Source of the DNA: Diphasiastrum complanatum
Lineage: Eukaryota; Streptophyta; Lycopodiopsida; Lycopodiales; Lycopodiaceae
NCBI GenBank assembly: GCA_029204225.1
Contig: CM055101.1
Coordinates: forward strand, 57,472,920-57,536,919
Length of the DNA: 64,000 nucleotides
Direction: 5' to 3'
The notes under the pieces are model-generated. The model had not been told where the DNA came from, did not search any database, and saw nothing but the letters and a program-made list of their open reading frames with translations. Shown here piece after piece: positions 1 through 64,000 of the stretch; within the stretch, counting starts at the first letter, position 1, and each line of letters opens with the position of its first letter. A program made the position numbers and the translations under genes.

Positions 1-1811
1 GTTGATTGGCAAGAATTGAGAGAGGGAAACCAATCATAGATGAGATCCGGGAATTATGCCAAGTTATGCTAGTGAATATGGCAAAATGGCATGAGGTTTC
101 TAGTTCAACTTTTTGGAAGTTAGAACCTACCAAGGTCAGGGACACTTGGAGCGGCATCTCAAGGTGAGAATCAACAATGGCATTGTCAGATTCGGTGGTT
201 GTGGTTGCTTCACATGTTTTTGCAAAGAAATGTCACAATTGGAGAGACATTTACACTAGCTTGTTATTGGCGACAATGCAATGATGGCGGTCACAAGGTG
301 AAGGATGTCAATGGTAAGGTCAGCTGGATAAGCCAAAGTGGAAAATTGGTAACAAGAAGCAACAAGCAGGATATGTGTGGTGCTATGGAACTTAGTAATC
401 CATGATCAGAATGCCTTGATGGTGAGTTGGATTCTATGGCAAGAGAGACCCCTTGACTTATAGGTCAAAGCTTGCTAGCTTGTTTTTTTGTGAAGAGTCC
501 AAGTTGATATATGATCCATATTCTTTGTGAATGCTTGTCAAAGCATGTAACCTATAGGAGAAAGCTCATGAGATGTACGAGATTAATCAAAGCCTTTGGA
601 AGACATGTATGCTTGGTGCATGAAGGATGAATGTAGCTTGGCAAGGCAAGGCAAACTGGAATGGATGGTTTTGGATGGGACACTTGGACATGGATGTATC
701 TCTTGGAGGTACATGGTGCATTCGACTACATCTCAGGGCAGGTGCATGGAGCTATGGATGCATGGGTATTGTAGTAGTGGATCTACCTATGAAAAAGGTG
801 TATGGTACATGAGGATATCTTCTTCAACAAGTAGTGATCATCAGTTGAAATGTTTGTCATTCGTGTTGGTTGCATGAATGTGATTGCTTGCATGTGACTT
901 TGTCATGAAACTTTGAGTCTTTTGTGACTAGACGTAGATCTAAGTTGGAGTTTTAATTGGTTATGCATTTGCTACTAAAAAGAAAAGCAAAGTACTCATT
1001 TGATGCTCAATGACTTGTTGACATATCTACTATCTGATTTTCTAGTGAGGGTATAATCTTAGTGAAAGTAAGATTTCCTCAAGTTGAGCCATAGTCGCTC
1101 ATTGCTATCAGCGTTATGAGGTTGTCTTGTCAGCGTTTGATAGGATGTCAGCCTAGTAAGATGGGGATGACAATCTCATGATGGCAGTGAGGTTTCTCAG
1201 TGTGAGTCTTGTGTCTCACGTGGTCCACTTGTGTTTCAAGTTGGATGGTGAATACGTCAAGTTAAGAGTGTGGCAGACTCTTGTTGAGAGCATGGTGTTT
1301 GGTTGATACTTTGTGAAGTCAAGTGCTTTGACTGTGTACTTGAGTGTGAGTCGAGTACAGGTAGCAAGAAAATTGCATATGATCAATATGGACACTCCAG
1401 GACATGGCTACACATTTTTATTCGAATACTCTTATCACATTTGAGCTTAGATTTGATTTAATTTATTTATGAAAGCTTCAAAATGTGATACTGTAATAAG
1501 TGTACAGTTAGTTTGATACTTAAATCATACTTGAGTTTGAGAGAGGAGTTAGAGTTAGTAAGCTCAACTGTGATTGGACTTTTAGTGTAGTTAACAGTTG
1601 TTATGTACTGATTCAGTTTGGTAGGCTTTAGTTGAAAAGCCAGCCCGGGGGCTTGTCCCGGGTCGATAACGGGTTTTACCTGTATATAGGCTAAAATGCC
1701 ACGTAGACGCCAATAGTGAATTTCATGCATTTATTAGGTCTATGCCACATGGCATCCCCATGCTAAAGGGGACCATCGCTTGTATATGAACAGTTTCTCT
1801 TTGTAATAAAG
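1..1811. other. No recognisable gene
   Basis: The short open frames here (for example 199-405 and 596-877) show no family motifs and have low-complexity compositions. A TATA-like stretch at about 1681-1690 following a GC-rich patch at 1640-1665 is reminiscent of an LTR promoter, but no LTR partner, PBS or polyprotein was found. It is probably degenerate repeat DNA. Confidence 0.4.
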
Positions 1812-1913
1812 ATGCTTTTGCTTTGTGAGCTCTTTGCTTTATGTGGATGCTTTTACTTGTGGATGTTGTTTTATGGTTTCGATGGTAGTACAACTGAGTT
1901 TACTTTTACACAT

Positions 1914-2904
1914 AGAAAATCAAATTCTCTATGTGTATTACAACTGAGTTTACTTTTACACATAGAAAATTTGATGCTCCCTCCTTATTTATCTTTTAGA
2001 AAGAATGTTCAGGCTCCAATGCCGACTGCAACAATCAAAATACAAATATCAATAAATCCTTACTTATTAAAGCAATGCCGACTGCAACAATCCAAATTAA
2101 AGCAACAAAAACAAACGAGCAATCCTCACTTATTCTCATATGGAATCAAATAAAATTTTGCCACTGGATTGCATTCGATGAGATATACAGCCTTATCAAA
2201 ATTGCTTCTTTTGTCTTCATTGCTCCCATAAAAAATGGACTAACAACAAAAACTACACCATGAGAATCAGAACTAATACTATCCTACAAAAAGCATCCTT
2301 CGGCTTTTACTATTACATCTGTAATCTTCTGGTGTTTTATCTTTAAGCTCGGCACAAATTCTGGGGCCTAATCTAAAGCTTCTATGTGAATCTGGAAGAA
2401 AGAAAGAAATCAAAATAATTGCCCAAGTAGATCAATTTTATTAGCTAAGTGGGCCTCGTAACTGATTATAATGGTCAGAATAAAAAAAAACTTGAGCGGG
2501 ATTCATATGGAATTTTGACAACAAGATTATATACAGGAGCGAGAAGAGAAATAGATATAATATTTACAGATCTCTCGGTTATTTTGTTGAGCTCCTCTTG
2601 GGTAATCATCACTTTCGTGTGAAGAAACCTTCTGAGGAGCTAGACGAATAACACCGAGGAGGAGAGGGCGATTCTGGGTCTGAATCAGATTCTCCAACAT
2701 CTGATTCAAACCTCATGCGAGGTCTCTTCATAGGGATAACTCAAGGAGGAAGAGAAACAACTGGCTTTCGAGATCCAAGTTTCTTGGTTTCAGGCTGTCT
2801 CTTTGTCCTCCTAGAGGTACTCGACAAGTTTGTTCTATTCAGAGGCAGGTCTCTAGAGGTGTTGGCGTTATCCACATGTAGACCATAATAACGATCCCAA
2901 AGTC
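1914..2904 (-). pseudogene. C-terminal region of H3-unit gene, copy 1
   Basis: This directly follows the H3-fold segment on the minus strand. One frame (2741-2944) carries a Ser/Thr/Arg-rich linker with the basic cluster TSRRTKRQPETKK; after a stop the same frame resumes with a KRPRM cluster and then an acidic stretch ending SDPESPSPPR. Further on (toward 2100) come the degenerate counterparts of conserved segments such as NYFDFFLPDSHRSFRLGP, seen more clearly in copy 3. Several stops and frameshifts break it. No family is recognised. The basic clusters would suit nuclear localisation, which fits a histone fusion, but this is inference. Homology to the other copies stops near 1914. Confidence 0.55.
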
Positions 2905-3245
2905 TTATGAGAATGATGGGAATCTGTTGGCATGATGGTGACACGCCTTACCATGCATTCTCAAAAGACAGGTATCCTCAAAAAACTGGGCCAAAAAGTC
3001 TTCTATAGCACCTTGTAAGGCCTGCATGGCTGTCACGGCAAAACGAACATCTAGCCCAAGTGACAGAGTGACATTCTTGATAGATCGGCTGAAAGGAGCC
3101 CTAGGGATCAACAGTTCAGTTGATCTCTTATCTCCCTCAGCCAGACCTGCTTTCTACCACGTCTACGGCCAGTACCAGGGGGAACACAGGCATGGGATGG
3201 CTGTATAATGGTTATGACACGGGCAGTAGATTTGGTCCTAGCCAT
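2905..3245 (-). pseudogene. Histone H3-fold gene (CENH3-like?), copy 1, frameshifted
   Basis: The ATG at 3245 opens with MARTKSTAR, almost the canonical H3 N-terminus, then a short divergent tail and LREIR, as at the start of the H3 alphaN helix. A frameshift just after LREIRDQLN moves the rest to another frame (3111-2905): LLIPRAPFSR (H3 LLIRKLPFQR), LDVRF, TAMQALQ, EDFLAQFFEDTCLL and MHGK. A one-base insertion then breaks the RVTIMP-type end that is intact in copy 4. The H3 core aligns helix by helix. LIP at the start of alpha1 and A-x-EDFL in alpha2 resemble plant CENH3, while the N-terminus resembles canonical H3. There is no intron inside the fold, unlike typical plant CENH3 genes. Disabled as it stands. 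Confidence 0.8.
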
Positions 3246-4138
3246 CATTCTTAGAATAAAAATAAATAAATTAGAAAAAAAAAGTTTGAATCCATGCGCA
3301 GGGAATGAAAACAAAAGAATTTGCGATCAGAAGACGCTTGAGATCGATACCAGAACTGAATATCGGTTTCGAGCACAAGATAGATAGAGAATATGAAGAA
3401 TTGCACTTGAAAGCGATATTGGAATCACAACAATATCGGTCTCGAGCGCACGGTGAGAAGGTGGAGTATTTTGCGAAGAGAGAGCGCGCTTGAGAGTAAT
3501 ATTGGGAGCGAAAACCAAAAATTTTACGAAAAAAAATAAAAATTCCAAGGGTGTATATATAGGAGATTTTCACACGTGTGCAAAAAATGGATGATGACAC
3601 GTGTCGGCATCTAACTGGTCCACATTGATTGTTCATACTGATAATGATGACTCAATTATGAGGCCACATGGGTCGAGGACACATGCACGAATCAGATTTT
3701 GACATGTGTCATTTGGCACGTGATAGTCGTCAGATTCATTGTCTATATGACGGAATATGAATGACCAATCATGCGACAACACGTGTCCTTTTGAAACTCT
3801 TCCACACGTGCAAATTTTTTTTATAAATAGGTCATTTTTTATGTGGATTTTCACGCAAATTTTTGATTTCTTATCCGGATATCAATTTCAAGTGCGCCCA
3901 TTCCACTGTCTACGTTCCGTTGACAATCTTGCGCCTGGAACCAATACTGCATAGTCTGGTATCGCATTCAAGCGCGTCTTACATCTTTTTTTTTCTAATC
4001 TTTGTACACGTGCTCGGATCCGATACCCTATGTTCTTATATCTCTTTCGAGCGCACATTGCCTTGAGATTCTTGTCTAACCTACATTTTGCGCTTGAGTG
4101 CAATATTGAAAATTTCACATTTGTTTTTTTTGCTCAGA
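3246..4138. promoter_or_regulatory. Divergent promoter and leaders, copy 1
   Basis: This 0.9-kb gap lies between the H3 ATG (leftward) and the ORF A ATG (rightward). TATA-like boxes face outward: 3551-3562 (leftward) and 3822-3830 (rightward). The 260 bp between them holds several ACGTG cores (about 3573, 3597, 3717, 3780, 3804), as in G-box/ABRE sites. The flanking predicted leaders (about 3340-3510 and 3880-4115) hold repeated copies, in both orientations, of a motif close to AATATCGCTCTCAAGCGC. Confidence 0.6.
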
Positions 4139-4645
4139 ATGTCTAATTTCGATTCTAGTTTGCTTTCTGTTTTTCATGAATTTGGTATTAGTGATAATTT
4201 AGAGTATTTCAAATCCTTTCTTTTTCTTTTCTTTTTATTTATTCTTATTATTGAGGATCCTGGTGTGGAAGCATTTTTTGAGATTTATCTCAAATTTAAG
4301 TCTCTGATCAGTACTCCCTTATGTAGATTTTAGAATAAGGACATGATTCGATATCAGGACCTGGTGGCACTTGACAAGCATAGCTATAAAGCTAAGCTTG
4401 ACAGAATGTTCACCAAGTTACATAATGATTTCAAGTCTGTAGATGAGTGCCCAATTCACAATAAAAAATATAGATTTGTTGATTTTCAGTCTGCATTTGT
4501 TTCTTTTCTTTTGTTAAATATTTCTGACGATTCGAAAGCTGGCCCTTCCACTTCTAAAACCGTGGCAAGTTTTCTTAAACCGGTATCTTTAAATACTCAT
4601 TTTTTAAACAAGCAAATGAACCTTTTTATGAGTAGAAGACTTTAA
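4139..4645 (+). pseudogene. ORF A, copy 1 (unknown family, one in-frame stop)
   Basis: The 168-codon frame starts MSNFDSSLLSVFHEF. One TAG at 4331 interrupts it in phase, and it resumes 9 bases later with DMIRYQDLVALDKHSYKAK, ending MNLFMSRRL. No conserved domain is recognised. The second half is rich in Lys/His/Asp and contains DECPIHNKKYRFVDFQ; the first half has a hydrophobic stretch (FLFLFFLFILII) that could be membrane-prone. Near-identity to the mirrored copy at 61333-61841 shows recent common origin, not necessarily selection. It is transcribed away from the H3 gene, from a shared promoter region. Confidence 0.5.
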
Positions 4646-4743
4646 AAAATTGAGAAGCTTTATAAAATGCAAGTTTTTTGAGGATAACTCAAAAGAAATT
4701 TCCTTAGCATTGAACACTATCCTTTCGATTTGCATGTATGACA

Positions 4744-5392
4744 TGTGAGAAATTTCAACTAGTTTAGTCAAGATTGATTATAGTTTGATAAATTTCCAAG
4801 TACACAATTGAGGTCAATTTTCATATTAGACTTAGAGTTTGACTTTTTAAAGTTATATTAGTCTAAAAGCAGTTGAATAAACACTTTTAAAAAGTGTGGA
4901 AAATTATAGAACACGAGTTTTGGAGGGATTCAATTTGAGTAGTAGATACATTGAATCTAGTCACAAAAATAATATGATTTTCATTATGGAGGAAAACCAA
5001 AGTTTGAATTTAGGTTTGGACCTGCTATAAAAGGATGTAACTCATGGGAAGAGAGGACATTCTCTCTCTCTTATCTCATTCATGCTTATACATGGTTCTC
5101 TTGAGTTCTACTATCCATTGGTGCACTATACTTGTGATATCTTGCAATTCTATGTGTAGAATGTTCATTAATTGCTATTTTCAGATCCACACGTGTGAAA
5201 TACAGTAGCTTACTATTTTTTTATAGACATCAACATTATTTTATGTTTTTATTGATGTTTGATCAAGAGCTATTAGAGTTTGCATCTCATTCATAGTGTT
5301 TATCCAACATTGGCAAGATTGGTGATTTGCTTGTCTTTCTACTCAAAGATCAAAGGAACATTTTGGATCTTAATCATCTGGAATTCTTCACA
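4744..5392 (+). repeat. Copia 5' LTR (649 bp)
   Basis: It begins TGTGAGAAATTTC and ends TTCTTCACA, with short inverted ends, immediately before a tRNA-iMet primer-binding site. A near-identical LTR lies at 60597-61235 in reverse. No 3' LTR exists because the element is truncated after Gag. Confidence 0.75.
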
Positions 5393-5404
5393 TGGTATCA
5401 GAGC
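5393..5404 (+). promoter_or_regulatory. Primer-binding site (tRNA-iMet type)
   Basis: TGGTATCAGAGC directly follows the LTR. This is the usual plant copia primer-binding sequence. Confidence 0.85.
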
Positions 5405-6010
5405 TTGTGTTTCAAATTATGAAGGAAACATTCACAAGTATCAATGATTTGGAGAAGATATCAATACTAGAGCATGCTAGATTTGATTCTACCCCAAAAT
5501 CGAGTTTCTTGCATATGTAGATTGGATCTTTTCTAGATCAAAACGCTAAATAGGGTTATATTCTTAATCAATTCCGATTTTCGCCACATTAATTGTTGAA
5601 TTTGGCAATTTTTAGAGCATTGGAAAAGCCTAAGTGGTGGCTACAAGATTGCATATCAAGTTTTACAATTGCATGTAGATTTTGAAATAATCAATTTTTT
5701 GTGATTTTGTCAAAACTCTAATTTTGTTGGATCTCTACATTGTGAGGTTACTGAACTTCATTTGAGTGTGTTTCAATCTTAGGAAGTGGCAAGAGTCATT
5801 AGATTGAGGATAGATCATAGGTTGATCAAGATTTCACTATTCTATGTGTTGATTTGCTTGGTATAAGTGCTACAAGAGAATTGAGAAGCTTTATATGTTT
5901 GTGATTTCCTTTTGAACACATTTGTTGTTGTTTAGAGGAGTCCTTTGTGCATTGAAATAGGTTGAAAGAGAGGATCAGGTCATTGCTACATCACTACATC
6001 AAGTTGAGTC

Positions 6011-6190
6011 ATGTTGGAAGCCAATGATAGGCTTACCTCAACTAACTATTCATTGTGGAAAGTGAGGATGAAATCACTTCTTGAGATGAATGATATTTTG
6101 GATATTGTTGTAGGTTTGGAGGAGAGGCCAGCAACACAACAAGATCAAATAAGGTATGACAAGAGGGCCAAAAGGGCTCTACACATGATA
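6011..6190 (+). pseudogene. Copia Gag N-terminal fragment
   Basis: About 60 residues (LTSTNYSLWKVRMKSLLE ... KRAKRALHMI) match the N-terminus of the Gag of the intact element at 36038. The reading breaks abruptly at about 6190, where gene E sequence begins in mid-gene. Everything from Gag onward, including the 3' LTR, is missing. The mirrored copy on the right ends after the same residue. Confidence 0.75.
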
Positions 6191-6998
6191 CATTCCTGAT
6201 ACAAAAGAAAATTTTGGACAAATAGTCCCAATTCCATTACCTAGTTTTGAAAGTGATGAATGGATTGCACCAGATGTTGCAGTTTCAGAATCATTTCGTT
6301 GCAAGATATATAATGATGTAAACAATTCATTAAAGATAAGCACGAGATCAAAAACAGTCAGATTGAGTTGGTTTATTTTCTTGAATATATTTGTGGATTT
6401 CTTTTAAAGTGTCAATGTACACAAAATCTCAACAATGTTTGTATGCAAAAAGCTATCAGATAGACTATTATCTGAACTTATGGATGAAGGATGGGACAAA
6501 AGATCAGATGGAGAAATAGAATGCAGAATTAAAATGTCTTCCATGTGCTTCTGTTATCAAATTGAAAAACAAATGTTGAGCTTATGCTTCCATTATCAAA
6601 GATGGAAAAAAAAAATAAAGGTAAATGGGTGCCACTCGATCAAGGCTTGGAAGCCAGTGGACATTCAAAACCAAAAAATATGAAATTATATACAATGATG
6701 TCATTTTGACATGCGTTGAGGTGGAAGAAGATTGGAGCCTAAATTACATCAGGCAGGAACTATTGCTCCTACGAGATGATGTACTTTCAGACTTCAGATT
6801 TGTTTTCAATAATAAACTCGTAAGTAACTATAATCACTTGATTCTTTATGAATAGTTTCAATCAAAACTTTCTAATACAATTTCTATATTTATTGTAACT
6901 CAAATTGTATTAGTTTTATGCAGGTACGTAAAAGACATGAGATCGAGATCAAATGCAGAGATATTGGCGAAACGATCACATTTATGGAAGAACACTGA
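6191..6998 (+). pseudogene. Gene E, left copy (unknown family, two exons seen)
   Basis: The frame joins in mid-gene at YIPDTK, right against the copia break, and continues with FGQIVPIPLPSFESDEWIAP, ELMDEGWDKRSDGEIE and a C-terminal module (WSLNYIRQELLLL, DFRFVFNNK). A clean intron follows: donor GTAAGT at 6820, acceptor TGCAG at 6923 (104 bp). The last exon (6924-6998) encodes VRKRHEIEIKC to MEEH and a stop. Stops and a frameshift at a poly-A run near 6608 break the main exon. The intron shows these copies arose by DNA duplication, not retroposition. I do not recognise the family. Confidence 0.55.
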
Positions 6999-7079
6999 TA
7001 TTCACTATCAACAAACGGGTTGTTTACCTGTAAAATGATTGTATCTTTCTTTTTTTTTGTATCTCTATTCAGAAATGGA

Positions 7080-7395
7080 TTACTATTCAGTAATTTTTTC
7101 TATATTTTTTGTGTCACTATCAAGAACTAATAAGAGAACAGTTTCCTCTTCTATAATCTCGTCTTCCTCTATTTCGGGAAGGACTTCTAGGCCTTTTAAG
7201 ACAAGAAGCCTCTCTGCTATAATATCGCCTTCCTCTGTATTGGGAAGGACTTCTATTCTTTTTTTATCATGTAAAATAATATCTGCATCTTGAGAAACCT
7301 GAGAGGCTATTAAGGTAGGAGCAGCTTGCTTTTAAGGGCCCTTGATTTCAGGTGCAATGCTTACACCATTCTGTACATAGGTTCTGATCAATTCT
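7080..7395 (-). pseudogene. ORF D, left copy
   Basis: On the minus strand this matches the intact 102-codon ORF at 56435-56743: start region RTYVQNGVSIA, two LP-x-x-EE repeats (EVLPNTEEGDIIAER and EVLPEIEEDEIIEE) and end DTKNIEKITE. One in-frame stop follows KGP. Conservative substitutions between the copies hint that it was once coding. Function unknown. Confidence 0.45.
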
Positions 7396-7599
7396 TGTCA
7401 AAATCTATATACATCGTCAGTAGTATACAACTCAAGAGTGAATTGTCATCACAATCAGCAAATTGCAAACAATGATAGTAAAAATATATGAATCAGAATG
7501 AAAGAAATTACAAATGAACAGAATATTATCTTTTCAATATCTAAATCCACTTGTAAATTATACCACTCAAAAAAAAGTTTTGTATTATACAGGACGAAC

Positions 7600-8749
7600 T
7601 ATGCACAACTGACAGCGTCCATTTGCTGTACACACTGCATATATTGAACAAAAATTAGTAATATTATGATAGAAACTTTATTTATGCTATGATGATATAT
7701 TTAAACTACAAAAAAATACATGCATATCAGAGATAAATAGAATATACCTTGAGAGATTTTATGGTTATCTCTCCAATTGAGATTGCCGTTGTCTATATTT
7801 CTCGAACGACATCATGAAGTAGAAAATCAAATTCTCTAGGTGTATTACAACTGAGTTTACTTTTACACATAGAAAATTTGATACTCCTTCCTTATTTATC
7901 TTTATAGAAAGAATGTTCAGGCTCCAATGCCAACTGCAACAATCAAAATACAAATATCAATAAATCCATAGTTATTAAAGCAATGCCGACTAAAACAATC
8001 CAAATTAAAGCAACAAAAACTTATTCTCATATGGAATGAAATAAAATTTTGCCACTGGATTGCATTCGATGAGATATAGAGCCTTATCAAAATTGGCTTC
8101 TTTTGCCCTCATCGCTCCCATAAAAAATGGACTAACAACAAAAACTACACCATGAGAATCGGAACTAATACTATCCTGCAAAAAGCATCCTTCGGCTTCT
8201 ACTATTACATCTGTAGTCTCTGGTGTTTTATCTTTAAGCTCGACACAAAATTTGGGACCTAATCTAAAGCTTCTATGTGAATCTGGAAGAAAGAAATCAA
8301 AATAATTGCCGAGAAGATCAAATTTATTAGCTAAGTAAGCCTCGTACTAGTTATAATGGTCAGAATAAAAAAAAAATTGAGCAGGATCGTATGGAATTCT
8401 GACAAAAAGATTATGTACAGTACTAGAAAGAGAAGTAGATACAATATTTACAGACTTCTTGGTTATTTTGTCGAGCTCCTCTTGGGTACTCATCACTTTT
8501 GGTGAAGAAACCTTCTGAGGAGCTGGAAGAATAACACGAGGAGGAGAGGGTGATTCTCCGTTTGAATCAAATTCTCCAGCATCTGATTCAGAGCTCATGC
8601 AAGGTCTCTTGGCAGGGATAACTCAAGGAAGAAGAGAAACAGTTGGCCTTCAAAATCCAGCCCTTTTGGTTTCAGGCTACTTCTTTTTCCTCCTAGAAGT
8701 AGTCAGCAAGTTTGTTCTATTTAGAGGCAAGTCTCTTGAGGTGCTCGCG
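7600..8749 (-). pseudogene. C-terminal region of H3-unit gene, copy 2
   Basis: From the H3 segment toward lower coordinates: linker DNASTSRDLPLNR, basic run SRRKK, then an acidic ESD...SPSPPRV block, QEELDKITKKSVNIVST, VRIPYDPAQ, and after a stop YEAYLANK to FRLGPKFCVELKDKTPE and NFDKALYLIECNPV. An exon near 7760-7960 is followed by intron-like AT-rich DNA. Several stops are present. Parallel to copies 1, 3 and 4; family unknown. Confidence 0.5.
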
Positions 8750-8908
8750 TTATCCACATGCAGACCATAATAACGATCCCGAAGTCTTATGAAAATGATG
8801 AAAATTTGTTGGCATGATGGTGACGTGCTTATCATGCATTGCCAAAAGACAGGTATCCTCAAAAAACTGGGCCAAAAAGTCTTCTATAGCACCCTGTAAG
8901 GCCTGCAT
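8750..8908 (-). pseudogene. H3-fold fragment, copy 2 (alpha2 onward only)
   Basis: The first codon is the Met that precedes QALQ in alpha2. The frame encodes ALQGAIEDFLAQFFEDTCLL, then AMHDKHVTIMPT, 52 residues in all. The N-tail, alphaN, alpha1 and loop 1 present in copies 1 and 4 have been deleted, so the upstream leader runs straight into alpha2. Copy 3 has the same fusion. A full nucleosome fold could not form from this piece alone. Confidence 0.75.
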
Positions 8909-9513
8909 GGTTGAGATTGATACCAGAACTAAATATCGGTTTCGAGCGCAAGATAGATAGAGAATATGTGCAGAAAAGAGAGTTGCGCTCGAAAGCGATA
9001 TTGGAATCACAGCAGTATTGGTCTCGAGTGCACGGTGAGAAGGTGGAGTATTTTGCGAAGAGAGAGCGCGCTTGAGAGCGATATTGGGAGCCATAACCGA
9101 AAATTCTACAAAAGAAAATGAAAATTCCAAGGGTGTATATATAGGAAATTTTTGCACATGTGAAAAAAATGGATGATGACACATGTCAAAATCTAACTGG
9201 TCCACGTGGATTGTTCGTACTGGTAATGATGACTCAATTATGAGGCCATGTGGGTAGGGATACGTGCACGAATCAGATTTTGACACGTGTCATTCTGCAC
9301 GTGATAGATGTCAGATCAATCATTGTCTGTACCGCGGAATATTAATGACCAATCATGTGGCAACACGTGTCATTTTGAAACTCTTCCACGTGCAAATGTT
9401 TTTTATAAATAGGTCATTTTTGGCATGGATTTTGACGCAAATTTTTTATTTTTATCTGGATATTGATTTCAAGCGCGCCTTTTCCACGATCTAAGTTTCG
9501 TTGACTATCTTGC
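8909..9513. promoter_or_regulatory. Divergent promoter, copy 2 (truncated)
   Basis: Same architecture as copy 1: TATA at about 9134-9144 (toward H3) and about 9404-9412 (away), ACGTG boxes between, and the ATATCG-AGCGC motif repeats in the H3-side leader (8920-9100). Homology stops in the ORF A leader near 9513, so ORF A is absent. Confidence 0.55.
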
Positions 9514-9539
9514 GCTTGGAACCAGAAAAAAAATAAAAA

Positions 9540-9584
9540 AACATCTTTTTCAAAGGCCCTCTTTGGCCTCTAAGTTTCTCTAAT
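9540..9584 (+). mobile_element. Putative transposon terminus
   Basis: A 40-bp sequence (ATCTTTTTCAAAGGCCC through TTTCTCTAATG) marks the end of the left arm and closely matches 59743-59788. Its reverse complement begins CATTAGAG, as does the TIR of the element at 26342. Probably a DNA-element end; the opposite end was not found. Confidence 0.35.
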
Positions 9585-10150
<566 letters not shown>

Positions 10151-11604
10151 AAGTAGAAATCCAAGGTCAAAGAGGTGTAGTCAACATCATTTTGATTGGA
10201 CCCCTTGTATATCTCCTCCTAATTTGATTGGTTTAGTGACATAAGGACCCTTGATTATGATTGGACCAATTTCATGGATCTTTCACTTTTCATTGGTCAC
10301 ATGACTTTATGACAACACATAGGAAAGTGTCACTAGCCCTCTCCTATCATGTCATGGGTAAAAGCCTAACCTACCTCAAGCTACATCACACACCAAAATT
10401 GGCCTAATCACCTAGTAACATGTGTGCATGGGGTAGAAAAGTCAAAGTACCCTCCAAATTTAAGATTAAGGCCTATTGACTATTCAAACTCTTTATAAAT
10501 GAACTAAACATATTATGGATACCCTCCACATGTGGGAACATGCTCCACACATGTGAGATTTCACTATGTACATGATATTGCAAAAGATCAAGCTAGATTT
10601 TGCGTATTTTTCACACATTGTTCAACTTGGTTCAAAGAAACATAGGATTTGGCATCTTAAGTTATTCTTTTGGAGTGTCCCAAGCTTATCGAGACATCAC
10701 AACATCGTTGATATGAGTAATCACATTATCTTCAACCAATAGATTGATAAAAATAAGTGATCATCGTGCTCTCTTATCATAGCTTTGGCATTGAATTCCA
10801 CCATGGTTGTCGAACACAATGCTATTGCTCATTTGAAAAAATGCCAACCTACACCAAATCACCTTCCTCCAAGTTTGACATAGTTCGGCTAAACATTTCA
10901 TGATCACAAATTCTTGGGATCAACATGTCGCCAGCTTCCTAGGCAATGAAATGGTTAAACTAGGTTTAATAAATGTTGATTTTCTACTTTGGGGTGAACT
11001 CTCGCTCCCAACATACCATACTTTGCAAGTAAAAGCTTTACCGCCTTGTATTTGGGTCGAATCTGGATGGCCCAAATAGTGGGTAGGGAGCCAAAAATTT
11101 CTTAAGTAGTCAATTTTAGACTATTCCTTCGAAGTGAAATAACTGTTCTTGTAAATGAATTTTACCTATTGCCTGCTTCATAGCCTTCAACTTGAAATTC
11201 TTTTATGAAGTTAACAGGCTCCTTGTCCTTCAAATCCATTTAAAACTTCATGATCAAGGAAACCTCCAAGAAAACATAAATTTTACCTTCAAATACTTCA
11301 GTTTGAGCATTTTGAAGGCTGCCTTTCAAGGAAAGTTGTTGCGAGAGAATTCGGGAAGATTTTGGCTATGTAGGGCCTAGGGAAAGTGTGTCCTCCCTCA
11401 TGGATTTTTTTTTCTCTTATTTTTCTTCTCCCAAGCCATGGCCGCTAGTGGAAAGTAGTCCAATTCAATTGGGAATTTCTCATGCTTTAGTGCATGGAGA
11501 AACTTGCCCTCAAATATGCTATTAATGACAACTTTCCAATCACACAAGATTTCCAAAAACACCCTCCCATACATTTTTAGATACCCATAGTTCCCTATTG
11601 TGGC
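10151..11604. other. No recognisable gene
   Basis: AT-rich single-copy-looking sequence with only short open frames and no domain motifs; contains no RNA gene that I can identify. Confidence 0.45.
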
Positions 11605-12298
11605 TGATGGGGCAAGGAAGATGGAAGAACGCGGACGGAAAAGAGAGCAGGAATATTGCGGAATAGCTCTCCTGTTCTAGTCATGTGCTAAATGCAAAAA
11701 CAGTCTAATAGACAGCTTATGCTAAATGTAATCATAGCTTTAAGTGTTCTAATTGTCCAACAGGATCTTAAAAATTAATTCATACTCTCAAAAATGAAAG
11801 TACAGTCCACCGAAGAGATTAGAAATGGTTTGTGTGGTATTTAAACTAAAAATCAGATTCAATGTGAAGTATAATTCTGAAATAAATGGAAGAGCAGTAT
11901 GATATTGCGAGTTCCTCAGGCGTCAAAGACAGTCATCGTCTGAGGAGTCATAGACATCTGTGTTCTGATCAGAGTGAGTAAACAAGCGCGATCAAACAGC
12001 GATAGAGTGCATTCAATCACAACAAGCATTCATCTACGTTATACACAGATAGAAAAGGTGCTGCTACTATATTACACTGAAGCACAATACAAACAACAAT
12101 TACAACAAAAAATTGACAGCGTAACTGGGAGGCTCGAATAATATTTCTGACGACGGAGCAACCACTAATCTGTGCTTGGATTATCTATTTATAGATTTCA
12201 TCCGTGTATTAATTACATTGAATGTTTGTCACCTAATCAGGAAAGTCATTGTACTTGGAAGTATATGGCTTTTGTGACAACTATACATAGTATGTGTA
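11605..12298 (-). repeat. LTR relic (same family as 41041-41752)
   Basis: It begins TGATGGGGCAAGG and stays collinear with the LTR at 41041 (TGATAGGGCAAGG): shared stretches include CAGTCCACCGAAGAG, AGAAATGGTTTGTGTG and TGTACTTGGAAGTAT. No internal retroelement sequence is attached, so it is a solo LTR or fragment. The far end is uncertain; obvious similarity stops near 12298. Confidence 0.65.
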
Positions 12299-12724
12299 TG
12301 GAGAGCCCTAGTAGAGAAACCCACACGGATAGTTATGTTGTATCCATCACTTACGTGACAAGTTTTGTCCATAACTACGAGGGGGAACCATTTTTGGTTC
12401 TCTAGCTTTTCATTTTGACAAATTGTGTTTTTTTCCAGCCTTGCACGATTTACTTCCTCCCTCTTCTTGAAAAAAGAGGACATATGAGAGAGAATGTATG
12501 ATGTTGTGGAGAAAAAATAATTCTTGCTTTTCTAGTGGGCCACATGTGCCCTAAAATTCTAATGACCTACAATTGGCGGTTTTCTATTTTGAAAACTAGA
12601 GGGGCTCGTCGAGATTCCGAAAAAATCTAGAGAGAATGATTTAGAATAGTTGAAAATATAAATTATTCTTGGAATCTTCTAAAGAGGAGGATTCGTTAAA
12701 GAGAGAGAAGAGGAGGCAAGAGGA

Positions 12725-12730
<6 letters not shown>

Positions 12731-12768
<38 letters not shown>
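12731..12768. repeat. (GA)n microsatellite
   Basis: Nineteen uninterrupted GA dinucleotides. Confidence 0.95.
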
Positions 12769-12770
<2 letters not shown>

Positions 12771-13098
12771 CACTCATTTTAACAAATGTATGAACACCAG
12801 ACTCATCATATTAAAAACAAACTTATCCCATTTGCCGCCACACGAAGATCATTGCCTCCCCAATGTCACAAGGCTAATGTCATACATGGACGGTGCATAG
12901 GCTTATTGTGAGATATAGACCCCCCTACTCGGCCCTAAGTTCCTAGGAACATGTTTGCATCTATCTCACATAGTGCCCTTCCTCTTATCACTCACGAATG
13001 TGACAGAGAGAGCCTTGGACCCACGTTGGCTTCCTTATCTCATCTCACCTGCCAAAGGGGGACCCTAAACGGCCTTCATGAACGTCCCGTTTCATGAC

Positions 13099-13224
13099 TC
13101 GAGAGTCTTCGACTCTTCTACATTCATCTCTTCTCTCTACTTTTCTAGAGCTTTCTTCCAACCCTTCTACTCTCTCCTCTCTCTCCTCTCGCACTTTACG
13201 ACAATACATCCTCTTTATATATAT
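13099..13224 (+). promoter_or_regulatory. sHSP gene 1 promoter (HSE and TATA)
   Basis: The heat-shock-element-like TTCTAGAGCTTTC (13143-13155) has TTC-nn-GAG-nn-TTC spacing, one base off a three-unit HSE. A TATATATAT box sits at 13216-13224. The same element (TTCTAGACCTTTC) lies upstream of sHSP gene 2, which supports heat-shock factor control. Confidence 0.6.
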
Positions 13225-13422
13225 TTTCCTCATCCTTCCATATCTTGCATAATGTCAGTGAGTTCGTGACGAGTTATCTACAACTACGCGGTCATAGTAA
13301 TTGATATAATCTCGACATTGGGGATTCTCAATTCATCAACTCTCGCCATTGAGACAATCTTAGCAATCGCAGACAGCAATTCATTTCTGAGAAGGAAGTT
13401 ATTTTACCTCTTTTAGCTGGAT

Positions 13423-14101
13423 ATGGCTTTGACCCCATTCTTCTTTGGCCGAGATCAAAGTATTTTTGATCCCTTGGATAGAATTCTAGAGCCTTTTGAC
13501 AGATTTCCTCTGTGGGACAATGCACCTTCTCGACAGTTCGCCCAGGATGTGAGTGCCATTGCCAGTACTCGAGTAGACTGGCTCGAAACCCCGGATGCTC
13601 ATATTTTCAAAGCCGATCTACCAGGTAATTCATTGTTCCTGATCTCAGCATATGTCTCTAAGACTTTATGCTCACAATTTCGAATAATCTTCCTCAGTAA
13701 TCTGCAAGCCAGAAAATCTTCATGCTCGGGCTCTCTTTATTGTACTTATTGTTGTTCTCTTTCTCTGATTCATCGGATCTGTATTCTAAATCTTTTGACT
13801 GTGTCTTGATTTGTTGCTATTCTCAATCTCAGGGTTGAAAAAGGAAGAAATAAAGGTTCAGGTGGAAGATGGTAGTACGTTACAGATAAGCGGGGAACGC
13901 AAGAAAGAGGAGGTGGAGAAGACGGACAAATGGCATCGGGTGGAGCGTAGGCAGGGCAGTTTCCTGCGACGCATTCGCTTACCAGAGAATGCGAAAGTGG
14001 AGGAAGTGAAGGCGAAGGTTGAGGATGGCGTCCTCACCGTCACTGTTCCCAAAATCGAGAAACCTAAGCACGAAGAGAAGCCCATCGAAATCTCCAGCTA
14101 A
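13423..14101 (+). CDS. Cytosolic class I small heat-shock protein (gene 1)
   Basis: ATP-independent chaperone subunit that binds unfolding proteins under heat stress and assembles into cytosolic oligomers. Exon 1 is 13423-13624 and exon 2 is 13833-14101; the 208-bp intron has GT (13625) and AG (13832) borders. The predicted protein has 156 residues, usual for class I. Start [12 protein letters not shown] followed by FDPLDR and EPFDRFPLW is the class I N-terminal arm. The alpha-crystallin domain runs from about residue 50 ([11 protein letters not shown]) through [27 protein letters not shown] and [10 protein letters not shown]. The tail has the PIEIS (I-x-I) oligomerisation motif. No signal or targeting peptide. 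Angiosperm class I genes are typically intronless, so the phase-1 intron after the DLPG start is notable. HSE and TATA upstream. Confidence 0.95.
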
Positions 14102-14827
14102 ATTGCAACAACATATTGCATGCCAAATAAAAGAGAACTTCAGATGTTTGAACAACATACGTGTAGCTCAATTTTACTGATTCGCTTTCCAAGCACTAAG
14201 AATGAAACTATGTCCATTATGAAGCCCTTGAATGACTCTGTATCAAGTTTTTGCTACTAGTAGTAATATATAACTTAGCCTATCAAAGGTTTTTATGATA
14301 AATGCGAGTGATGATTTTGGTTTCTTTTTTACCATCAGGTGTATTATCTCTGAGATTGTAGATGTCTAGTGTGCCTTGTTAGTTCTGTGGACGTGTGTGT
14401 TTTGTTGTCTACTCGCAGATATTGCTCTAGAAAATTCTGTCTTAAAATATGTTGATTAGGTTTTCCAAATTTGTTGGCACCTAATTATATGCAATGCAGG
14501 CTACATTACTCTCCAAATAGCACTCCAAATGCTATTTTTAAAAACCTATTGCTTATGTTCTGAAAACCTATGAAGTGGAAAGATTTTTTCAAGTCTTGAA
14601 GGGCACATTCTAGAATCTGCATCTACATATCATATCTCATTTAAACAATGTGTGCATTTGTGATTAGGTTGTGTTGTCACGCACATTGCCTCCTCACACC
14701 CAATGGAGTGTGACACCTCACCCAAATAGCTCCCCATGACGACTATTAGTATTTTATTCGCGTCAAAGAGGCGATGCAATGCTCTCAAACCAATATCCTT
14801 TTTGAAATCATTTGGGCATATACTTTC
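14102..14827. other. sHSP1 3' flank and spacer
   Basis: 14102 to about 14430 is homologous to the downstream flank of sHSP gene 2 (22340 down to about 21950) and is part of the inverted duplication. Beyond that no feature is recognised. Confidence 0.55.
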
Positions 14828-15092
14828 TGTTAGAAATCAATGATAAACTTCATTGTTATTGTTTACGATGTACACTAATGTTGACAGCTGTTACCAGTTA
14901 TGATTAGCCGTAGGCTAGTCTATTAGTCTATTCGTAGGTTTTCTCTCTCTATCAAGGTTCAGGGTTTATATGTACACTTTATATTCAGTATGAAGTTAGT
15001 GTGATAGAGTGATATTGCGTGTTCTTTTTCCGTCTCCCTACTTGGTGATTGTTTATGGTGAATGCTTGATATTGCATATCTGATTATTGACA
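14828..15092 (+). repeat. Copia 5' LTR (about 265 bp)
   Basis: Starts TGTTAGAAATC, ends ATTATTGACA, and is followed without a gap by a tRNA-iMet PBS. It is short for a plant copia LTR. No matching 3' LTR was seen, because the element stops in protease. Confidence 0.65.
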
Positions 15093-15104
15093 TGGTATCA
15101 GAGC
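15093..15104 (+). promoter_or_regulatory. Primer-binding site (tRNA-iMet type)
   Basis: TGGTATCAGAGC directly after the LTR; marks the element below as plus-strand. Confidence 0.85.
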
Positions 15105-15636
15105 TACGATAGTCCTGCGTGCTTGATCAGTGGATACAACTTGTCACAGGCTCCGCAACGAAGTGAGAAAGTCCTTCACAGGAGGTGAAAGCTTGGAGAG
15201 ACAAAAACGGCTGGAAGAAATTCTTCTTGATGTATTTTACAGGTTTTGGAGCTCACAGTTATTAGTGGGGAATGAAGACACAGTCCCGGAGGCATCGGAA
15301 AGGCTAGGGCAGCATCAGACAGGTTGAAAATCTGTTGTGTGGGAAAAGTTTTACAATATGTTTTTTGGTCTTTGTGAAAAGTATCATTTCTCAGAGAGTT
15401 GTGCCAAGAAATCTCTCATTTGTTTGTTTGGGGTACTGCAAATCATACCAGATAGTGTCTAGTACTGCCATTTAGAGCCTTGAGGCTTCATAACTTTCAC
15501 ATTAGTGATATCTGTCTGTTTGAACGATCACTCGTTTTGAAATCTAAGCAAAGAGGAGGAGGCGTAGCCGCCGCGTCGAAGTAGGAAAACTGGAATATTC
15601 CCTCTGAAAGTTCTTATATTCTCTCTTTTTTATATT

Positions 15637-15885
15637 CGTACTAATATCGGATCCAAGCGAGCTAGCTGAAGGGAAACCCGAACAGTCGTACATCTGCGCT
15701 CCAGTCCGATATCGCATGTTCGTACCGATATCGAATCCAAGCGCACGAGCTAAAAGAGAATTCTTAGCAGTTGTACATTTGTGCTCCAGTCCGATATCGC
15801 TTGCTCCAATATCGGATCCACACGCACAAGTTAAAGAGGATCCTGAGCAGTCGTACTTCCGCGTTCCATTCCGATATCAGGTGTA
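15637..15885 (+). repeat. Three tandem ~84-bp repeats, array A
   Basis: Repeat starts are at about 15637, 15721 and 15802. Each unit has one CGATATCG-GATCCAAGCGC type motif and, about 60 bp later, the inverted form (GCGCTCCAGTCCGATATCGC). It lies in the copia leader, between PBS and gag. Confidence 0.8.
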
Positions 15886-15991
15886 CAACCAAAAAAAAAT
15901 TATTATACAGTTCTGTGGCGTGATAAAATTTGGAGACTAAGTTGTGTACTCAGACTGAGCCATTTTTGTGATTCGGACTTGTCTATCCAGT

Positions 15992-16698
15992 AATGGCAAC
16001 TCTAAGCGAGAGTGTCCTAAATGAGTCAAGCAAATTGGAAGGAGCTGGCAACTATGCAGTTTGGAATTCAAACTGAAGAACATTTTGATGGAAAAGGAGC
16101 TATGGGAGATCGTGACAGGTGAAGAGACAAGGCCATTGATTGAAGAAGATCAACGGACATTTGACAGGAGAAAACGGAAAGCACAGAATGTCATCAACTT
16201 ATCAGTTAGAGATGCAATTAATCCCTACATCTCGGATTCAAAAGGACCAAAAGAAGCATGGGATACGTTGAAGGCATTGTTTGAGACCACAAACACATCT
16301 CGAGTGCTTTTCTTGAAGATGAAGCTGCACACATTGCGGATGGATGATGGTGCAACTGTTGCTAATCACCTACTGAAGATCAAAGAGATTCGTGACCAAT
16401 TAGCAGCAGTTGGAGAGTACAGGATGGTGAGATCATCCAGTTGACATTGAATAGTTTGAATGAGTCACATTAGATGTTTGTGACAAGTATAGCCACACGG
16501 GAAAATCTTCCAACCAATGAAGAGTTAGGTGGATTGCTTTTGCAGGAAGAACAACGTCAAGAGAACTTGAGTCATCGCAACAGGGGATTTGATCAAGCTC
16601 TTGCAGTCAAGGGACGTGGTGGTAGATTTGGTCATGGAAGACACCAATCAAGAGGTGGAAACTCAAATCGTGGATCATTCCAACAATTTCAAGAAAAA
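15992..16698 (+). pseudogene. Copia gag, first copy
   Basis: ATGGCAACTC at 15992 opens MATLSESVLNESSKLEGAGNY, then a frameshift leads into the 16061-16444 frame (FKLKNILMEKELWEIV, FETTNTSRVLFLKMKLHTLR) typical of UBN2-type copia Gag. Another frameshift follows, and sequence resembling the region before the zinc knuckle reaches 16690, where the duplicated segment starts over. Confidence 0.75.
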
Positions 16699-16916
16699 TC
16701 TCTCATTTGTCTGTTTGGAGTACCACAAATCACACTAGATAGTGTCTAGTACTGTCATTCAGAGTTAGGAAGCTTCATACTTTTTGATCTCTGTCTTTTG
16801 AACGATCACACATTTCGAAATCTTTGCAAAGAGGAGGCGGTGTAGCCGCCGTGCCGAAGTGGAGAATCTAGAATATTCTCTTTGAAAGTTCTTATATTCT
16901 CTCTACTTTTCATTTT

Positions 16917-17168
16917 GTCCGTACCAATATCGGATCAACGCGCCAGAAGTAAAGAAAACTAAGAGCAGTCATACATTCACACGTCATACTGATATCACAT
17001 ATCAATACCAATATTGGATCGACGCGCCAGAGGTAAAGAAAATCCAAAGCAGTCGTCCATCTGCGCATCATACCGATATCGCATATTTGTACCAATATTG
17101 GATCCACGCACGCGAGCGAAAGAGAATCGCGAGTAGTCGTGCACCCGCGCATCGTACCGATATCAGGT
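16917..17168 (+). repeat. Three tandem 84-bp repeats, array B
   Basis: Core CCAATAT(C/T)GG sites are spaced exactly 84 bp apart (16924, 17008, 17092). Same paired inverted motif as array A, more diverged. Confidence 0.8.
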
Positions 17169-17233
17169 GTCCAACCAAAAATTTACAGTTCTATGGTGTG
17201 ATAAATTTTGTGAGCCAGACTCATCTATCTAGT

Positions 17234-18385
17234 AATGGCAACTCTAAGCAAGAGTGTCCTTAATGAGTCAAGCAAATTGGAAGGTGCTGGCAACTATGCA
17301 GTTTAGAAATTCAAACTGAAGAGTATTTTGATGGAAAAGGAGCTGTGAGAGATCGTGACAGGTGAAGAGACATGATTGAAGAAGACCAGCGGGCATTTGA
17401 TAGGAGAAAACGGAAAGCCCAGAATGTCATCAACTTATCAGTTAAAGATGCAATTGTTCCCTATATTTCAGATTCAGAAGGACCAAAAGAAACGTGGGAT
17501 ACATTGAAGGCATTGTTTGAAACGACAAATACATCTCGAATATTGTTTCTGAAGATGAAGTTGCATACATTGCGGATGGATGATGGTGCAACTATTGCCG
17601 ATCACATGCTGAAGATCAAAGAGATCCGTGACCAATTAGCAGAAGTTGGAGAGCGAGTACAAGATTGTGAGATCGTGCAATTGACATTGAATAGTCTGAG
17701 TGAGTCACATCATATGTTTGTGACGAGTATAGCCACAAGAGAAAATCTTCCAATCTATGAAGAACTAGGTAGACTGTTTTTGCAAGAAGAGCAACGTCAA
17801 GAGAACTTGAATCATCGTAACAGGAGCTATGATCAAGCTCTTACAGTTAGAGGCCGTGGAAAGTATCAATCGAGAGGAGGAAACTCAAGTTGGGGATCAT
17901 TTCAACAATTTCATGAGCAAGTCAATGATAGTCCGAATCGAGACAATTGGAATCAAGGTCGAGGTCAAGGACGCGGCTATTCAAGACAAAATAAACTTGG
18001 AAATTGTTGGTATTGCAACAAACCTGGACACTGGGAGCGTGAATGCTTCAAGAAACAGAAGGAGATGGAACAAAGAAAAGACAAAGGGCAAGTGGGAAAT
18101 TATGCTGATCAACATCAATTTGATGATTATTATCATGAAAACAATTATACTGATCAACATCAATACGATGATGATCAATATGAAGATGATACGAGTGAGA
18201 GCTCAAAATTGTTCATTGCAGCATTAATGACAAGTGATGAAACCAACGATATCTGGTACATTGATAGTGGTGCATCCAAGCACATGACTTCAAGGAAAGA
18301 GTGGTTTTTAGAACTCAAGGTGATAAAGTTGGACAAGCCGATGGCAAATTGCTATCTGTTAAAGGAGTTGGAGTGGTACCAATGA
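17234..18385 (+). pseudogene. Copia gag-protease, second copy, truncated
   Basis: Leader ATG at 17234. A long frame (17372-18385) covers the Gag capsid region, an Arg/Gly-rich stretch, a CCHC zinc knuckle (CWYCNKPGHWEREC, about 18006-18047) and the copia protease active site (WYIDSGASKHMT, about 18256-18291). It ends at a junction near 18385 with an oppositely oriented copia integrase. RT, RNase H and the 3' LTR are absent. An early in-frame stop and indel (17304-17372) disable the start of Gag. Confidence 0.85.
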
Positions 18386-19480
18386 AGGCTTCTGATTTCT
18401 TCTTTATGAAATACACTACAGTCCTTCTGGAGAATTCGTCAATAAAGGTTGTAAAATACTTGGCAGCCTTCAGCGAAGGATTTTTCATCGGGCCACAAAT
18501 AGCTGAATGTACAACATCTAGTAATCCTCTAGCAACATGTTGATGACTTGACTTAAATGGCTTTCTTGTCTTTTTACCAACTAGACAGTCTTGACAGACA
18601 GGTAGCTCGACCTTTTTGCGAGAATGGTCGATATCAAGAACAATAGATTGTCTAGACATTCGTTGTACAACAGCATAATTTAAATGACCAAGTCTATAAT
18701 GCCAAAGTAAACCTTTATTTGAATGAATTGAAGTACTGAGAGCCTGACTAAAGGCAGAAAAACAATGACTCAATTTATACAAGTATCCATGCCTCTTTCC
18801 GAGTGCTAGGATCTTGCTTGTCCTATTAACTACTTTACACTGATCACATTCGAATTCTACTTTGTGTCCTAGATCTATGATTCTACTTACAGAGAGTAGA
18901 TTCGTAGATAAATTTGGTACATAAAGGACTTTAGAGAGTAGCTTAGATTGATCATTTGCAAAGCATAATCTTATTGTGCCTTCACCTTTAATAGCTTGTG
19001 TGCTATTTGTTGCCAAGGTGAACGAATTTCTGGGTACTGTAAGGTGTATAGGACTTGAAATAGCCAATGAGGCGAGTGGCTCCGGAATCCAGGAATCAAG
19101 AACTGTCGCCAGATGCTCCTTGATGGTTGGTCATGAAGGCATCATGATCCGCTTCTTGAATGGGCTGTGGAGCTTTTGTAACTGCATTTGCCACTTGATT
19201 TGACTACCCTTTGCTGTTATTCTTTTCTTGAAGTATGCGACAGTCTTGTATTTCGTAGTTGTTTCATTTGCAGTATCTGCAAAACAACTTCTTCTTTGTC
19301 TGCGAATTTGATTGCTGCTTGTGTTGAGCTAGTTTCTGGTCTGGCTTTGATTGCTTCGGACCTTTCTTCTTCTTCTACTTTGTCGTGCTCTTGTTGGTGT
19401 ACAAGGCGTGAGAATCAGCTGAGGAACTCAAGGCTTCGTTCCTTCGCGTGTCTTCCTGCAACAACATAGCAATGACTCTC
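18386..19480 (-). pseudogene. Copia gag-protease-integrase relic, minus strand
   Basis: Reading leftward: a degenerate zinc knuckle (CRYCKWNNYEIQDC, near 19270), protease FLDSGATRL (near 19090), pre-integrase LYVPNLSTNLLSVSRI, the integrase HHCC region (WHYRLGHLNY, CQDCLVGKKTRKPF) and the start of the catalytic core (FTTFIDEFSRRTVVYF). It stops at about 18386 against the plus-strand copia. It belongs to the same family as 25714-26341. Frameshifts separate gag, protease and integrase. Confidence 0.8.
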
Positions 19481-19535
19481 GAAAGAGTCAATTCTAGATG
19501 AGTCGTAATGATCATCACCCAGCTATCGTGGACAT

Positions 19536-19551
19536 CACTACAAGAAATGGG
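19536..19551 (+). mobile_element. Possible CACTA-type transposon end
   Basis: CACTACAAGAAATGGG matches the typical plant CACTA terminus (CACTACAAGAAA). No inverted partner end was found in the window, so this may be a truncated copy or chance. Confidence 0.25.
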
Positions 19552-19864
19552 ATGATGTTTCGCCCCCCCCCCTATGTTTTGATCCTAATACAACCCTGGC
19601 TTCGAAAAAATTTGAAGACCAACTGCCAATGGCTCGAGTGTACTAGGCAATCCATGGACAACCAGATTTCAAGTGTGGACGGACTAATTTTGGCTCACAG
19701 ACATTCACAAGTCATTCTTAACCGCCAAGGACAAGAAAAGTATAAAAAGACTGATCTTCATGGATGAAGTTATCAACTATATTATCCAACAACGACGAGC
19801 AAAACGGGCACTCTACTAAACTCCATAGTACCAAGAAACCGACACTACTTTAAGTTGGAGGCCC

Positions 19865-20400
19865 TGTTGGAAGTATTCCCGTGTAAATAAATAAAATAGT
19901 CGAAAAAAAATTAGAAATAGTTGCGAGGGTCATGACATCCTGCATGCGTAAGCCTATGGCCTAATGAGCACTTGTAAATAATCATTTTTGAATAAATTAG
20001 ACTTTGGGCCATGTAATTAAAAATAAAAATAATATTAGAAGACCAAAGTTAAGTTAAACTTAAGTTTCTAAGTTTTTATAATTAGTCAAAAGTCAAATGG
20101 TGGTAGGTGGAGTGTGTTTATTCCTATACCATGGATTAGTTTGTGAAGAGTGTGAATTTCAATCCCATCTTTTTGCAAGTAGCCAAAAGGAAGCAAAGGG
20201 CAAGGGCCACCCCAAAAATAAAAAAGCACCATTTTTAACCATTTTGCATGCTTATCGAGAGGAGAAAACTCTATTAAATTGGAGAGCAAACATTCTCAAG
20301 TGCTAATCAATCTTGCTATTGTCTTTAGTTGTGTTTTGCTTTTTGCTTCCATTTTCCGGTTATTGTTTGTAGTAGTTATGGCTTTTACTTTAGCATGCAT
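19865..20400 (+). repeat. Putative LTR relic
   Basis: TGTTGGAAGTATTCCC at 19865 follows a purine-rich tract (AAGTTGGAGG), as at a 3' LTR border. A CA end at about 20400 is guessed. No second copy in the window. The upstream 19552-19864 stretch has no recognised coding content. Confidence 0.35.
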
Positions 20401-21949
20401 ATTGAGCACTTGAGCTAATCCCTCTCTCTCTCTCTCTCTCTCCCCCTTTTCACCTACAATCATAATGAATGCTTGTGTTCAGAATTAGAAAAAGTAGAGT
20501 CAAGTTGGAGTAATGTTAAGATATATAGAGTTAAAAAGCATCTAAAATAACTAAGTATAGTTAAAAACTTATCTTTGTGTTCTAACCCTTCTTGATAGGC
20601 GAAGGGCAGCTCACCATTGAATCTACACACCCTACAGTTTTGATGTCCTCCGAACACTCCATATTCCTCCATGAAAAGCCTAGTCTTTGGGGATAAAGAT
20701 GGCTGGTTTTCCTAGAACCTTGTCGATTAACATTTTGATTGATGTCCTCAATTGATGAGTATGTTTGGTCATATGAACATTTGATTTAATTCCATAGTCC
20801 CTACCTAGCACCAGAAATTCCTAGAGTTTTGGGTTAACAATGGATCAACTTCTAGATAAAGCTACGATTTCATCGTTTTATTTTCTCACCTTTGGTTGCT
20901 CCATTGGTTCCAAGTCTTTGCAAGTAATTTTTTTTGACAAGTTACCTCTTTCTAATGATTTAACATTTTTATTCAAAAGTATCCAACATGTCAATTTCTA
21001 GATCTGACCAAGTATTTTTAATATCTTTTCGATTGGAAATCTTGGCATCGTCATCATTTCAGTAAATCCAATGGAGTCAAAAGTTTCTTGCAAATTTTTG
21101 GTTCAGCTGAGTTAAGAAGCGCATGCCAAATTGAAAAGTTACACAGATATTTATGCAAGAACTTTGAAAAATGTACAGTCCTTTCTCTTAATTATCTTTC
21201 CACTCAATTTTCTTTGTAATCTGAATAACGTACTGTCCTTTCTATGAATTATCTTTCAGCTCTGAACTCTCTTTGAAATCTGGAAAACGTCTGTCCTCTC
21301 TCTGAACTTCACTAAAAAACAAAACTCAAAATGAAAGAAGTGCAAAAGATGAATAGCAGAAAAAAGAACAAAATAAGAGAAGAAAAAATGCAGAGGGGCA
21401 GGCAACCAGGAGCACTGGATCAGGCACCTGGGAGCAGAGTCTTCAGAGGTAGCCTATGTCGAATTGGCCAAAACGCATTCAAATATCTTATTTCTTGCAA
21501 TTGACCATTGTTAAAAAAAAATGGAAGCATCTTGTATTTTCAGAGATTAATCACATGATGAGAGAGAGATTGATGAGAAATTCTAGTGTTACAGCTCGCA
21601 TTCTGTTTGAAAATTTTGTTCGACGGTGCTGCAGCGTGCTTCACTTCTTTGAAGCCAATTACTTGTAAGCGCTCTAGCCTCTAGGTACTGTATCGCTGTT
21701 TAGATTCTTGTTCAAAGATATTTATCAGCTGAAGAAACGCTCGACAAGAAACTTCTGCTACTAGTTTGGTAGATAACGTGACAGCGAAGGAAGAAAACGC
21801 AGTCAAGACTCAGAAGAGTGAGAGAAACAATCAATCAAAAAACAGTATTTTTTGGATGAAAGAACTGGAAAATGCGGGATTCTCGGCTGCCATTGGTACT
21901 GCTCATGATAACATATTAGCTTAGTATTGTTAATAAAAATATTGTATCT
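20401..21949. other. No recognisable gene
   Basis: Contains a short CT run (20421-20444) and AT-rich spacer. Open frames here are short and carry no family signature. Confidence 0.45.
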
Positions 21950-22341
21950 GGCGACGGCATCTGTGCGGGTAGATAACAGAACACACACGTCCACAAAACT
22001 AACAAGACACATTAGATATCTCCAATCTCAGAATTAACAGACAACTAGACATCTGCAATCTCAGAGATAATACGCCTGAAGCTAATCTGAGATACAAGAA
22101 AAAATCAAACTCATCACGCGCATTTATCGTTAAAGCCCTTGAAAGGCTAATTATATATTAATAGTAGCAAAACTTGAAACAGAGTCTCTAAGGTGTCCGT
22201 CGCCATTCAAGCCTCAAGGGCTTTGTTATGGACATAGAGTGTCATTCTTATCGCTTGGAAAGCGAATCAGGAAAATTGAGCTAGACGTATGTTGCTCAAA
22301 GTTCAATCTCTATTATCTCGCATGTGGTATGTTGTTGGAAT

Positions 22342-23027
22342 TTAGCCGGAGATTTCGATGGGCTTCACTTCGTGCTTAGGTTTCTCGATTTTGGGAACAG
22401 TGACGGTGAGGACGCCATCCTCAACCTTCGCCTTCACTTCGTCCACTTTCGCATTCTCTGGTAAGCGGAAGCGTCGCAGGAAACTGCCCTGCGTACGCTC
22501 CACCCGATGCCATTTGTCCTTCTTCTCCAACTCCTCTTTCTTGCGTTCCCCGCTTATTTGTAACGTACGTCCATCTTCCACCTGAACCTTTACCTCTTCC
22601 TTTTTCAACCCTGAAATCCGAAACAGCCACAAATCAAGAGGCATTCAAAAGATTTATAATACAGGTCAAAGAAGTCGTACAAAACGAACAACAAGAACTA
22701 CCATAAGGAGCGCAAGATCATGAAAATTATCTGGCAATGTATAAGCCAGGCTGAGAAAGATTATTCGAAATTGTGAGCACAACAAAGTCAAGAGATAAAT
22801 GCTGAGATCGGGAGCAATAAATTACCTGGTAGATCGGCTTTGAAAATGTGAGCCTCCGGAGTTTCAAGCCAGTCTACTCGAGTACTCGCAATGGCGCTCA
22901 CATCCTGGGCGAACTGTCGAGAAGGTGCATTGTCCCACAGAGGAAATCTGTCAAAAGGCTCCAAAAATCTATCCAGGGGATCAAAAACACTCTGATCTCG
23001 ACCAAAGAAGAATGGGGTTAAAGCCAT
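22342..23027 (-). CDS. Cytosolic class I small heat-shock protein (gene 2)
   Basis: Inverted paralogue of gene 1. Exon 1 is 23027-22826, the intron 22825-22611 (215 bp, GT/AG, same position and phase as gene 1), exon 2 is 22610-22342. It encodes 156 residues. By eye 12 residues differ from gene 1, for example DGRTL for DGSTL, LEKKDK for VEKTDK, and the tail [10 protein letters not shown]. The N-terminal arm, full alpha-crystallin domain and I-x-I tail are intact, so it should form class I oligomers, possibly mixed with gene 1 product. Its promoter has the same HSE and TATA layout. It converges on gene 1, with copia relics and spacer between. Confidence 0.95.
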
Positions 23028-23229
23028 ATCCAGTCTAAGATGGTATAACTTCCTTCTCGGAAATGAATTGCTGCGTGCGATTGCTAAGATTGTGTAGAGT
23101 TGATCAATTGAGAATCCCCAATTCAGAGCTTATATCAAATACTATGACCGCGTAGCTGTAGATAGTTCGTCTAGAACTCAGTGCTCACTAATATTATGGC
23201 AGCAATGGAAGAATGAGGAAAATGAGAAA

Positions 23230-23332
23230 TATATATATACAGAGAGAATGTATAGCGTTAAAGAGTAGAAGAAAGGTCTAGAAAGGTCGAGAAAGAGAGA
23301 GAGGAGGAATCTAGAAGACTCGAGAGAATGGA
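23230..23332 (-). promoter_or_regulatory. sHSP gene 2 promoter (HSE and TATA)
   Basis: A TATATATATA box lies at 23230-23239. An HSE-like element (TTCTAGACCTTTC on the minus strand, 23271-23283) sits about 30 bp further upstream, with a second weaker TTCTAGATTC near 23307-23316. Homology to the gene 1 promoter extends to about 23390, through a shared ACGGCCTT block. Confidence 0.6.
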
Positions 23333-23399
23333 AAGGGGAAGTTCATGGCCCAAGGCCGTTTTGGGGTCCCTTTTGTGAGGTTAGGTAAGTTAAAAGAAA

Positions 23400-24179
23400 G
23401 CTAATATGGGTGCGAGGCTCTCAATTCTCCGAAAGATATGGACCATGCAAAATCAGCAGGTTTTTAATAAATTCAAGTCCCTTATCTCAGATACTACTCA
23501 ATTTCAATTCGCTTTGCATTTATGGATGCAACTTAGTACTAAGTCTTGCAGTGACTACCTCCTTGCATGGTGTGCACATAGTCCATTATCGTCTAGTTCT
23601 ACAATTGTTCCTTGGAGGGCTTTGACCGACTCGACCTTAAGCCGTTGTTTACCTTTTGTACCTATACAATAGTGAAAATATATTAATATCTTAAAATATA
23701 GTATCCCTCTAACTTGAAAGAATGGTCATCGCCAAGGTACATGCCAACTATGAAGAGAGAAGCGAAGTCTACACGGGAACGCTCATTGGTGAACAACTTT
23801 GAATTAGGGAGGATCTGGCAAGGGGCATGTGAACAAGTTGACCTTTTACGAGCCAAGGTGAGAGACGGTCACGGGTTGGAAAAGCAGATGGGAGGAGAAG
23901 CATGGGTGGAAAAGAGAAGTGGTCCGGATGGGCTCGTCAAGAGAAAGTGGGGTCGTGTCTGGCTACCGAGAAGGGACCAAATATCGAGAAAGGCAGAAGC
24001 AAGGTCTTTCAAGATAAAGGGCCCCTTAAGGCAAAAGGAGCCACCAAAGCTAAGCAGCTTACAAAAGGAAGAGGGAGGCCTAAGTGGGTGGAGGGGGGGG
24101 AACATCAATAGCAGAGGACATGAAAGAAATAAGAAAGTGCCAATGTTGAGATGGGTAGGAGAGAGGCATTAGAAAAAAT
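23400..24179. other. No supported gene
   Basis: A 152-codon frame at 23714-24172 is strongly basic and lacks any motif or codon-level support. Treated as non-coding. Confidence 0.4.
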
Positions 24180-24526
24180 CCATACACCAAAAGTGTCCAA
24201 AATCGGTGGTGCAGCAAAAACAAGTTCTAACACAAGAGTAGAACATTATATCTCAATGGGAGAACAATGTCGGTTCCAAAGATAGAGGTTCATAATCAAA
24301 ATCTGGATCGAGATACTAGTAGCGAAACTTACAACGAACAATTGTGAATTGGAAGTGTGTCAGTTGTGGAGTGAGTCGAGGGAGTCGAGTAAGTCAAATG
24401 AGTTGATGTTGTAGTCAAAGTCGATGGAGTAAGACTCTTTCGAGTTTTTTTTTTTTTTTGTAGTATGTATAGCTTTCAGGATTCTCATTACGGAATGGAT
24501 TTGGACCCGAGCAGTAAAATCCAACA
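24180..24526 (-). repeat. Copia 3' LTR fragment, minus strand
   Basis: On the minus strand the LTR starts TGTTGGATTTTACTG at 24526, right after a polypurine tract (24527-24536, AGGGGGAG type). The distal end is not defined; the left coordinate is a guess. Confidence 0.5.
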
Positions 24527-24800
24527 CTCCCCCTTAATGTGGATCTTGGAAAACTTCGATCTTCAGATTTAGAATGTTGTTAAATCTAATGTTATGATCC
24601 TTAGATAATGCTTTGGTGAAGTAATCTGCTGCCATAGAATCTGTCCTATAGTAGACTAATGATATTTCCTTGCTTTGCACCATTTTCTTGAAGTATTGAT
24701 ACCTGATTTCAATATGCTTACTTCGAGAGTAAAATCTTGAATTTAGAGACAGTGCTCTTGTGCTCTGATTATCACAATATATGGTTGTTGGTTGTAATTG
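24527..24800 (-). pseudogene. Copia RNase H C-terminus relic, minus strand
   Basis: An open minus-strand frame encodes YCDNQSTRALSLNSRFYSRS, then KHIEIRYQYFKKMV and DYFTKALSKD, the conserved end of copia RNase H, followed by a stop, the polypurine tract and the LTR. Cut at about 24800 by an LTR of a different element. Confidence 0.8.
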
Positions 24801-24813
24801 AGCAAGGTCGATA

Positions 24814-25334
24814 TGTCATGTCCATGACGAGTACATAGGATTCAATATACCCCTAGTCTTGGATACACAGTACTCCGTGAAACAAGCTGTTAGTTATGCC
24901 ACGTCATACTGGACGTGACCCGAAATCAACTAACATCTTTGTGAGGCCCGAAACACACTAAATGGAGTTAGTACAAGGTTTGGGACGATGTATGCATGTG
25001 TAGAGTTATCAATAACAATTCTATGAATAGAGGATCCATTTATAGAGACTCTATTCTAGATAAATCTCTATATAGGGGAGTTAGGACCTTGTATGACCAT
25101 GTGCACAGGTGGTTCCAGGCTCTATATAAGGAGGCCAAACTCGCCCTACTACCTCACCTTTTGGTTGATTCATTGCCAGACTCTCACTCTACTTTCATGC
25201 TTCTTATTCATTGGCTTGGGGGTGAAGCTTCTAGAGTTGATTGGTTGCTTCTACTTGGTTGGGTGGTTTCTCTATAGTGTGTTTTTCATTGTGTTTGTCT
25301 TGTAAGCAGGATCTTGAGAAGCTTTCATTTATAG
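24814..25334 (+). repeat. LTR with adjoining tRNA-iMet PBS
   Basis: Starts TGTCATGTCC, resembling the LTR-like start TGTTATGTCC at 30136, with further matches (TTAGTTATGCC). A TATA-like box is at about 25121. TGGTATCAGAGC follows at 25335-25346. Such a start and PBS suit a Ty3 chromovirus LTR, though a copia origin is not excluded. The exact end is uncertain. Confidence 0.5.
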
Positions 25335-25346
25335 TGGTATCAGAGC
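25335..25346 (+). promoter_or_regulatory. Primer-binding site (tRNA-iMet type)
   Basis: TGGTATCAGAGC. The leader after it (25347-25713) holds no gag and runs directly into a copia pre-integrase, so the element is chimeric or internally deleted. Confidence 0.7.
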
Positions 25347-25713
25347 AAGGCGGCTTACGAAGATCGGGAAACTTGGAGAGGTGGTGCTTTTCATTGAAAT
25401 TTTGGGGTAGATCAACTAGTATTCTCATCCAGGTGATGGAACAAATGTGCAAGTTGGTGGATCTTCCTAATTTCAATTTGCATGTTACTAAGATCCATGT
25501 CTCTCTTGATTTTTTTTTGGTTTTTGGTGAATTGTCCTAGAAAGCCAATTTGTGATGTTTTTTTGGAGCTTTTTCTTGTGTAGCTCAAATCTTGTGTAGA
25601 TCTGAACTTTCCAGCAAGTGTATTTTCATATTAGAGATGAAATTAAGGATGCTAGATCTTTCAATTATTTATGATTCTAGGCTATGTTTTGGTCAAAATT
25701 GCATGGTTTTTAA

Positions 25714-26341
25714 ACTATTCTCAAAAGTCTTGTATGTTTCTAAGCTCTCTATAAATTTGTTATTAGTAAGTAGAATTACAGATTTAGGTCATAAGGTGGA
25801 GTTTGAGTCAGATCAATGTAGAATTATCAATAGGAGCAATAAGATCCTTACACTCAGCAAGAGGCGTAGATACTTATATAGATTGGCACATTGTTATTCT
25901 GATTCTAGTCAAGCCTTGAAAACCTCTGTTTTTGTCAATAAAGCATTACTATGACATCACCACTTAGGACACTTGAATTATGCATCTGTTTTGAACATGT
26001 CCAGACAATCCCTAGCACTTGATCTCGACTATCCTTTTGACAAAGTCAATCTCCCTGTGTGCCATAAGCTACATTCTTGGAAAGCAAACTAGGATTCCTT
26101 TTAGATCGAGTCATAAGCATGCAGATGTTGTTCATTCAGATATATGTGGAGCTATGCAAACTCCATCATTACTAGATGCAAAGTATTTCATTACCTTCAT
26201 TGACTAATTCTCCAGAAGAACAGTTGTTTACTTCATTAAGCAAAAATCGGAGACTTTCATCAAATTCAAACAATTCAAAGAGCATGTAGAAAATCAAACT
26301 GACAAACGAATCAAAGCACTGAGGTCCGACAACGAGGGAAA
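25714..26341 (+). pseudogene. Copia pre-integrase/integrase relic, part 1
   Basis: Frames encode SKVLYVSKLSINLLLVSRI, then HKVEFESDQC, LGHLNYASVL and VVHSDICGAM...FITFID, which are the integrase zinc and catalytic regions, up to ALRSDNEGK with the second catalytic Asp. Multiple stops. Closest in-window relative is 18386-19480. It is interrupted at 26342 by a TIR element. Confidence 0.8.
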
Positions 26342-27124
26342 ATCATTAGAGGAATTCTGAATCCAAAAAAGACCCTTAAAGGAATGCCACATAGATTGAC
26401 AAAGTTTATTAATGTAAACTACCAAAATAAATTCATTTTCTATCCAAAGTCTTTTTCATTTCTACCCACACTTTTTTCGATGCTTAACCCTTCTATGTAC
26501 ATTACCATTTGTAGTTCATTGAAAATAGTATAACTTTTTAATTGTAGCTCCGATTGAGACAAAAATTATATCGTTGGAAAGCGCTTGATGAGAGCTTTCC
26601 AACAGTATCCTAGATGACCTAATTCCAAGTACCATTCAAAAGTTATGGCCGATTAAAGTCTCAACAAAAAGAAGTCCAAATATCGCTCTTGTGCGCGGAT
26701 AGAAGGGGCCATCTCTGTGTACAAGAATGATATTTGGACCTTTTTTTGTTGAGAATTTGACCGGCCATAACTTTTGAATGGTAGCCTGGAACAGGTCATG
26801 TAGGATACCGTTGGAAAACTCTCGTCGAGCGCTTCTCAACAATATAATTTTTGTCTCAATCGGAGCTACAGTAAAAACGTTATGCTATATTTAATGATAA
26901 TTGTATTTTATACTATGGATAACATGTCATGCTTGTGGGCTGTCCCCGACGCCAAATTATAAAATTATTAAGGATTTTTTTTTGTTTTTTCAATTCTAAT
27001 GAGCTACGTTACGTAGATTTCAAATTTGAGTGTTTTGATTGGTCCATGTATAAGCAAAATTTGAGAAAAGAATATAAAAAATATCTTTATAAAGGGTCTT
27101 TTTTGGATTTAGAACTCTAATGAT
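26342..27124. mobile_element. TIR element with long internal hairpin (about 783 bp)
   Basis: Ends are inverted: ATCATTAGAG ... CTCTAATGAT, and just inside CTGAATCCAAAAAAGACCC versus GGGTCTTTTTTGGATTTAG. It splits the copia integrase between RSDNEGK and the segment leading to QSNGLAERKN. Inside, about 26520-26690 and 26720-26900 form inverted arms (for example GCTCCGATTGAGACAAAAAT / ATTTTTGTCTCAATCGGAGC). No transposase frame, so a MITE-like non-autonomous element. Confidence 0.75.
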
Positions 27125-27500
27125 ATCTCCACCAAATTTAAGCAATACTGCCTTAACAATGGCATTGAGCAACAATACATTACCTCCTATTCGCCTCAGT
27201 CAAATGGTCTTGCTGAGAGAAAGAACAGAACCTTAGTCGAATCAGCAAAGTGCATGTTATCACATGCGACACTTTCGAAGTCCTTATGGGCTAAATCTGT
27301 ATCAATAGCAAACTATATTTAGAACAGATGTCCTATTAAAGGTGACTCAGACAAAACATTATTCGAAGTTTGGACAGCTACCAAACCTTCTTTATTAAGC
27401 TGACGAGTGTTTGGATGTACTGCTTATGCACAGATTCGAAGAAGACATTTACATGGTGCAACCCAAAGGTTATATTATTGAAGGTAAACACAATCATGTG
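27125..27500 (+). pseudogene. Copia integrase relic, part 2
   Basis: Continues after the TIR element: KFKQYCLNNGIEQQY, QSNGLAERKNRTLVES (third catalytic residue, Glu), MLSHATLSKSLWA. Stops and a frameshift follow; the RT N-terminus is deleted. Confidence 0.75.
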
Positions 27501-28612
27501 TGTAAACTCTTTATGGCTTGAAACAATCTGCTCGAACATGGTTTCAAAGGATCAATACTTTTCTTATTGATCACGGCTACACACCTAGCTCTTCAGATTC
27601 GAATATTTACTTCAAGACAATGCAACAGTCTTTTATCATTATCACTCTATACGTGGACAACACATTGCTCTTTGGCAACAATATCGATCTGATAAAAGAA
27701 GCTAAGACTATGCTATCTTCCGAATTCGACATGACCGATCTGGACAAAGCTCATTTTTGCCTTGATATTCAAATCTATAGAGACAGAAATCAGAAGTTGC
27801 TCTACATTACTCAACAGAGGTACATCTACAATATGTTGGTCAGATATAATCTACTTAATTGCAAGTTATCTCTCTCACCAATGGAACCAGATCTCAAATT
27901 GTCAAAGGACCAATGTTCGCAAACAATCGAAGAAAAGGAGCAGATGTGTGAGTATTCTTATCATTCGATAATAGATCTCTTATGTACGTAATGCTCTATA
28001 CCAGGCTAGACATAGCTTCTGCAGTCAGCTCCCTAAGTCAGTTTATGACTAACTCTTGTATGACACATTGGAAGGCTCTTATCAAAGTCATGAGATATCT
28101 TCGAGCTACTATGGACTTTTGTATTTGTTATGGAGCAGTTGACAATGACAAACTCAATTTACTCAGTGGTTACATAGATGCAAGTTGGGCAGAAGATGTA
28201 GACACTCGTATATCCACTTCTGGTCGCAAGCAATCTTTGATAGCTCTATCTTCTACAGAATCAAAGTATATCGCAGCCTTACAAGCTACAAAGGAAGCAA
28301 TTTGGTTGAGAAACTTACTTTCAGATATCAGTCTAAATCAATATGCTCCGACATTACTATTTTGTGATAATCAAAATGCCATTGTCTTGTCAACCAAACC
28401 TAGATTTCATTCTAGGAGTAAGCATATTGAACTCAAGTATCACTATGTCAGAAGCAAAGTTCTCGACAAAGAGGTCAAATTGTAGTATTGTCGAATGCAA
28501 GATATGACAGTAGATATTTATACCAAAGCATTAAGCTTGGATGCACACAGAAAGTTCTGTGCAGAACTAAGTTTAAAGCTCAAGGCATTCATGGATTCGG
28601 ATTATGGGAGAG
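27500..28612 (+). pseudogene. Copia reverse transcriptase/RNase H relic
   Basis: The RT frame (27518-27991) has LYVDNTLLFG in place of the catalytic YVDD, so Asp to Asn, then FDMTDLDKAHFCLDI. The RNase H frame (27982-28485) has TRLDIASAVSSLSQF, ALSSTESKYIA, FCDNQNAI and RSKHIELKYH. A terminal frame (28495-28612) ends DYGRVLDY at the LTR. The first half of RT is missing. Confidence 0.85.
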
Positions 28613-29501
28613 TGTTGGATTATTCTCCTACTAATCAACTAATTGACATTTTAATATTTGTCCAACTTTTATCTTCGTGTTTTTATGTAGTCTGCATAAC
28701 TACTCGGAAATAGTTTACAATGTCGACATTTTTGGGATTTTCTCTCACTTCGGCTTTTTCGCAAAATACCAGATACCTCAAATGTTAAGGAAATGACTTT
28801 AGCGAAGACCTTCACGTTTTTCGCATTTTTCACAAGACAATTTATTGTTCATCTTAAAGGCTACAGACTTGCTCTAACCGTTTAGCAAGTAAATTTTCTG
28901 GAGACTATCGGGATGGATGCCAGCACATTACAGCCAATTGGATGACGCATTTGACGACTTAATTAGCTGTCCTACTATTGGACGTTGCCGCATTTTCTTA
29001 GTATAAATGACTGCTCATATTTCTACATTTCATATAGTATTGATGCGATCAAGAGATCAGCAAGTATTGAATAGTTAGCTCTCTCTCTCAAGCCTAAGAG
29101 CTTGGAGACTCTTGAGCAATCTAGCTCATTTCTTTAGAGTTGATTAGAGATTGCTATTGCGCTCACTGCTTATTAGCATTGCGCTTCATTCAGACTTTTA
29201 TTTAGTCACTCAAAGATAGCTTAGAGTACGCGACTTTGATCCGCAAACTTGTTGTACTCATTTACATTTGTTTCGGTTTTCATACTGAATCGATACTATC
29301 TTCTTATTACGTTCAGCTTCATCTCAAAATGTATGTCTTCCTATAGTTCTTCGCGACTGATTATTTGTCTGATCATTCAATGCTTAGTTATTTGGCTACA
29401 TAATCATTGTAGTACTAATGATTTCATCGTTAGTCACTATTAGATTGAATGTGATTTCTATCACTATTGTTTTGTTCGAAATTGACAGGCGTAGTCATGC
29501 A
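28613..29501 (+). repeat. Copia 3' LTR (about 889 bp)
   Basis: Begins TGTTGGATTATTCTCC after a purine-rich GATTATGGGAGAG and has a TATA-like GTATAAATGA at about 28999. The proposed end TAGTCATGCA is matched by TAGTCATG at the end of the LTR-like block 57938-58804. Confidence 0.55.
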
Positions 29502-29604
29502 TAGAGAAAGAGGAAGATATTTTATTTCGTTGTGCACGATATGTTTTTATTCTTGTCGTTCAAATTCTTTTTATTCGAATCTTATTCGAATTATCTTTTA
29601 CACA

Positions 29605-30135
29605 CCACTTTTCAACAAGACCCAATGTGAAAATGATTGTATTTGGGTTGTAGTAGATTGATTAACTAAGTTAGCTGCTTTCATACCAATTAATATAAAG
29701 GCTTCTGATTTAGCCCAGATCTTTGTTGAAAGATTATTTCGGTTGTATGGTCTGCCAAGTGACATTGTTAGTGATAGAGATCCTAAGTTCATAGGTCACT
29801 TTTGGCCAACAGTATTCCATAAACTGAAAACTTCTCTGAGTTTAAGTTCTTCTAATCAATCTGAATTAGATGGCCAGACAGAAAGGACTAATCAAACTAT
29901 GGAAAATATTTTGAGGACATATGTTTTTCACAGGCAATCTCATTGGGAAGATTACCTCCCACTGGGTGAGTTTGCATATAATAGTAGAAAACATTCTGCT
30001 ATAAGTTACAGTCCTTTTATGTTTATGTACGGTTTTTAACCTAGATCTCCAGTAAATGTGGACACGAAACCTGTTAAGATCCATAAAGTTGTTGATTTCC
30101 TGCATGATATGCAAGAGACGTTACAAGTGGCTAAG
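29605..30135 (+). pseudogene. Ty3-type integrase fragment
   Basis: Encodes WVVVD and TKLAAFIPI, then FVERLFRLYGLPSDIVSDRD (second catalytic Asp), DGQTERTNQTMENILR (catalytic Glu) and WEDYLPLGEFAYNSRKH. This is a Ty3/metavirid integrase core, with stops. It ends where an LTR-like TGTTATGTCC begins. Confidence 0.85.
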
Positions 30136-30420
30136 TGTTATGTCCATTTCTAGTGTGAGGGATTCAGAATAATTCCTGACATGGATAGCCGGTCACTCCA
30201 ATGTATGTGGTTATTAGTTATGCCTTGTCATTCCAGACTTGGTCGATAAAATAATTAATAATCATATGAGGGCCCAGACCTATATTTGGATATAGGAACA
30301 CTTGCATGGCGTTTGACTATTATAATACAAGAATATTATAGGTTGCATGGGGATCCTAACAATAATATTCTCTCCTCGCATGCGTGATTAATAGATTGAT
30401 CAAATGAATTTCTTGCAATA
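30136..30420 (+). repeat. LTR-like fragment
   Basis: TGTTATGTCC start, with partial similarity to 24814-25334. End not defined. Confidence 0.4.
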
Positions 30421-31645
30421 AGCTTTTTTTACAATTCTAGATCAAAAAGTTAATTTCCTAGTGGTTAGGCTATTTACGCAAAAAAATTCATTTGTTTTTG
30501 AAAAAATCAATGCATATCAAGTTGGATGCATATAGGATGTTTCGAAATGTTTTCATTTTGAGACGGTACCTATGAAATTGATTGATGAATCATTTTAATC
30601 GATTTTTACAATTGGTCCATTTTCAACGGATTTCGAAAATTCCAGTTTTCTATAAAGTTTAAGTTGGTCCTTTGAGGTAGTTGAACATGATGACCAAAAA
30701 AAAAAGAAATGACTTGGAAACCCATTTTTTTTAAATTTTTAATTTTTTTTTTAAAAATATCTAAATTTAAAATGTTTCAAATAAATATATTGTAATGTTG
30801 TATTTTGCAAGAAAATAATTCAAGCTACAAAAATTTGGTCAATAGATTTTCAAAAATAACTTAAAATTAGCTTATATAAAATAATAATACTACTCAAAAT
30901 AAAATCATTAGATACACAACCACTAAAATAACAAAAAAATAATTTTTGCTTATTTAAAACAAAAGTTATAGTTTTGTTTTTTTGAAATTTTAGAAGTTTT
31001 TTAAATTACAACTCTTGTATCAAAAAAAATATTTTTTAAATTATGATAAAAATTTTAATCAATATTTATTAAAGTTTTAAATTTTTTAAAATCTTTACTT
31101 ATACCTACGTAAGTTCATTGAATATCTAAACATTAAATAAATACAGAGGAAATTACTTTACAATAATCGAGATTAAATGATTTGTGAAAATATTTAAATC
31201 ACCCTGAAAAAATCTCTTCATTTCTTAAAATTTTTAACAATATTTTTCTTACAAAAAATATTATAATAACACATCCAAAATTAAAATATTATAAACCTGA
31301 CAAATTGTTACAATTTTAATTTTTGATAGTAATTATCAATGTTAAATTTTTTAAAATATTTCAAATGCTTAATTTTAAATCATTAAAAAACAAATTTAGA
31401 ACATTAAATCAATCAAAAAAATTTCAAAACACAATACATAAAAAATTATCAACGCAATTATTTTTTAAAACAAAAGAGAATTTTTTATTCCCAAAAATCA
31501 TCGAGGTCATTTACATCTTTTTCTTTTTCTTGAGTAGCCACTGTACTTTCAAGTGACACCTCTTTTATAGTTTTCTCGACTACCGTAACCACATTATAAT
31601 CTTGAACCAAGACATCAGCAAATTCTCCTGTGTCGCCTACTTTTC
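30421..31645. other. Very AT-rich region, no gene
   Basis: Extended poly-A/T runs and no frame with recognisable homology. Possibly the flank or non-coding part of the element carrying the methyltransferase relic. Confidence 0.45.
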
Positions 31646-31659
31646 TCGCTAGCAAGAGG

Positions 31660-32560
31660 CTAAGATTTCTTGGACAAGGAAACTACTGAATCCTCGCTAT
31701 CTAAACTCTTTCCCACCTCAGATAGTTCATCTGGCAAAAGTGAAAGAGATTTTATTCTCATTTTTACAAAATCAATTAAATTAGAATCTAAATCTACTAC
31801 AACAACATGTCTGTCTTTCTGAATAGTACATGCGTTTGTAGTGCCGCTACTGCTAAATAAATCGAAAATCCAATTAGCTGGGTGAGAAAAAATATCAATT
31901 AAATGATTAATTGATTGTTGTGATTTTTGTAGGGACAAGCCACGAAACCCGTCATTGGATCCTCTAATTTTTTAATCATGGCTGGATACTAGAACAAGTT
32001 TCCAAAACTTGTCAATCCGGAAGTGTTATAATAAAGCATCGAGCGTTTATCATCCAAAGAATAATAACCGATGGTTATGTATTCTATTTCATTGCAAAGT
32101 CATGCTCCTCTCGAGTTCTTGACATTGGGCTTGTACTTGACATGGAACATTACAAATAAAATAAATTTAAAATTACAACTTTAAAATAAAAAATTTAAAA
32201 TATAATTATAAATTAAAATACGAATTAATAATTCTGGAACTTAAAAACTTACTACACACCATTTTCTATTCCCGCATTATAGAAAGTTAGTAGAGCTTTC
32301 TATATTGAAGCTAACTACCAAGAAGAATGAAAAATAACAACTCTCTAAATTGGAGAAGTTGTGACTTCGAGAAAATCCTACATAAAACTATGGATTTCAC
32401 TGAATTTGAAGGGAAAATCATCATTTAATGATTCCTTCACCTGAAATCCATATGGTATATCGGCAATGCAGAGTGTATAAGGCCTTTTTTTTTTAAGATT
32501 TTGAAATTTCTCTGCAATTGCCCTCCTCAACCGAGTAAAAGCATGGTTGATCATCGACAC
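31660..32560 (-). pseudogene. DNA (adenine-N6/cytosine-N4) methyltransferase relic
   Basis: Frame 32560-32378 has YTLCIADIPYGFQ, matching catalytic motif IV ([DN]PPY; here DIPY). Between the frames comes EYITIGYYSLDD. Frame 31938-31660 has LSLQKSQQSINHLIDIF (the QKP..L..I..LF segment before motif I), WIFDLFSSSGTTNAC (SAM-binding motif I, DLFxGSGTT with Gly to Ser) and VVVVDLDSNLIDFVKMRI. The order motif IV, then motif I fits the beta class. AT-rich intervening sequence and stops show decay. Such domains occur in bacterial enzymes and some eukaryotic mobile elements (for example DIRS); AT-rich decay and context argue for a plant-resident element. Confidence 0.7.
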
Positions 32561-32715
32561 TTTTGGAAAGATAGGTCTCTAATTGTTCCTCCTCCGCAGT
32601 GGTCTCACCCCGTGCTAATATCTCCTTGTCTCTTTTTTTTGCTTTTGCCTTCAGAATATGTCTCTTGAATTGCTCTAGAAGGATTTTGTTTTTTTTTATC
32701 TTCGGGAGACTGAAA

Positions 32716-32832
32716 AAGAAAAAGCCAGGCTTAGCATGGGAGACACAAAATATAAAATAGAATGGAACACTTAAAGTATCAAAAAAAAATAATTAAATAA
32801 AGAAAAAACTATGCTTAGCATAGGAGACATAA
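32716..32832. repeat. Short direct repeat at an element border
   Basis: CAGGCTTAGCATGGGAGACA (about 32721) and CTATGCTTAGCATAGGAGAC (about 32809) are near-identical and about 90 bp apart, just beyond the truncated end of the copia integrase. Confidence 0.4.
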
Positions 32833-34205
32833 ATTAGAGAGGTATTTGTTGTCGTCGTCAGTTCAGAGTGCTTTCACTTTTGTAGACATTTGTGTCTCAG
32901 CCATGGCCTTGAATCTCTTGAAGCATTCAAAGGCTTCAGATTTGTGCTTAATGAACATGACTATAAACCATCTAGAATAATCATCTATGAAAGTGATAAA
33001 ATAGATTGCATCTCCTAAGGACGGAGTTGGCATTGGACCACAAAGATCACTATGTACAAGATCCAATACATGCTTTGTTTTGATAGAATGTGATTTGGGA
33101 AACTTGTTTCTAGAGTGCTTCCCATAGATGCATGATTCACAAAAGAAAGTTTTTCTATCCAATGAAGAAGGAAAATGTAATCCATCAACTAAATTATTAC
33201 AACGCATATAAGAAAGTGATCTTGTATTCACGTGTCCAGATGGACTATGCCATAGTTTAGCATTATCGTATACATTTTCATGAGAGATGCTAGATAATGC
33301 AATTGAATTAAAGAGTACGTAAATATTTACGACTCTAGTGCATGTAGTCAGAGTAGTATCTTCATCGAAGAGTGTACACTGTTCAGATGAGAAAGTAACA
33401 ATGTAGCCCTCATCAGTCATCTTAGAAACTGACAACAAGTTCTTTGACAACTGAGGTACGTGAAGAACATTGGTGACATAAATAAAAAAATCATTTTTGA
33501 ACGCGATCTTGACTGTCCCTTTGCCTTCTATGCGTATGGTGCTTGAATCTCTGAGATAGATGAATTGATCTCTGTTGTAAGCTACATACTCGGTAAACCA
33601 TTCCTTGCTAGAGGCCATGTGTTGGGTAGCGCCGCTATCCAGATACTAGCTATCGTGGTCTTCGTTGCCACTATTGTTATCTTGCTCCTCCAATTTTGCC
33701 ACATTGGAGAAATTTGGCTATTGTTGTTGTTACTTATTTGTCCCATTGTAGATGCAGATACAACACTCTTTGATGTTGTGATTGGCTCTCTTGCAATATC
33801 TGCAGAAAAGCTTCTTGCATGATCCACTATTCTCAGCTTGAGTATGAGGCTTCTATTGTTGCTACTGCACTTGATTTTTGCCCTTGGAATAGTCTTTCTT
33901 CTTGGTGTATAGGGCCAAAGACTTGTCTTTGATGGACAGGTCACTGGTCTTTCTCCGTATTTCTTCTTGAAGTAGATGACCGATCACCTTTTGAAGAGTG
34001 AGGTTGGATTGTGTGGAGATCATCACCACAAGGTGTTCATATGACTTTGGAAGAGAAGAAAACAAGGTCATAACGACATCATCATCTTGCATAGCACATC
34101 CTACAGCTGATAATTGATCCAATAAAGATTTGAAACTACTGATGTGAGAAGTGATGGCAATAGAATCAGACATGATAAGAGTAAAGAACTTCCTTCTAAG
34201 ATGTA
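32833..34205 (-). pseudogene. Minus-strand copia relic: gag end, protease, integrase
   Basis: Downstream half of the element whose gag start lies at 40647-40972; the two are separated by the nested element. Reading leftward: Gag (LDQLSAVGCAMQDDDVVM, SNLTLQKVIGHLLQEE), CCHC knuckle (CRYCKRANHNIKEC, about 33770-33815), protease (YLDSGATQHMASSKEWF), pre-integrase (VLHVPQLSKNLLSVSKM), HHCC, and core (VHSDLCGPM, YFITFIDDYSRW), stopping at KVKAL plus a decayed second-Asp region near 32833. Frameshifts separate gag, zinc knuckle and protease. RT and RNase H are absent. Confidence 0.85.
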
Positions 34206-34210
34206 TTCTA
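34206..34210. repeat. Target-site duplication (left)
   Basis: TTCTA, identical to 40642-40646. Confidence 0.9.
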
Positions 34211-34865
34211 TGTGAAAATTGTCAACATTTCCTAGCTAGTTTGAGGCCTAAATTGGCTAAAATTGTAAATAGTTTTGGTTCTGGAGTTTCACACGTGTGA
34301 ACCAGGCCACAATGTTTTTATTTACTGTATTTTTTCAGTATGATGAAGTGTCAAACTTCATACCCTTCAAAATGAGACCATTTTGATGTATTTTGATCAT
34401 ATAAGCCATTTTTAGCTATTTTTCCTATATAGGGAATATCTAGGGTCAAGTACCTTCTAGAGAGAGGAGAGAGAGTCATCTTCCTCATCCATAAATAGTA
34501 GGGAAGTCGTGGAGAACAGGTTGGAGAAACCTTTTGTATGCTTCATTGAGATCAATAGATCATTGTCATTGTTTCTTCCTCCATTGAGAGCATTGTTGTG
34601 TGTATTGTCTTCAAGCTATTGTGTATGATCTTAGGTGCTTTCCAAAAGTGATAGGCTGATGTATTATGGACTGTATAATGCTATTTTGGGCCGCACTTGA
34701 TGTTTATGGAAGTTTCAATTTGTGATAAATGCTTTTTGATCAAGTTCTTTGCATTCTAGGTAGCATAGAATGTGTTGCCAATTCCTAGATTATGTAGTTT
34801 GGAGTGCAAGCATTCAAGCCAATGATCTTGGAGTTTAGATCCACTTAGGATCTGTATTTTTCACA
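34211..34865 (+). repeat. Intact copia element, 5' LTR (655 bp)
   Basis: TGTGAAAA ... TTTTCACA inverted ends. It differs from the 3' LTR (39987-40641) at four positions by eye, so insertion was recent. Contains a perfect palindrome TTCACACGTGTGAA. Confidence 0.95.
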
Positions 34866-34877
34866 TGGTATCAGAGC
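34866..34877 (+). promoter_or_regulatory. Primer-binding site (tRNA-iMet type)
   Basis: TGGTATCAGAGC abuts the 5' LTR. The following 1.16-kb leader has no long frame. Confidence 0.9.
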
Positions 34878-36037
34878 TGGTTGGCTTCTATTTACAGTAA
34901 GTATTCCATTTTTGGTGATATTTGGATGTTTGATCAAGTTCTAGCATGATTTTGCATTGCTTTGTTGATCAAATCTTACTAACCTTTGTTTTGTGAGTTG
35001 AACTTGTGGATCAAAAGCATATTTCAGGTCTATTGAAGATCATAGGCTGAAAAGAAACTATTTTGGATCAGATCATAACACCTAATCATTTGTGATTTTG
35101 AGGCTTGTGCATATTCAATACTAACAATGTTCTTTTCAATCCTATTGTTGACAATCTCCATTCTTGGATGAACACTCTCCTTAAGTGGATGAAACTTCTC
35201 CTTAAGTGGATGACAAATGCTCTTTTGAGTGAGTTGTAATTCTCCTAAAGGCTGAGCAAAGCTCCCATTTGGATGAAAGATCCCCTTTTTTGGGTGAACA
35301 TATTGTAAGCTCCATTGTGAAGAGCATATTGTAAAGATTGTCATCAATTTTGGCATAAATTTTGGTGTACTTTGTTGAGCATGTAAGTAACTCTCCTTAT
35401 GTAATTTGATTGGAGCATTTGCTGGAAGGTGTTAACCATTATGCAAGTGTGTTTTCAGGTTCTTAACAGGTTGAGGAACATTCTCATGTGAAGTGATCTT
35501 AGATCTACATCTAAACACCAAGATTTGACAAGATAGTGAAGCTAGTCTTGTGATTCACTAAGTGTGCTCATTCATTCACCTCTAAATCTTGTATTTATCA
35601 CTTGCTGGAGTTTATAAACTTTTAGAAGTGTGGTTTACATGTGGTTTTACAGGTTGAATCAATATCTTAGTGTGTTGATCATATGTTGATCAAGTTTGTT
35701 CATTACTAGGTAATCTTGGCATCCTAGTTTTGGGTATTTTCTAAGAATGCAAGTAACTCTTCACACCATAACTTGATTTGGTCACTTGCTGGAAAGTTTG
35801 AGAGCTTAAGCAAGAGTGTGTTCAGGTTGGTTTGATTTTGTAATCCATTCTTAGTGTGTGCAAAGTGTTGCATGTGTTTCAATCTTCCTTTCTATGCTTG
35901 GAAACCATCTAGGTTCAAGATAGAAGTGTTTTAGGGTCCTAAATCTTCATAGATCTCTTTATCTATCATTTGTTGAGAGAAAAGTGAGTGCTAAGTGCTT
36001 TAGGACAGAACCTAAAAGTTGAAGAAACATTAGAATC

Positions 36038-39000
36038 ATGGCTTCCAATGGTGGGATCATGCTAGAGTCTAGTGAAAGGTTGAGTTCATCAAACTACTCT
36101 ACTTGGAAAGTGAGGATGGAGTCCTTACTTGAGTTGAATGAACTCATGGACATAGTTGCAGAAATTGAAGAGAGACCTCTCACACTTCAAGAGCAACAAA
36201 GGTTTGATAAGAAGGCCAAAAGGGCTCTTCATATCATTAAAATGAATGTTACAAATGAACTTCTCAAGGAAGTTGGAAAGTGTCAAAGTGCAAGTGAGGC
36301 ATGGAATGCCTTAAAGAAGCTCTTTGAATCAAAGTCCACATCTAGGGTATTGACCCTAAGGAGACAAATATTTTCTAGTAGGCAAAGAGAGGGTGAAAGT
36401 GCTCATGCATTTATCTTGAGAGTTAAGTCCCTAAGTGATGATTTAGCATGCATTGATGAGAACATAAAAGATGGTGAAATAGTCCAAGTTATGTTGAATG
36501 GTTTGCTAAATGAACATGCTAACCTTGTGCAAAGTTTTGCCATTCAAAGAGTCTTGCCAAGTGTGGTTGACTTGCAAGAAATCTTATTGGCTGAAGAACA
36601 TAGGTTGCAATCAAAGCTTGATGGTGCATCCTTGCAAGGTGGAGGTGAAGAGGCTTTCTTCACAAAAGGCAAATTCAAGGGCAAAGGTAAAGGCAAAGGG
36701 AAATGGTCCAAAGGTGGTAACTTTGATCATGATGATCACTCTTCCTCTTCCTCTTCTACTAAGAACAATAAGTCAAAGTTCAAGTGCTTTTATTGTGGGA
36801 TAAAAGGTCATTTTGCAAATGAATGTTATAAGAAGAAAAGAGAGCAAGGAGAGAGGCAAGGAAATCTTACAATAGATGAGGAAGAACATAACACATGTGA
36901 ATCACTTGTTATGACTTCAAGTTTGTTAGCCAACATAGATGATAATGATCCTTGGTGGATTGATAGTGGAGCCTCATCTCACATGACAAGACATAAGGAA
37001 TACTTTACATCCTTATTGTCTTATGAGGGAGAAGGTAACATCATCTACACTGCAAATGATGGTCAATGTGACATCAAAGGCATAGGCACTATTCCTATTT
37101 CCCTTTCAACAAATAGGAAAGCAAATCTTGAAAATGTTTTGTACATTCCTTCAATCACTAAGAATTTGCTTAGTGTAAGTCAAATGATTGACAAAGGACT
37201 TGATGTGGAGTTCATTGGAGATGCATGTTTGATAAGTAAATGTGGATCCTTGATTGCTCAAGGTAGGAGGCATGGTAAACTTTTCAAGCTTGATGCATGT
37301 GTGATCTCTAATCATGAAGGATGTATGGCTAGGGAGCAATTGACAAACCAAGAAGTTTGGCACAAGAGGTTGGGCCATCCCAACTTCAAATCTTTGGAGG
37401 TAATGGCAAAGAAAGAGCTTGTTCTTGGTCTCCCTAAAAGTCTTGTTGCAAACAATAGTGTTTGTGAACATTGTGCCTTGTCCAAATCTCATAGACTTGC
37501 TTATTCTAGATCTACTTCTAGATCTAAAGAAGCTTTTCAACTTGTGCATTCTGATATTCATTCTTCTAGTACAACTAGCAATGGTGGGGCAAAGATGTAT
37601 GCAACTTTCATTGATGACTTTAGTAGGTATACTTGGATCTATCTTCTTAAAAGTAAGGATGAAGTGTTTGCTGCATTTGTCAAGTTCAAGAATGAAATGG
37701 AAAACCAATTCAATACAAAGATCAAATGCTTAAGATCTGATAATGGAGGGGAATACACCTCAAATAGGTTCAAAGACTTTTGTATAGCACATGGGATTAA
37801 GAGGGAGATGTCTAGTCCTAGGACTCCACAACAGAATGGAGTGGCCGAGAGGAAGAATAGAACCCTTTGTGAATGTGCCAAGGCAATGAGACTACATGCT
37901 AATCTTGCTAAGTCTTTTTGGGGGGAAGCTTTAGCATGTGCTAACTATCTATGTAATAGATGGACAAGTGCTTCCTTGGATGGTAAAACTCCTCATGAGG
38001 TTCTTTATGGTAGAAGGCCGAGTGTCAAGCATTGTAGGATCTTTGGATGTACATGTTTTGTCAATATCACACTTGATGATAGAACTAAAGAAGATCCTTC
38101 ATCAAAGAAGGGTGTGTTTGTTGGCTATAGTGAAGTAAGCAAGGCTTACACAGTGTACATTCCTTCTACAAAGAAAGTTGTCATAAGTAGGGATGTCATC
38201 TTTCATGAAGAGAATGTTTCCAATGTTGTTGATGTTGATGTTGATGTGCCTACTAATCATCATGATGTGCAAGATGTCTTGGATGAAGATGGAGATGCCA
38301 CTCCAAAGCAAACTTCAAGGAAGACTCAAAGGCAAAGGGCTAAGCCATCAAGGCTAACCTATGATGAAAAAGGAAAGCAAGTGGTGGACAACTCTAACTT
38401 TGCTTTTCTTACCTCTTTTGATGAACCAACTTGTGTAGGTGAAGCAATTCAAAAGAAGGAATGGATCCAAGCCATGGATCATGAGCATCAAGCACTCATC
38501 AAAAGCAACACATGGAGGTTGGTAAAGCTTCCAAAGGACAAGAAGGCAATTGGTTGTAAGTGGATCTTCAAGATCAAGACAAATCAAGATGGATCAATCA
38601 ACAAGTACAAGGCAAGGTTGGTGGCAAAGGGGTATGCTCAAGAATATGGTATTGACTATGATGAGACCTTTGCACCCGTGGCAAAGATGGTAACTATTCG
38701 AATCCTAATCTCTCTTGCAACTCTTTATGATTGGGATATGTGGCAAATGGATGTTACTAATGCCTTCTTGAATGGTGATCTTGAAGAAGATATTTACATG
38801 GAGCAACCCGAGGGCTATGTTTCACATGATGAGCCTAATCATGTGTGCTATCTCCAAAAGAGTTTGTATGGGCTAAAGCAAGCACCAAGGAGTTGGTATG
38901 CTAAGCTCAATTCCTTCTTACTTTCTCAAAACTTTGTTATGAGTGAGTATGATCATTCTCTCTACTTTAGATTGAATGAAAATGATATCACTTTACTTTT

Positions 39001-39991
39001 GATCTATGTTGATGACATTATCTTAAGTGGTGGTAACAATCTAGATATAGATGAAATCAAGATGGCACTCAAAAGAGAGTTTGAAATTCAAGATCTTGGT
39101 AAACTTCATTATATCTTAGGAATAGAGATTATTAGAACTTCTAAATCTACATTCATATGTCAAGAAAAGTATGTTAACTCTATTCTAAAAAGGTTTCATA
39201 TGGAAGATTGTAAAGTTGTTTCTACTCCTATGGAATCAAATGTAAAGCTAACTACAAGAAGTAATGAAAGATCCTTCAAGGACATTACTCTCTATAGAAA
39301 GCTAATAGGATCTCTTATATGGTTAACCATCACAAGACCTGATCTAAGCTTTGTGGTTGGTAAACTAAGTCAATTTATGCAAGATCCTAGTGAGGCTCAT
39401 TGGAAGCTAGGAAAGAGAGTACTTAGATACATCTCGGGATCTAGAGATTTTGGCATCTTGTATGGAGGTACTACACCTAACCTTTGTGGATTTTCAGATT
39501 CAGATTTTGCAGGTGATCAAATGGATAGGAAGTCAACAAGTGCCTTTGCAATCTATCTTGGAGATGGAGTGGTCTCATGGCTATCAAAGAAGCAACCAAC
39601 TATCTCTCTATCTTCCACCGAAGCCGAGTACAAGGCATTAACAACATGCACCAAGGAGATTCTTTGGATCAAGAGGATGTTATTGGATCTTCACTTGCTG
39701 GAACCAGAGAAGACTCCAATCATACTTTGTGATAACCTTTCAGCCCAAAGCTTGGCAAGCAATCCTGTTTTTCATGCAAGGAGCAAGCACATTGAGATTG
39801 CTCACCATTTTGTGAGAGATCAAGTCATTGCCAAAGAGGTGGAGCTTCAACATGTCTCTTCAAAGGAGTGTGTGGCTGATATCTTCACCAAACCATTGGG
39901 AAAGGACCTATATTTAATGCATAGATCTAATCTTGGAATGTGCTCAAAGACTATGTTGAAACTAGCATCCAATGTTGAAGAGGGAGTGTGA
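36038..39991 (+). CDS. Ty1/copia Gag-Pol polyprotein, full-length
   Basis: A single uninterrupted 1317-codon frame. Order: Gag (about 1-215), Lys/Gly-rich stretch, CCHC knuckle CFYCGIKGHFANEC (250-263), protease WWIDSGASSHM (Asp309), integrase zinc region (about 440-485), integrase triad Asp506, Asp568, Glu604 (D-D35-E spacing), reverse transcriptase with YVDD at 990-993, and RNase H with SSTEAEYKAL (about 1192) and CDNLSAQSL. The stop codon lies in the first bases of the 3' LTR, after the tract GAAGAGGGAG. All catalytic residues are present, so the element could be autonomous. It is a Tnt1-like copia and sits inside gag of another copia in the opposite orientation. Confidence 0.97.
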   Translation: MASNGGIMLESSERLSSSNYSTWKVRMESLLELNELMDIVAEIEERPLTLQEQQRFDKKAKRALHIIKMNVTNELLKEVGKCQSASEAWNALKKLFESKSTSRVLTLRRQIFSSRQREGESAHAFILRVKSLSDDLACIDENIKDGEIVQVMLNGLLNEHANLVQSFAIQRVLPSVVDLQEILLAEEHRLQSKLDGASLQGGGEEAFFTKGKFKGKGKGKGKWSKGGNFDHDDHSSSSSSTKNNKSKFKCFYCGIKGHFANECYKKKREQGERQGNLTIDEEEHNTCESLVMTSSLLANIDDNDPWWIDSGASSHMTRHKEYFTSLLSYEGEGNIIYTANDGQCDIKGIGTIPISLSTNRKANLENVLYIPSITKNLLSVSQMIDKGLDVEFIGDACLISKCGSLIAQGRRHGKLFKLDACVISNHEGCMAREQLTNQEVWHKRLGHPNFKSLEVMAKKELVLGLPKSLVANNSVCEHCALSKSHRLAYSRSTSRSKEAFQLVHSDIHSSSTTSNGGAKMYATFIDDFSRYTWIYLLKSKDEVFAAFVKFKNEMENQFNTKIKCLRSDNGGEYTSNRFKDFCIAHGIKREMSSPRTPQQNGVAERKNRTLCECAKAMRLHANLAKSFWGEALACANYLCNRWTSASLDGKTPHEVLYGRRPSVKHCRIFGCTCFVNITLDDRTKEDPSSKKGVFVGYSEVSKAYTVYIPSTKKVVISRDVIFHEENVSNVVDVDVDVPTNHHDVQDVLDEDGDATPKQTSRKTQRQRAKPSRLTYDEKGKQVVDNSNFAFLTSFDEPTCVGEAIQKKEWIQAMDHEHQALIKSNTWRLVKLPKDKKAIGCKWIFKIKTNQDGSINKYKARLVAKGYAQEYGIDYDETFAPVAKMVTIRILISLATLYDWDMWQMDVTNAFLNGDLEEDIYMEQPEGYVSHDEPNHVCYLQKSLYGLKQAPRSWYAKLNSFLLSQNFVMSEYDHSLYFRLNENDITLLLIYVDDIILSGGNNLDIDEIKMALKREFEIQDLGKLHYILGIEIIRTSKSTFICQEKYVNSILKRFHMEDCKVVSTPMESNVKLTTRSNERSFKDITLYRKLIGSLIWLTITRPDLSFVVGKLSQFMQDPSEAHWKLGKRVLRYISGSRDFGILYGGTTPNLCGFSDSDFAGDQMDRKSTSAFAIYLGDGVVSWLSKKQPTISLSSTEAEYKALTTCTKEILWIKRMLLDLHLLEPEKTPIILCDNLSAQSLASNPVFHARSKHIEIAHHFVRDQVIAKEVELQHVSSKECVADIFTKPLGKDLYLMHRSNLGMCSKTMLKLASNVEEGV
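39974..39986 (+). promoter_or_regulatory. Polypurine tract
   Basis: GTTGAAGAGGGAG directly upstream of the 3' LTR; plus-strand priming site. Confidence 0.85.
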
Positions 39992-40641
39992 AAATTGTCA
40001 ACATTTCCTAGCTAGTTTGAGGCCTAAATTGGCTAAAATTGTAAATAGTTTTGGTTCTGGAGTTTCACACGTGTGAACCAGGCCACAATGTTTTTATTTA
40101 CTGTATTTTTTCAGTATGATGAAGTGTCAAACTTCATACCCTTCAAAATGAGACCATTTTGATGTATTTTGGTCATATAAGCCATTTTTAGCTATTTTTC
40201 CTATATAGGGAATATCTAGGGTCAAGTACCTTCTAGAGAGAGGAGAGAGAGTCATCTTCCTCATCCATAAATAGTAGGGAAGTCGTGGAGAACAGGTTGG
40301 AAAAACCTTTTGTATGCTTCATTGAGATCAATAGATCATTGTCATTGTTTCTTCCTCCATTGAGAGCATTGTTGTGTGTATTGTCTTCAAGCTATTGTGT
40401 ATGATCTTAGGTGCTTTCCAAAAGTGATAGGCTGATGTATTATGGACTGTATAATGCTATTTTGGGCCGCACTTGATGTTTATGGAAGTTTCCATTTGTG
40501 ATAAATGCTTTTTGATCAAGTTCTTTGCATTCTAGGTAGCATAGAATGTGTTGCCAATTCCTAGCTTATGTAGTTTGGAGTGCAAGCATTCAAGCCAATG
40601 ATCTTGGAGTTTAGATCCACTTAGGATCTGTATTTTTCACA
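39987..40641 (+). repeat. Intact copia element, 3' LTR (655 bp)
   Basis: Same length and ends as the 5' LTR. Followed by target duplication TTCTA (40642-40646). Confidence 0.95.
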
Positions 40642-40646
40642 TTCTA

Positions 40647-40972
40647 GTGGTTACATCATGAGTCTCATAGACTTTTGATAACAAATCTAATACATCCTTA
40701 GAGGTTTTGCATGTGGTAACATGAGATATTTGGAAGTCGGCCAGATTGAGTGTGATACATGCTAAGGCTTTCTGATCTTTGATTTTCCAGGCCTTTGCTT
40801 GATCACCAGCTTCTGGTTTCAGGTCAGAACCTTCTACTACATCCCAAAGATCTCTATCTATCAATATCATCCGGAGTTTTAACTTCCAGATGTAGAAGTT
40901 AGAACCATTGAACTTGTCAATGATTCTAGTCTCGTTGGATGATGGAGATGAAGAGCTACCAATGTGAGACAT
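40647..40972 (-). pseudogene. Minus-strand copia relic: gag N-terminus
   Basis: Start codon at 40972 (MSHIGSSSSPSSNETRIIDK), then FNGSNFYIWKLKLRMIL and DLWDVVEG, ending VTTR at the insertion site. Removing the nested element and one TTCTA keeps this frame in phase with 34205 downward, so gag was uninterrupted here before that insertion. Confidence 0.85.
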
Positions 40973-41025
40973 GTTAACAGTAATACAAATAGAACAAACT
41001 TGATCTATCAGTTTATATGAGCTAC

Positions 41026-41037
41026 TGTCTGATACCA
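41026..41037 (-). promoter_or_regulatory. Degenerate primer-binding site
   Basis: On the minus strand TGGTATCAGACA, two bases off the tRNA-iMet PBS, three bases from the LTR end. Confidence 0.65.
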
Positions 41038-41040
41038 ATC

Positions 41041-41752
41041 TGATAGGGCAAGGGAGTATGAAAAATACGAATGGAGAAGAGAGCAAGAATATTTGCGGAA
41101 CAGCACTCCCATTGCAATGGGCTACTAGATGCAAAAACAGTCTAATAGAATGTTTATGCTAAGTATAATCACAGCTTAAATGTTTTGTTGCCCAACAAGA
41201 TCCTATAAATTAGTTCATACTCACAAAAACAAAAATGAGTACAGTCCACCGAAGAGATTAGAAATGGTTTGTGTGTGGTATTACTAAAAAATGGATTTAG
41301 TCAGAAGTTTAGTTCTTTAATAGATTGAAATAGCAGTGTGATAGCGCAAGTTTCTCTCAGGCATCAAAGACAACCATCGACTGATCAGAAGCTGAGGAGT
41401 CGTAGACGTCCGTGTTCTGATCATAGTGAGTGAACAATTGTTATCAAACAGCAATGAAGTGCATTCAAATCACAACAAGCATTCATCTATGTTATACATA
41501 GATAGAAAAATGTGCTGCTGCTATGTTACACTGAAGCACAACAAAATAGTAGTTACAACCAGAATGACGACATAACTTGCAGGTTCAAAATCATTCTTCT
41601 CATGGATGGAGCATCCTGTAGAGTGTGCCTGGATAATCCGTTTATAGAATTCATCCATGTATTAATTACAGTAAATATTTGTCACCTAATTAGATAAGCC
41701 GTTGTACTTGGAAGTATTTGGCTTGTGTGACAACTGTACATGGTATGTACGG
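41041..41752 (-). repeat. Minus-strand copia 5' LTR
   Basis: TGATAGGGCAAGG start in plus orientation; collinear with the solo LTR at 11605-12298. The outer end is placed where similarity fades. Confidence 0.7.
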
Positions 41753-41779
41753 TCAACGAATCAAAAAATGTTGATGCGG

Positions 41780-42290
41780 ACAAGGATGTTGCAAATTCTC
41801 TCACTTTGCATTTTACGTAAAGTGGCTTTCTCTCACTTTGCACGTTTTAGAAAGTGCCTAGAATGTTTCTCATTGAAGATAGACAACTGTTGGAATTTTT
41901 CTCTCTTCGGAATTTTGCAAAAAAGCCGACAATGCATGTAAAAATGTGAAGGTGCCCTTAAAAAAGCGATAGTGTTTTTAAAACAATTTAACTTCTTCAA
42001 AATAGTTGAAAGGAAGAAGCTGAAGCCAAGTGTTGCATTTTTCGGGAAAGTGCAAAAAGACCGACACAATCACATTTTGGGAAAATGCGAAAAAGATGAC
42101 ACTTGAAAAATAGTTGAACTGTTGAACTATGCTGAAGTGTCGCATTTCGGGAAAAGCTGACACTATCGCATTTCGAAAAAAGTTGACACTGTTAAAAACA
42201 TAGTTCATTTCTGCAGACTGTTTCAACACTTAGTGTATTTCAGCAAACTATTGCGACACTTAGTGTATTTCTACAGAGTTGTTCGAAATG
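41780..42290. repeat. Cluster of short imperfect repeats
   Basis: Variants of GTCGCATTTCGGGAAAAG and CTGACACTATCGCATTTCG recur at about 42028, 42075, 42138 and 42166, and GCGACACTTAGTGTATTTC at about 42223 and 42254. Similar TTTTTCGCA-type strings occur near 28755 and 45000. No coding sense. Confidence 0.5.
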
Positions 42291-42589
42291 CTAATTCGTG
42301 GAAGATCTTGAAGATGGCCAAGTCTTCAGTGATCTTCAAATTATTAACTTAACATTTGAACTTGAAATATGATAGGATTGGTTACCCTTTGCTGGAGATT
42401 AGCCAGAAGCCTGTTGTAGACGTTTTTTAAATAATTTGATTGTCTAAGTTATGATTCCTTCAGGCATCAGATGCGCAGACGTAGAACCAAGGTTGGTTTC
42501 ACCTAATCCTAGATCAACAATCAATACGTGCAAGAAGAATCTTAAAATAAAAATTAGTCATTCACCAAGGAGACAACTGTGGACTTAAT

Positions 42590-43565
42590 TTCCAACAGAT
42601 ATGAGAGTAAGCAATGCATCCAAAAACTCGAATGTGCTTGAATGAGGGTTTTGAATATGTCCATACCTCATAAGGTGTTTGTCGTTTAGAGCTTTTGTAA
42701 TGGATCGATTTTGTAGATAGGCAGCAGTCGTGATAGCTTATGCCCTGAATTTCTTTGGAAGAGACGCATGGGCCAACATGCTCTTGGCACTTTTAATCAA
42801 TGTTTTCTTGTCGCCATTCTGTTGCTTCGGCTTTTTTTTTTTTTTCCAACTGCCTTTGTTGGCTCCTTCTGTTTGTTGGTCTTGATTCTGCCTTCGATCT
42901 GACTACCTCTTACGCTTGAACTGCTTCTTTCGCTTCTCCTTGTTGTTGTAGAGAGCTTGATCAGAAGTGTCCTTATGATCAAGGTGCTCACAAGCTTCGA
43001 CTTCTTCTCAAATCTCGATCACTACCGAGTGTCATTGCTGGATCCTTTGCTAGCAACGGTTGGGTTGCCTAGAAAGATCTCGGTAAAGCACGTAATAGGT
43101 AGGTGAGCCGCTTCTTCGCTGATAATGCATTCTCTATTCCGGCATTGTGTAATGAAAGAAACTGATCCTTCATCTTTCTGATAAAGGAGGTATGGTCTCT
43201 GCCATCCCATCGTAGGTTCGTCAACTGATCTTCAAGAAGCATGATCTGGCTGCGTGATTTTGTCTGAAATCAGGTAAGCAATGTATCCCACATCTCTCTT
43301 GCATTAGAAAGTGTCGCGAGGTCAAGCATCAGGCTATCGTCGATGGATGATGACAACATGGCTACTGCCTTGTCATTCTTCTCTCTCCATTCTCATAGTT
43401 ATTTGTTGGTGGTTGTAGGCATCTCTTCGGTGCGGTCTACCCCTGGCCATAGTCCTTCTCCCTTCAATATGAGAGAGGTCTTTACCTTCCATGCTAGGAA
43501 GTTCGATTCGGCTGAGTCGAGAATTGTGTAGATCTTCAGCTGTATACTGCTCATCGATGCCATTG
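42590..43565 (-). pseudogene. Copia relic with gag joined to integrase C-terminus
   Basis: From 43565 leftward: MSSIQLKIYTILDSAESNFL and AWKVKTSLILKG (Gag N-terminus), then interrupted gag frames with a Lys-rich end near 42830. Directly after it, MLAHASLPKKFRA and TTAAYLQNRSITKAL (42790-42600) belong to the integrase C-terminal half. Zinc knuckle, protease and the integrase core are deleted. Many stops. Confidence 0.65.
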
Positions 43566-43673
43566 TTGTAGATTGTGTTCTTCAGTTTTTCTTCTGGTTT
43601 CTTGTTTTGAATGCTTGTCTCCTGGATCTGATAGCTCTTAAGCTATGTCAGGGCTCTCAGATATGAGCTTGCA

Positions 43674-43685
43674 GCTCTAATACCA
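43674..43685 (-). promoter_or_regulatory. Primer-binding site, degenerate
   Basis: On the minus strand TGGTATTAGAGC, one base off the consensus. An LTR starting TGTTGAGAG in plus orientation follows at 43687; its outer end could not be placed. Confidence 0.65.
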
Positions 43686-43686
43686 C

Positions 43687-45040
43687 TGTTGAGAGAAACG
43701 CAGACAGTGGGGATGATTTCCAGAACATCAAACACTCTGACACCACTATTGAGATTCTCACAAAAAGAAATCTAGATGGAATTCGATTATGTCCTCGGGT
43801 CTACTACTCTCTGTGACAAGATCTAAAATCCTCCAAGATGTGTAATTTTTTTTTTTTATGTATGTTTGTTTATGCATTCAACAAGACAAAACTAGTGTGT
43901 GGAATAAGATTAAACCAACTGATTACAAACATACAACTATCAAACAATTAAGCACTCGATCGTGTCCAAGACAAGAAACTCATCTACATAAAACATCTAC
44001 TACATTATCAAAGAATTCCTTAAGCATTGCTGTGATAGACCACAGTGCATCGGCGCGAAAGAAACTCTGTCTTTTGCAAATCAAAACTTGTCGCGCTTAC
44101 TAGCGGACTTCTTAACAGCTGGCTACATGGTGTTCGACTTACATTTGGTATACTACCAATATATATGAACATTGTTGTCTTCTACATAATCATCATATAT
44201 TCAAAATAACATCTGGATTGATAGGTTAAGCAATCTAAAACTAATCACAGATTACAAAAATGTTTGATTAGGCATGTCCTAACATTCCTTTGGATGAAAT
44301 CATTGGAATCATATCAGGAGACTGTACTTTATGGTACTTTTTTTATTTTTCTATACTTGGAAAGTAAAGCTAGCAGTACATCAAATAAGGCTCAATATTA
44401 TACTTAATTGGAAGCATAAGGAACAATTAGGCGTCTGAGACTATTGTGCAATTATCTGATACTGCTATTTAGATATAAAAAAATGTAAGAACAATTAGGC
44501 GTCAAAGGCAGCCATACATTTCTTCGTTTATGATACTTGCAAAAGAAGACTAAGAGTTATTTACATTCAATGGAATGCAGTGAGATAGAACAATAGCGAA
44601 TCTGTATATTAATGTTGTAATAACAACGATCAGATTACAATACAATTGCGCTAATAAGTGCGTGATCCTACTTACATAAACAAATCAATTGCTATAGTCC
44701 TGAATATTTTCTCTCTATATATATATTTTCTAACTCTGAGGAGTCAAATACTGTGAAGACCAATTTTGGTTGTTAGATCTCTGTTGGAGAATCTTCATGC
44801 ATCATCTTTAATCTACAACGCTCATCTACTTATATAGCAACTGAATGATCTTGTGTTATTCTAACTTTACAATTACAAAGTCGTTAACAACTGTTGAACT
44901 AATCAATTAAAATCGTTATTATTTGAACGTGAAGACGTAGACAATCTGTACTTGAAATCCTGTGTAACTCTGTAGTGTCGTATTTTTTGAGAAAATGTCA
45001 CGTTTTTTATTACAAATTGAGTGTCGCAAAAAATTCTCGA
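43687..45040. other. LTR-derived and unassigned spacer
   Basis: The first part is the LTR of the relic at 42590-43685; its boundary is not visible. A TATATATATA run lies at about 44718. No gene recognised in the rest. Confidence 0.35.
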
Positions 45041-45048
45041 AAAGCACT

Positions 45049-45490
45049 TTAGAAATGTCTTGAAATATTTTGGAAGAAATCTAGAAAAATTCTCGAAAAG
45101 TTCTTGAAAAGATTCACAAAAAATGTTGGGTGTCCGCCAGCATCCTCTGAATGTAAGGCTTGAACAACCTTTTTAATATCTTCAGTTTCGAGACATCTTC
45201 TTAGTTGATGATCAGCACCAAGCTTGTACAGGACATTGTTAATAATCATATAAGGTGCTACCGTATATTGAAAAACTATCTTTTTTCAAATCATAACCAT
45301 TTGGATATATCTGATCCTTAAGATAAGTAATAATATCAGAATATAACGAATTCGTAGATGAAATTTCAAATAGATTTTTGTCTATAAAATCATCATTAAT
45401 TGGTTTTTCAACTTTTCTAGTGCTAAGTCGCGATAGATAATTAGCATTTGTATGATATTTTTCTTGGCGAAGTTCTACTTGGTAAGTCAA
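45049..45490 (-). pseudogene. Ty3-type RNase H end and integrase zinc region
   Basis: Frame 45490-45239 has YQVELRQEKYHTNANYLSRL, the RNase H/connection end. Frame 45249-45049 has LYKLGADHQLRRCL and LHSEDAGGH, the start of the integrase HHCC zinc domain. The element stops here; the integrase core and 3' LTR are missing. Confidence 0.75.
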
Positions 45491-45499
45491 TTCCTACAA

Positions 45500-46590
45500 A
45501 AGTAGAACCCATCGAGCAATTCATCTTGATAAATCTGGTTTATTCACAAGATAGTTTAGAGCATAGTGATCAAATGAAAAATGAAAACATAAATAATGCC
45601 GAAATTTCTTAACAATAAAAATCATTCCGACTTCTCTGAGGCACTGAGCTGTCGACTCGCATAGTATATGAGATGATCTTTCTTCTGATCGTCCTTCTGG
45701 CTCAAACAGACGCCAATAGAAAATGCTGAAACATCAACATAACTATGAAATAGAATAGCCTAGTTGGGTGGTCTCTGAATAGGAGCATTGATCAATCTTT
45801 GCTTAAGTTCGTCGAACGCTTTTTGTTGTTCATTCATCCGCAAGTATTCCACTTGTTTCTTGAGTGGATGCATAAGAGAAGCAGCAATAGAAGCATGATT
45901 TTGGATAAAACTCCGATAATAGCCGACATGTCCTAAGAAAGCTCTTAGTTCACGTAGATTGGTTGGTATCTGGAGGTTCTTTATAAGCTCAACTTTATCT
46001 TTATCGATCTCTATTCCTCTGTTTGATATTCTATGTCCAAGTAAAATTCCTTCTTTCATACCGAAAAAACATTTTTCTGGGTGAAGGGATAAACAAGTAT
46101 CTTGACACCGTTGCAATGTAAGTTTCAACTTTTGTAGATGTGTCTTTATATCACTATATACATAGAAATCATCAATGAAGATTTCAACAAAAGTTCTTAG
46201 GAAGACAGCGAAGATTAACATCATGATTCGCTGAAAAGTTGATGGTGCGTTGCAAAGACCAAAGGGCATTTTGTTGTAGGCATAAGCGGCCCAATCCGTA
46301 GTAAAGGTGGTCTTTGAACGATCTTCCTTTCTCACTCCAACCTGATTATAACTAGAGAAACCGTCACAGAAACTGTAACGGTCTTGACCAGCAACCTGAT
46401 CTAAGATAGAATCAGTGAAGGGCAGAGGATATTGATCCTTCCTTGTGGCAACATTGAGCTTCCGGAAATCCTGGCATATTCATATTTTGCCAGTCTTCGT
46501 TTTTGGAACAAGAACAATGGGAAAAACCCATTAACTGTTTAAAACGGGATAAATAATACCTGCCTGAAGGTGCTTGTTGAGTTCGTCTTT
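45500..46590 (-). pseudogene. Ty3-type reverse transcriptase/RNase H relic
   Basis: From 46590 leftward: AGIIYPVLNS, VFPIVLVPKT, then RKLNVATRKDQYPLPFTDSI and GFSSYNQVGV (RT fingers/palm), YNKMPFGLCNAPSTFQRIMM, FIDDFYVYS (catalytic Asp pair), LGHRISNRGIEID and LRAFLGHVGYYRSFI. RNase H follows with LSQKDDQKKDHLIYYASRQL. In-frame stops interrupt the N-terminal part and RNase H. Confidence 0.85.
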
Positions 46591-47845
46591 AACCATGAGG
46601 GAGTACTTTGGATTGAGACGATACTGTCTCTGTCGAATAGGTACAACATCTTCTTTAAGATCAATACGGTTCTCTCCAAATTCTGCAGGTATTCCTTTCA
46701 AATCATCGAGCGACCAAGAAAATACATCTTGGTACTCCAACAATTTTGTGAATTCAGCTAATTCCGTTTCTCCAAGTGACTTTGAAACATGCACAAATCT
46801 ACCAGATGCAAGTTCAATTAGTTTAGTAGAATCTAATAGAATAATACCTTCTGTCATACTGGCCTTGGTGTGGCCATGAATTTCGTGCATGGTTGACTCC
46901 ATAGACATTCTTGTCGTCAGTATAGTTCTTATTACCAAATTCGTGTTTAAATTCGTCACTTGAATCATCATTAGACTCTTTAGAGTTCGTGTCTGCAACT
47001 TTAATTTCTTTATTCAAAACATCCGCTTCAGTGTTGCAAGCATCGAAGAATTCTTCTTCGTCAAATTCCTCATAGCATTGGAAATATTGCACTTCGATGT
47101 CAGATGCATTGGAAAAAATATTTAAAGCATAAGAAGAATTTTCTGAGATGAAACTGGTGTCACCTTCGTATTTTTCACCACTCCAGGTGATTATTTGTTC
47201 TGCTGGCGTACCTCGATTATTGGTCTGACCAGTCTGAAATCTCAGCTCTCTAGATTTCCAGTGAACACTTGCATTTGATTGAAAAAGCCAGGGCCGTCCA
47301 ATTAGCACAGAATAAGATGACAAACCAAGTGGTTTGATAACTACTAAATTCATTGTAAAAGGCTTGGCTTGAATATAAACAGTGACATCCTTCAATTCTC
47401 CAACAGGTTGTTGTCACGTCGAATCAGCTAACTTGATATTTCACTGTGTTGGTTGAATGTCAGTCAACCCCAAAGCATGAACTGTGTTTTCTGTTATTAT
47501 GTTCATGCTTGAACCAGAGTCTATCGACACTTTTTCAATCAAGCAACCAGCAATGGTAACATCAATTTCAGGTGTGCCGAGATCTCCTAAATTGATAGAG
47601 AGGTTACCAGCATCTGGCAAATAAACTCTTTTCTTATTCTTAGGGGCAAAAAGACCTTTCAGTTGCTTATGGTAATAAGTGTTATCTGCCAACAATTGCT
47701 CAAAAGTGATGTTCGGATGAAGAGATCCAATATCATTCACTATGTCATAGTCCTTCGTCCTTGATTTCGAGGTTGGCTTGTCAATAACAGCACTAGACAA
47801 TTTAGTCTTTGGTATTTTATCGTCCTCTTCTTCGAACATGACCAA
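46591..47845 (-). pseudogene. Ty3-type protease region
   Basis: Frame 47845-47441 contains DIVNDIGSLHPNITFEQLL and the aspartic protease loop VSIDSGSSMNII. Frame 47395-46823 continues VLIGRPWLFQSNASVHWK (protease C-terminal part) with an acidic linker (EEFDEEEFFDA) toward RT. Frame breaks lie at about 47440 and 46870. Confidence 0.75.
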
Positions 47846-47849
47846 CTTC

Positions 47850-49594
47850 TCTACAGTAGCTGACTGAAGTTTAGTGTTGATAATTTCTTTTGCTTATGCT
47901 GAGATGTCTTTTGCAAATTTTTTGCAGCATTACAGTCATAGTCGGGGTCATCTTTAAGATCTTCTTTGGTTGTAGATTTGTTCGTTGACTTGCTAGAAGA
48001 TTTCTTCTTTGAAGAGTTTCTACACTTCGTTGAAGATTTCTATTCGGGTTTCGAAGAGTCTGGGTTCTCGTTGTGACTTTGAATATCTTCTGTATGTCAC
48101 TTGGCCAAGACTGGTCTTCTGTATTCGCCAATTTTTCTTCAATTATATCAATCCTCTGCACAACAACATCAATCGAAGCTTTTGCTTTCGAGTCTGCAGC
48201 AGTCGGTGTTTCTACATATTGATATTTAGGTCGCGACTTCTATGGCTGAGGACAGTCAAGATACTCGTGGTCAGGCTCCCTACAGTTCGAGCATAACGGT
48301 ACATAACCAATCGGCTTTCATGGCTGAGGACAGTAAGGTGAAAAATGTCTTGGCTCTCCACAGTTGTAACAGTTGTCCGACACTGGTTTAGTCGTGGTTT
48401 GTGACTTCATTGCTGGTCCAACAAATTCAGGAGGATTCTGTCTTCTTGGTGCGAACTTTGGTCTATTCTGTTGGGCTAATACTGCAGTACCCTGAACATA
48501 ATTAGTAGTCGCATCATTTTGAAAAGTAAAAAGTACCTCTTGGGCAAGATCTTCAATATACTTTACATTCATAGTGGTGCAGTCTTCCTTAGTATGTCCA
48601 GAAGTTCGACATTTCATACACCACATTCCTGAGTTGGAAGATGAAGCTTTTGGTCTTTTGGCTGCAACTTCAGAGATCTACACTTTCAAATCATTAAACT
48701 TTTTATTAAGATCAGCCATATTATTCTTCCAAAGCTTTTCAACTTTAGAAGTTGATGACTTATCCTCGATAGTTTTCTTGTCATCCTTTCGTTTAGGTCG
48801 TCATTTGTTTTTCTTTCTCCTTTATCAGCTTCTAATTCTGATGAATCACTGCCTTCGGACTCCAAGCTTGAAGAACTGGTACTTGAGTCAGTATCTGAAT
48901 CATCTTCGCTATTACTAGAATCAGTTTTGGACTTACGAGATCTTTCAGTTAAGCATCGCTCAGCACTAGCTATTACTGCTGCTAAGGAGGTCATGTCCCC
49001 TTGTCTGCAATATCGATCAATTTTTGGTGGTAAACCAGCCAAAAGCCATTCCATCTACATATGAATGGGATATACACCGGTTAGTTTTCCTATAAGATTC
49101 TTAACCTTTTGTGTATATTTTCAAAGGGATTCTTTAGTCTTCTTCTGAACATTGTTCAGACATCCGAGAATTCTAGATTTATAGCCGATTTCTCTGAATT
49201 GGTTCAAAAATGCATCTTTCAGTAGTAACCAGGTTCCTACACGGCCTGGTTCAACTTGACTGTACCATATGCGTGCTTGCTTTTTCAGCAGACTAGGGAA
49301 GTTTTGTAGTTTATCTACGTTAGTTCCTTCGTTATTTGCATTAGCGATTGACTCAAATTGCGAGACATAGCTATCTGCATTATCTGAAGTAGTCCCTTCA
49401 AAATAAACGTACTTAATTTTTAAAATAGAAGTGAAACGTGCAGCAGGACCCTCCATATCGAAGCTAATTAGAAGTTCAAGTAACTGGGCAGTGATTTCGT
49501 CGAGATTTCTTCGACTCGCACTCTCACTTTGTCTTCTTAAAAATTCCTCTCTAAGCTTACGGTATCATTCTAATCGGGATTGTCTATCTGACAT
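47850..49594 (-). pseudogene. Ty3-type Gag with three zinc knuckles
   Basis: Start at 49594 (MSDRQSRLE then a stop), capsid frame 49456-49121 (YVSQFESIANANNEGTNVDK, ARIWYSQVEPGRVGTW), a Ser/Glu-rich spacer (about 48900), and three CCHC-type knuckles: CMKCRTSGHTKEDC, CYNCGEPRHFSPYC, and CSNCREPDHEYLDC after a stop. Several stops and frame changes. Multiple knuckles are less common than one or two in plant Gag. Confidence 0.75.
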
Positions 49595-49643
49595 ACACTA
49601 GGATTGGAGGTAGATGTGTCAGTTTTCTTATAACTTTCCTAAG

Positions 49644-49665
49644 CTATCCCCAACAACGGAGCCAA
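49644..49665 (-). promoter_or_regulatory. Ty3-type primer-binding site
   Basis: On the minus strand TTGGCTCCGTTGTTGGGGA resembles the TGGCGCCGTTGCCGGGGA type used by plant Athila/Tat-related elements. An LTR should begin at about 49670; its outer boundary is not visible. Confidence 0.6.
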
Positions 49666-49669
49666 AAAT

Positions 49670-52068
49670 TGGTAGATGTCGTACTATACCAACAAGGTTA
49701 ATATAGATTTTGTAGTAAATGTCGAACCCATAGAGGACAACGTTAGAAATTTATGTATTTGGTACAATTTATGATTTATTTTGAGTGAAATGGCTACGTT
49801 CGTTATTCTGGTTGTCAACAGACATTAGAAAGTAACTAGTATTACTTATGTTGGGGGTGTGTAGTGTTAATAATTCCAAAACATCAATCTTGCCTCTATC
49901 AAATCGAATGAAATGCGTTCTATAGGTGAGATGTTATTAGAGTAGTACAACAGTACTACACTCCGACTGATTAAGGTGTCAACAGAGAGTCGAGAAATGT
50001 TCGATGTATTCGTGGTTGTGTAGACAATTAGCTAATTGTATTCGCAGACTGTTTGTTTCTAGACAGAAGTCCTCAACAACTTATGTCCAAGGATATGGTT
50101 AAAGAGCATGAATAATTTTAGAGCACGTTAGAAACTTATGTCAGTTACAAGCAAGAACACAGATCAAGGACTCAATTCTTCAGTCAGGGACTGACATCTC
50201 AGATATATACATACAGTTTTATTCAATGATCATGCTAGACTGTACCAAATGTAGACGTTATTCGAGTGCCAAAAAGAACATATTTGCGACAGACGAATAA
50301 GATGATTTTAAGACAGTTCTTTAGAACATATTTACGGATACACAACAAACGACTGTAATGTGCTAGAGAGTCTGTTTGACCAGAGAGTAATTCACGTAAT
50401 GCGTTAGAGATTGCTAGTAGACTCAGGATCACTCACATTCATTAGTGCGTAGAACATAGATAAGGGAGAATAATTCTCTGCACTCTATTCACTTCTTCAA
50501 CCTCTCACAAATACATAAACTCTTCTCTCTCAATGGTCAAGATTGAAGCGTGTGATCAATATATGTTTTTCGGGTCGAACAAACACACCTTTAAAACAAC
50601 AGAGGTGTCGCTCCCGTGAAAAGGTCTAGTTAACAATTAGGTTGCATGTATGTTCAATTATACCATAAGATCTATATTTAACTAAGATTTAAAGCTACTC
50701 TAGAAGGTTGCATGAGTAATATTGTTATTTTTGCAAAAAAAGATTTTTTTTTGGCAAAAATAGATCAATATGACAAATGGCCTAAGTTTATTGTTCGCCC
50801 AACTAACTGATTATCAAAAATAATAAGTAGGACTGACACAGACTTTGGCAATGGTTTAGGCAAAGGTTCTTCTTAGAGAATTGATATTTTTGTAGATAGT
50901 TGTAAATTTTCCACAAAAGGTTAACAACAACTAGATGAACAGTCACTTTGGCCTTCTATTTTTGGTATTATTCTTTGCCGGCCTAGTAGTAGATAGATCT
51001 GAACCACACCTATGCACAGTGAATCGAACAAAGGTTCTATTTCTGTATTTTTCAGGGTTTTGATGGTTTTTTGGTATTTTATGATGGTTTTTCTGATGTT
51101 TTTGCAGATGTGTTGGGAATTAGCCTTCGCCGTTCAATCTGAAAGTTTTGTGGCTTCTGGCAACTTGGTGAATGTTTCCTATAAGAGGATAAAAAGTTAT
51201 CAGCTCTGATGACGATTTTGTCTACTTTTTGCTCAAATCTGGCAGAAATGACCGATGTTGGTTGTTTTTCTTGATTTCTCATATCCAAATAGATCTTAAG
51301 AATTGTGATCTAAATAGTTTCCCTTGCTCAACAATCATAGTAGATTTCAAACAAGCAGATCCACTCAATCAAGCAAATTTACTCTCAATCTAACCCTAAA
51401 ATGCAATTTTAATTTTCAAAACAAGATGCCTAATGCAAGCTAACATCCATCCTAACATGCGGAGGTTCGATCCCATGAGAGTGATAGCATAAATCAAAAT
51501 CTAGCATGCATAGATAATCCACAATCAACTCTAAGATCCATTAACACTAAGCATTAACCCTACATCCATTAATACTAAGATCCACAATGATGATTGCTTA
51601 CCCTTCTCTCTCTCTTCTTGCAATATTTCCAAAAGAGTTTGGTCTTCGGTTTTCCTTGCTATCGATCGTGTTGTTGTTGCTAGTTTGAATCACTCTGCTC
51701 AATTTAGTGTTCTTGTCCTTTGGATTATTCTTCTTGGACTATTGCTTGGTCGAATAGCAGACGAGTGTCTTTGTATTCAACGAGCTGGGTAAGCTCTTCC
51801 TTCTTACTTCTTCTTGCAATAAACTTGTTGTCAGCTTCTATAGAGACAGCTGTAAACTATTGCTCAAAAGCAATACTAGATTGTTGTAAGAAGGAGGATG
51901 ATTGGATAGAAGAGACATGTTGGCATTTTTGTCCAATATCGGTGAACCCACTATAGCTGGCTAGTTGAGCAGCTGTTTGAAATCGGTCAGATGATCAGTG
52001 ACTAATGTCTCTTCAATAATCTTGAGAAATATTCGTAGAAAAATGCTAATAATGAATACCCAACAAAC

Positions 52069-52071
<3 letters not shown>
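49670..52071. other. Ty3 LTR (inner end) and spacer, no gene
   Basis: TGGTAGATGTCG at 49670 is the likely LTR edge. The remainder has only short frames without motifs. Confidence 0.4.

Positions 52072-52150
<79 letters not shown>
52072..52150. repeat. (TC)n microsatellite
   Basis: 79 bp of uninterrupted TC dinucleotide. Confidence 0.95.
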
Positions 52151-52153
<3 letters not shown>

Positions 52154-53117
52154 GGTTGGTATCTACTAACTACATTTTGCAACCTTTTGAAGACATACAG
52201 TGTTGGGTGACTTTCTCATTTATTTGTAAGTCTCGTACCTAATATTGGTCTTCTGGAAAACCCCTCCCAAATTTCTTATGATATAATTTTGATGGTCAAG
52301 ATCGATCCAATGTCATCCTATGGACAAGAATTGTTGCTCTCTTCACAAGTTATCAAATGGATGTCTCCACTTAGCCTTGTCTCTTACGTAGAGCAATGGC
52401 TATTGCTTATATAAGGGTGACATATTCTTTCATTACTACCATTCTCCTTCTTCTCCCTCTTCCTCTCTTCCTTATCAAAAGATCTCTTTTTGAATTAATT
52501 TCTTAAATGAAACCTAAGCATATGTTAGGATAATATTTAGTATAATATGGGTTGATAACCTAAGTTCTCTTAAAAGCACATGGATTTGTGCAAGATCTAT
52601 TGCATTCATAGGGATTGGAACGATGTGGAATTGCGCTAATCTTATTGTGAATGTTAGGGTTAAACTCTTTAGTAGTTGTATATGCACACATGTATTGTTT
52701 AACTTGTTAATAAGATACAATTAGACTTTAAGTTTCATAAAATAGGAGGATAGCTTGTGTGCTCTTGGAAAGTATGGATATGCTGAAGAATTACGAAAAC
52801 TATACATTACCTGTTCTTCATACAACAAGTAAAAGTATTTGTATGGCATGGATTTGCCCCTATACTTATGTACATTTAAATCCAAGCTACTCCTAGTTTG
52901 CTATATGCAATCTATTTATTATAGCTAGATTTCAATACTTAATGAATGATTGAATATAAAGATAAGGACCAATACAAATATATACTGATCATAATGGCAT
53001 AGGCCTTGATATGGTAAGGTTACGGTTTGTCCTACCGCTATAAGCAATACGTAGTAGGGAAGATTGGACTATATAATGTCATTGGTATTGCATGTTGTCA
53101 AGTGGGTGAGCTTATTT
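52151..53117. other. No recognisable gene
   Basis: AT-rich spacer; nothing identified on either strand. Confidence 0.45.
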
Positions 53118-53168
53118 TGTTTTGAATTATTCTCATAAAACCTGCATTTTATAAAGCTTCTCAATTTT

Positions 53169-54089
53169 TTAAAGTCTTCTACTCATAAAAAATGTTTATT
53201 TGCTTGTATAAAAAATGAGTATTTAAAGATATCGGTTTAAGAAAACTTGTCACGATTTTTCCTCTGACTCCATGATTCAAGCAACATGACACAATGGCCA
53301 CATAGGCATCCATGTGATTTCACCTGTTGCAGTGCCAATAGGCAGATTTATAGAAGCTAAGCAAATCAGATTTTACAAATAAAAATAATCAGAACCTTAT
53401 TGTAGCTAGAATCTTTCCCTTGAGTAAAGCTCATCATTATGTATATAATGTCATAAAAGAATTATTATCTATATTATAAGTAGGCAATGTGATAAGACAT
53501 TTATTAGAAGGAGAAAGGGTGTTGGGAGTTCTAGGGCCAATAAATGATGCACTGTTTTGTCCAGGATCACAATTTGTACAGTCATCTAAACTAATACTCT
53601 TATCAATAAAAAAATATCTATACCTACAATCTTCGACTTTTGAGACTTTGTACCACTGGAAGAAGCAGCTTTAGAAGTGGAAGGGCGAGTTTTCGAATAG
53701 TCAAAAATATTTAACAAAAGAAAAAAACAAATCCAGACTCAAAATCAACAAATCTATATTTTTTATTGTGAATTGGGCACTCATCTACAGACTTGAAATC
53801 ATTATATAACTTGGTGAACATTCTGTCAAGCTTAGCTTTACAGCTATGCTTGTCAAGTGTCACAAGGTCCTGATAATGAATCATGTCCTTCTTCTAAGAT
53901 CTAAATAAGGAGTACTGATCAGAGACTTAAATCTGAGATAAATCTCAGAAAATGCTTCCACATCGGGACCCTCAGTAATAGAAGGAAGAATAAAAAGAAA
54001 AGGAGAAAGAAGGGATTTGAAATACTCAAAATTATCACTAATACCAAATTCATGAAAAACAAAAAGCAAACTAGAATCGAAATTAGACA
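53169..54089 (-). pseudogene. ORF A, copy 3 (with ~410-bp extra segment)
   Basis: Start at 54089 (MSNFDSSLLFVFHEF). A frameshift replaces the in-phase stop of copies 1 and 4 near 53897, then DMIHYQDLV resumes. After GPSTSK-type sequence (here RPSTSK) about 410 bp (53259-53669) absent from copies 1 and 4 intervenes, before the shared end LNTH...MSRRL. The extra segment may be an insertion here or sequence (possibly intronic) deleted in the others; the flanks share only TTT. Confidence 0.5.
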
Positions 54090-54905
54090 TTTTGAGCAAA
54101 AAATACAAATGTGAAATCTCCAATATCGCTCTCAGGTGCAAAATGTAGGTCAGACAAAAATTTCAAGGCAATGTGCACTCGAAAGAGATATAATAACATA
54201 GGGTATCGGATCCGAGCGCATGTACAAAAATAAAAAAAGAAGCAGATGTAAGATGCGCTTAAATGTAATATTGGACTATGCAGTATCGGTTCCAGGTGCA
54301 AGATAGCCAACGGAACGTAGATAGTGGAAAAGGTGCACTTGAAATCGATATCCGGATAAGAAATAACAAATTTGCGTCAAAATCCACGTAAAAAATGACC
54401 TATTTATAAAAAACGTTTGCACATGTGGAAGAGTTTCAAAACGACACGTGTTGCCACAAGATTGGTCATTAATATTTCGCGGTACAGACAATGATTGATC
54501 TGACATCTATCACGTGCAGAATGACACATGTCAAAATCTGATTCGTGCATGTATCCCGACCCACGTGGCCTCATAATTGAGTCATCATTATCAGTACAAA
54601 CAATCCACGTGGACCAGTTAGATGCTGACATGTATCATCATCCATTTTTTTCACATGTGCAAAAATTTCCTATATATAAACCCTTGGAATTTTCATTTTT
54701 TTTTGTAGAATTTTTGGTTTTCGCTCCCAATATCGCTCTCAAGCGTGCTCTCTCTTCGCAAAATACTCCACCTTCTCATCGTGCACTCGAGACCAATACT
54801 GCTGTGATTCCAATATCGCTTTCAAGCGCAATTCTCTTTTCTGCACATATTCTTTATCTATCTTGCGCTCAAAACCGATATTAACTTCTGATATCGATCT
54901 CAACC
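54090..54905. promoter_or_regulatory. Divergent promoter and leaders, copy 3
   Basis: TATA boxes at 54399-54408 (toward ORF A) and 54671-54680 (toward H3), ACGTG boxes between (about 54440, 54510, 54560, 54605). Motif copies include CCAATATCGCTCTCAGGTGC (54120), TATCGGATCCGAGCGC (54204), CCAATATCGCTCTCAAGCG (54728) and CCAATATCGCTTTCAAGCGC (54811), with others inverted. Confidence 0.6.
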
Positions 54906-55064
54906 ATGCCGGCCTTACAGGCTGTTATAGAAGACATTTTGGCCCAGTTTTTTGAGGATACTTGTCTTTTGACAATGCATGGTAAGCGTGTCAGTATCAT
55001 GCCAACAGATTCTCGTCATTCTCTAAAGACTTCGGGATCTTTATTATGGTCCACATGTGGATAA
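54906..55064 (+). pseudogene. H3-fold fragment, copy 3 (alpha2 onward only)
   Basis: ATG fused to ALQAVIEDILAQFFEDTCLL, then TMHGKRVSIMPTD, 52 codons before TAA. Same N-terminal deletion as copy 2. The alternative frame just after MPTD gives a DIQLARRIRGER-like end running into the C-terminal extension, so one base was probably lost here. Confidence 0.75.
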
Positions 55065-56215
55065 CACCAGCAACTCCAGAGACTTGCCTCTGAATAGAAC
55101 AAACTTGCTGACTACCTCTAGGAGGAAAAAGAGGTAGCCTGAAACCAAAAAAGATGGATTTCAAAGGCCAGCTGTTTCTCTTCTTCCTTGAGTTATCCCT
55201 GCCAAGAGACCTCGCATGAGCTCTGAATCAGATGCTGGAGAATTTGATTCAGACCAAGAATCACCCTCTCCTCCTCGTGTTATTCGTCCAGCTCCTCAGA
55301 AGGTTTCTTCACCAAAAGTGATGATTACCCAAGAGGAGCTCGACAAAATAACCGAGAAATCTATAAATATTGTATCTACTTCTCTTTCTGCTCCTGTACA
55401 TAATCTTTTTGTCAGAATTTCATACGATCCTGCTCAAGTGTTTTTTTATTCTGACCATTAAAACCTGTACGAGGCTTACTTAGCTAATAAAATTGATCTT
55501 CTCGGCAATTATTTTGATTTCTTTCTTCCAGATTCACATAGAAGCTTTAGATTAGGTCCCAAATTTTGTGTCGAGCTTAAAGATAAAACACCAGAGATTA
55601 CAGATGTGATAGTAGAAGCCGAAGGATGCTTTTTGCAGGATAGTATTAGTTCCGATTCTCATGGTGTAGTTTTTGTTGTTAGTCCATTTTTTAGGGAGCG
55701 ATGAAGGCAAAAGAAGCCAATTTTGATAAGGCTGTATATCTCATCGAATGCAATCCAGTGGCAAAATTTTATTCCATTCCATATGAGAATAAGGATTGCT
55801 TGTTTTTTTTTGTTGCTTTAACTTGGATTGTTGTAGTCGGCATTGCTTTAATAAGTAAGGATTTATTGATATTTGTATTTTGATTGTTGCAGTTGGCATT
55901 CGAGCCTGAACATTCTTTCTGTAAAGATAAATAAGGAGGGAGTATCAAATTTTCTATGTGTAAAAGTAAACTCAATTGTAATACACCTAGAGAATTTGAT
56001 TTTCCACTTCATGATGTCGTTCGAGAAATACCAACAACGACAACCTCAATTGGAGAGATAACCATAAAATCTCTCAAGGTATATTCTATTTATCTCTGAT
56101 ATGCATGTATTTTTTTTTTTAGTTTATAGCATAAATAAATTTTTTGTCATAATATTACTAATTTTTGTTTAATATATGCAGTGTGTACAGCAAATGGACG
56201 TTGTCAGTTGTGCAT
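55065..56215 (+). pseudogene. C-terminal region of H3-unit gene, copy 3
   Basis: Best copy for reading this part. Linker NTSNSRDLPLNRTN, basic SRRKKR, KRPRM cluster, acidic SESDAGEFDSDQESPSPPRV (55216 on), QEELDKITEKSINIVS, then after a stop at 55459 YEAYLANKIDLLGNYFDFFL, FRLGPKFCVELKDKTPE and KEANFDKAVYLIECNPV. A later exon (about 55898-56078, acceptor TTGTTGCAG) ends at donor AAG|GTATATTC (56079), with acceptor ATATGCAG at 56181. The KR-rich clusters look like nuclear-localisation signals. No known domain recognised. Stops at 55126, 55187 and 55459 disable it. Confidence 0.55.
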
Positions 56216-56434
56216 AGTTCATTCTGTATAATACAAAGCTCTTTTTTGAGTGGTATAATTTACAAGTGGATGTAGATATTGAAAAGATAATATTTTGTTC
56301 ATTTGTAATTCCTTTCATTCTGATTCATATTTTTTTACTATCATTGTTTGCAATTTGTTGATTCACATGTTTTGTGATGACAATTCACTCTTGAGTTGTA
56401 TACTACTGACGATGTATATAGATTTTGGCAATAA

Positions 56435-56743
56435 TTGATCAGAACCTATGTACAGAACGGTGTAAGCATTGCAACTGAAATCAAGGGCCCTCAAAAGCAA
56501 GCTGCTCCTGCCTTCACAGCCTCTCAGGTTGCTCAGGATGCATATATTATTACACATGATAAAAAAGGAATAGAATTCCTTCCCAATACAGAGGAAGGCG
56601 ATATTATAGCAGAGAGGCCTCTTGTCTTAAAAGGCCTAGAAGTCCTTCCCAAAATAGAGGAAGACAAGATTATAGAAGAGAGAACTGTTCCCTTATCAGT
56701 TCTTAATAGTGATACTAAAAACATAGAAAAATTTACTGAATAG
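56435..56743 (+). CDS. ORF D (102 codons, unknown)
   Basis: Intact frame starting MIRTYVQNGVSIATEIKG. It contains two tandem copies of a motif: GIEFLPNTEEGDIIAER and GLEVLPKIEEDKIIEER, joined by PLVLK, and ends NIEKFTE. Acidic, with no signal peptide or membrane segment. The left-arm counterpart (7395-7080) keeps the repeat with mostly conservative changes but has a stop. It may be an exon of the H3-unit gene upstream, on the same strand. Function unknown; moderate doubt that it is expressed. Confidence 0.4.
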   Translation: MIRTYVQNGVSIATEIKGPQKQAAPAFTASQVAQDAYIITHDKKGIEFLPNTEEGDIIAERPLVLKGLEVLPKIEEDKIIEERTVPLSVLNSDTKNIEKFTE

Positions 56744-56945
56744 AGATCCATTTGTAAATAGAGATACAAAAAAAAAAAAAAGATACAATCATTTTACAGG
56801 TAAACAACCGGTTTATGGAGTTTTTATTGATATCAATATAGATTCTTACAATCAGGTTGTGTCGATAATAGTGTAATATTGGAATACAATTTTCTATATT
56901 GATAAAAAGACATGATAATTGGAATGTATTTGTTGATAGTGAATC

Positions 56946-57880
56946 TCAGTGTTCTTCCATAAATGTGATCGTTTCGTCAATATCTCTACATTTGATCTCG
57001 AGCTCATGTCTTTTACGTACCTGCATAAAACTAATACAAACTGAGTTACAATAAATACAGAGATTGTATTCGAAAGTTTTGATTGAAACTATTCATAAAG
57101 AATCGAGTGTTTATAGTTACTTACGACTTTACCATTGAAAACGAATCTGAAGTCTGAAAGTACATTATCTTGTAGGAGCAATAGTTCCTGCCTGATATAA
57201 TTTAGACTCCAATATTCTTCCACATCAACACATGTCAAAACGACATCATTGTATATAATTTCAATATTTTTTCGTTTTGAATGTCCACTGGCTTTCAAGC
57301 CTTGATCGAGTGGCACCCATTTACCTTAATTTTTTTCCATCTTTGATAATAGAAGCATAAGCTCAACATTTGTTTTTCAATTTGATAACGGAAGCACATG
57401 GAAGACATTTTAATTTTGAATTCTATTTCTCCATCTGATCTTTTGTCCCATCCTTCATCCATAAGTTCAGATAATAAACTATCTGATAAATTTTTGCATA
57501 CAAACATTGTTGAGATTTTGTGTACATTGGCACTTGAAAAGAAATCCACAAATATATTCAAGAAAATAAACCAACTCAATATGACTGTTTTTGATCCCAT
57601 GCTTATCTTTAATGAATTGTTTACATCATTATATATCTTGCAACGAAATGATTCTGAAATTGCAATATCTGGTGCAATCCATTCATCACTTTCAAAACTA
57701 TGTAATGGAATTGGGACTATTTGTCCAAAATCTCCTTTTGTATCAGGAATGTACATTGATTCATAAAAAAAGATCCCACTATCAACTAGATCTTTTGCAG
57801 TTCTACCTCGATATTGCAGCTGTCCAGTAACAGTGTGAATAACATTTAACACACCTGCTAGAGATCCACTAGGCTCCCAT
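56946..57880 (-). pseudogene. Gene E, right copy (unknown family, two exons seen)
   Basis: From 57880 leftward: WEPSGSLAGVLNVIHTVTGQ, GIFFYESMYIPDTKGDFGQI, VPIPLHSFESDEWIAPDIAI, ELMDEGWDKRSDGEIEF, then after a frameshift at an A-run near 57330 GKWVPLDQGLKASGHSKRKN, WSLNYIRQELLLLQ, DFRFVFNGK; intron 57124-57021 (104 bp, GTAAGT...TGCAG); last exon 57020-56946 ending FMEEH. Otherwise open over about 185 codons, less decayed than the left copy. The 5' end is not identified. No family recognised; the C-terminal module could be a small beta-rich domain, a guess. Confidence 0.6.
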
Positions 57881-57937
57881 TCATTTATGTTGGATGGATA
57901 TAAATCTACAAGAAGATAATGATCAGATTGACAAGTT

Positions 57938-58804
57938 TGTTGGATTTATTTCCTTTACTTTCCTAAATCCCATTTTATCTGCCTCCATTCATGCTGCATA
58001 TTTATTCTCGTTGTCGTGCAGTCTACATATTAACATGCAAATTCTCACAGGCGAAGAAAAGACAAAAGAATCACGACACTGTGTTTTTACACGTGTTCTG
58101 GTGACAACCAACGTTCACCTCAGCAAAGGCTGATGTCGCACCCTTTTCAGGCTCACCCCATGCAGCTGTGCTAACAGACTGGACAATGATTGCAGCCACC
58201 CAGGATCTCCTACAGACAACACATCCACCCTGTACTTTCTTCATCTGCACACCTGTAACAATATGTATATATACTGAATACCATTTGCGTACTCAATTTT
58301 ATGATTGAAGATCAGAAGAGAAGAGTGTATGTAAATTAGCATCAGAAGCTTATAAGAGAAATAGACGAAGTAGTTGTGCATTGATTCTTTATTGTTAGTA
58401 TTAAGGTTTCATTCCTTCACAAATTGAAATAAGCTTTGTAGAGCATGCAGTTTCATCTGCTATTGTCTTGTTTTCTACCACATTCTTGACATGTATACTT
58501 GATATACTTAATTTGATAACAACGTTCAGATCTGTGTTAATATTGGTATGCTTACTATTCATTCTGTCTGACTTTTCTGATTACTCATTTTGGTAATTTT
58601 GCTCATTTCTGATTGCTCATTCACGACTAATTATCAGTCGAGCCCAGTCTAGCTCTTCACGAATCATTTGCGACACATAATCTGTCTTGTTGTTCACGGC
58701 AATTATTCTTCTGGTGCTTCATCCATTAATGTTTGGCTGCGTAATCAAGAATGACTGTGATTTTCATCACTAACGTTCTGTTTGTTTTGATAGGTGTAGT
58801 CATG
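57938..58804 (+). repeat. Solo LTR-like block
   Basis: Starts TGTTGGATTTATTTCC (compare TGTTGGATTATTCTCC at 28613) and ends near GTGTAGTCATG (compare GCGTAGTCATGCA at 29501), with similar length. It sits in the right arm where the left arm has a direct copia-gene E junction, so it is part of the extra insertion. Confidence 0.45.
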
Positions 58805-59788
58805 TTCTGTTCGTTTCACTACACACGAACACTTTCTGTTCGTGTTTCATTTCTCGTTCGTGTTCATCTTCCCTTTTGAGCTAATTTTTGTTTCTCACAC
58901 ACGACACCCTCTTTTCTCTCTCTCTCTCTTAAATAAGTTTACTATTAGATATTTATGAATGACAAAAATCTAAATTTAAAAAATATCAATGCTCATAGTT
59001 GCTTTTTTTGTGACCCTGATGGTTGAATCCTTGCACATTTATCTCTAAATGCATATATACATGTTGGACTAAAATTTTAGATATAGATTTTCCAACTGAT
59101 GATGTTCTGAAATCCAAATTTTGGCCTTCCAATAAGATCAAAATGATAGTTTTGACATTTTGCTTTTTCGAAATGCTCCTCTTGATGCTAGATGCATCAA
59201 AACCCAAGAGGTTTATGAATATTTTCTTGGCACCCATAATCCATTATCATCTGTCTCGTTGAATAGAAGCATAGAGTCAATTGAGGAGCACGGCCTTCTT
59301 GATGGCGTCATTCGTAATGTGCATGCAAAAATCTGAAACAATGAACTATGAATCTGAAAATTTGCGTAGACAAAAAGCCATGAATTTGAGAAAATGTGTT
59401 GGCTTAAATTTAAAACACTGGTCTATTTGACGTCACGAATTAACTCTGGTTAGCCCTGTTAACCATGACTTGAAAATGCATATACATTAATGGTACATCG
59501 ATTTTCTCATCTCAACCATCTGTCATATTCATTTTCAATATTTTTGGATCTCTTCGGGCAGTGATGAGCGGGAAGGGCAGACCTCATCAACCAATAGCAT
59601 TTCCACTGTTGCCCGATGAAACATCAATATATTTTAAAAGTTTTTATTTTATTTATGTTTGGAAAATTCTACATTACGTAGAACCCCGATTTCAACGTTT
59701 CAATTGGTCCACATGGCAATGAAAATAAAATAAAAAATAAAAAAAATCTTTTTCAAAGACCCTCTTCGGGCTCTAAGTTTCTCTAATG
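58805..59788. mobile_element. Insertion ending in a CATTAGAG terminus
   Basis: No coding content recognised; the 83-codon frame at 59237-58986 has no motif. Includes a cluster of TGTTCGTGTT repeats (58803-58870). The right edge (59743-59788) matches the 9540-9584 terminus and abuts the truncated gag. Confidence 0.4.
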
Positions 59789-59974
59789 TTCAATTTTTAT
59801 CATGTGTAGAGCCCTTTTGGCCCTCTTGTCATACCTTATTTGATCTTGTTGTGTTGCTGGCCTCTCCTCTAAACCTACAACAATATCCAAAACATCATTT
59901 ATCTCAAGAAGTGATTTCATCCTCACTTTCCACAATGAATAGTTAGTTGACGTAAGCCTACCATTGGCTTCCAA
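59789..59974 (-). pseudogene. Copia Gag N-terminal fragment (right copy)
   Basis: MEANGRLTSTNYSLWKVRMK ... KRAKRALHMI, the mirror of 6011-6190, followed by a few novel residues and a stop inside the adjoining insertion. Confidence 0.75.
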
Positions 59975-60584
59975 CGTGACTAAACTTGATGTAGTGATGT
60001 AGCAATGACCTGATCCTCTCTTTCAACCTGTTTCAATGCACAAAGCACTTCTCTAAACAACAACAAATGTGTTTAAAAGGAAATCACAAATATATAAAGC
60101 TTCTCAATTCTCTTCTAGCATTTATACCAAGCAAATCAACACATAGAATAGTGAAATCTTGATCAACCTATGAAATATCTTGAATCTAATGATTCTTGCC
60201 ACTTCCTAACATTGAAACACACTCAAATGAAGTTCAGTAACCTCACAATGTAGAGATCCAACAAAATTAGAGTTTTGACAAAATCACAAAAAATTGATTA
60301 TTTCAAAATCTACATGCAATTGTAAAACTTGATATGCAATCTTGTAGCCACCACTTAGGCTTTGCCAATGCTCTAAAAATTGGCCAAACTCAACAAGTAA
60401 TGTGTTGGAAATACGAATTGATCAAGAATATAACCCTATTTAGAGTTTTTATCTAGAAAAGATCCAATCTACATATGCAAGAAACTCGATTTTGGGGTAG
60501 AATCCAATCTAGCATGCTCTAGTATTGATATCTTCTCCAAATCAGTGATAGTTGTGAATGTTTCCTTCATAATTTGAAACACAA

Positions 60585-60596
60585 CCTCTGATACCA
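60585..60596 (-). promoter_or_regulatory. Primer-binding site, one mismatch
   Basis: TGGTATCAGAGG on the minus strand; the mirrored left copy keeps the consensus. Confidence 0.75.
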
Positions 60597-61235
60597 TGTG
60601 AAGAATTTCAGATCATTAAGATCCAAAATGTCCCTTTGATCTTTGGCTAGAAAGCAAATCACCAATCTTGCCAATGTTGGATAAACACTATGAATGAGAT
60701 GCAAACTCTAATAGCTCTTGATCAAACATCAATCAAAACATAAAATAATGTTGATGTCTGTACAAAAACAGTAAGCTACTGTATTTCACACGTGTGGATA
60801 TGAAAATAACAATTAATGAATATTCTACACATAGAATTGCAAGATATCACAAGTATATTGCACCAATGGATAGCCCAAGAGAACCATGTATAAGCATAAA
60901 TGAGATAAGAGAGAGAGAATGTCCTCTCTTCCCTTGAGTTACATCCTTTTATAACAGGTCCAAACCTAAATTCAAAATTTGGTTTTCCTCCATAATAAAA
61001 ATCATACTATTTTTGTGACTAGATTCAATGTATCTACTACTCAAATTGAATCCCTCCAAAACTCGTGTTCTATAATTTTCCACACTTTTTACAAGTGTTT
61101 ATTCAACTGCTTTTAGACTAATATAACTTTAAAAAGTCAAACTCTAAGTCTAATATGAAAATTGTCCTCAATTGTGTACTTGGCAATTTATCAAACTATA
61201 ATCAATCTTGACTAAACTAGTTGAAATTTCTCACA
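60597..61235 (-). repeat. Copia 5' LTR (639 bp, right copy)
   Basis: Mirror of 4744-5392 with small indels. TGTGAGAAATTTC on the minus strand begins at 61235. Confidence 0.75.
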
Positions 61236-61332
61236 TGTCATACATGCAACTCGAAAGGATAGTGTTCAATGCTAAGGAAATCTCTTTTGAGTTATCCTCA
61301 AAAAACTTGCATTTTATAAAGCTTCTCAATTT

Positions 61333-61841
61333 TTAAAGCCTTCTACTCATAAAAAGGTTCATTTGCTTGTCCAAAAAATGAGTATTTAAAGATACCGGTT
61401 TAAGAAAACTTGCCACGGTTTTAGAAGTGGAAGGGCCAGCTTTCGAATCGTCAGAAATATTTAACAAAAGAAAAGAAACAAATGCAGACTGAAAATCAAC
61501 AAATCTATATTTTTTATTGTGAATTGGGCACTCATCTACAGACTTGAAATCATTATGTAACTTGGTGAACATTCTGTCAAGCTTAGCTTTATAGCTATGC
61601 TTGTCAAGTGCCACCAGGTCCTGATATCGAATCATGTCCTTATTCTAAAATCTACATAAGGGAGTACTGATCAGAGACTTAAATTTGAGATAAATCTCAA
61701 AAAATGCTTCCACACCAGGATCCTCAATAATAAGAATAAATAAAAAGAAAAGAAAAAGAAAGGATTTGAAATACTCTAAATTATCACTAATACCAAATTC
61801 ATGAAAAACAGAAAGCAAACTAGAATCGAAATTAGACATTC
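61333..61841 (-). pseudogene. ORF A, copy 4 (one in-frame stop)
   Basis: Same sequence organisation as copy 1, including the TAG between the two halves. The first half (81 codons of the longer frame) is identical at protein level to copy 1, and the second half differs by one residue. Confidence 0.5.
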
Positions 61842-62735
61842 TGAGCAAAAAAAACAAATGTGAAATTTTCAATATTGCACTCAAGCGCAAAATGTAGGTT
61901 AGACAAGAATCTCAAGGCAATGTGCGCTCGAAAGAGATATAAGAACATAGGGTATCGGATCCGAGCACGTGTACAAAGATTAGAAAAAAAAAGATGTAAG
62001 ACGCGCTTGAATGCGATACCAGACTATGCAGTATTGGTTCCAGGCGCAAGATTGTCAACAGAACGTAGACAGTGGAATGGGCGCACTTGAAATCGATATC
62101 CGGATAAGAAATCAAAAATTTGCGTGAAAATCCACGTTAGAAATGACCTATATATAAAAAAATTTTGCACGTGTGGAAGAGTTCCAAAAGGACACGTGTT
62201 GTCGCATGATTGGTCATTAATATTTCGTCGTATAGACAATGATTGATCTGACGACTATCACGTGCCAAATGACACATGTCAAAATCTTATTGATGCACAT
62301 GTCCTGATTCACGTGGCCTCATTATTGAGTCATCATTATCAGTACGCACAATCAATGTGGACCAGTTAGATGCCGACACATGTCATCGTCCATTTTTTGC
62401 ACACGTGTGAAAATTTTCTTTATATACACCCTTGGAATTTTCATTTTTCTTCGCAGAATTTTTGGTTTTCGCTCCCAATATAGCTCCCAAGAGCTCTCCC
62501 TCTTTGCAAAATACTCCACCTTCTCACCATGCGCTCGAGACCGATACTGTTGTGATTCTAATATCACTTTCAAGTGCAATTCTTCATAATCTCTATCTAT
62601 CTTGTACTCGAAACCGATATTCAGTTCTGGTATCGATCTCAAGCATTTTCTGATCGCTAATTCTTTTGTTTTAATTCCCTTGCGCATGGATTCAAATTTT
62701 TTTTTTCTAATTTATTTATTTTTATTTTAAGAATA
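61842..62735. promoter_or_regulatory. Divergent promoter and leaders, copy 4
   Basis: TATA boxes at 62147-62156 (toward ORF A) and 62421-62426 (toward H3), about 264 bp apart, with ACGTG boxes between. About eleven copies of the ATATCG-AGCGC motif flank this core: ORF A side at 61870, 61921 (inverted), 61951, 62002 (inverted), 62029 and 62081 (inverted); H3 side at 62476, about 62530 (inverted), 62558, about 62604 (inverted) and 62630. Confidence 0.65.
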
Positions 62736-63112
62736 ATGGCTAGGACCAAATTTGCTACCCGTGCCATAACCATTGTACAGCCATCCCATGTATGTGTTCC
62801 CCCTGGTACTGGCCGTAGACATGACAGAAAGCAGGTCTGGCCGAGGGAGATTAGACATCAACTGAACTGTTGATCCCTAGGGCTACTTTCAGCCGATCTA
62901 TCAAGAATGTCACTCTGTCACTTGGGCTAGATGTTTGTTTTGCCGTGACAGCCATGCAGACCTTACAGAGTGCTATAGAAGACTTTTTGGCCCAGTTTTT
63001 TGAGGATACTTGTCTTTTGGCAATGCATGGTAAGCGTGTTACCATCATGCCAACAGATTCTCGTCATTCTCAGAAGACTTTGGGATCGTTATTCTGGTCT
63101 ACATGTGGATAA
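62736..63112 (+). pseudogene. Histone H3-fold gene (CENH3-like?), copy 4, frameshifted
   Basis: Best H3 copy. The first frame (62736-62873) reads MARTKFATR, a 30-residue divergent tail and REIR. A shift of one base after REIRHQLN opens 62867-63112: LLIPRATFSRSIKNVTL, LDVCFAVTAMQTLQ, IEDFLAQFFEDTCLL, AMHGKRVTIMPTD, then a terminal frameshift. H3 has about 10 more bases between REIR and LLI, so a deletion explains the shift; copy 1 shares it. H3-family identity is clear; assignment to CENH3 rests on LIP, EDFL and the divergent tail, and is tentative. Confidence 0.85.
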
Positions 63113-64000
63113 CGCCAGCACCTCTAGAGACCTGCCTCTGAATAGAACAAACTTGCCGACTACCTCTAGGAGGAAAAAGAGACAGCCTGAAACCAAGAAA
63201 GCTGGATTTTGAAGGCCAGTTGTTTCTCTTCCTCCTTGAGTTATCCCTACCAAGAGACCTCGCATGAGCTTTGAATCAGATTTTGGAGAATCTGATTCAG
63301 ACCAAGAATCACCCTCTCCTCCTCGTGTTATTCGTCTAGCTCCTCAGAAGGTTTCTTTACCAAAAGTGATGATTACCCAAGAGGAGCTCGAAAAAATAAC
63401 CGAGAAATTTGTAAATATTGTATCTACTTCTCTTTCTGCTCCTGTATATAATCTTTTTGTCAAAATTCCATACGATTCTACTCAAGTTTTGTTTTTTATT
63501 TTGACCATTATGAGTAGTATGAGGCTTACTTAGCTAATAAAATTGATCTTCTTGGCAATTATTTTGATTTCTTTCTTCTAGATTCACATAGAAGCTTTAG
63601 ATTAGGCCCCAGATTTTGTGCCGAGCTTAAAGATAAAACACCAGAGATTATAGATGTAATAGTAAAAGCCGAAGGATGCTTTTTGTAGGATAGTATTAGT
63701 TCCGATTCTCGTGGTGTAGTTTTTGTTGTTAGTCCATTTTTTATGGGAGCGATGAAGGCAAAATAAGCCAATTTTGAGAAGGCTGTATATCTCATCGAAT
63801 GCAATCCAGTGGCGAAATTTTATTTGATTCCATATGAGAATAAGTAAGGATTGCTCGTTGGATTGTTGCAGCCGGCATTGCTTTATTAAGTAAGGATTTA
63901 TTGATATTTGTATTTTGATTGTTGCAGTCGGCATTGGAGCCTGAACATTCTTTCTGTAAAGATAAATAAGGAGGGAGCATCAAATTTTCTATGTGTAAAA
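63113..64000 (+). pseudogene. C-terminal region of H3-unit gene, copy 4 (runs off window)
   Basis: NASTSRDLPLNRTN, SRRKKRQPETKK, KRPRM, ESDFGESDSDQESPSPPRV, QEELEKITEKFVNIVS, and later FRLGPRFCAELKDKTPE and KAVYLIECNPVAKFY. More stops than copy 3 (for example 63209, 63239 and about 63518). It continues past the window edge. Confidence 0.55.

Follow-up and report, generated by a model that had tools for sequence, protein, structure and literature searches.

We describe a family of multi-gene DNA transposons in the clubmoss Diphasiastrum complanatum (Lycopodiaceae), which is bounded by inverted ends of about 37 bp beginning CATTAG and carries a gene for a histone H3-like protein in the middle of the element. 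The finding is the family itself. Its decayed member was seen in a 64,000-nucleotide stretch of contig CM055101.1 (positions 57,472,920 to 57,536,919 of the forward strand), referred to below as the window. The H3-like feature there is a dead, decayed copy of the element, and its identity as part of an H3-carrying transposon family is assigned with very high confidence.

Results

The window contains four decayed copies of an H3-like gene

The original prediction had placed the start of a gene with a histone H3 fold at 62736, and the ATG of its MARTK sequence does fall there. The H3 assignment was borne out by three kinds of search. The Pfam Histone profile (PF00125, cut-off 26.4 bits) matched 62858-63112 (84 aa) with 62 bits (E = 8.3e-17), and pieces of the other three window copies scored 48.4, 37.1 and 33.4 bits, so that pieces of all four copies, for which a profile check had been proposed, lie above the cut-off. 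The same four places were returned by tblastn with a canonical H3 sequence as the query (E = 2e-14, 2e-11, 6e-7 and 2e-6). In addition, a search of solved structures gave histones H3.1/H3.2 as top matches (best E = 5.5e-13). In an alignment, the H3 helices are collinear. A lack of Histone-profile matches, which had been named as grounds for giving up the prediction, was therefore not encountered. The copies and their parts lie as follows.

About 1913-4700: copy A, with the H3-like gene on the minus strand
2126-3245, minus strand: copy A H3-like gene, frames broken, core 3129-2947
4139-4645, plus strand: copy A ORF A
6189-9586: copy B, with the H3-like gene on the minus strand
6189-6828, plus strand: copy B gene E, truncated at 6189, where a copia-like stretch starts
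8020-8914 (end approximate), minus strand: copy B H3-like gene, front half missing
9528-9586: copy B terminal inverted repeat, reading ...CTCTAATG
53116-59788: copy C, with the H3-like gene on the plus strand
53717-54051, minus strand: copy C ORF A
54900-55800 (end approximate), plus strand: copy C H3-like gene, front half missing through the deletion seen in copy B
57116-59283, minus strand: copy C gene E in two pieces (59283-58989 and 57918-57116)
59732-59788: copy C terminal inverted repeat, gene-E end
61285-64000: copy D, with the H3-like gene on the plus strand
61372-61850, minus strand: copy D ORF A, in divergent orientation to the H3-like gene
61851-62735: copy D divergent promoter region, the intergenic stretch that separates ORF A from the H3-like gene
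62736-63847, plus strand: copy D H3-like gene, MARTK start at 62736, core 62858-63085, C-terminal domain to the YENK stop, frame broken

Copies A-B and D-C form inverted arms with 92-94% identity in their long matches, and the deletion of the front half of H3 is common to B and C. A frame shift separates REIR from STELL in copies A and D, and a frame change close to the end of the H3 core is seen in all four. The window copies terminate in CATTAGAGAAACTTAGAG, at 9586 and 59788, and the terminal inverted repeat of copy B is 93% identical over 58 bp to 59732-59788.

The window also holds a recent copia element at 34211-40642, with LTRs (34211-34866 and 39987-40642) that are 99.4% identical and an open polyprotein frame of 1317 aa. 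Further inverted and direct repeats (13008-14387 with 22029-23422, and 15409-17916) show 78-80% identity.

The repeat unit is a DNA transposon with defined ends

Three diverged lineages of the family were seen. Aligned copies gave one shared end, and the opposite end was found in three of four copies after a 10-kb extension. Complete elements include the following.

e21: 8957 bp, 38-bp terminal inverted repeats, 95% identical
e20: 7946 bp, 37-bp terminal inverted repeats, 100% identical
e17: 8681 bp, 35-bp terminal inverted repeats, 100% identical

Paired lineage-1 ends alone gave three further complete elements of 8137, 8737 and 7402 bp. The ends begin CATTAG in all three lineages, reading CATTAGGGC in lineage 1 and CATTAGAGGAG in lineage 2, and such inverted ends bound the coding unit at many places, as expected of a DNA transposon. 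The lineage-1 inverted end (e.g. L020:2564-2600) holds a perfect hairpin, GGCCCTTTTTGGACTCAAAAAGGGCC. Non-autonomous derivatives of about 1.1 kb with lineage-1 ends occur at L025:1084-2173 and L033:61-1200.

The element runs from gene E through the H3-like gene and further ORFs to the transposase. Lineage 2 and the window share a divergent arrangement of H3 and ORF A, with H3 on the strand opposite gene E, whereas in lineage 1 H3 lies on the strand of gene E and is convergent with the next ORFs, which had no BLASTP match to the lineage-2 ORF A. Because both the H3 strand and the neighbouring ORFs differ, the central module either is inverted between the two lineages or was separately acquired. 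Between lineages 1 and 2, the transposase is 47% identical over 204 aa, H3 41% over 124 aa and gene E 31% over 186 aa. Within lineage 2, the elements L017+L032 and L024+L029 form a mosaic: their identity is mostly 92-98% near both ends but 76-88% in the stretch that begins at the front of H3 and spans the intergenic region. This pattern suggests that either the central module was exchanged or the ends were converted.

Gene E has a database relative in D. complanatum, O6H91_02G063400 (P0157). A BAH-like look of its first exon was dropped for want of Pfam support, and, with respect to a RAG2-like kelch/PHD gene, the other element ORFs searched gave no Pfam match over the cut-off.

The window pieces match gene E, H3 and ORF A of lineage 2: the second piece of copy C gene E is 58% identical over 208 aa (E = 8e-72), copy B gene E 57% over 139 columns (E = 1e-49) and copy D ORF A 41% over 115 columns (tblastn, E = 3e-18). 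ORFs of at least 80 aa from the transposase region had no match in the window at E <= 1e-3. The evidence thus supports the prediction that an H3- or CENH3-like gene was amplified within a repeat unit that also has a divergent promoter, ORF A and gene E, the unit being a transposon with defined ends. The proposed separate gene ORF D was an error; it corresponds to the C-terminal portion of the H3-like protein, since the H3-like gene of the dispersed relative L040 runs between MMARNK and YENK as a single frame interrupted by three in-frame stops.

Copies of the element are dispersed through the genome

The genome (1,744,706,496 bases in 5176 contigs) was searched with the Histone profile, and 150 out of 6325 candidates were scored. 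At least 153 matches were found, 13 of them canonical H3 at 164-165 bits; the other matches listed scored 83-110 bits, and many of these have frames that stay open for 200-417 aa. All 20 H3-like loci taken from these matches, selected for long open frames, fall in two related repeat lineages (15 in lineage 1 and 5 in lineage 2). The genome-wide search suggested in the original prediction thus yielded open-frame H3-like copies, of which L009 and L024 score 101 and 98.6 bits against PF00125. Furthermore, a search for the lineage-1 end, allowing up to 2 mismatches, gave 858 + 836 occurrences (1694 ends), against 0 + 0 for the reversed control pattern.

Window-type matches are partly clustered. 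Among the 40 scored, 26, including the window's own four, lie in C10:56.85-57.62 Mb and 14 on other contigs or elsewhere on C10, so that confinement to one decayed locus, the other stated ground for rejecting the prediction, does not apply. Local amplification explains the copies in C10:56.85-57.62 Mb only. An ordinary H3 pseudogene multiplied by local segmental duplication alone would account for that cluster, but not for the 14 matches elsewhere or for complete elements with their ends elsewhere; it was ruled out as the full explanation by the dispersed copies, and we regard it as highly improbable.

Long H3-like proteins in the database (120 listed of 355) matched over 25-40% of the query, with little past the H3 core and a best E of 1.9e-17 among the matches listed. 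P0049, P0091 and others are about 390 aa long, with an MARTKQTARK start, a long insert and an H3 core. A viral source found no support: the H3 piece had no relative in IMG/VR, and the transposase model found no match in BFVD at E <= 0.001.

The transposase homologue has a predicted RAG1/Transib-type fold

Modelling of P0010, which is a database homologue of the transposase and not the clubmoss protein itself, predicted a RAG1/Transib-type fold with the motifs D, D, C(2)C, H(4)H and E, assigned following the RAG1 motif numbering. RAG1 belongs to the recombinase that assembles antibody genes in vertebrates. The Foldseek TM-scores of the model were modest (0.34/0.46). In VIA-align, the rows below RAG1/Transib were weaker (P element 7.8, ISCth4 6.6, Hermes 5.7), and no CACTA row appeared. 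The transposase profile gave nothing meaningful against PDB sequences (best E 0.072), and Pfam transposase models had no match among the element ORFs. On the predicted fold, the element would move by a RAG1-like DDE reaction.

No consistent target-site duplication was found in nine end pairs (best score 0.48 against a shuffled 95% value of 0.49), a set that includes the pair L037/L038, whose ends are separated by 11.4 kb and may not belong to the same element, and two derivatives of about 1.1 kb. One insertion could be read directly in the window.

26344-27122: 779-bp non-autonomous derivative with lineage-2-type ends, within an older copia integrase frame

The flanks of this derivative, when joined (...SDNEGKYISTKFKQYC...), align gap-free to three other integrases, those of L007, of L008 and of the copia element in the window itself. 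This one insertion therefore made no duplication (0 bp).

The H3-like tails read keep K4 and have no K9

The three lineages differ in protein layout. The lineage-1 protein starts MSEEMARTKQTARDPRV, followed by a long SR-, Q- and P-rich part with the H3 core at the C-terminus; the lineage-2 protein starts MDRRKQTRRD, with the H3 core near the N-terminus and then a domain of some 200 aa; and the lineage-3 protein starts MARTKSTARV/A and continues with the core and then a domain of about 250 aa, with YENK as its last residues. In the 22 tails read (11 in lineage 1, from 18 loci; all 5 in lineage 2; 6 in lineage 3), which represent three lineages rather than 22 independent events, K4 is kept in 22 and K9 in none. 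ARTKQTAR is exact, as in H3, in 5 of the 11 lineage-1 copies. An in-frame ATG lies four codons upstream of MARTK in lineage 1, given which the tail there may not be N-terminal. Plant CENH3 likewise starts with MARTK and lacks K9, and for this reason the tail may have been inherited.

The cores are 0.54-0.55 identical to host H3 in lineage 1, 0.52-0.54 in lineage 2 and 0.41-0.42 in lineage 3; between lineages, the identity is 0.48-0.52 (1 and 2) and 0.53-0.57 (2 and 3). Since lineage-1 H3 resembles lineage-2 H3 no more closely than it does host H3, identity does not prove common descent of the transposon H3s. These low identities, the extra 200-250 residues after the core in lineages 2 and 3 and the position of the gene between gene E and the transposase would suit an architectural accessory of transposition, a non-nucleosomal histone-fold DNA binder that wraps or bends the element ends, for which TnpA of En/Spm offers a role model. 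That an H3 core and an H3-like tail start are kept has no obvious place in end binding, and we consider such an accessory possible but unlikely.

Lineages 2 and 3 group together in a tree (97/95), with lineage 1 apart from them. The transposon H3s and plant CENH3 split from canonical H3 with 82/91, and a single transposon-H3 group received 66/0 and appeared in 68% of bootstrap trees. Cse4 and CENP-A land on the canonical-H3 side of this tree, which comprises about 100 columns and long branches. All of these groupings are weak. An LIPxAPF-type motif, which rice and maize CENH3 carry, is present in all three lineages, and loop 1 is one residue longer than in canonical H3 in lineage 2. The core with LIP, the MARTK start and the divergent tail resemble plant CENH3; in contrast, the clubmoss genes are transposon-borne and multi-copy, some with the exact ARTKQTAR. 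A CENH3-like element, whose protein would load at centromeres or seed CENH3-type chromatin at the element and so aid its retention or targeting, would agree with the motif, the split and the longer loop. We judge it improbable: loop 1 has the canonical length in lineages 1 and 3, the tree is short in columns and long in branches, and Cse4 and CENP-A fall on the other side of the split.

Signs of selection on the H3 core

In sets selected by Histone score and open frame, the pN/pS of the H3 core was 0.14 for three lineage-2 copies and 0.375 for 12 lineage-1 copies; transposase exon 2 gave 1.21 (seven lineage-1 copies). Two of the lineage-2 copies, L017 and L024, differ in H3 by a pS of 0.38 and a pN of 0.03, with an intergenic region 76-84% identical, and so low a pN at this pS would be hard to get by picking copies alone. 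Lineage-3 copies chosen by DNA had a core pN/pS of 0.66 (four dispersed copies), and for window copies A and D the ratio was 0.92 for the core and 1.05 for the entire protein; the lineage-3 ratios reflect mostly decay. Three complete elements were picked by their ends only. One of them retains H3, with its frame broken where the core starts; in the other two the H3 core is partly or wholly missing. Between lineages, pS is 0.65-0.86 (0.74-0.80 for lineages 1 and 2).

Part of this pattern would be expected of a passenger, that is, a host CENH3 or H3 captured once or twice by transduplication and carried without function, for which the fungal hAT elements are a precedent (PMC6710886). The ratios of window copies A and D and the H3 losses in two of the three end-picked elements point in this direction, as does the distance of lineage-1 H3, which lies no closer to lineage-2 than to host H3 and which for this reason lowers our confidence in the explanation preferred below, in its role for the histone and in the bolder reading, and raises that in a passenger. 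Two observations are unlike neutral decay, however: the pS of 0.38 with a pN of 0.03 between the lineage-2 copies, and the protein identity of 0.48-0.52 that lineages 1 and 2 still share at a pS of 0.74-0.80. A functionless passenger therefore seems rather unlikely to us.

Discussion

Taken as a whole, the evidence is best explained, with moderate confidence, by a transposon family that would move by a RAG1-like reaction and carry an anti-silencing or self-chromatinising H3. For the histone by itself, an anti-silencing or self-chromatinising gene is the most likely role, which we put forward tentatively. The H3-like protein would take the place of host H3 in the nucleosomes of the element. Its tail retains K4 but has no K9, so that silencing by H3K9 methylation could not be written on it. 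A bolder reading, which we hold to be doubtful, is that these elements form a new superfamily of lycophyte RAG1-fold transposons without target-site duplication, whose self-encoded H3 core gene would supply K9-less, K4-bearing nucleosomes that keep the element open and steer the transposase, much as RAG is linked to H3K4me3 through RAG2.

Precedents for an H3-carrying transposon are fungal. In Dothideomycetes, high-copy hAT elements of about 9.5 kb, with a hAT transposase and an 8-bp target-site duplication, have captured the host H3 coding sequence, and the copies in P. fijiensis were inactivated by RIP (PMC6710886); H3-carrying hAT elements are also reported in Pyrenophora (PMC3538342). The clubmoss family is likewise a high-copy DNA transposon with an H3-like sequence, but it has a predicted RAG1-fold transposase and several lineages, neither a hAT transposase nor an 8-bp duplication was found, and its H3 is strongly diverged with signs of selection. 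The original prediction knew of no mobile or repeated unit of this composition. That stands for the present family, which is absent from the libraries and listings searched, and titles and abstract openings in the literature yielded neither a plant transposon with an H3 gene nor a RAG1-type transposon in lycophytes; it does not stand for H3 capture as such, given the canonical H3 in the fungal elements (PMC6710886).

With Transib and RAGL elements, including ProtoRAG, the transposase shares its predicted fold and, in homologue P0010, the D-D-E motifs with C(2)C and H(4)H. RAGL and Transib make 5-bp duplications and RAGL ends start with CAC (PMC7204232), whereas the clubmoss ends start with CAT, no 5-bp duplication was found, the host is a land plant, and the gene content includes the H3-like gene, further ORFs and gene E. 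Elements of the CMCT group (CACTA/EnSpm-Mirage-Chapaev, ESTA, Lanisha and Plavaka) differ as well: the clubmoss ends read CATTAG rather than CACTA/G, no TA or 2-3 bp duplication was seen, and no Pfam transposase profile matched.

Other transposons carry chromatin genes, such as those for the Vandal anti-silencing proteins and those of TET/JBP- and SET-bearing elements (PMC12730594). The clubmoss element resembles them in carrying a gene expected to counter silencing; their genes encode regulators or enzymes, and the clubmoss gene encodes a nucleosome building block. Transposons are known to counter chromatin silencing with enzymes and regulators; a histone, if maintained by selection in a transposon, would be a new strategy, that of bringing one's own nucleosome. 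Moreover, the fold predicted on the homologue would place a RAG1-fold transposase with multi-gene cargo in an early vascular plant lineage. With 1694 lineage-1 ends, the family also offers natural copies by the hundred for asking what a selfish element keeps of an H3 tail, as it does K4, and what it drops, as it does K9.
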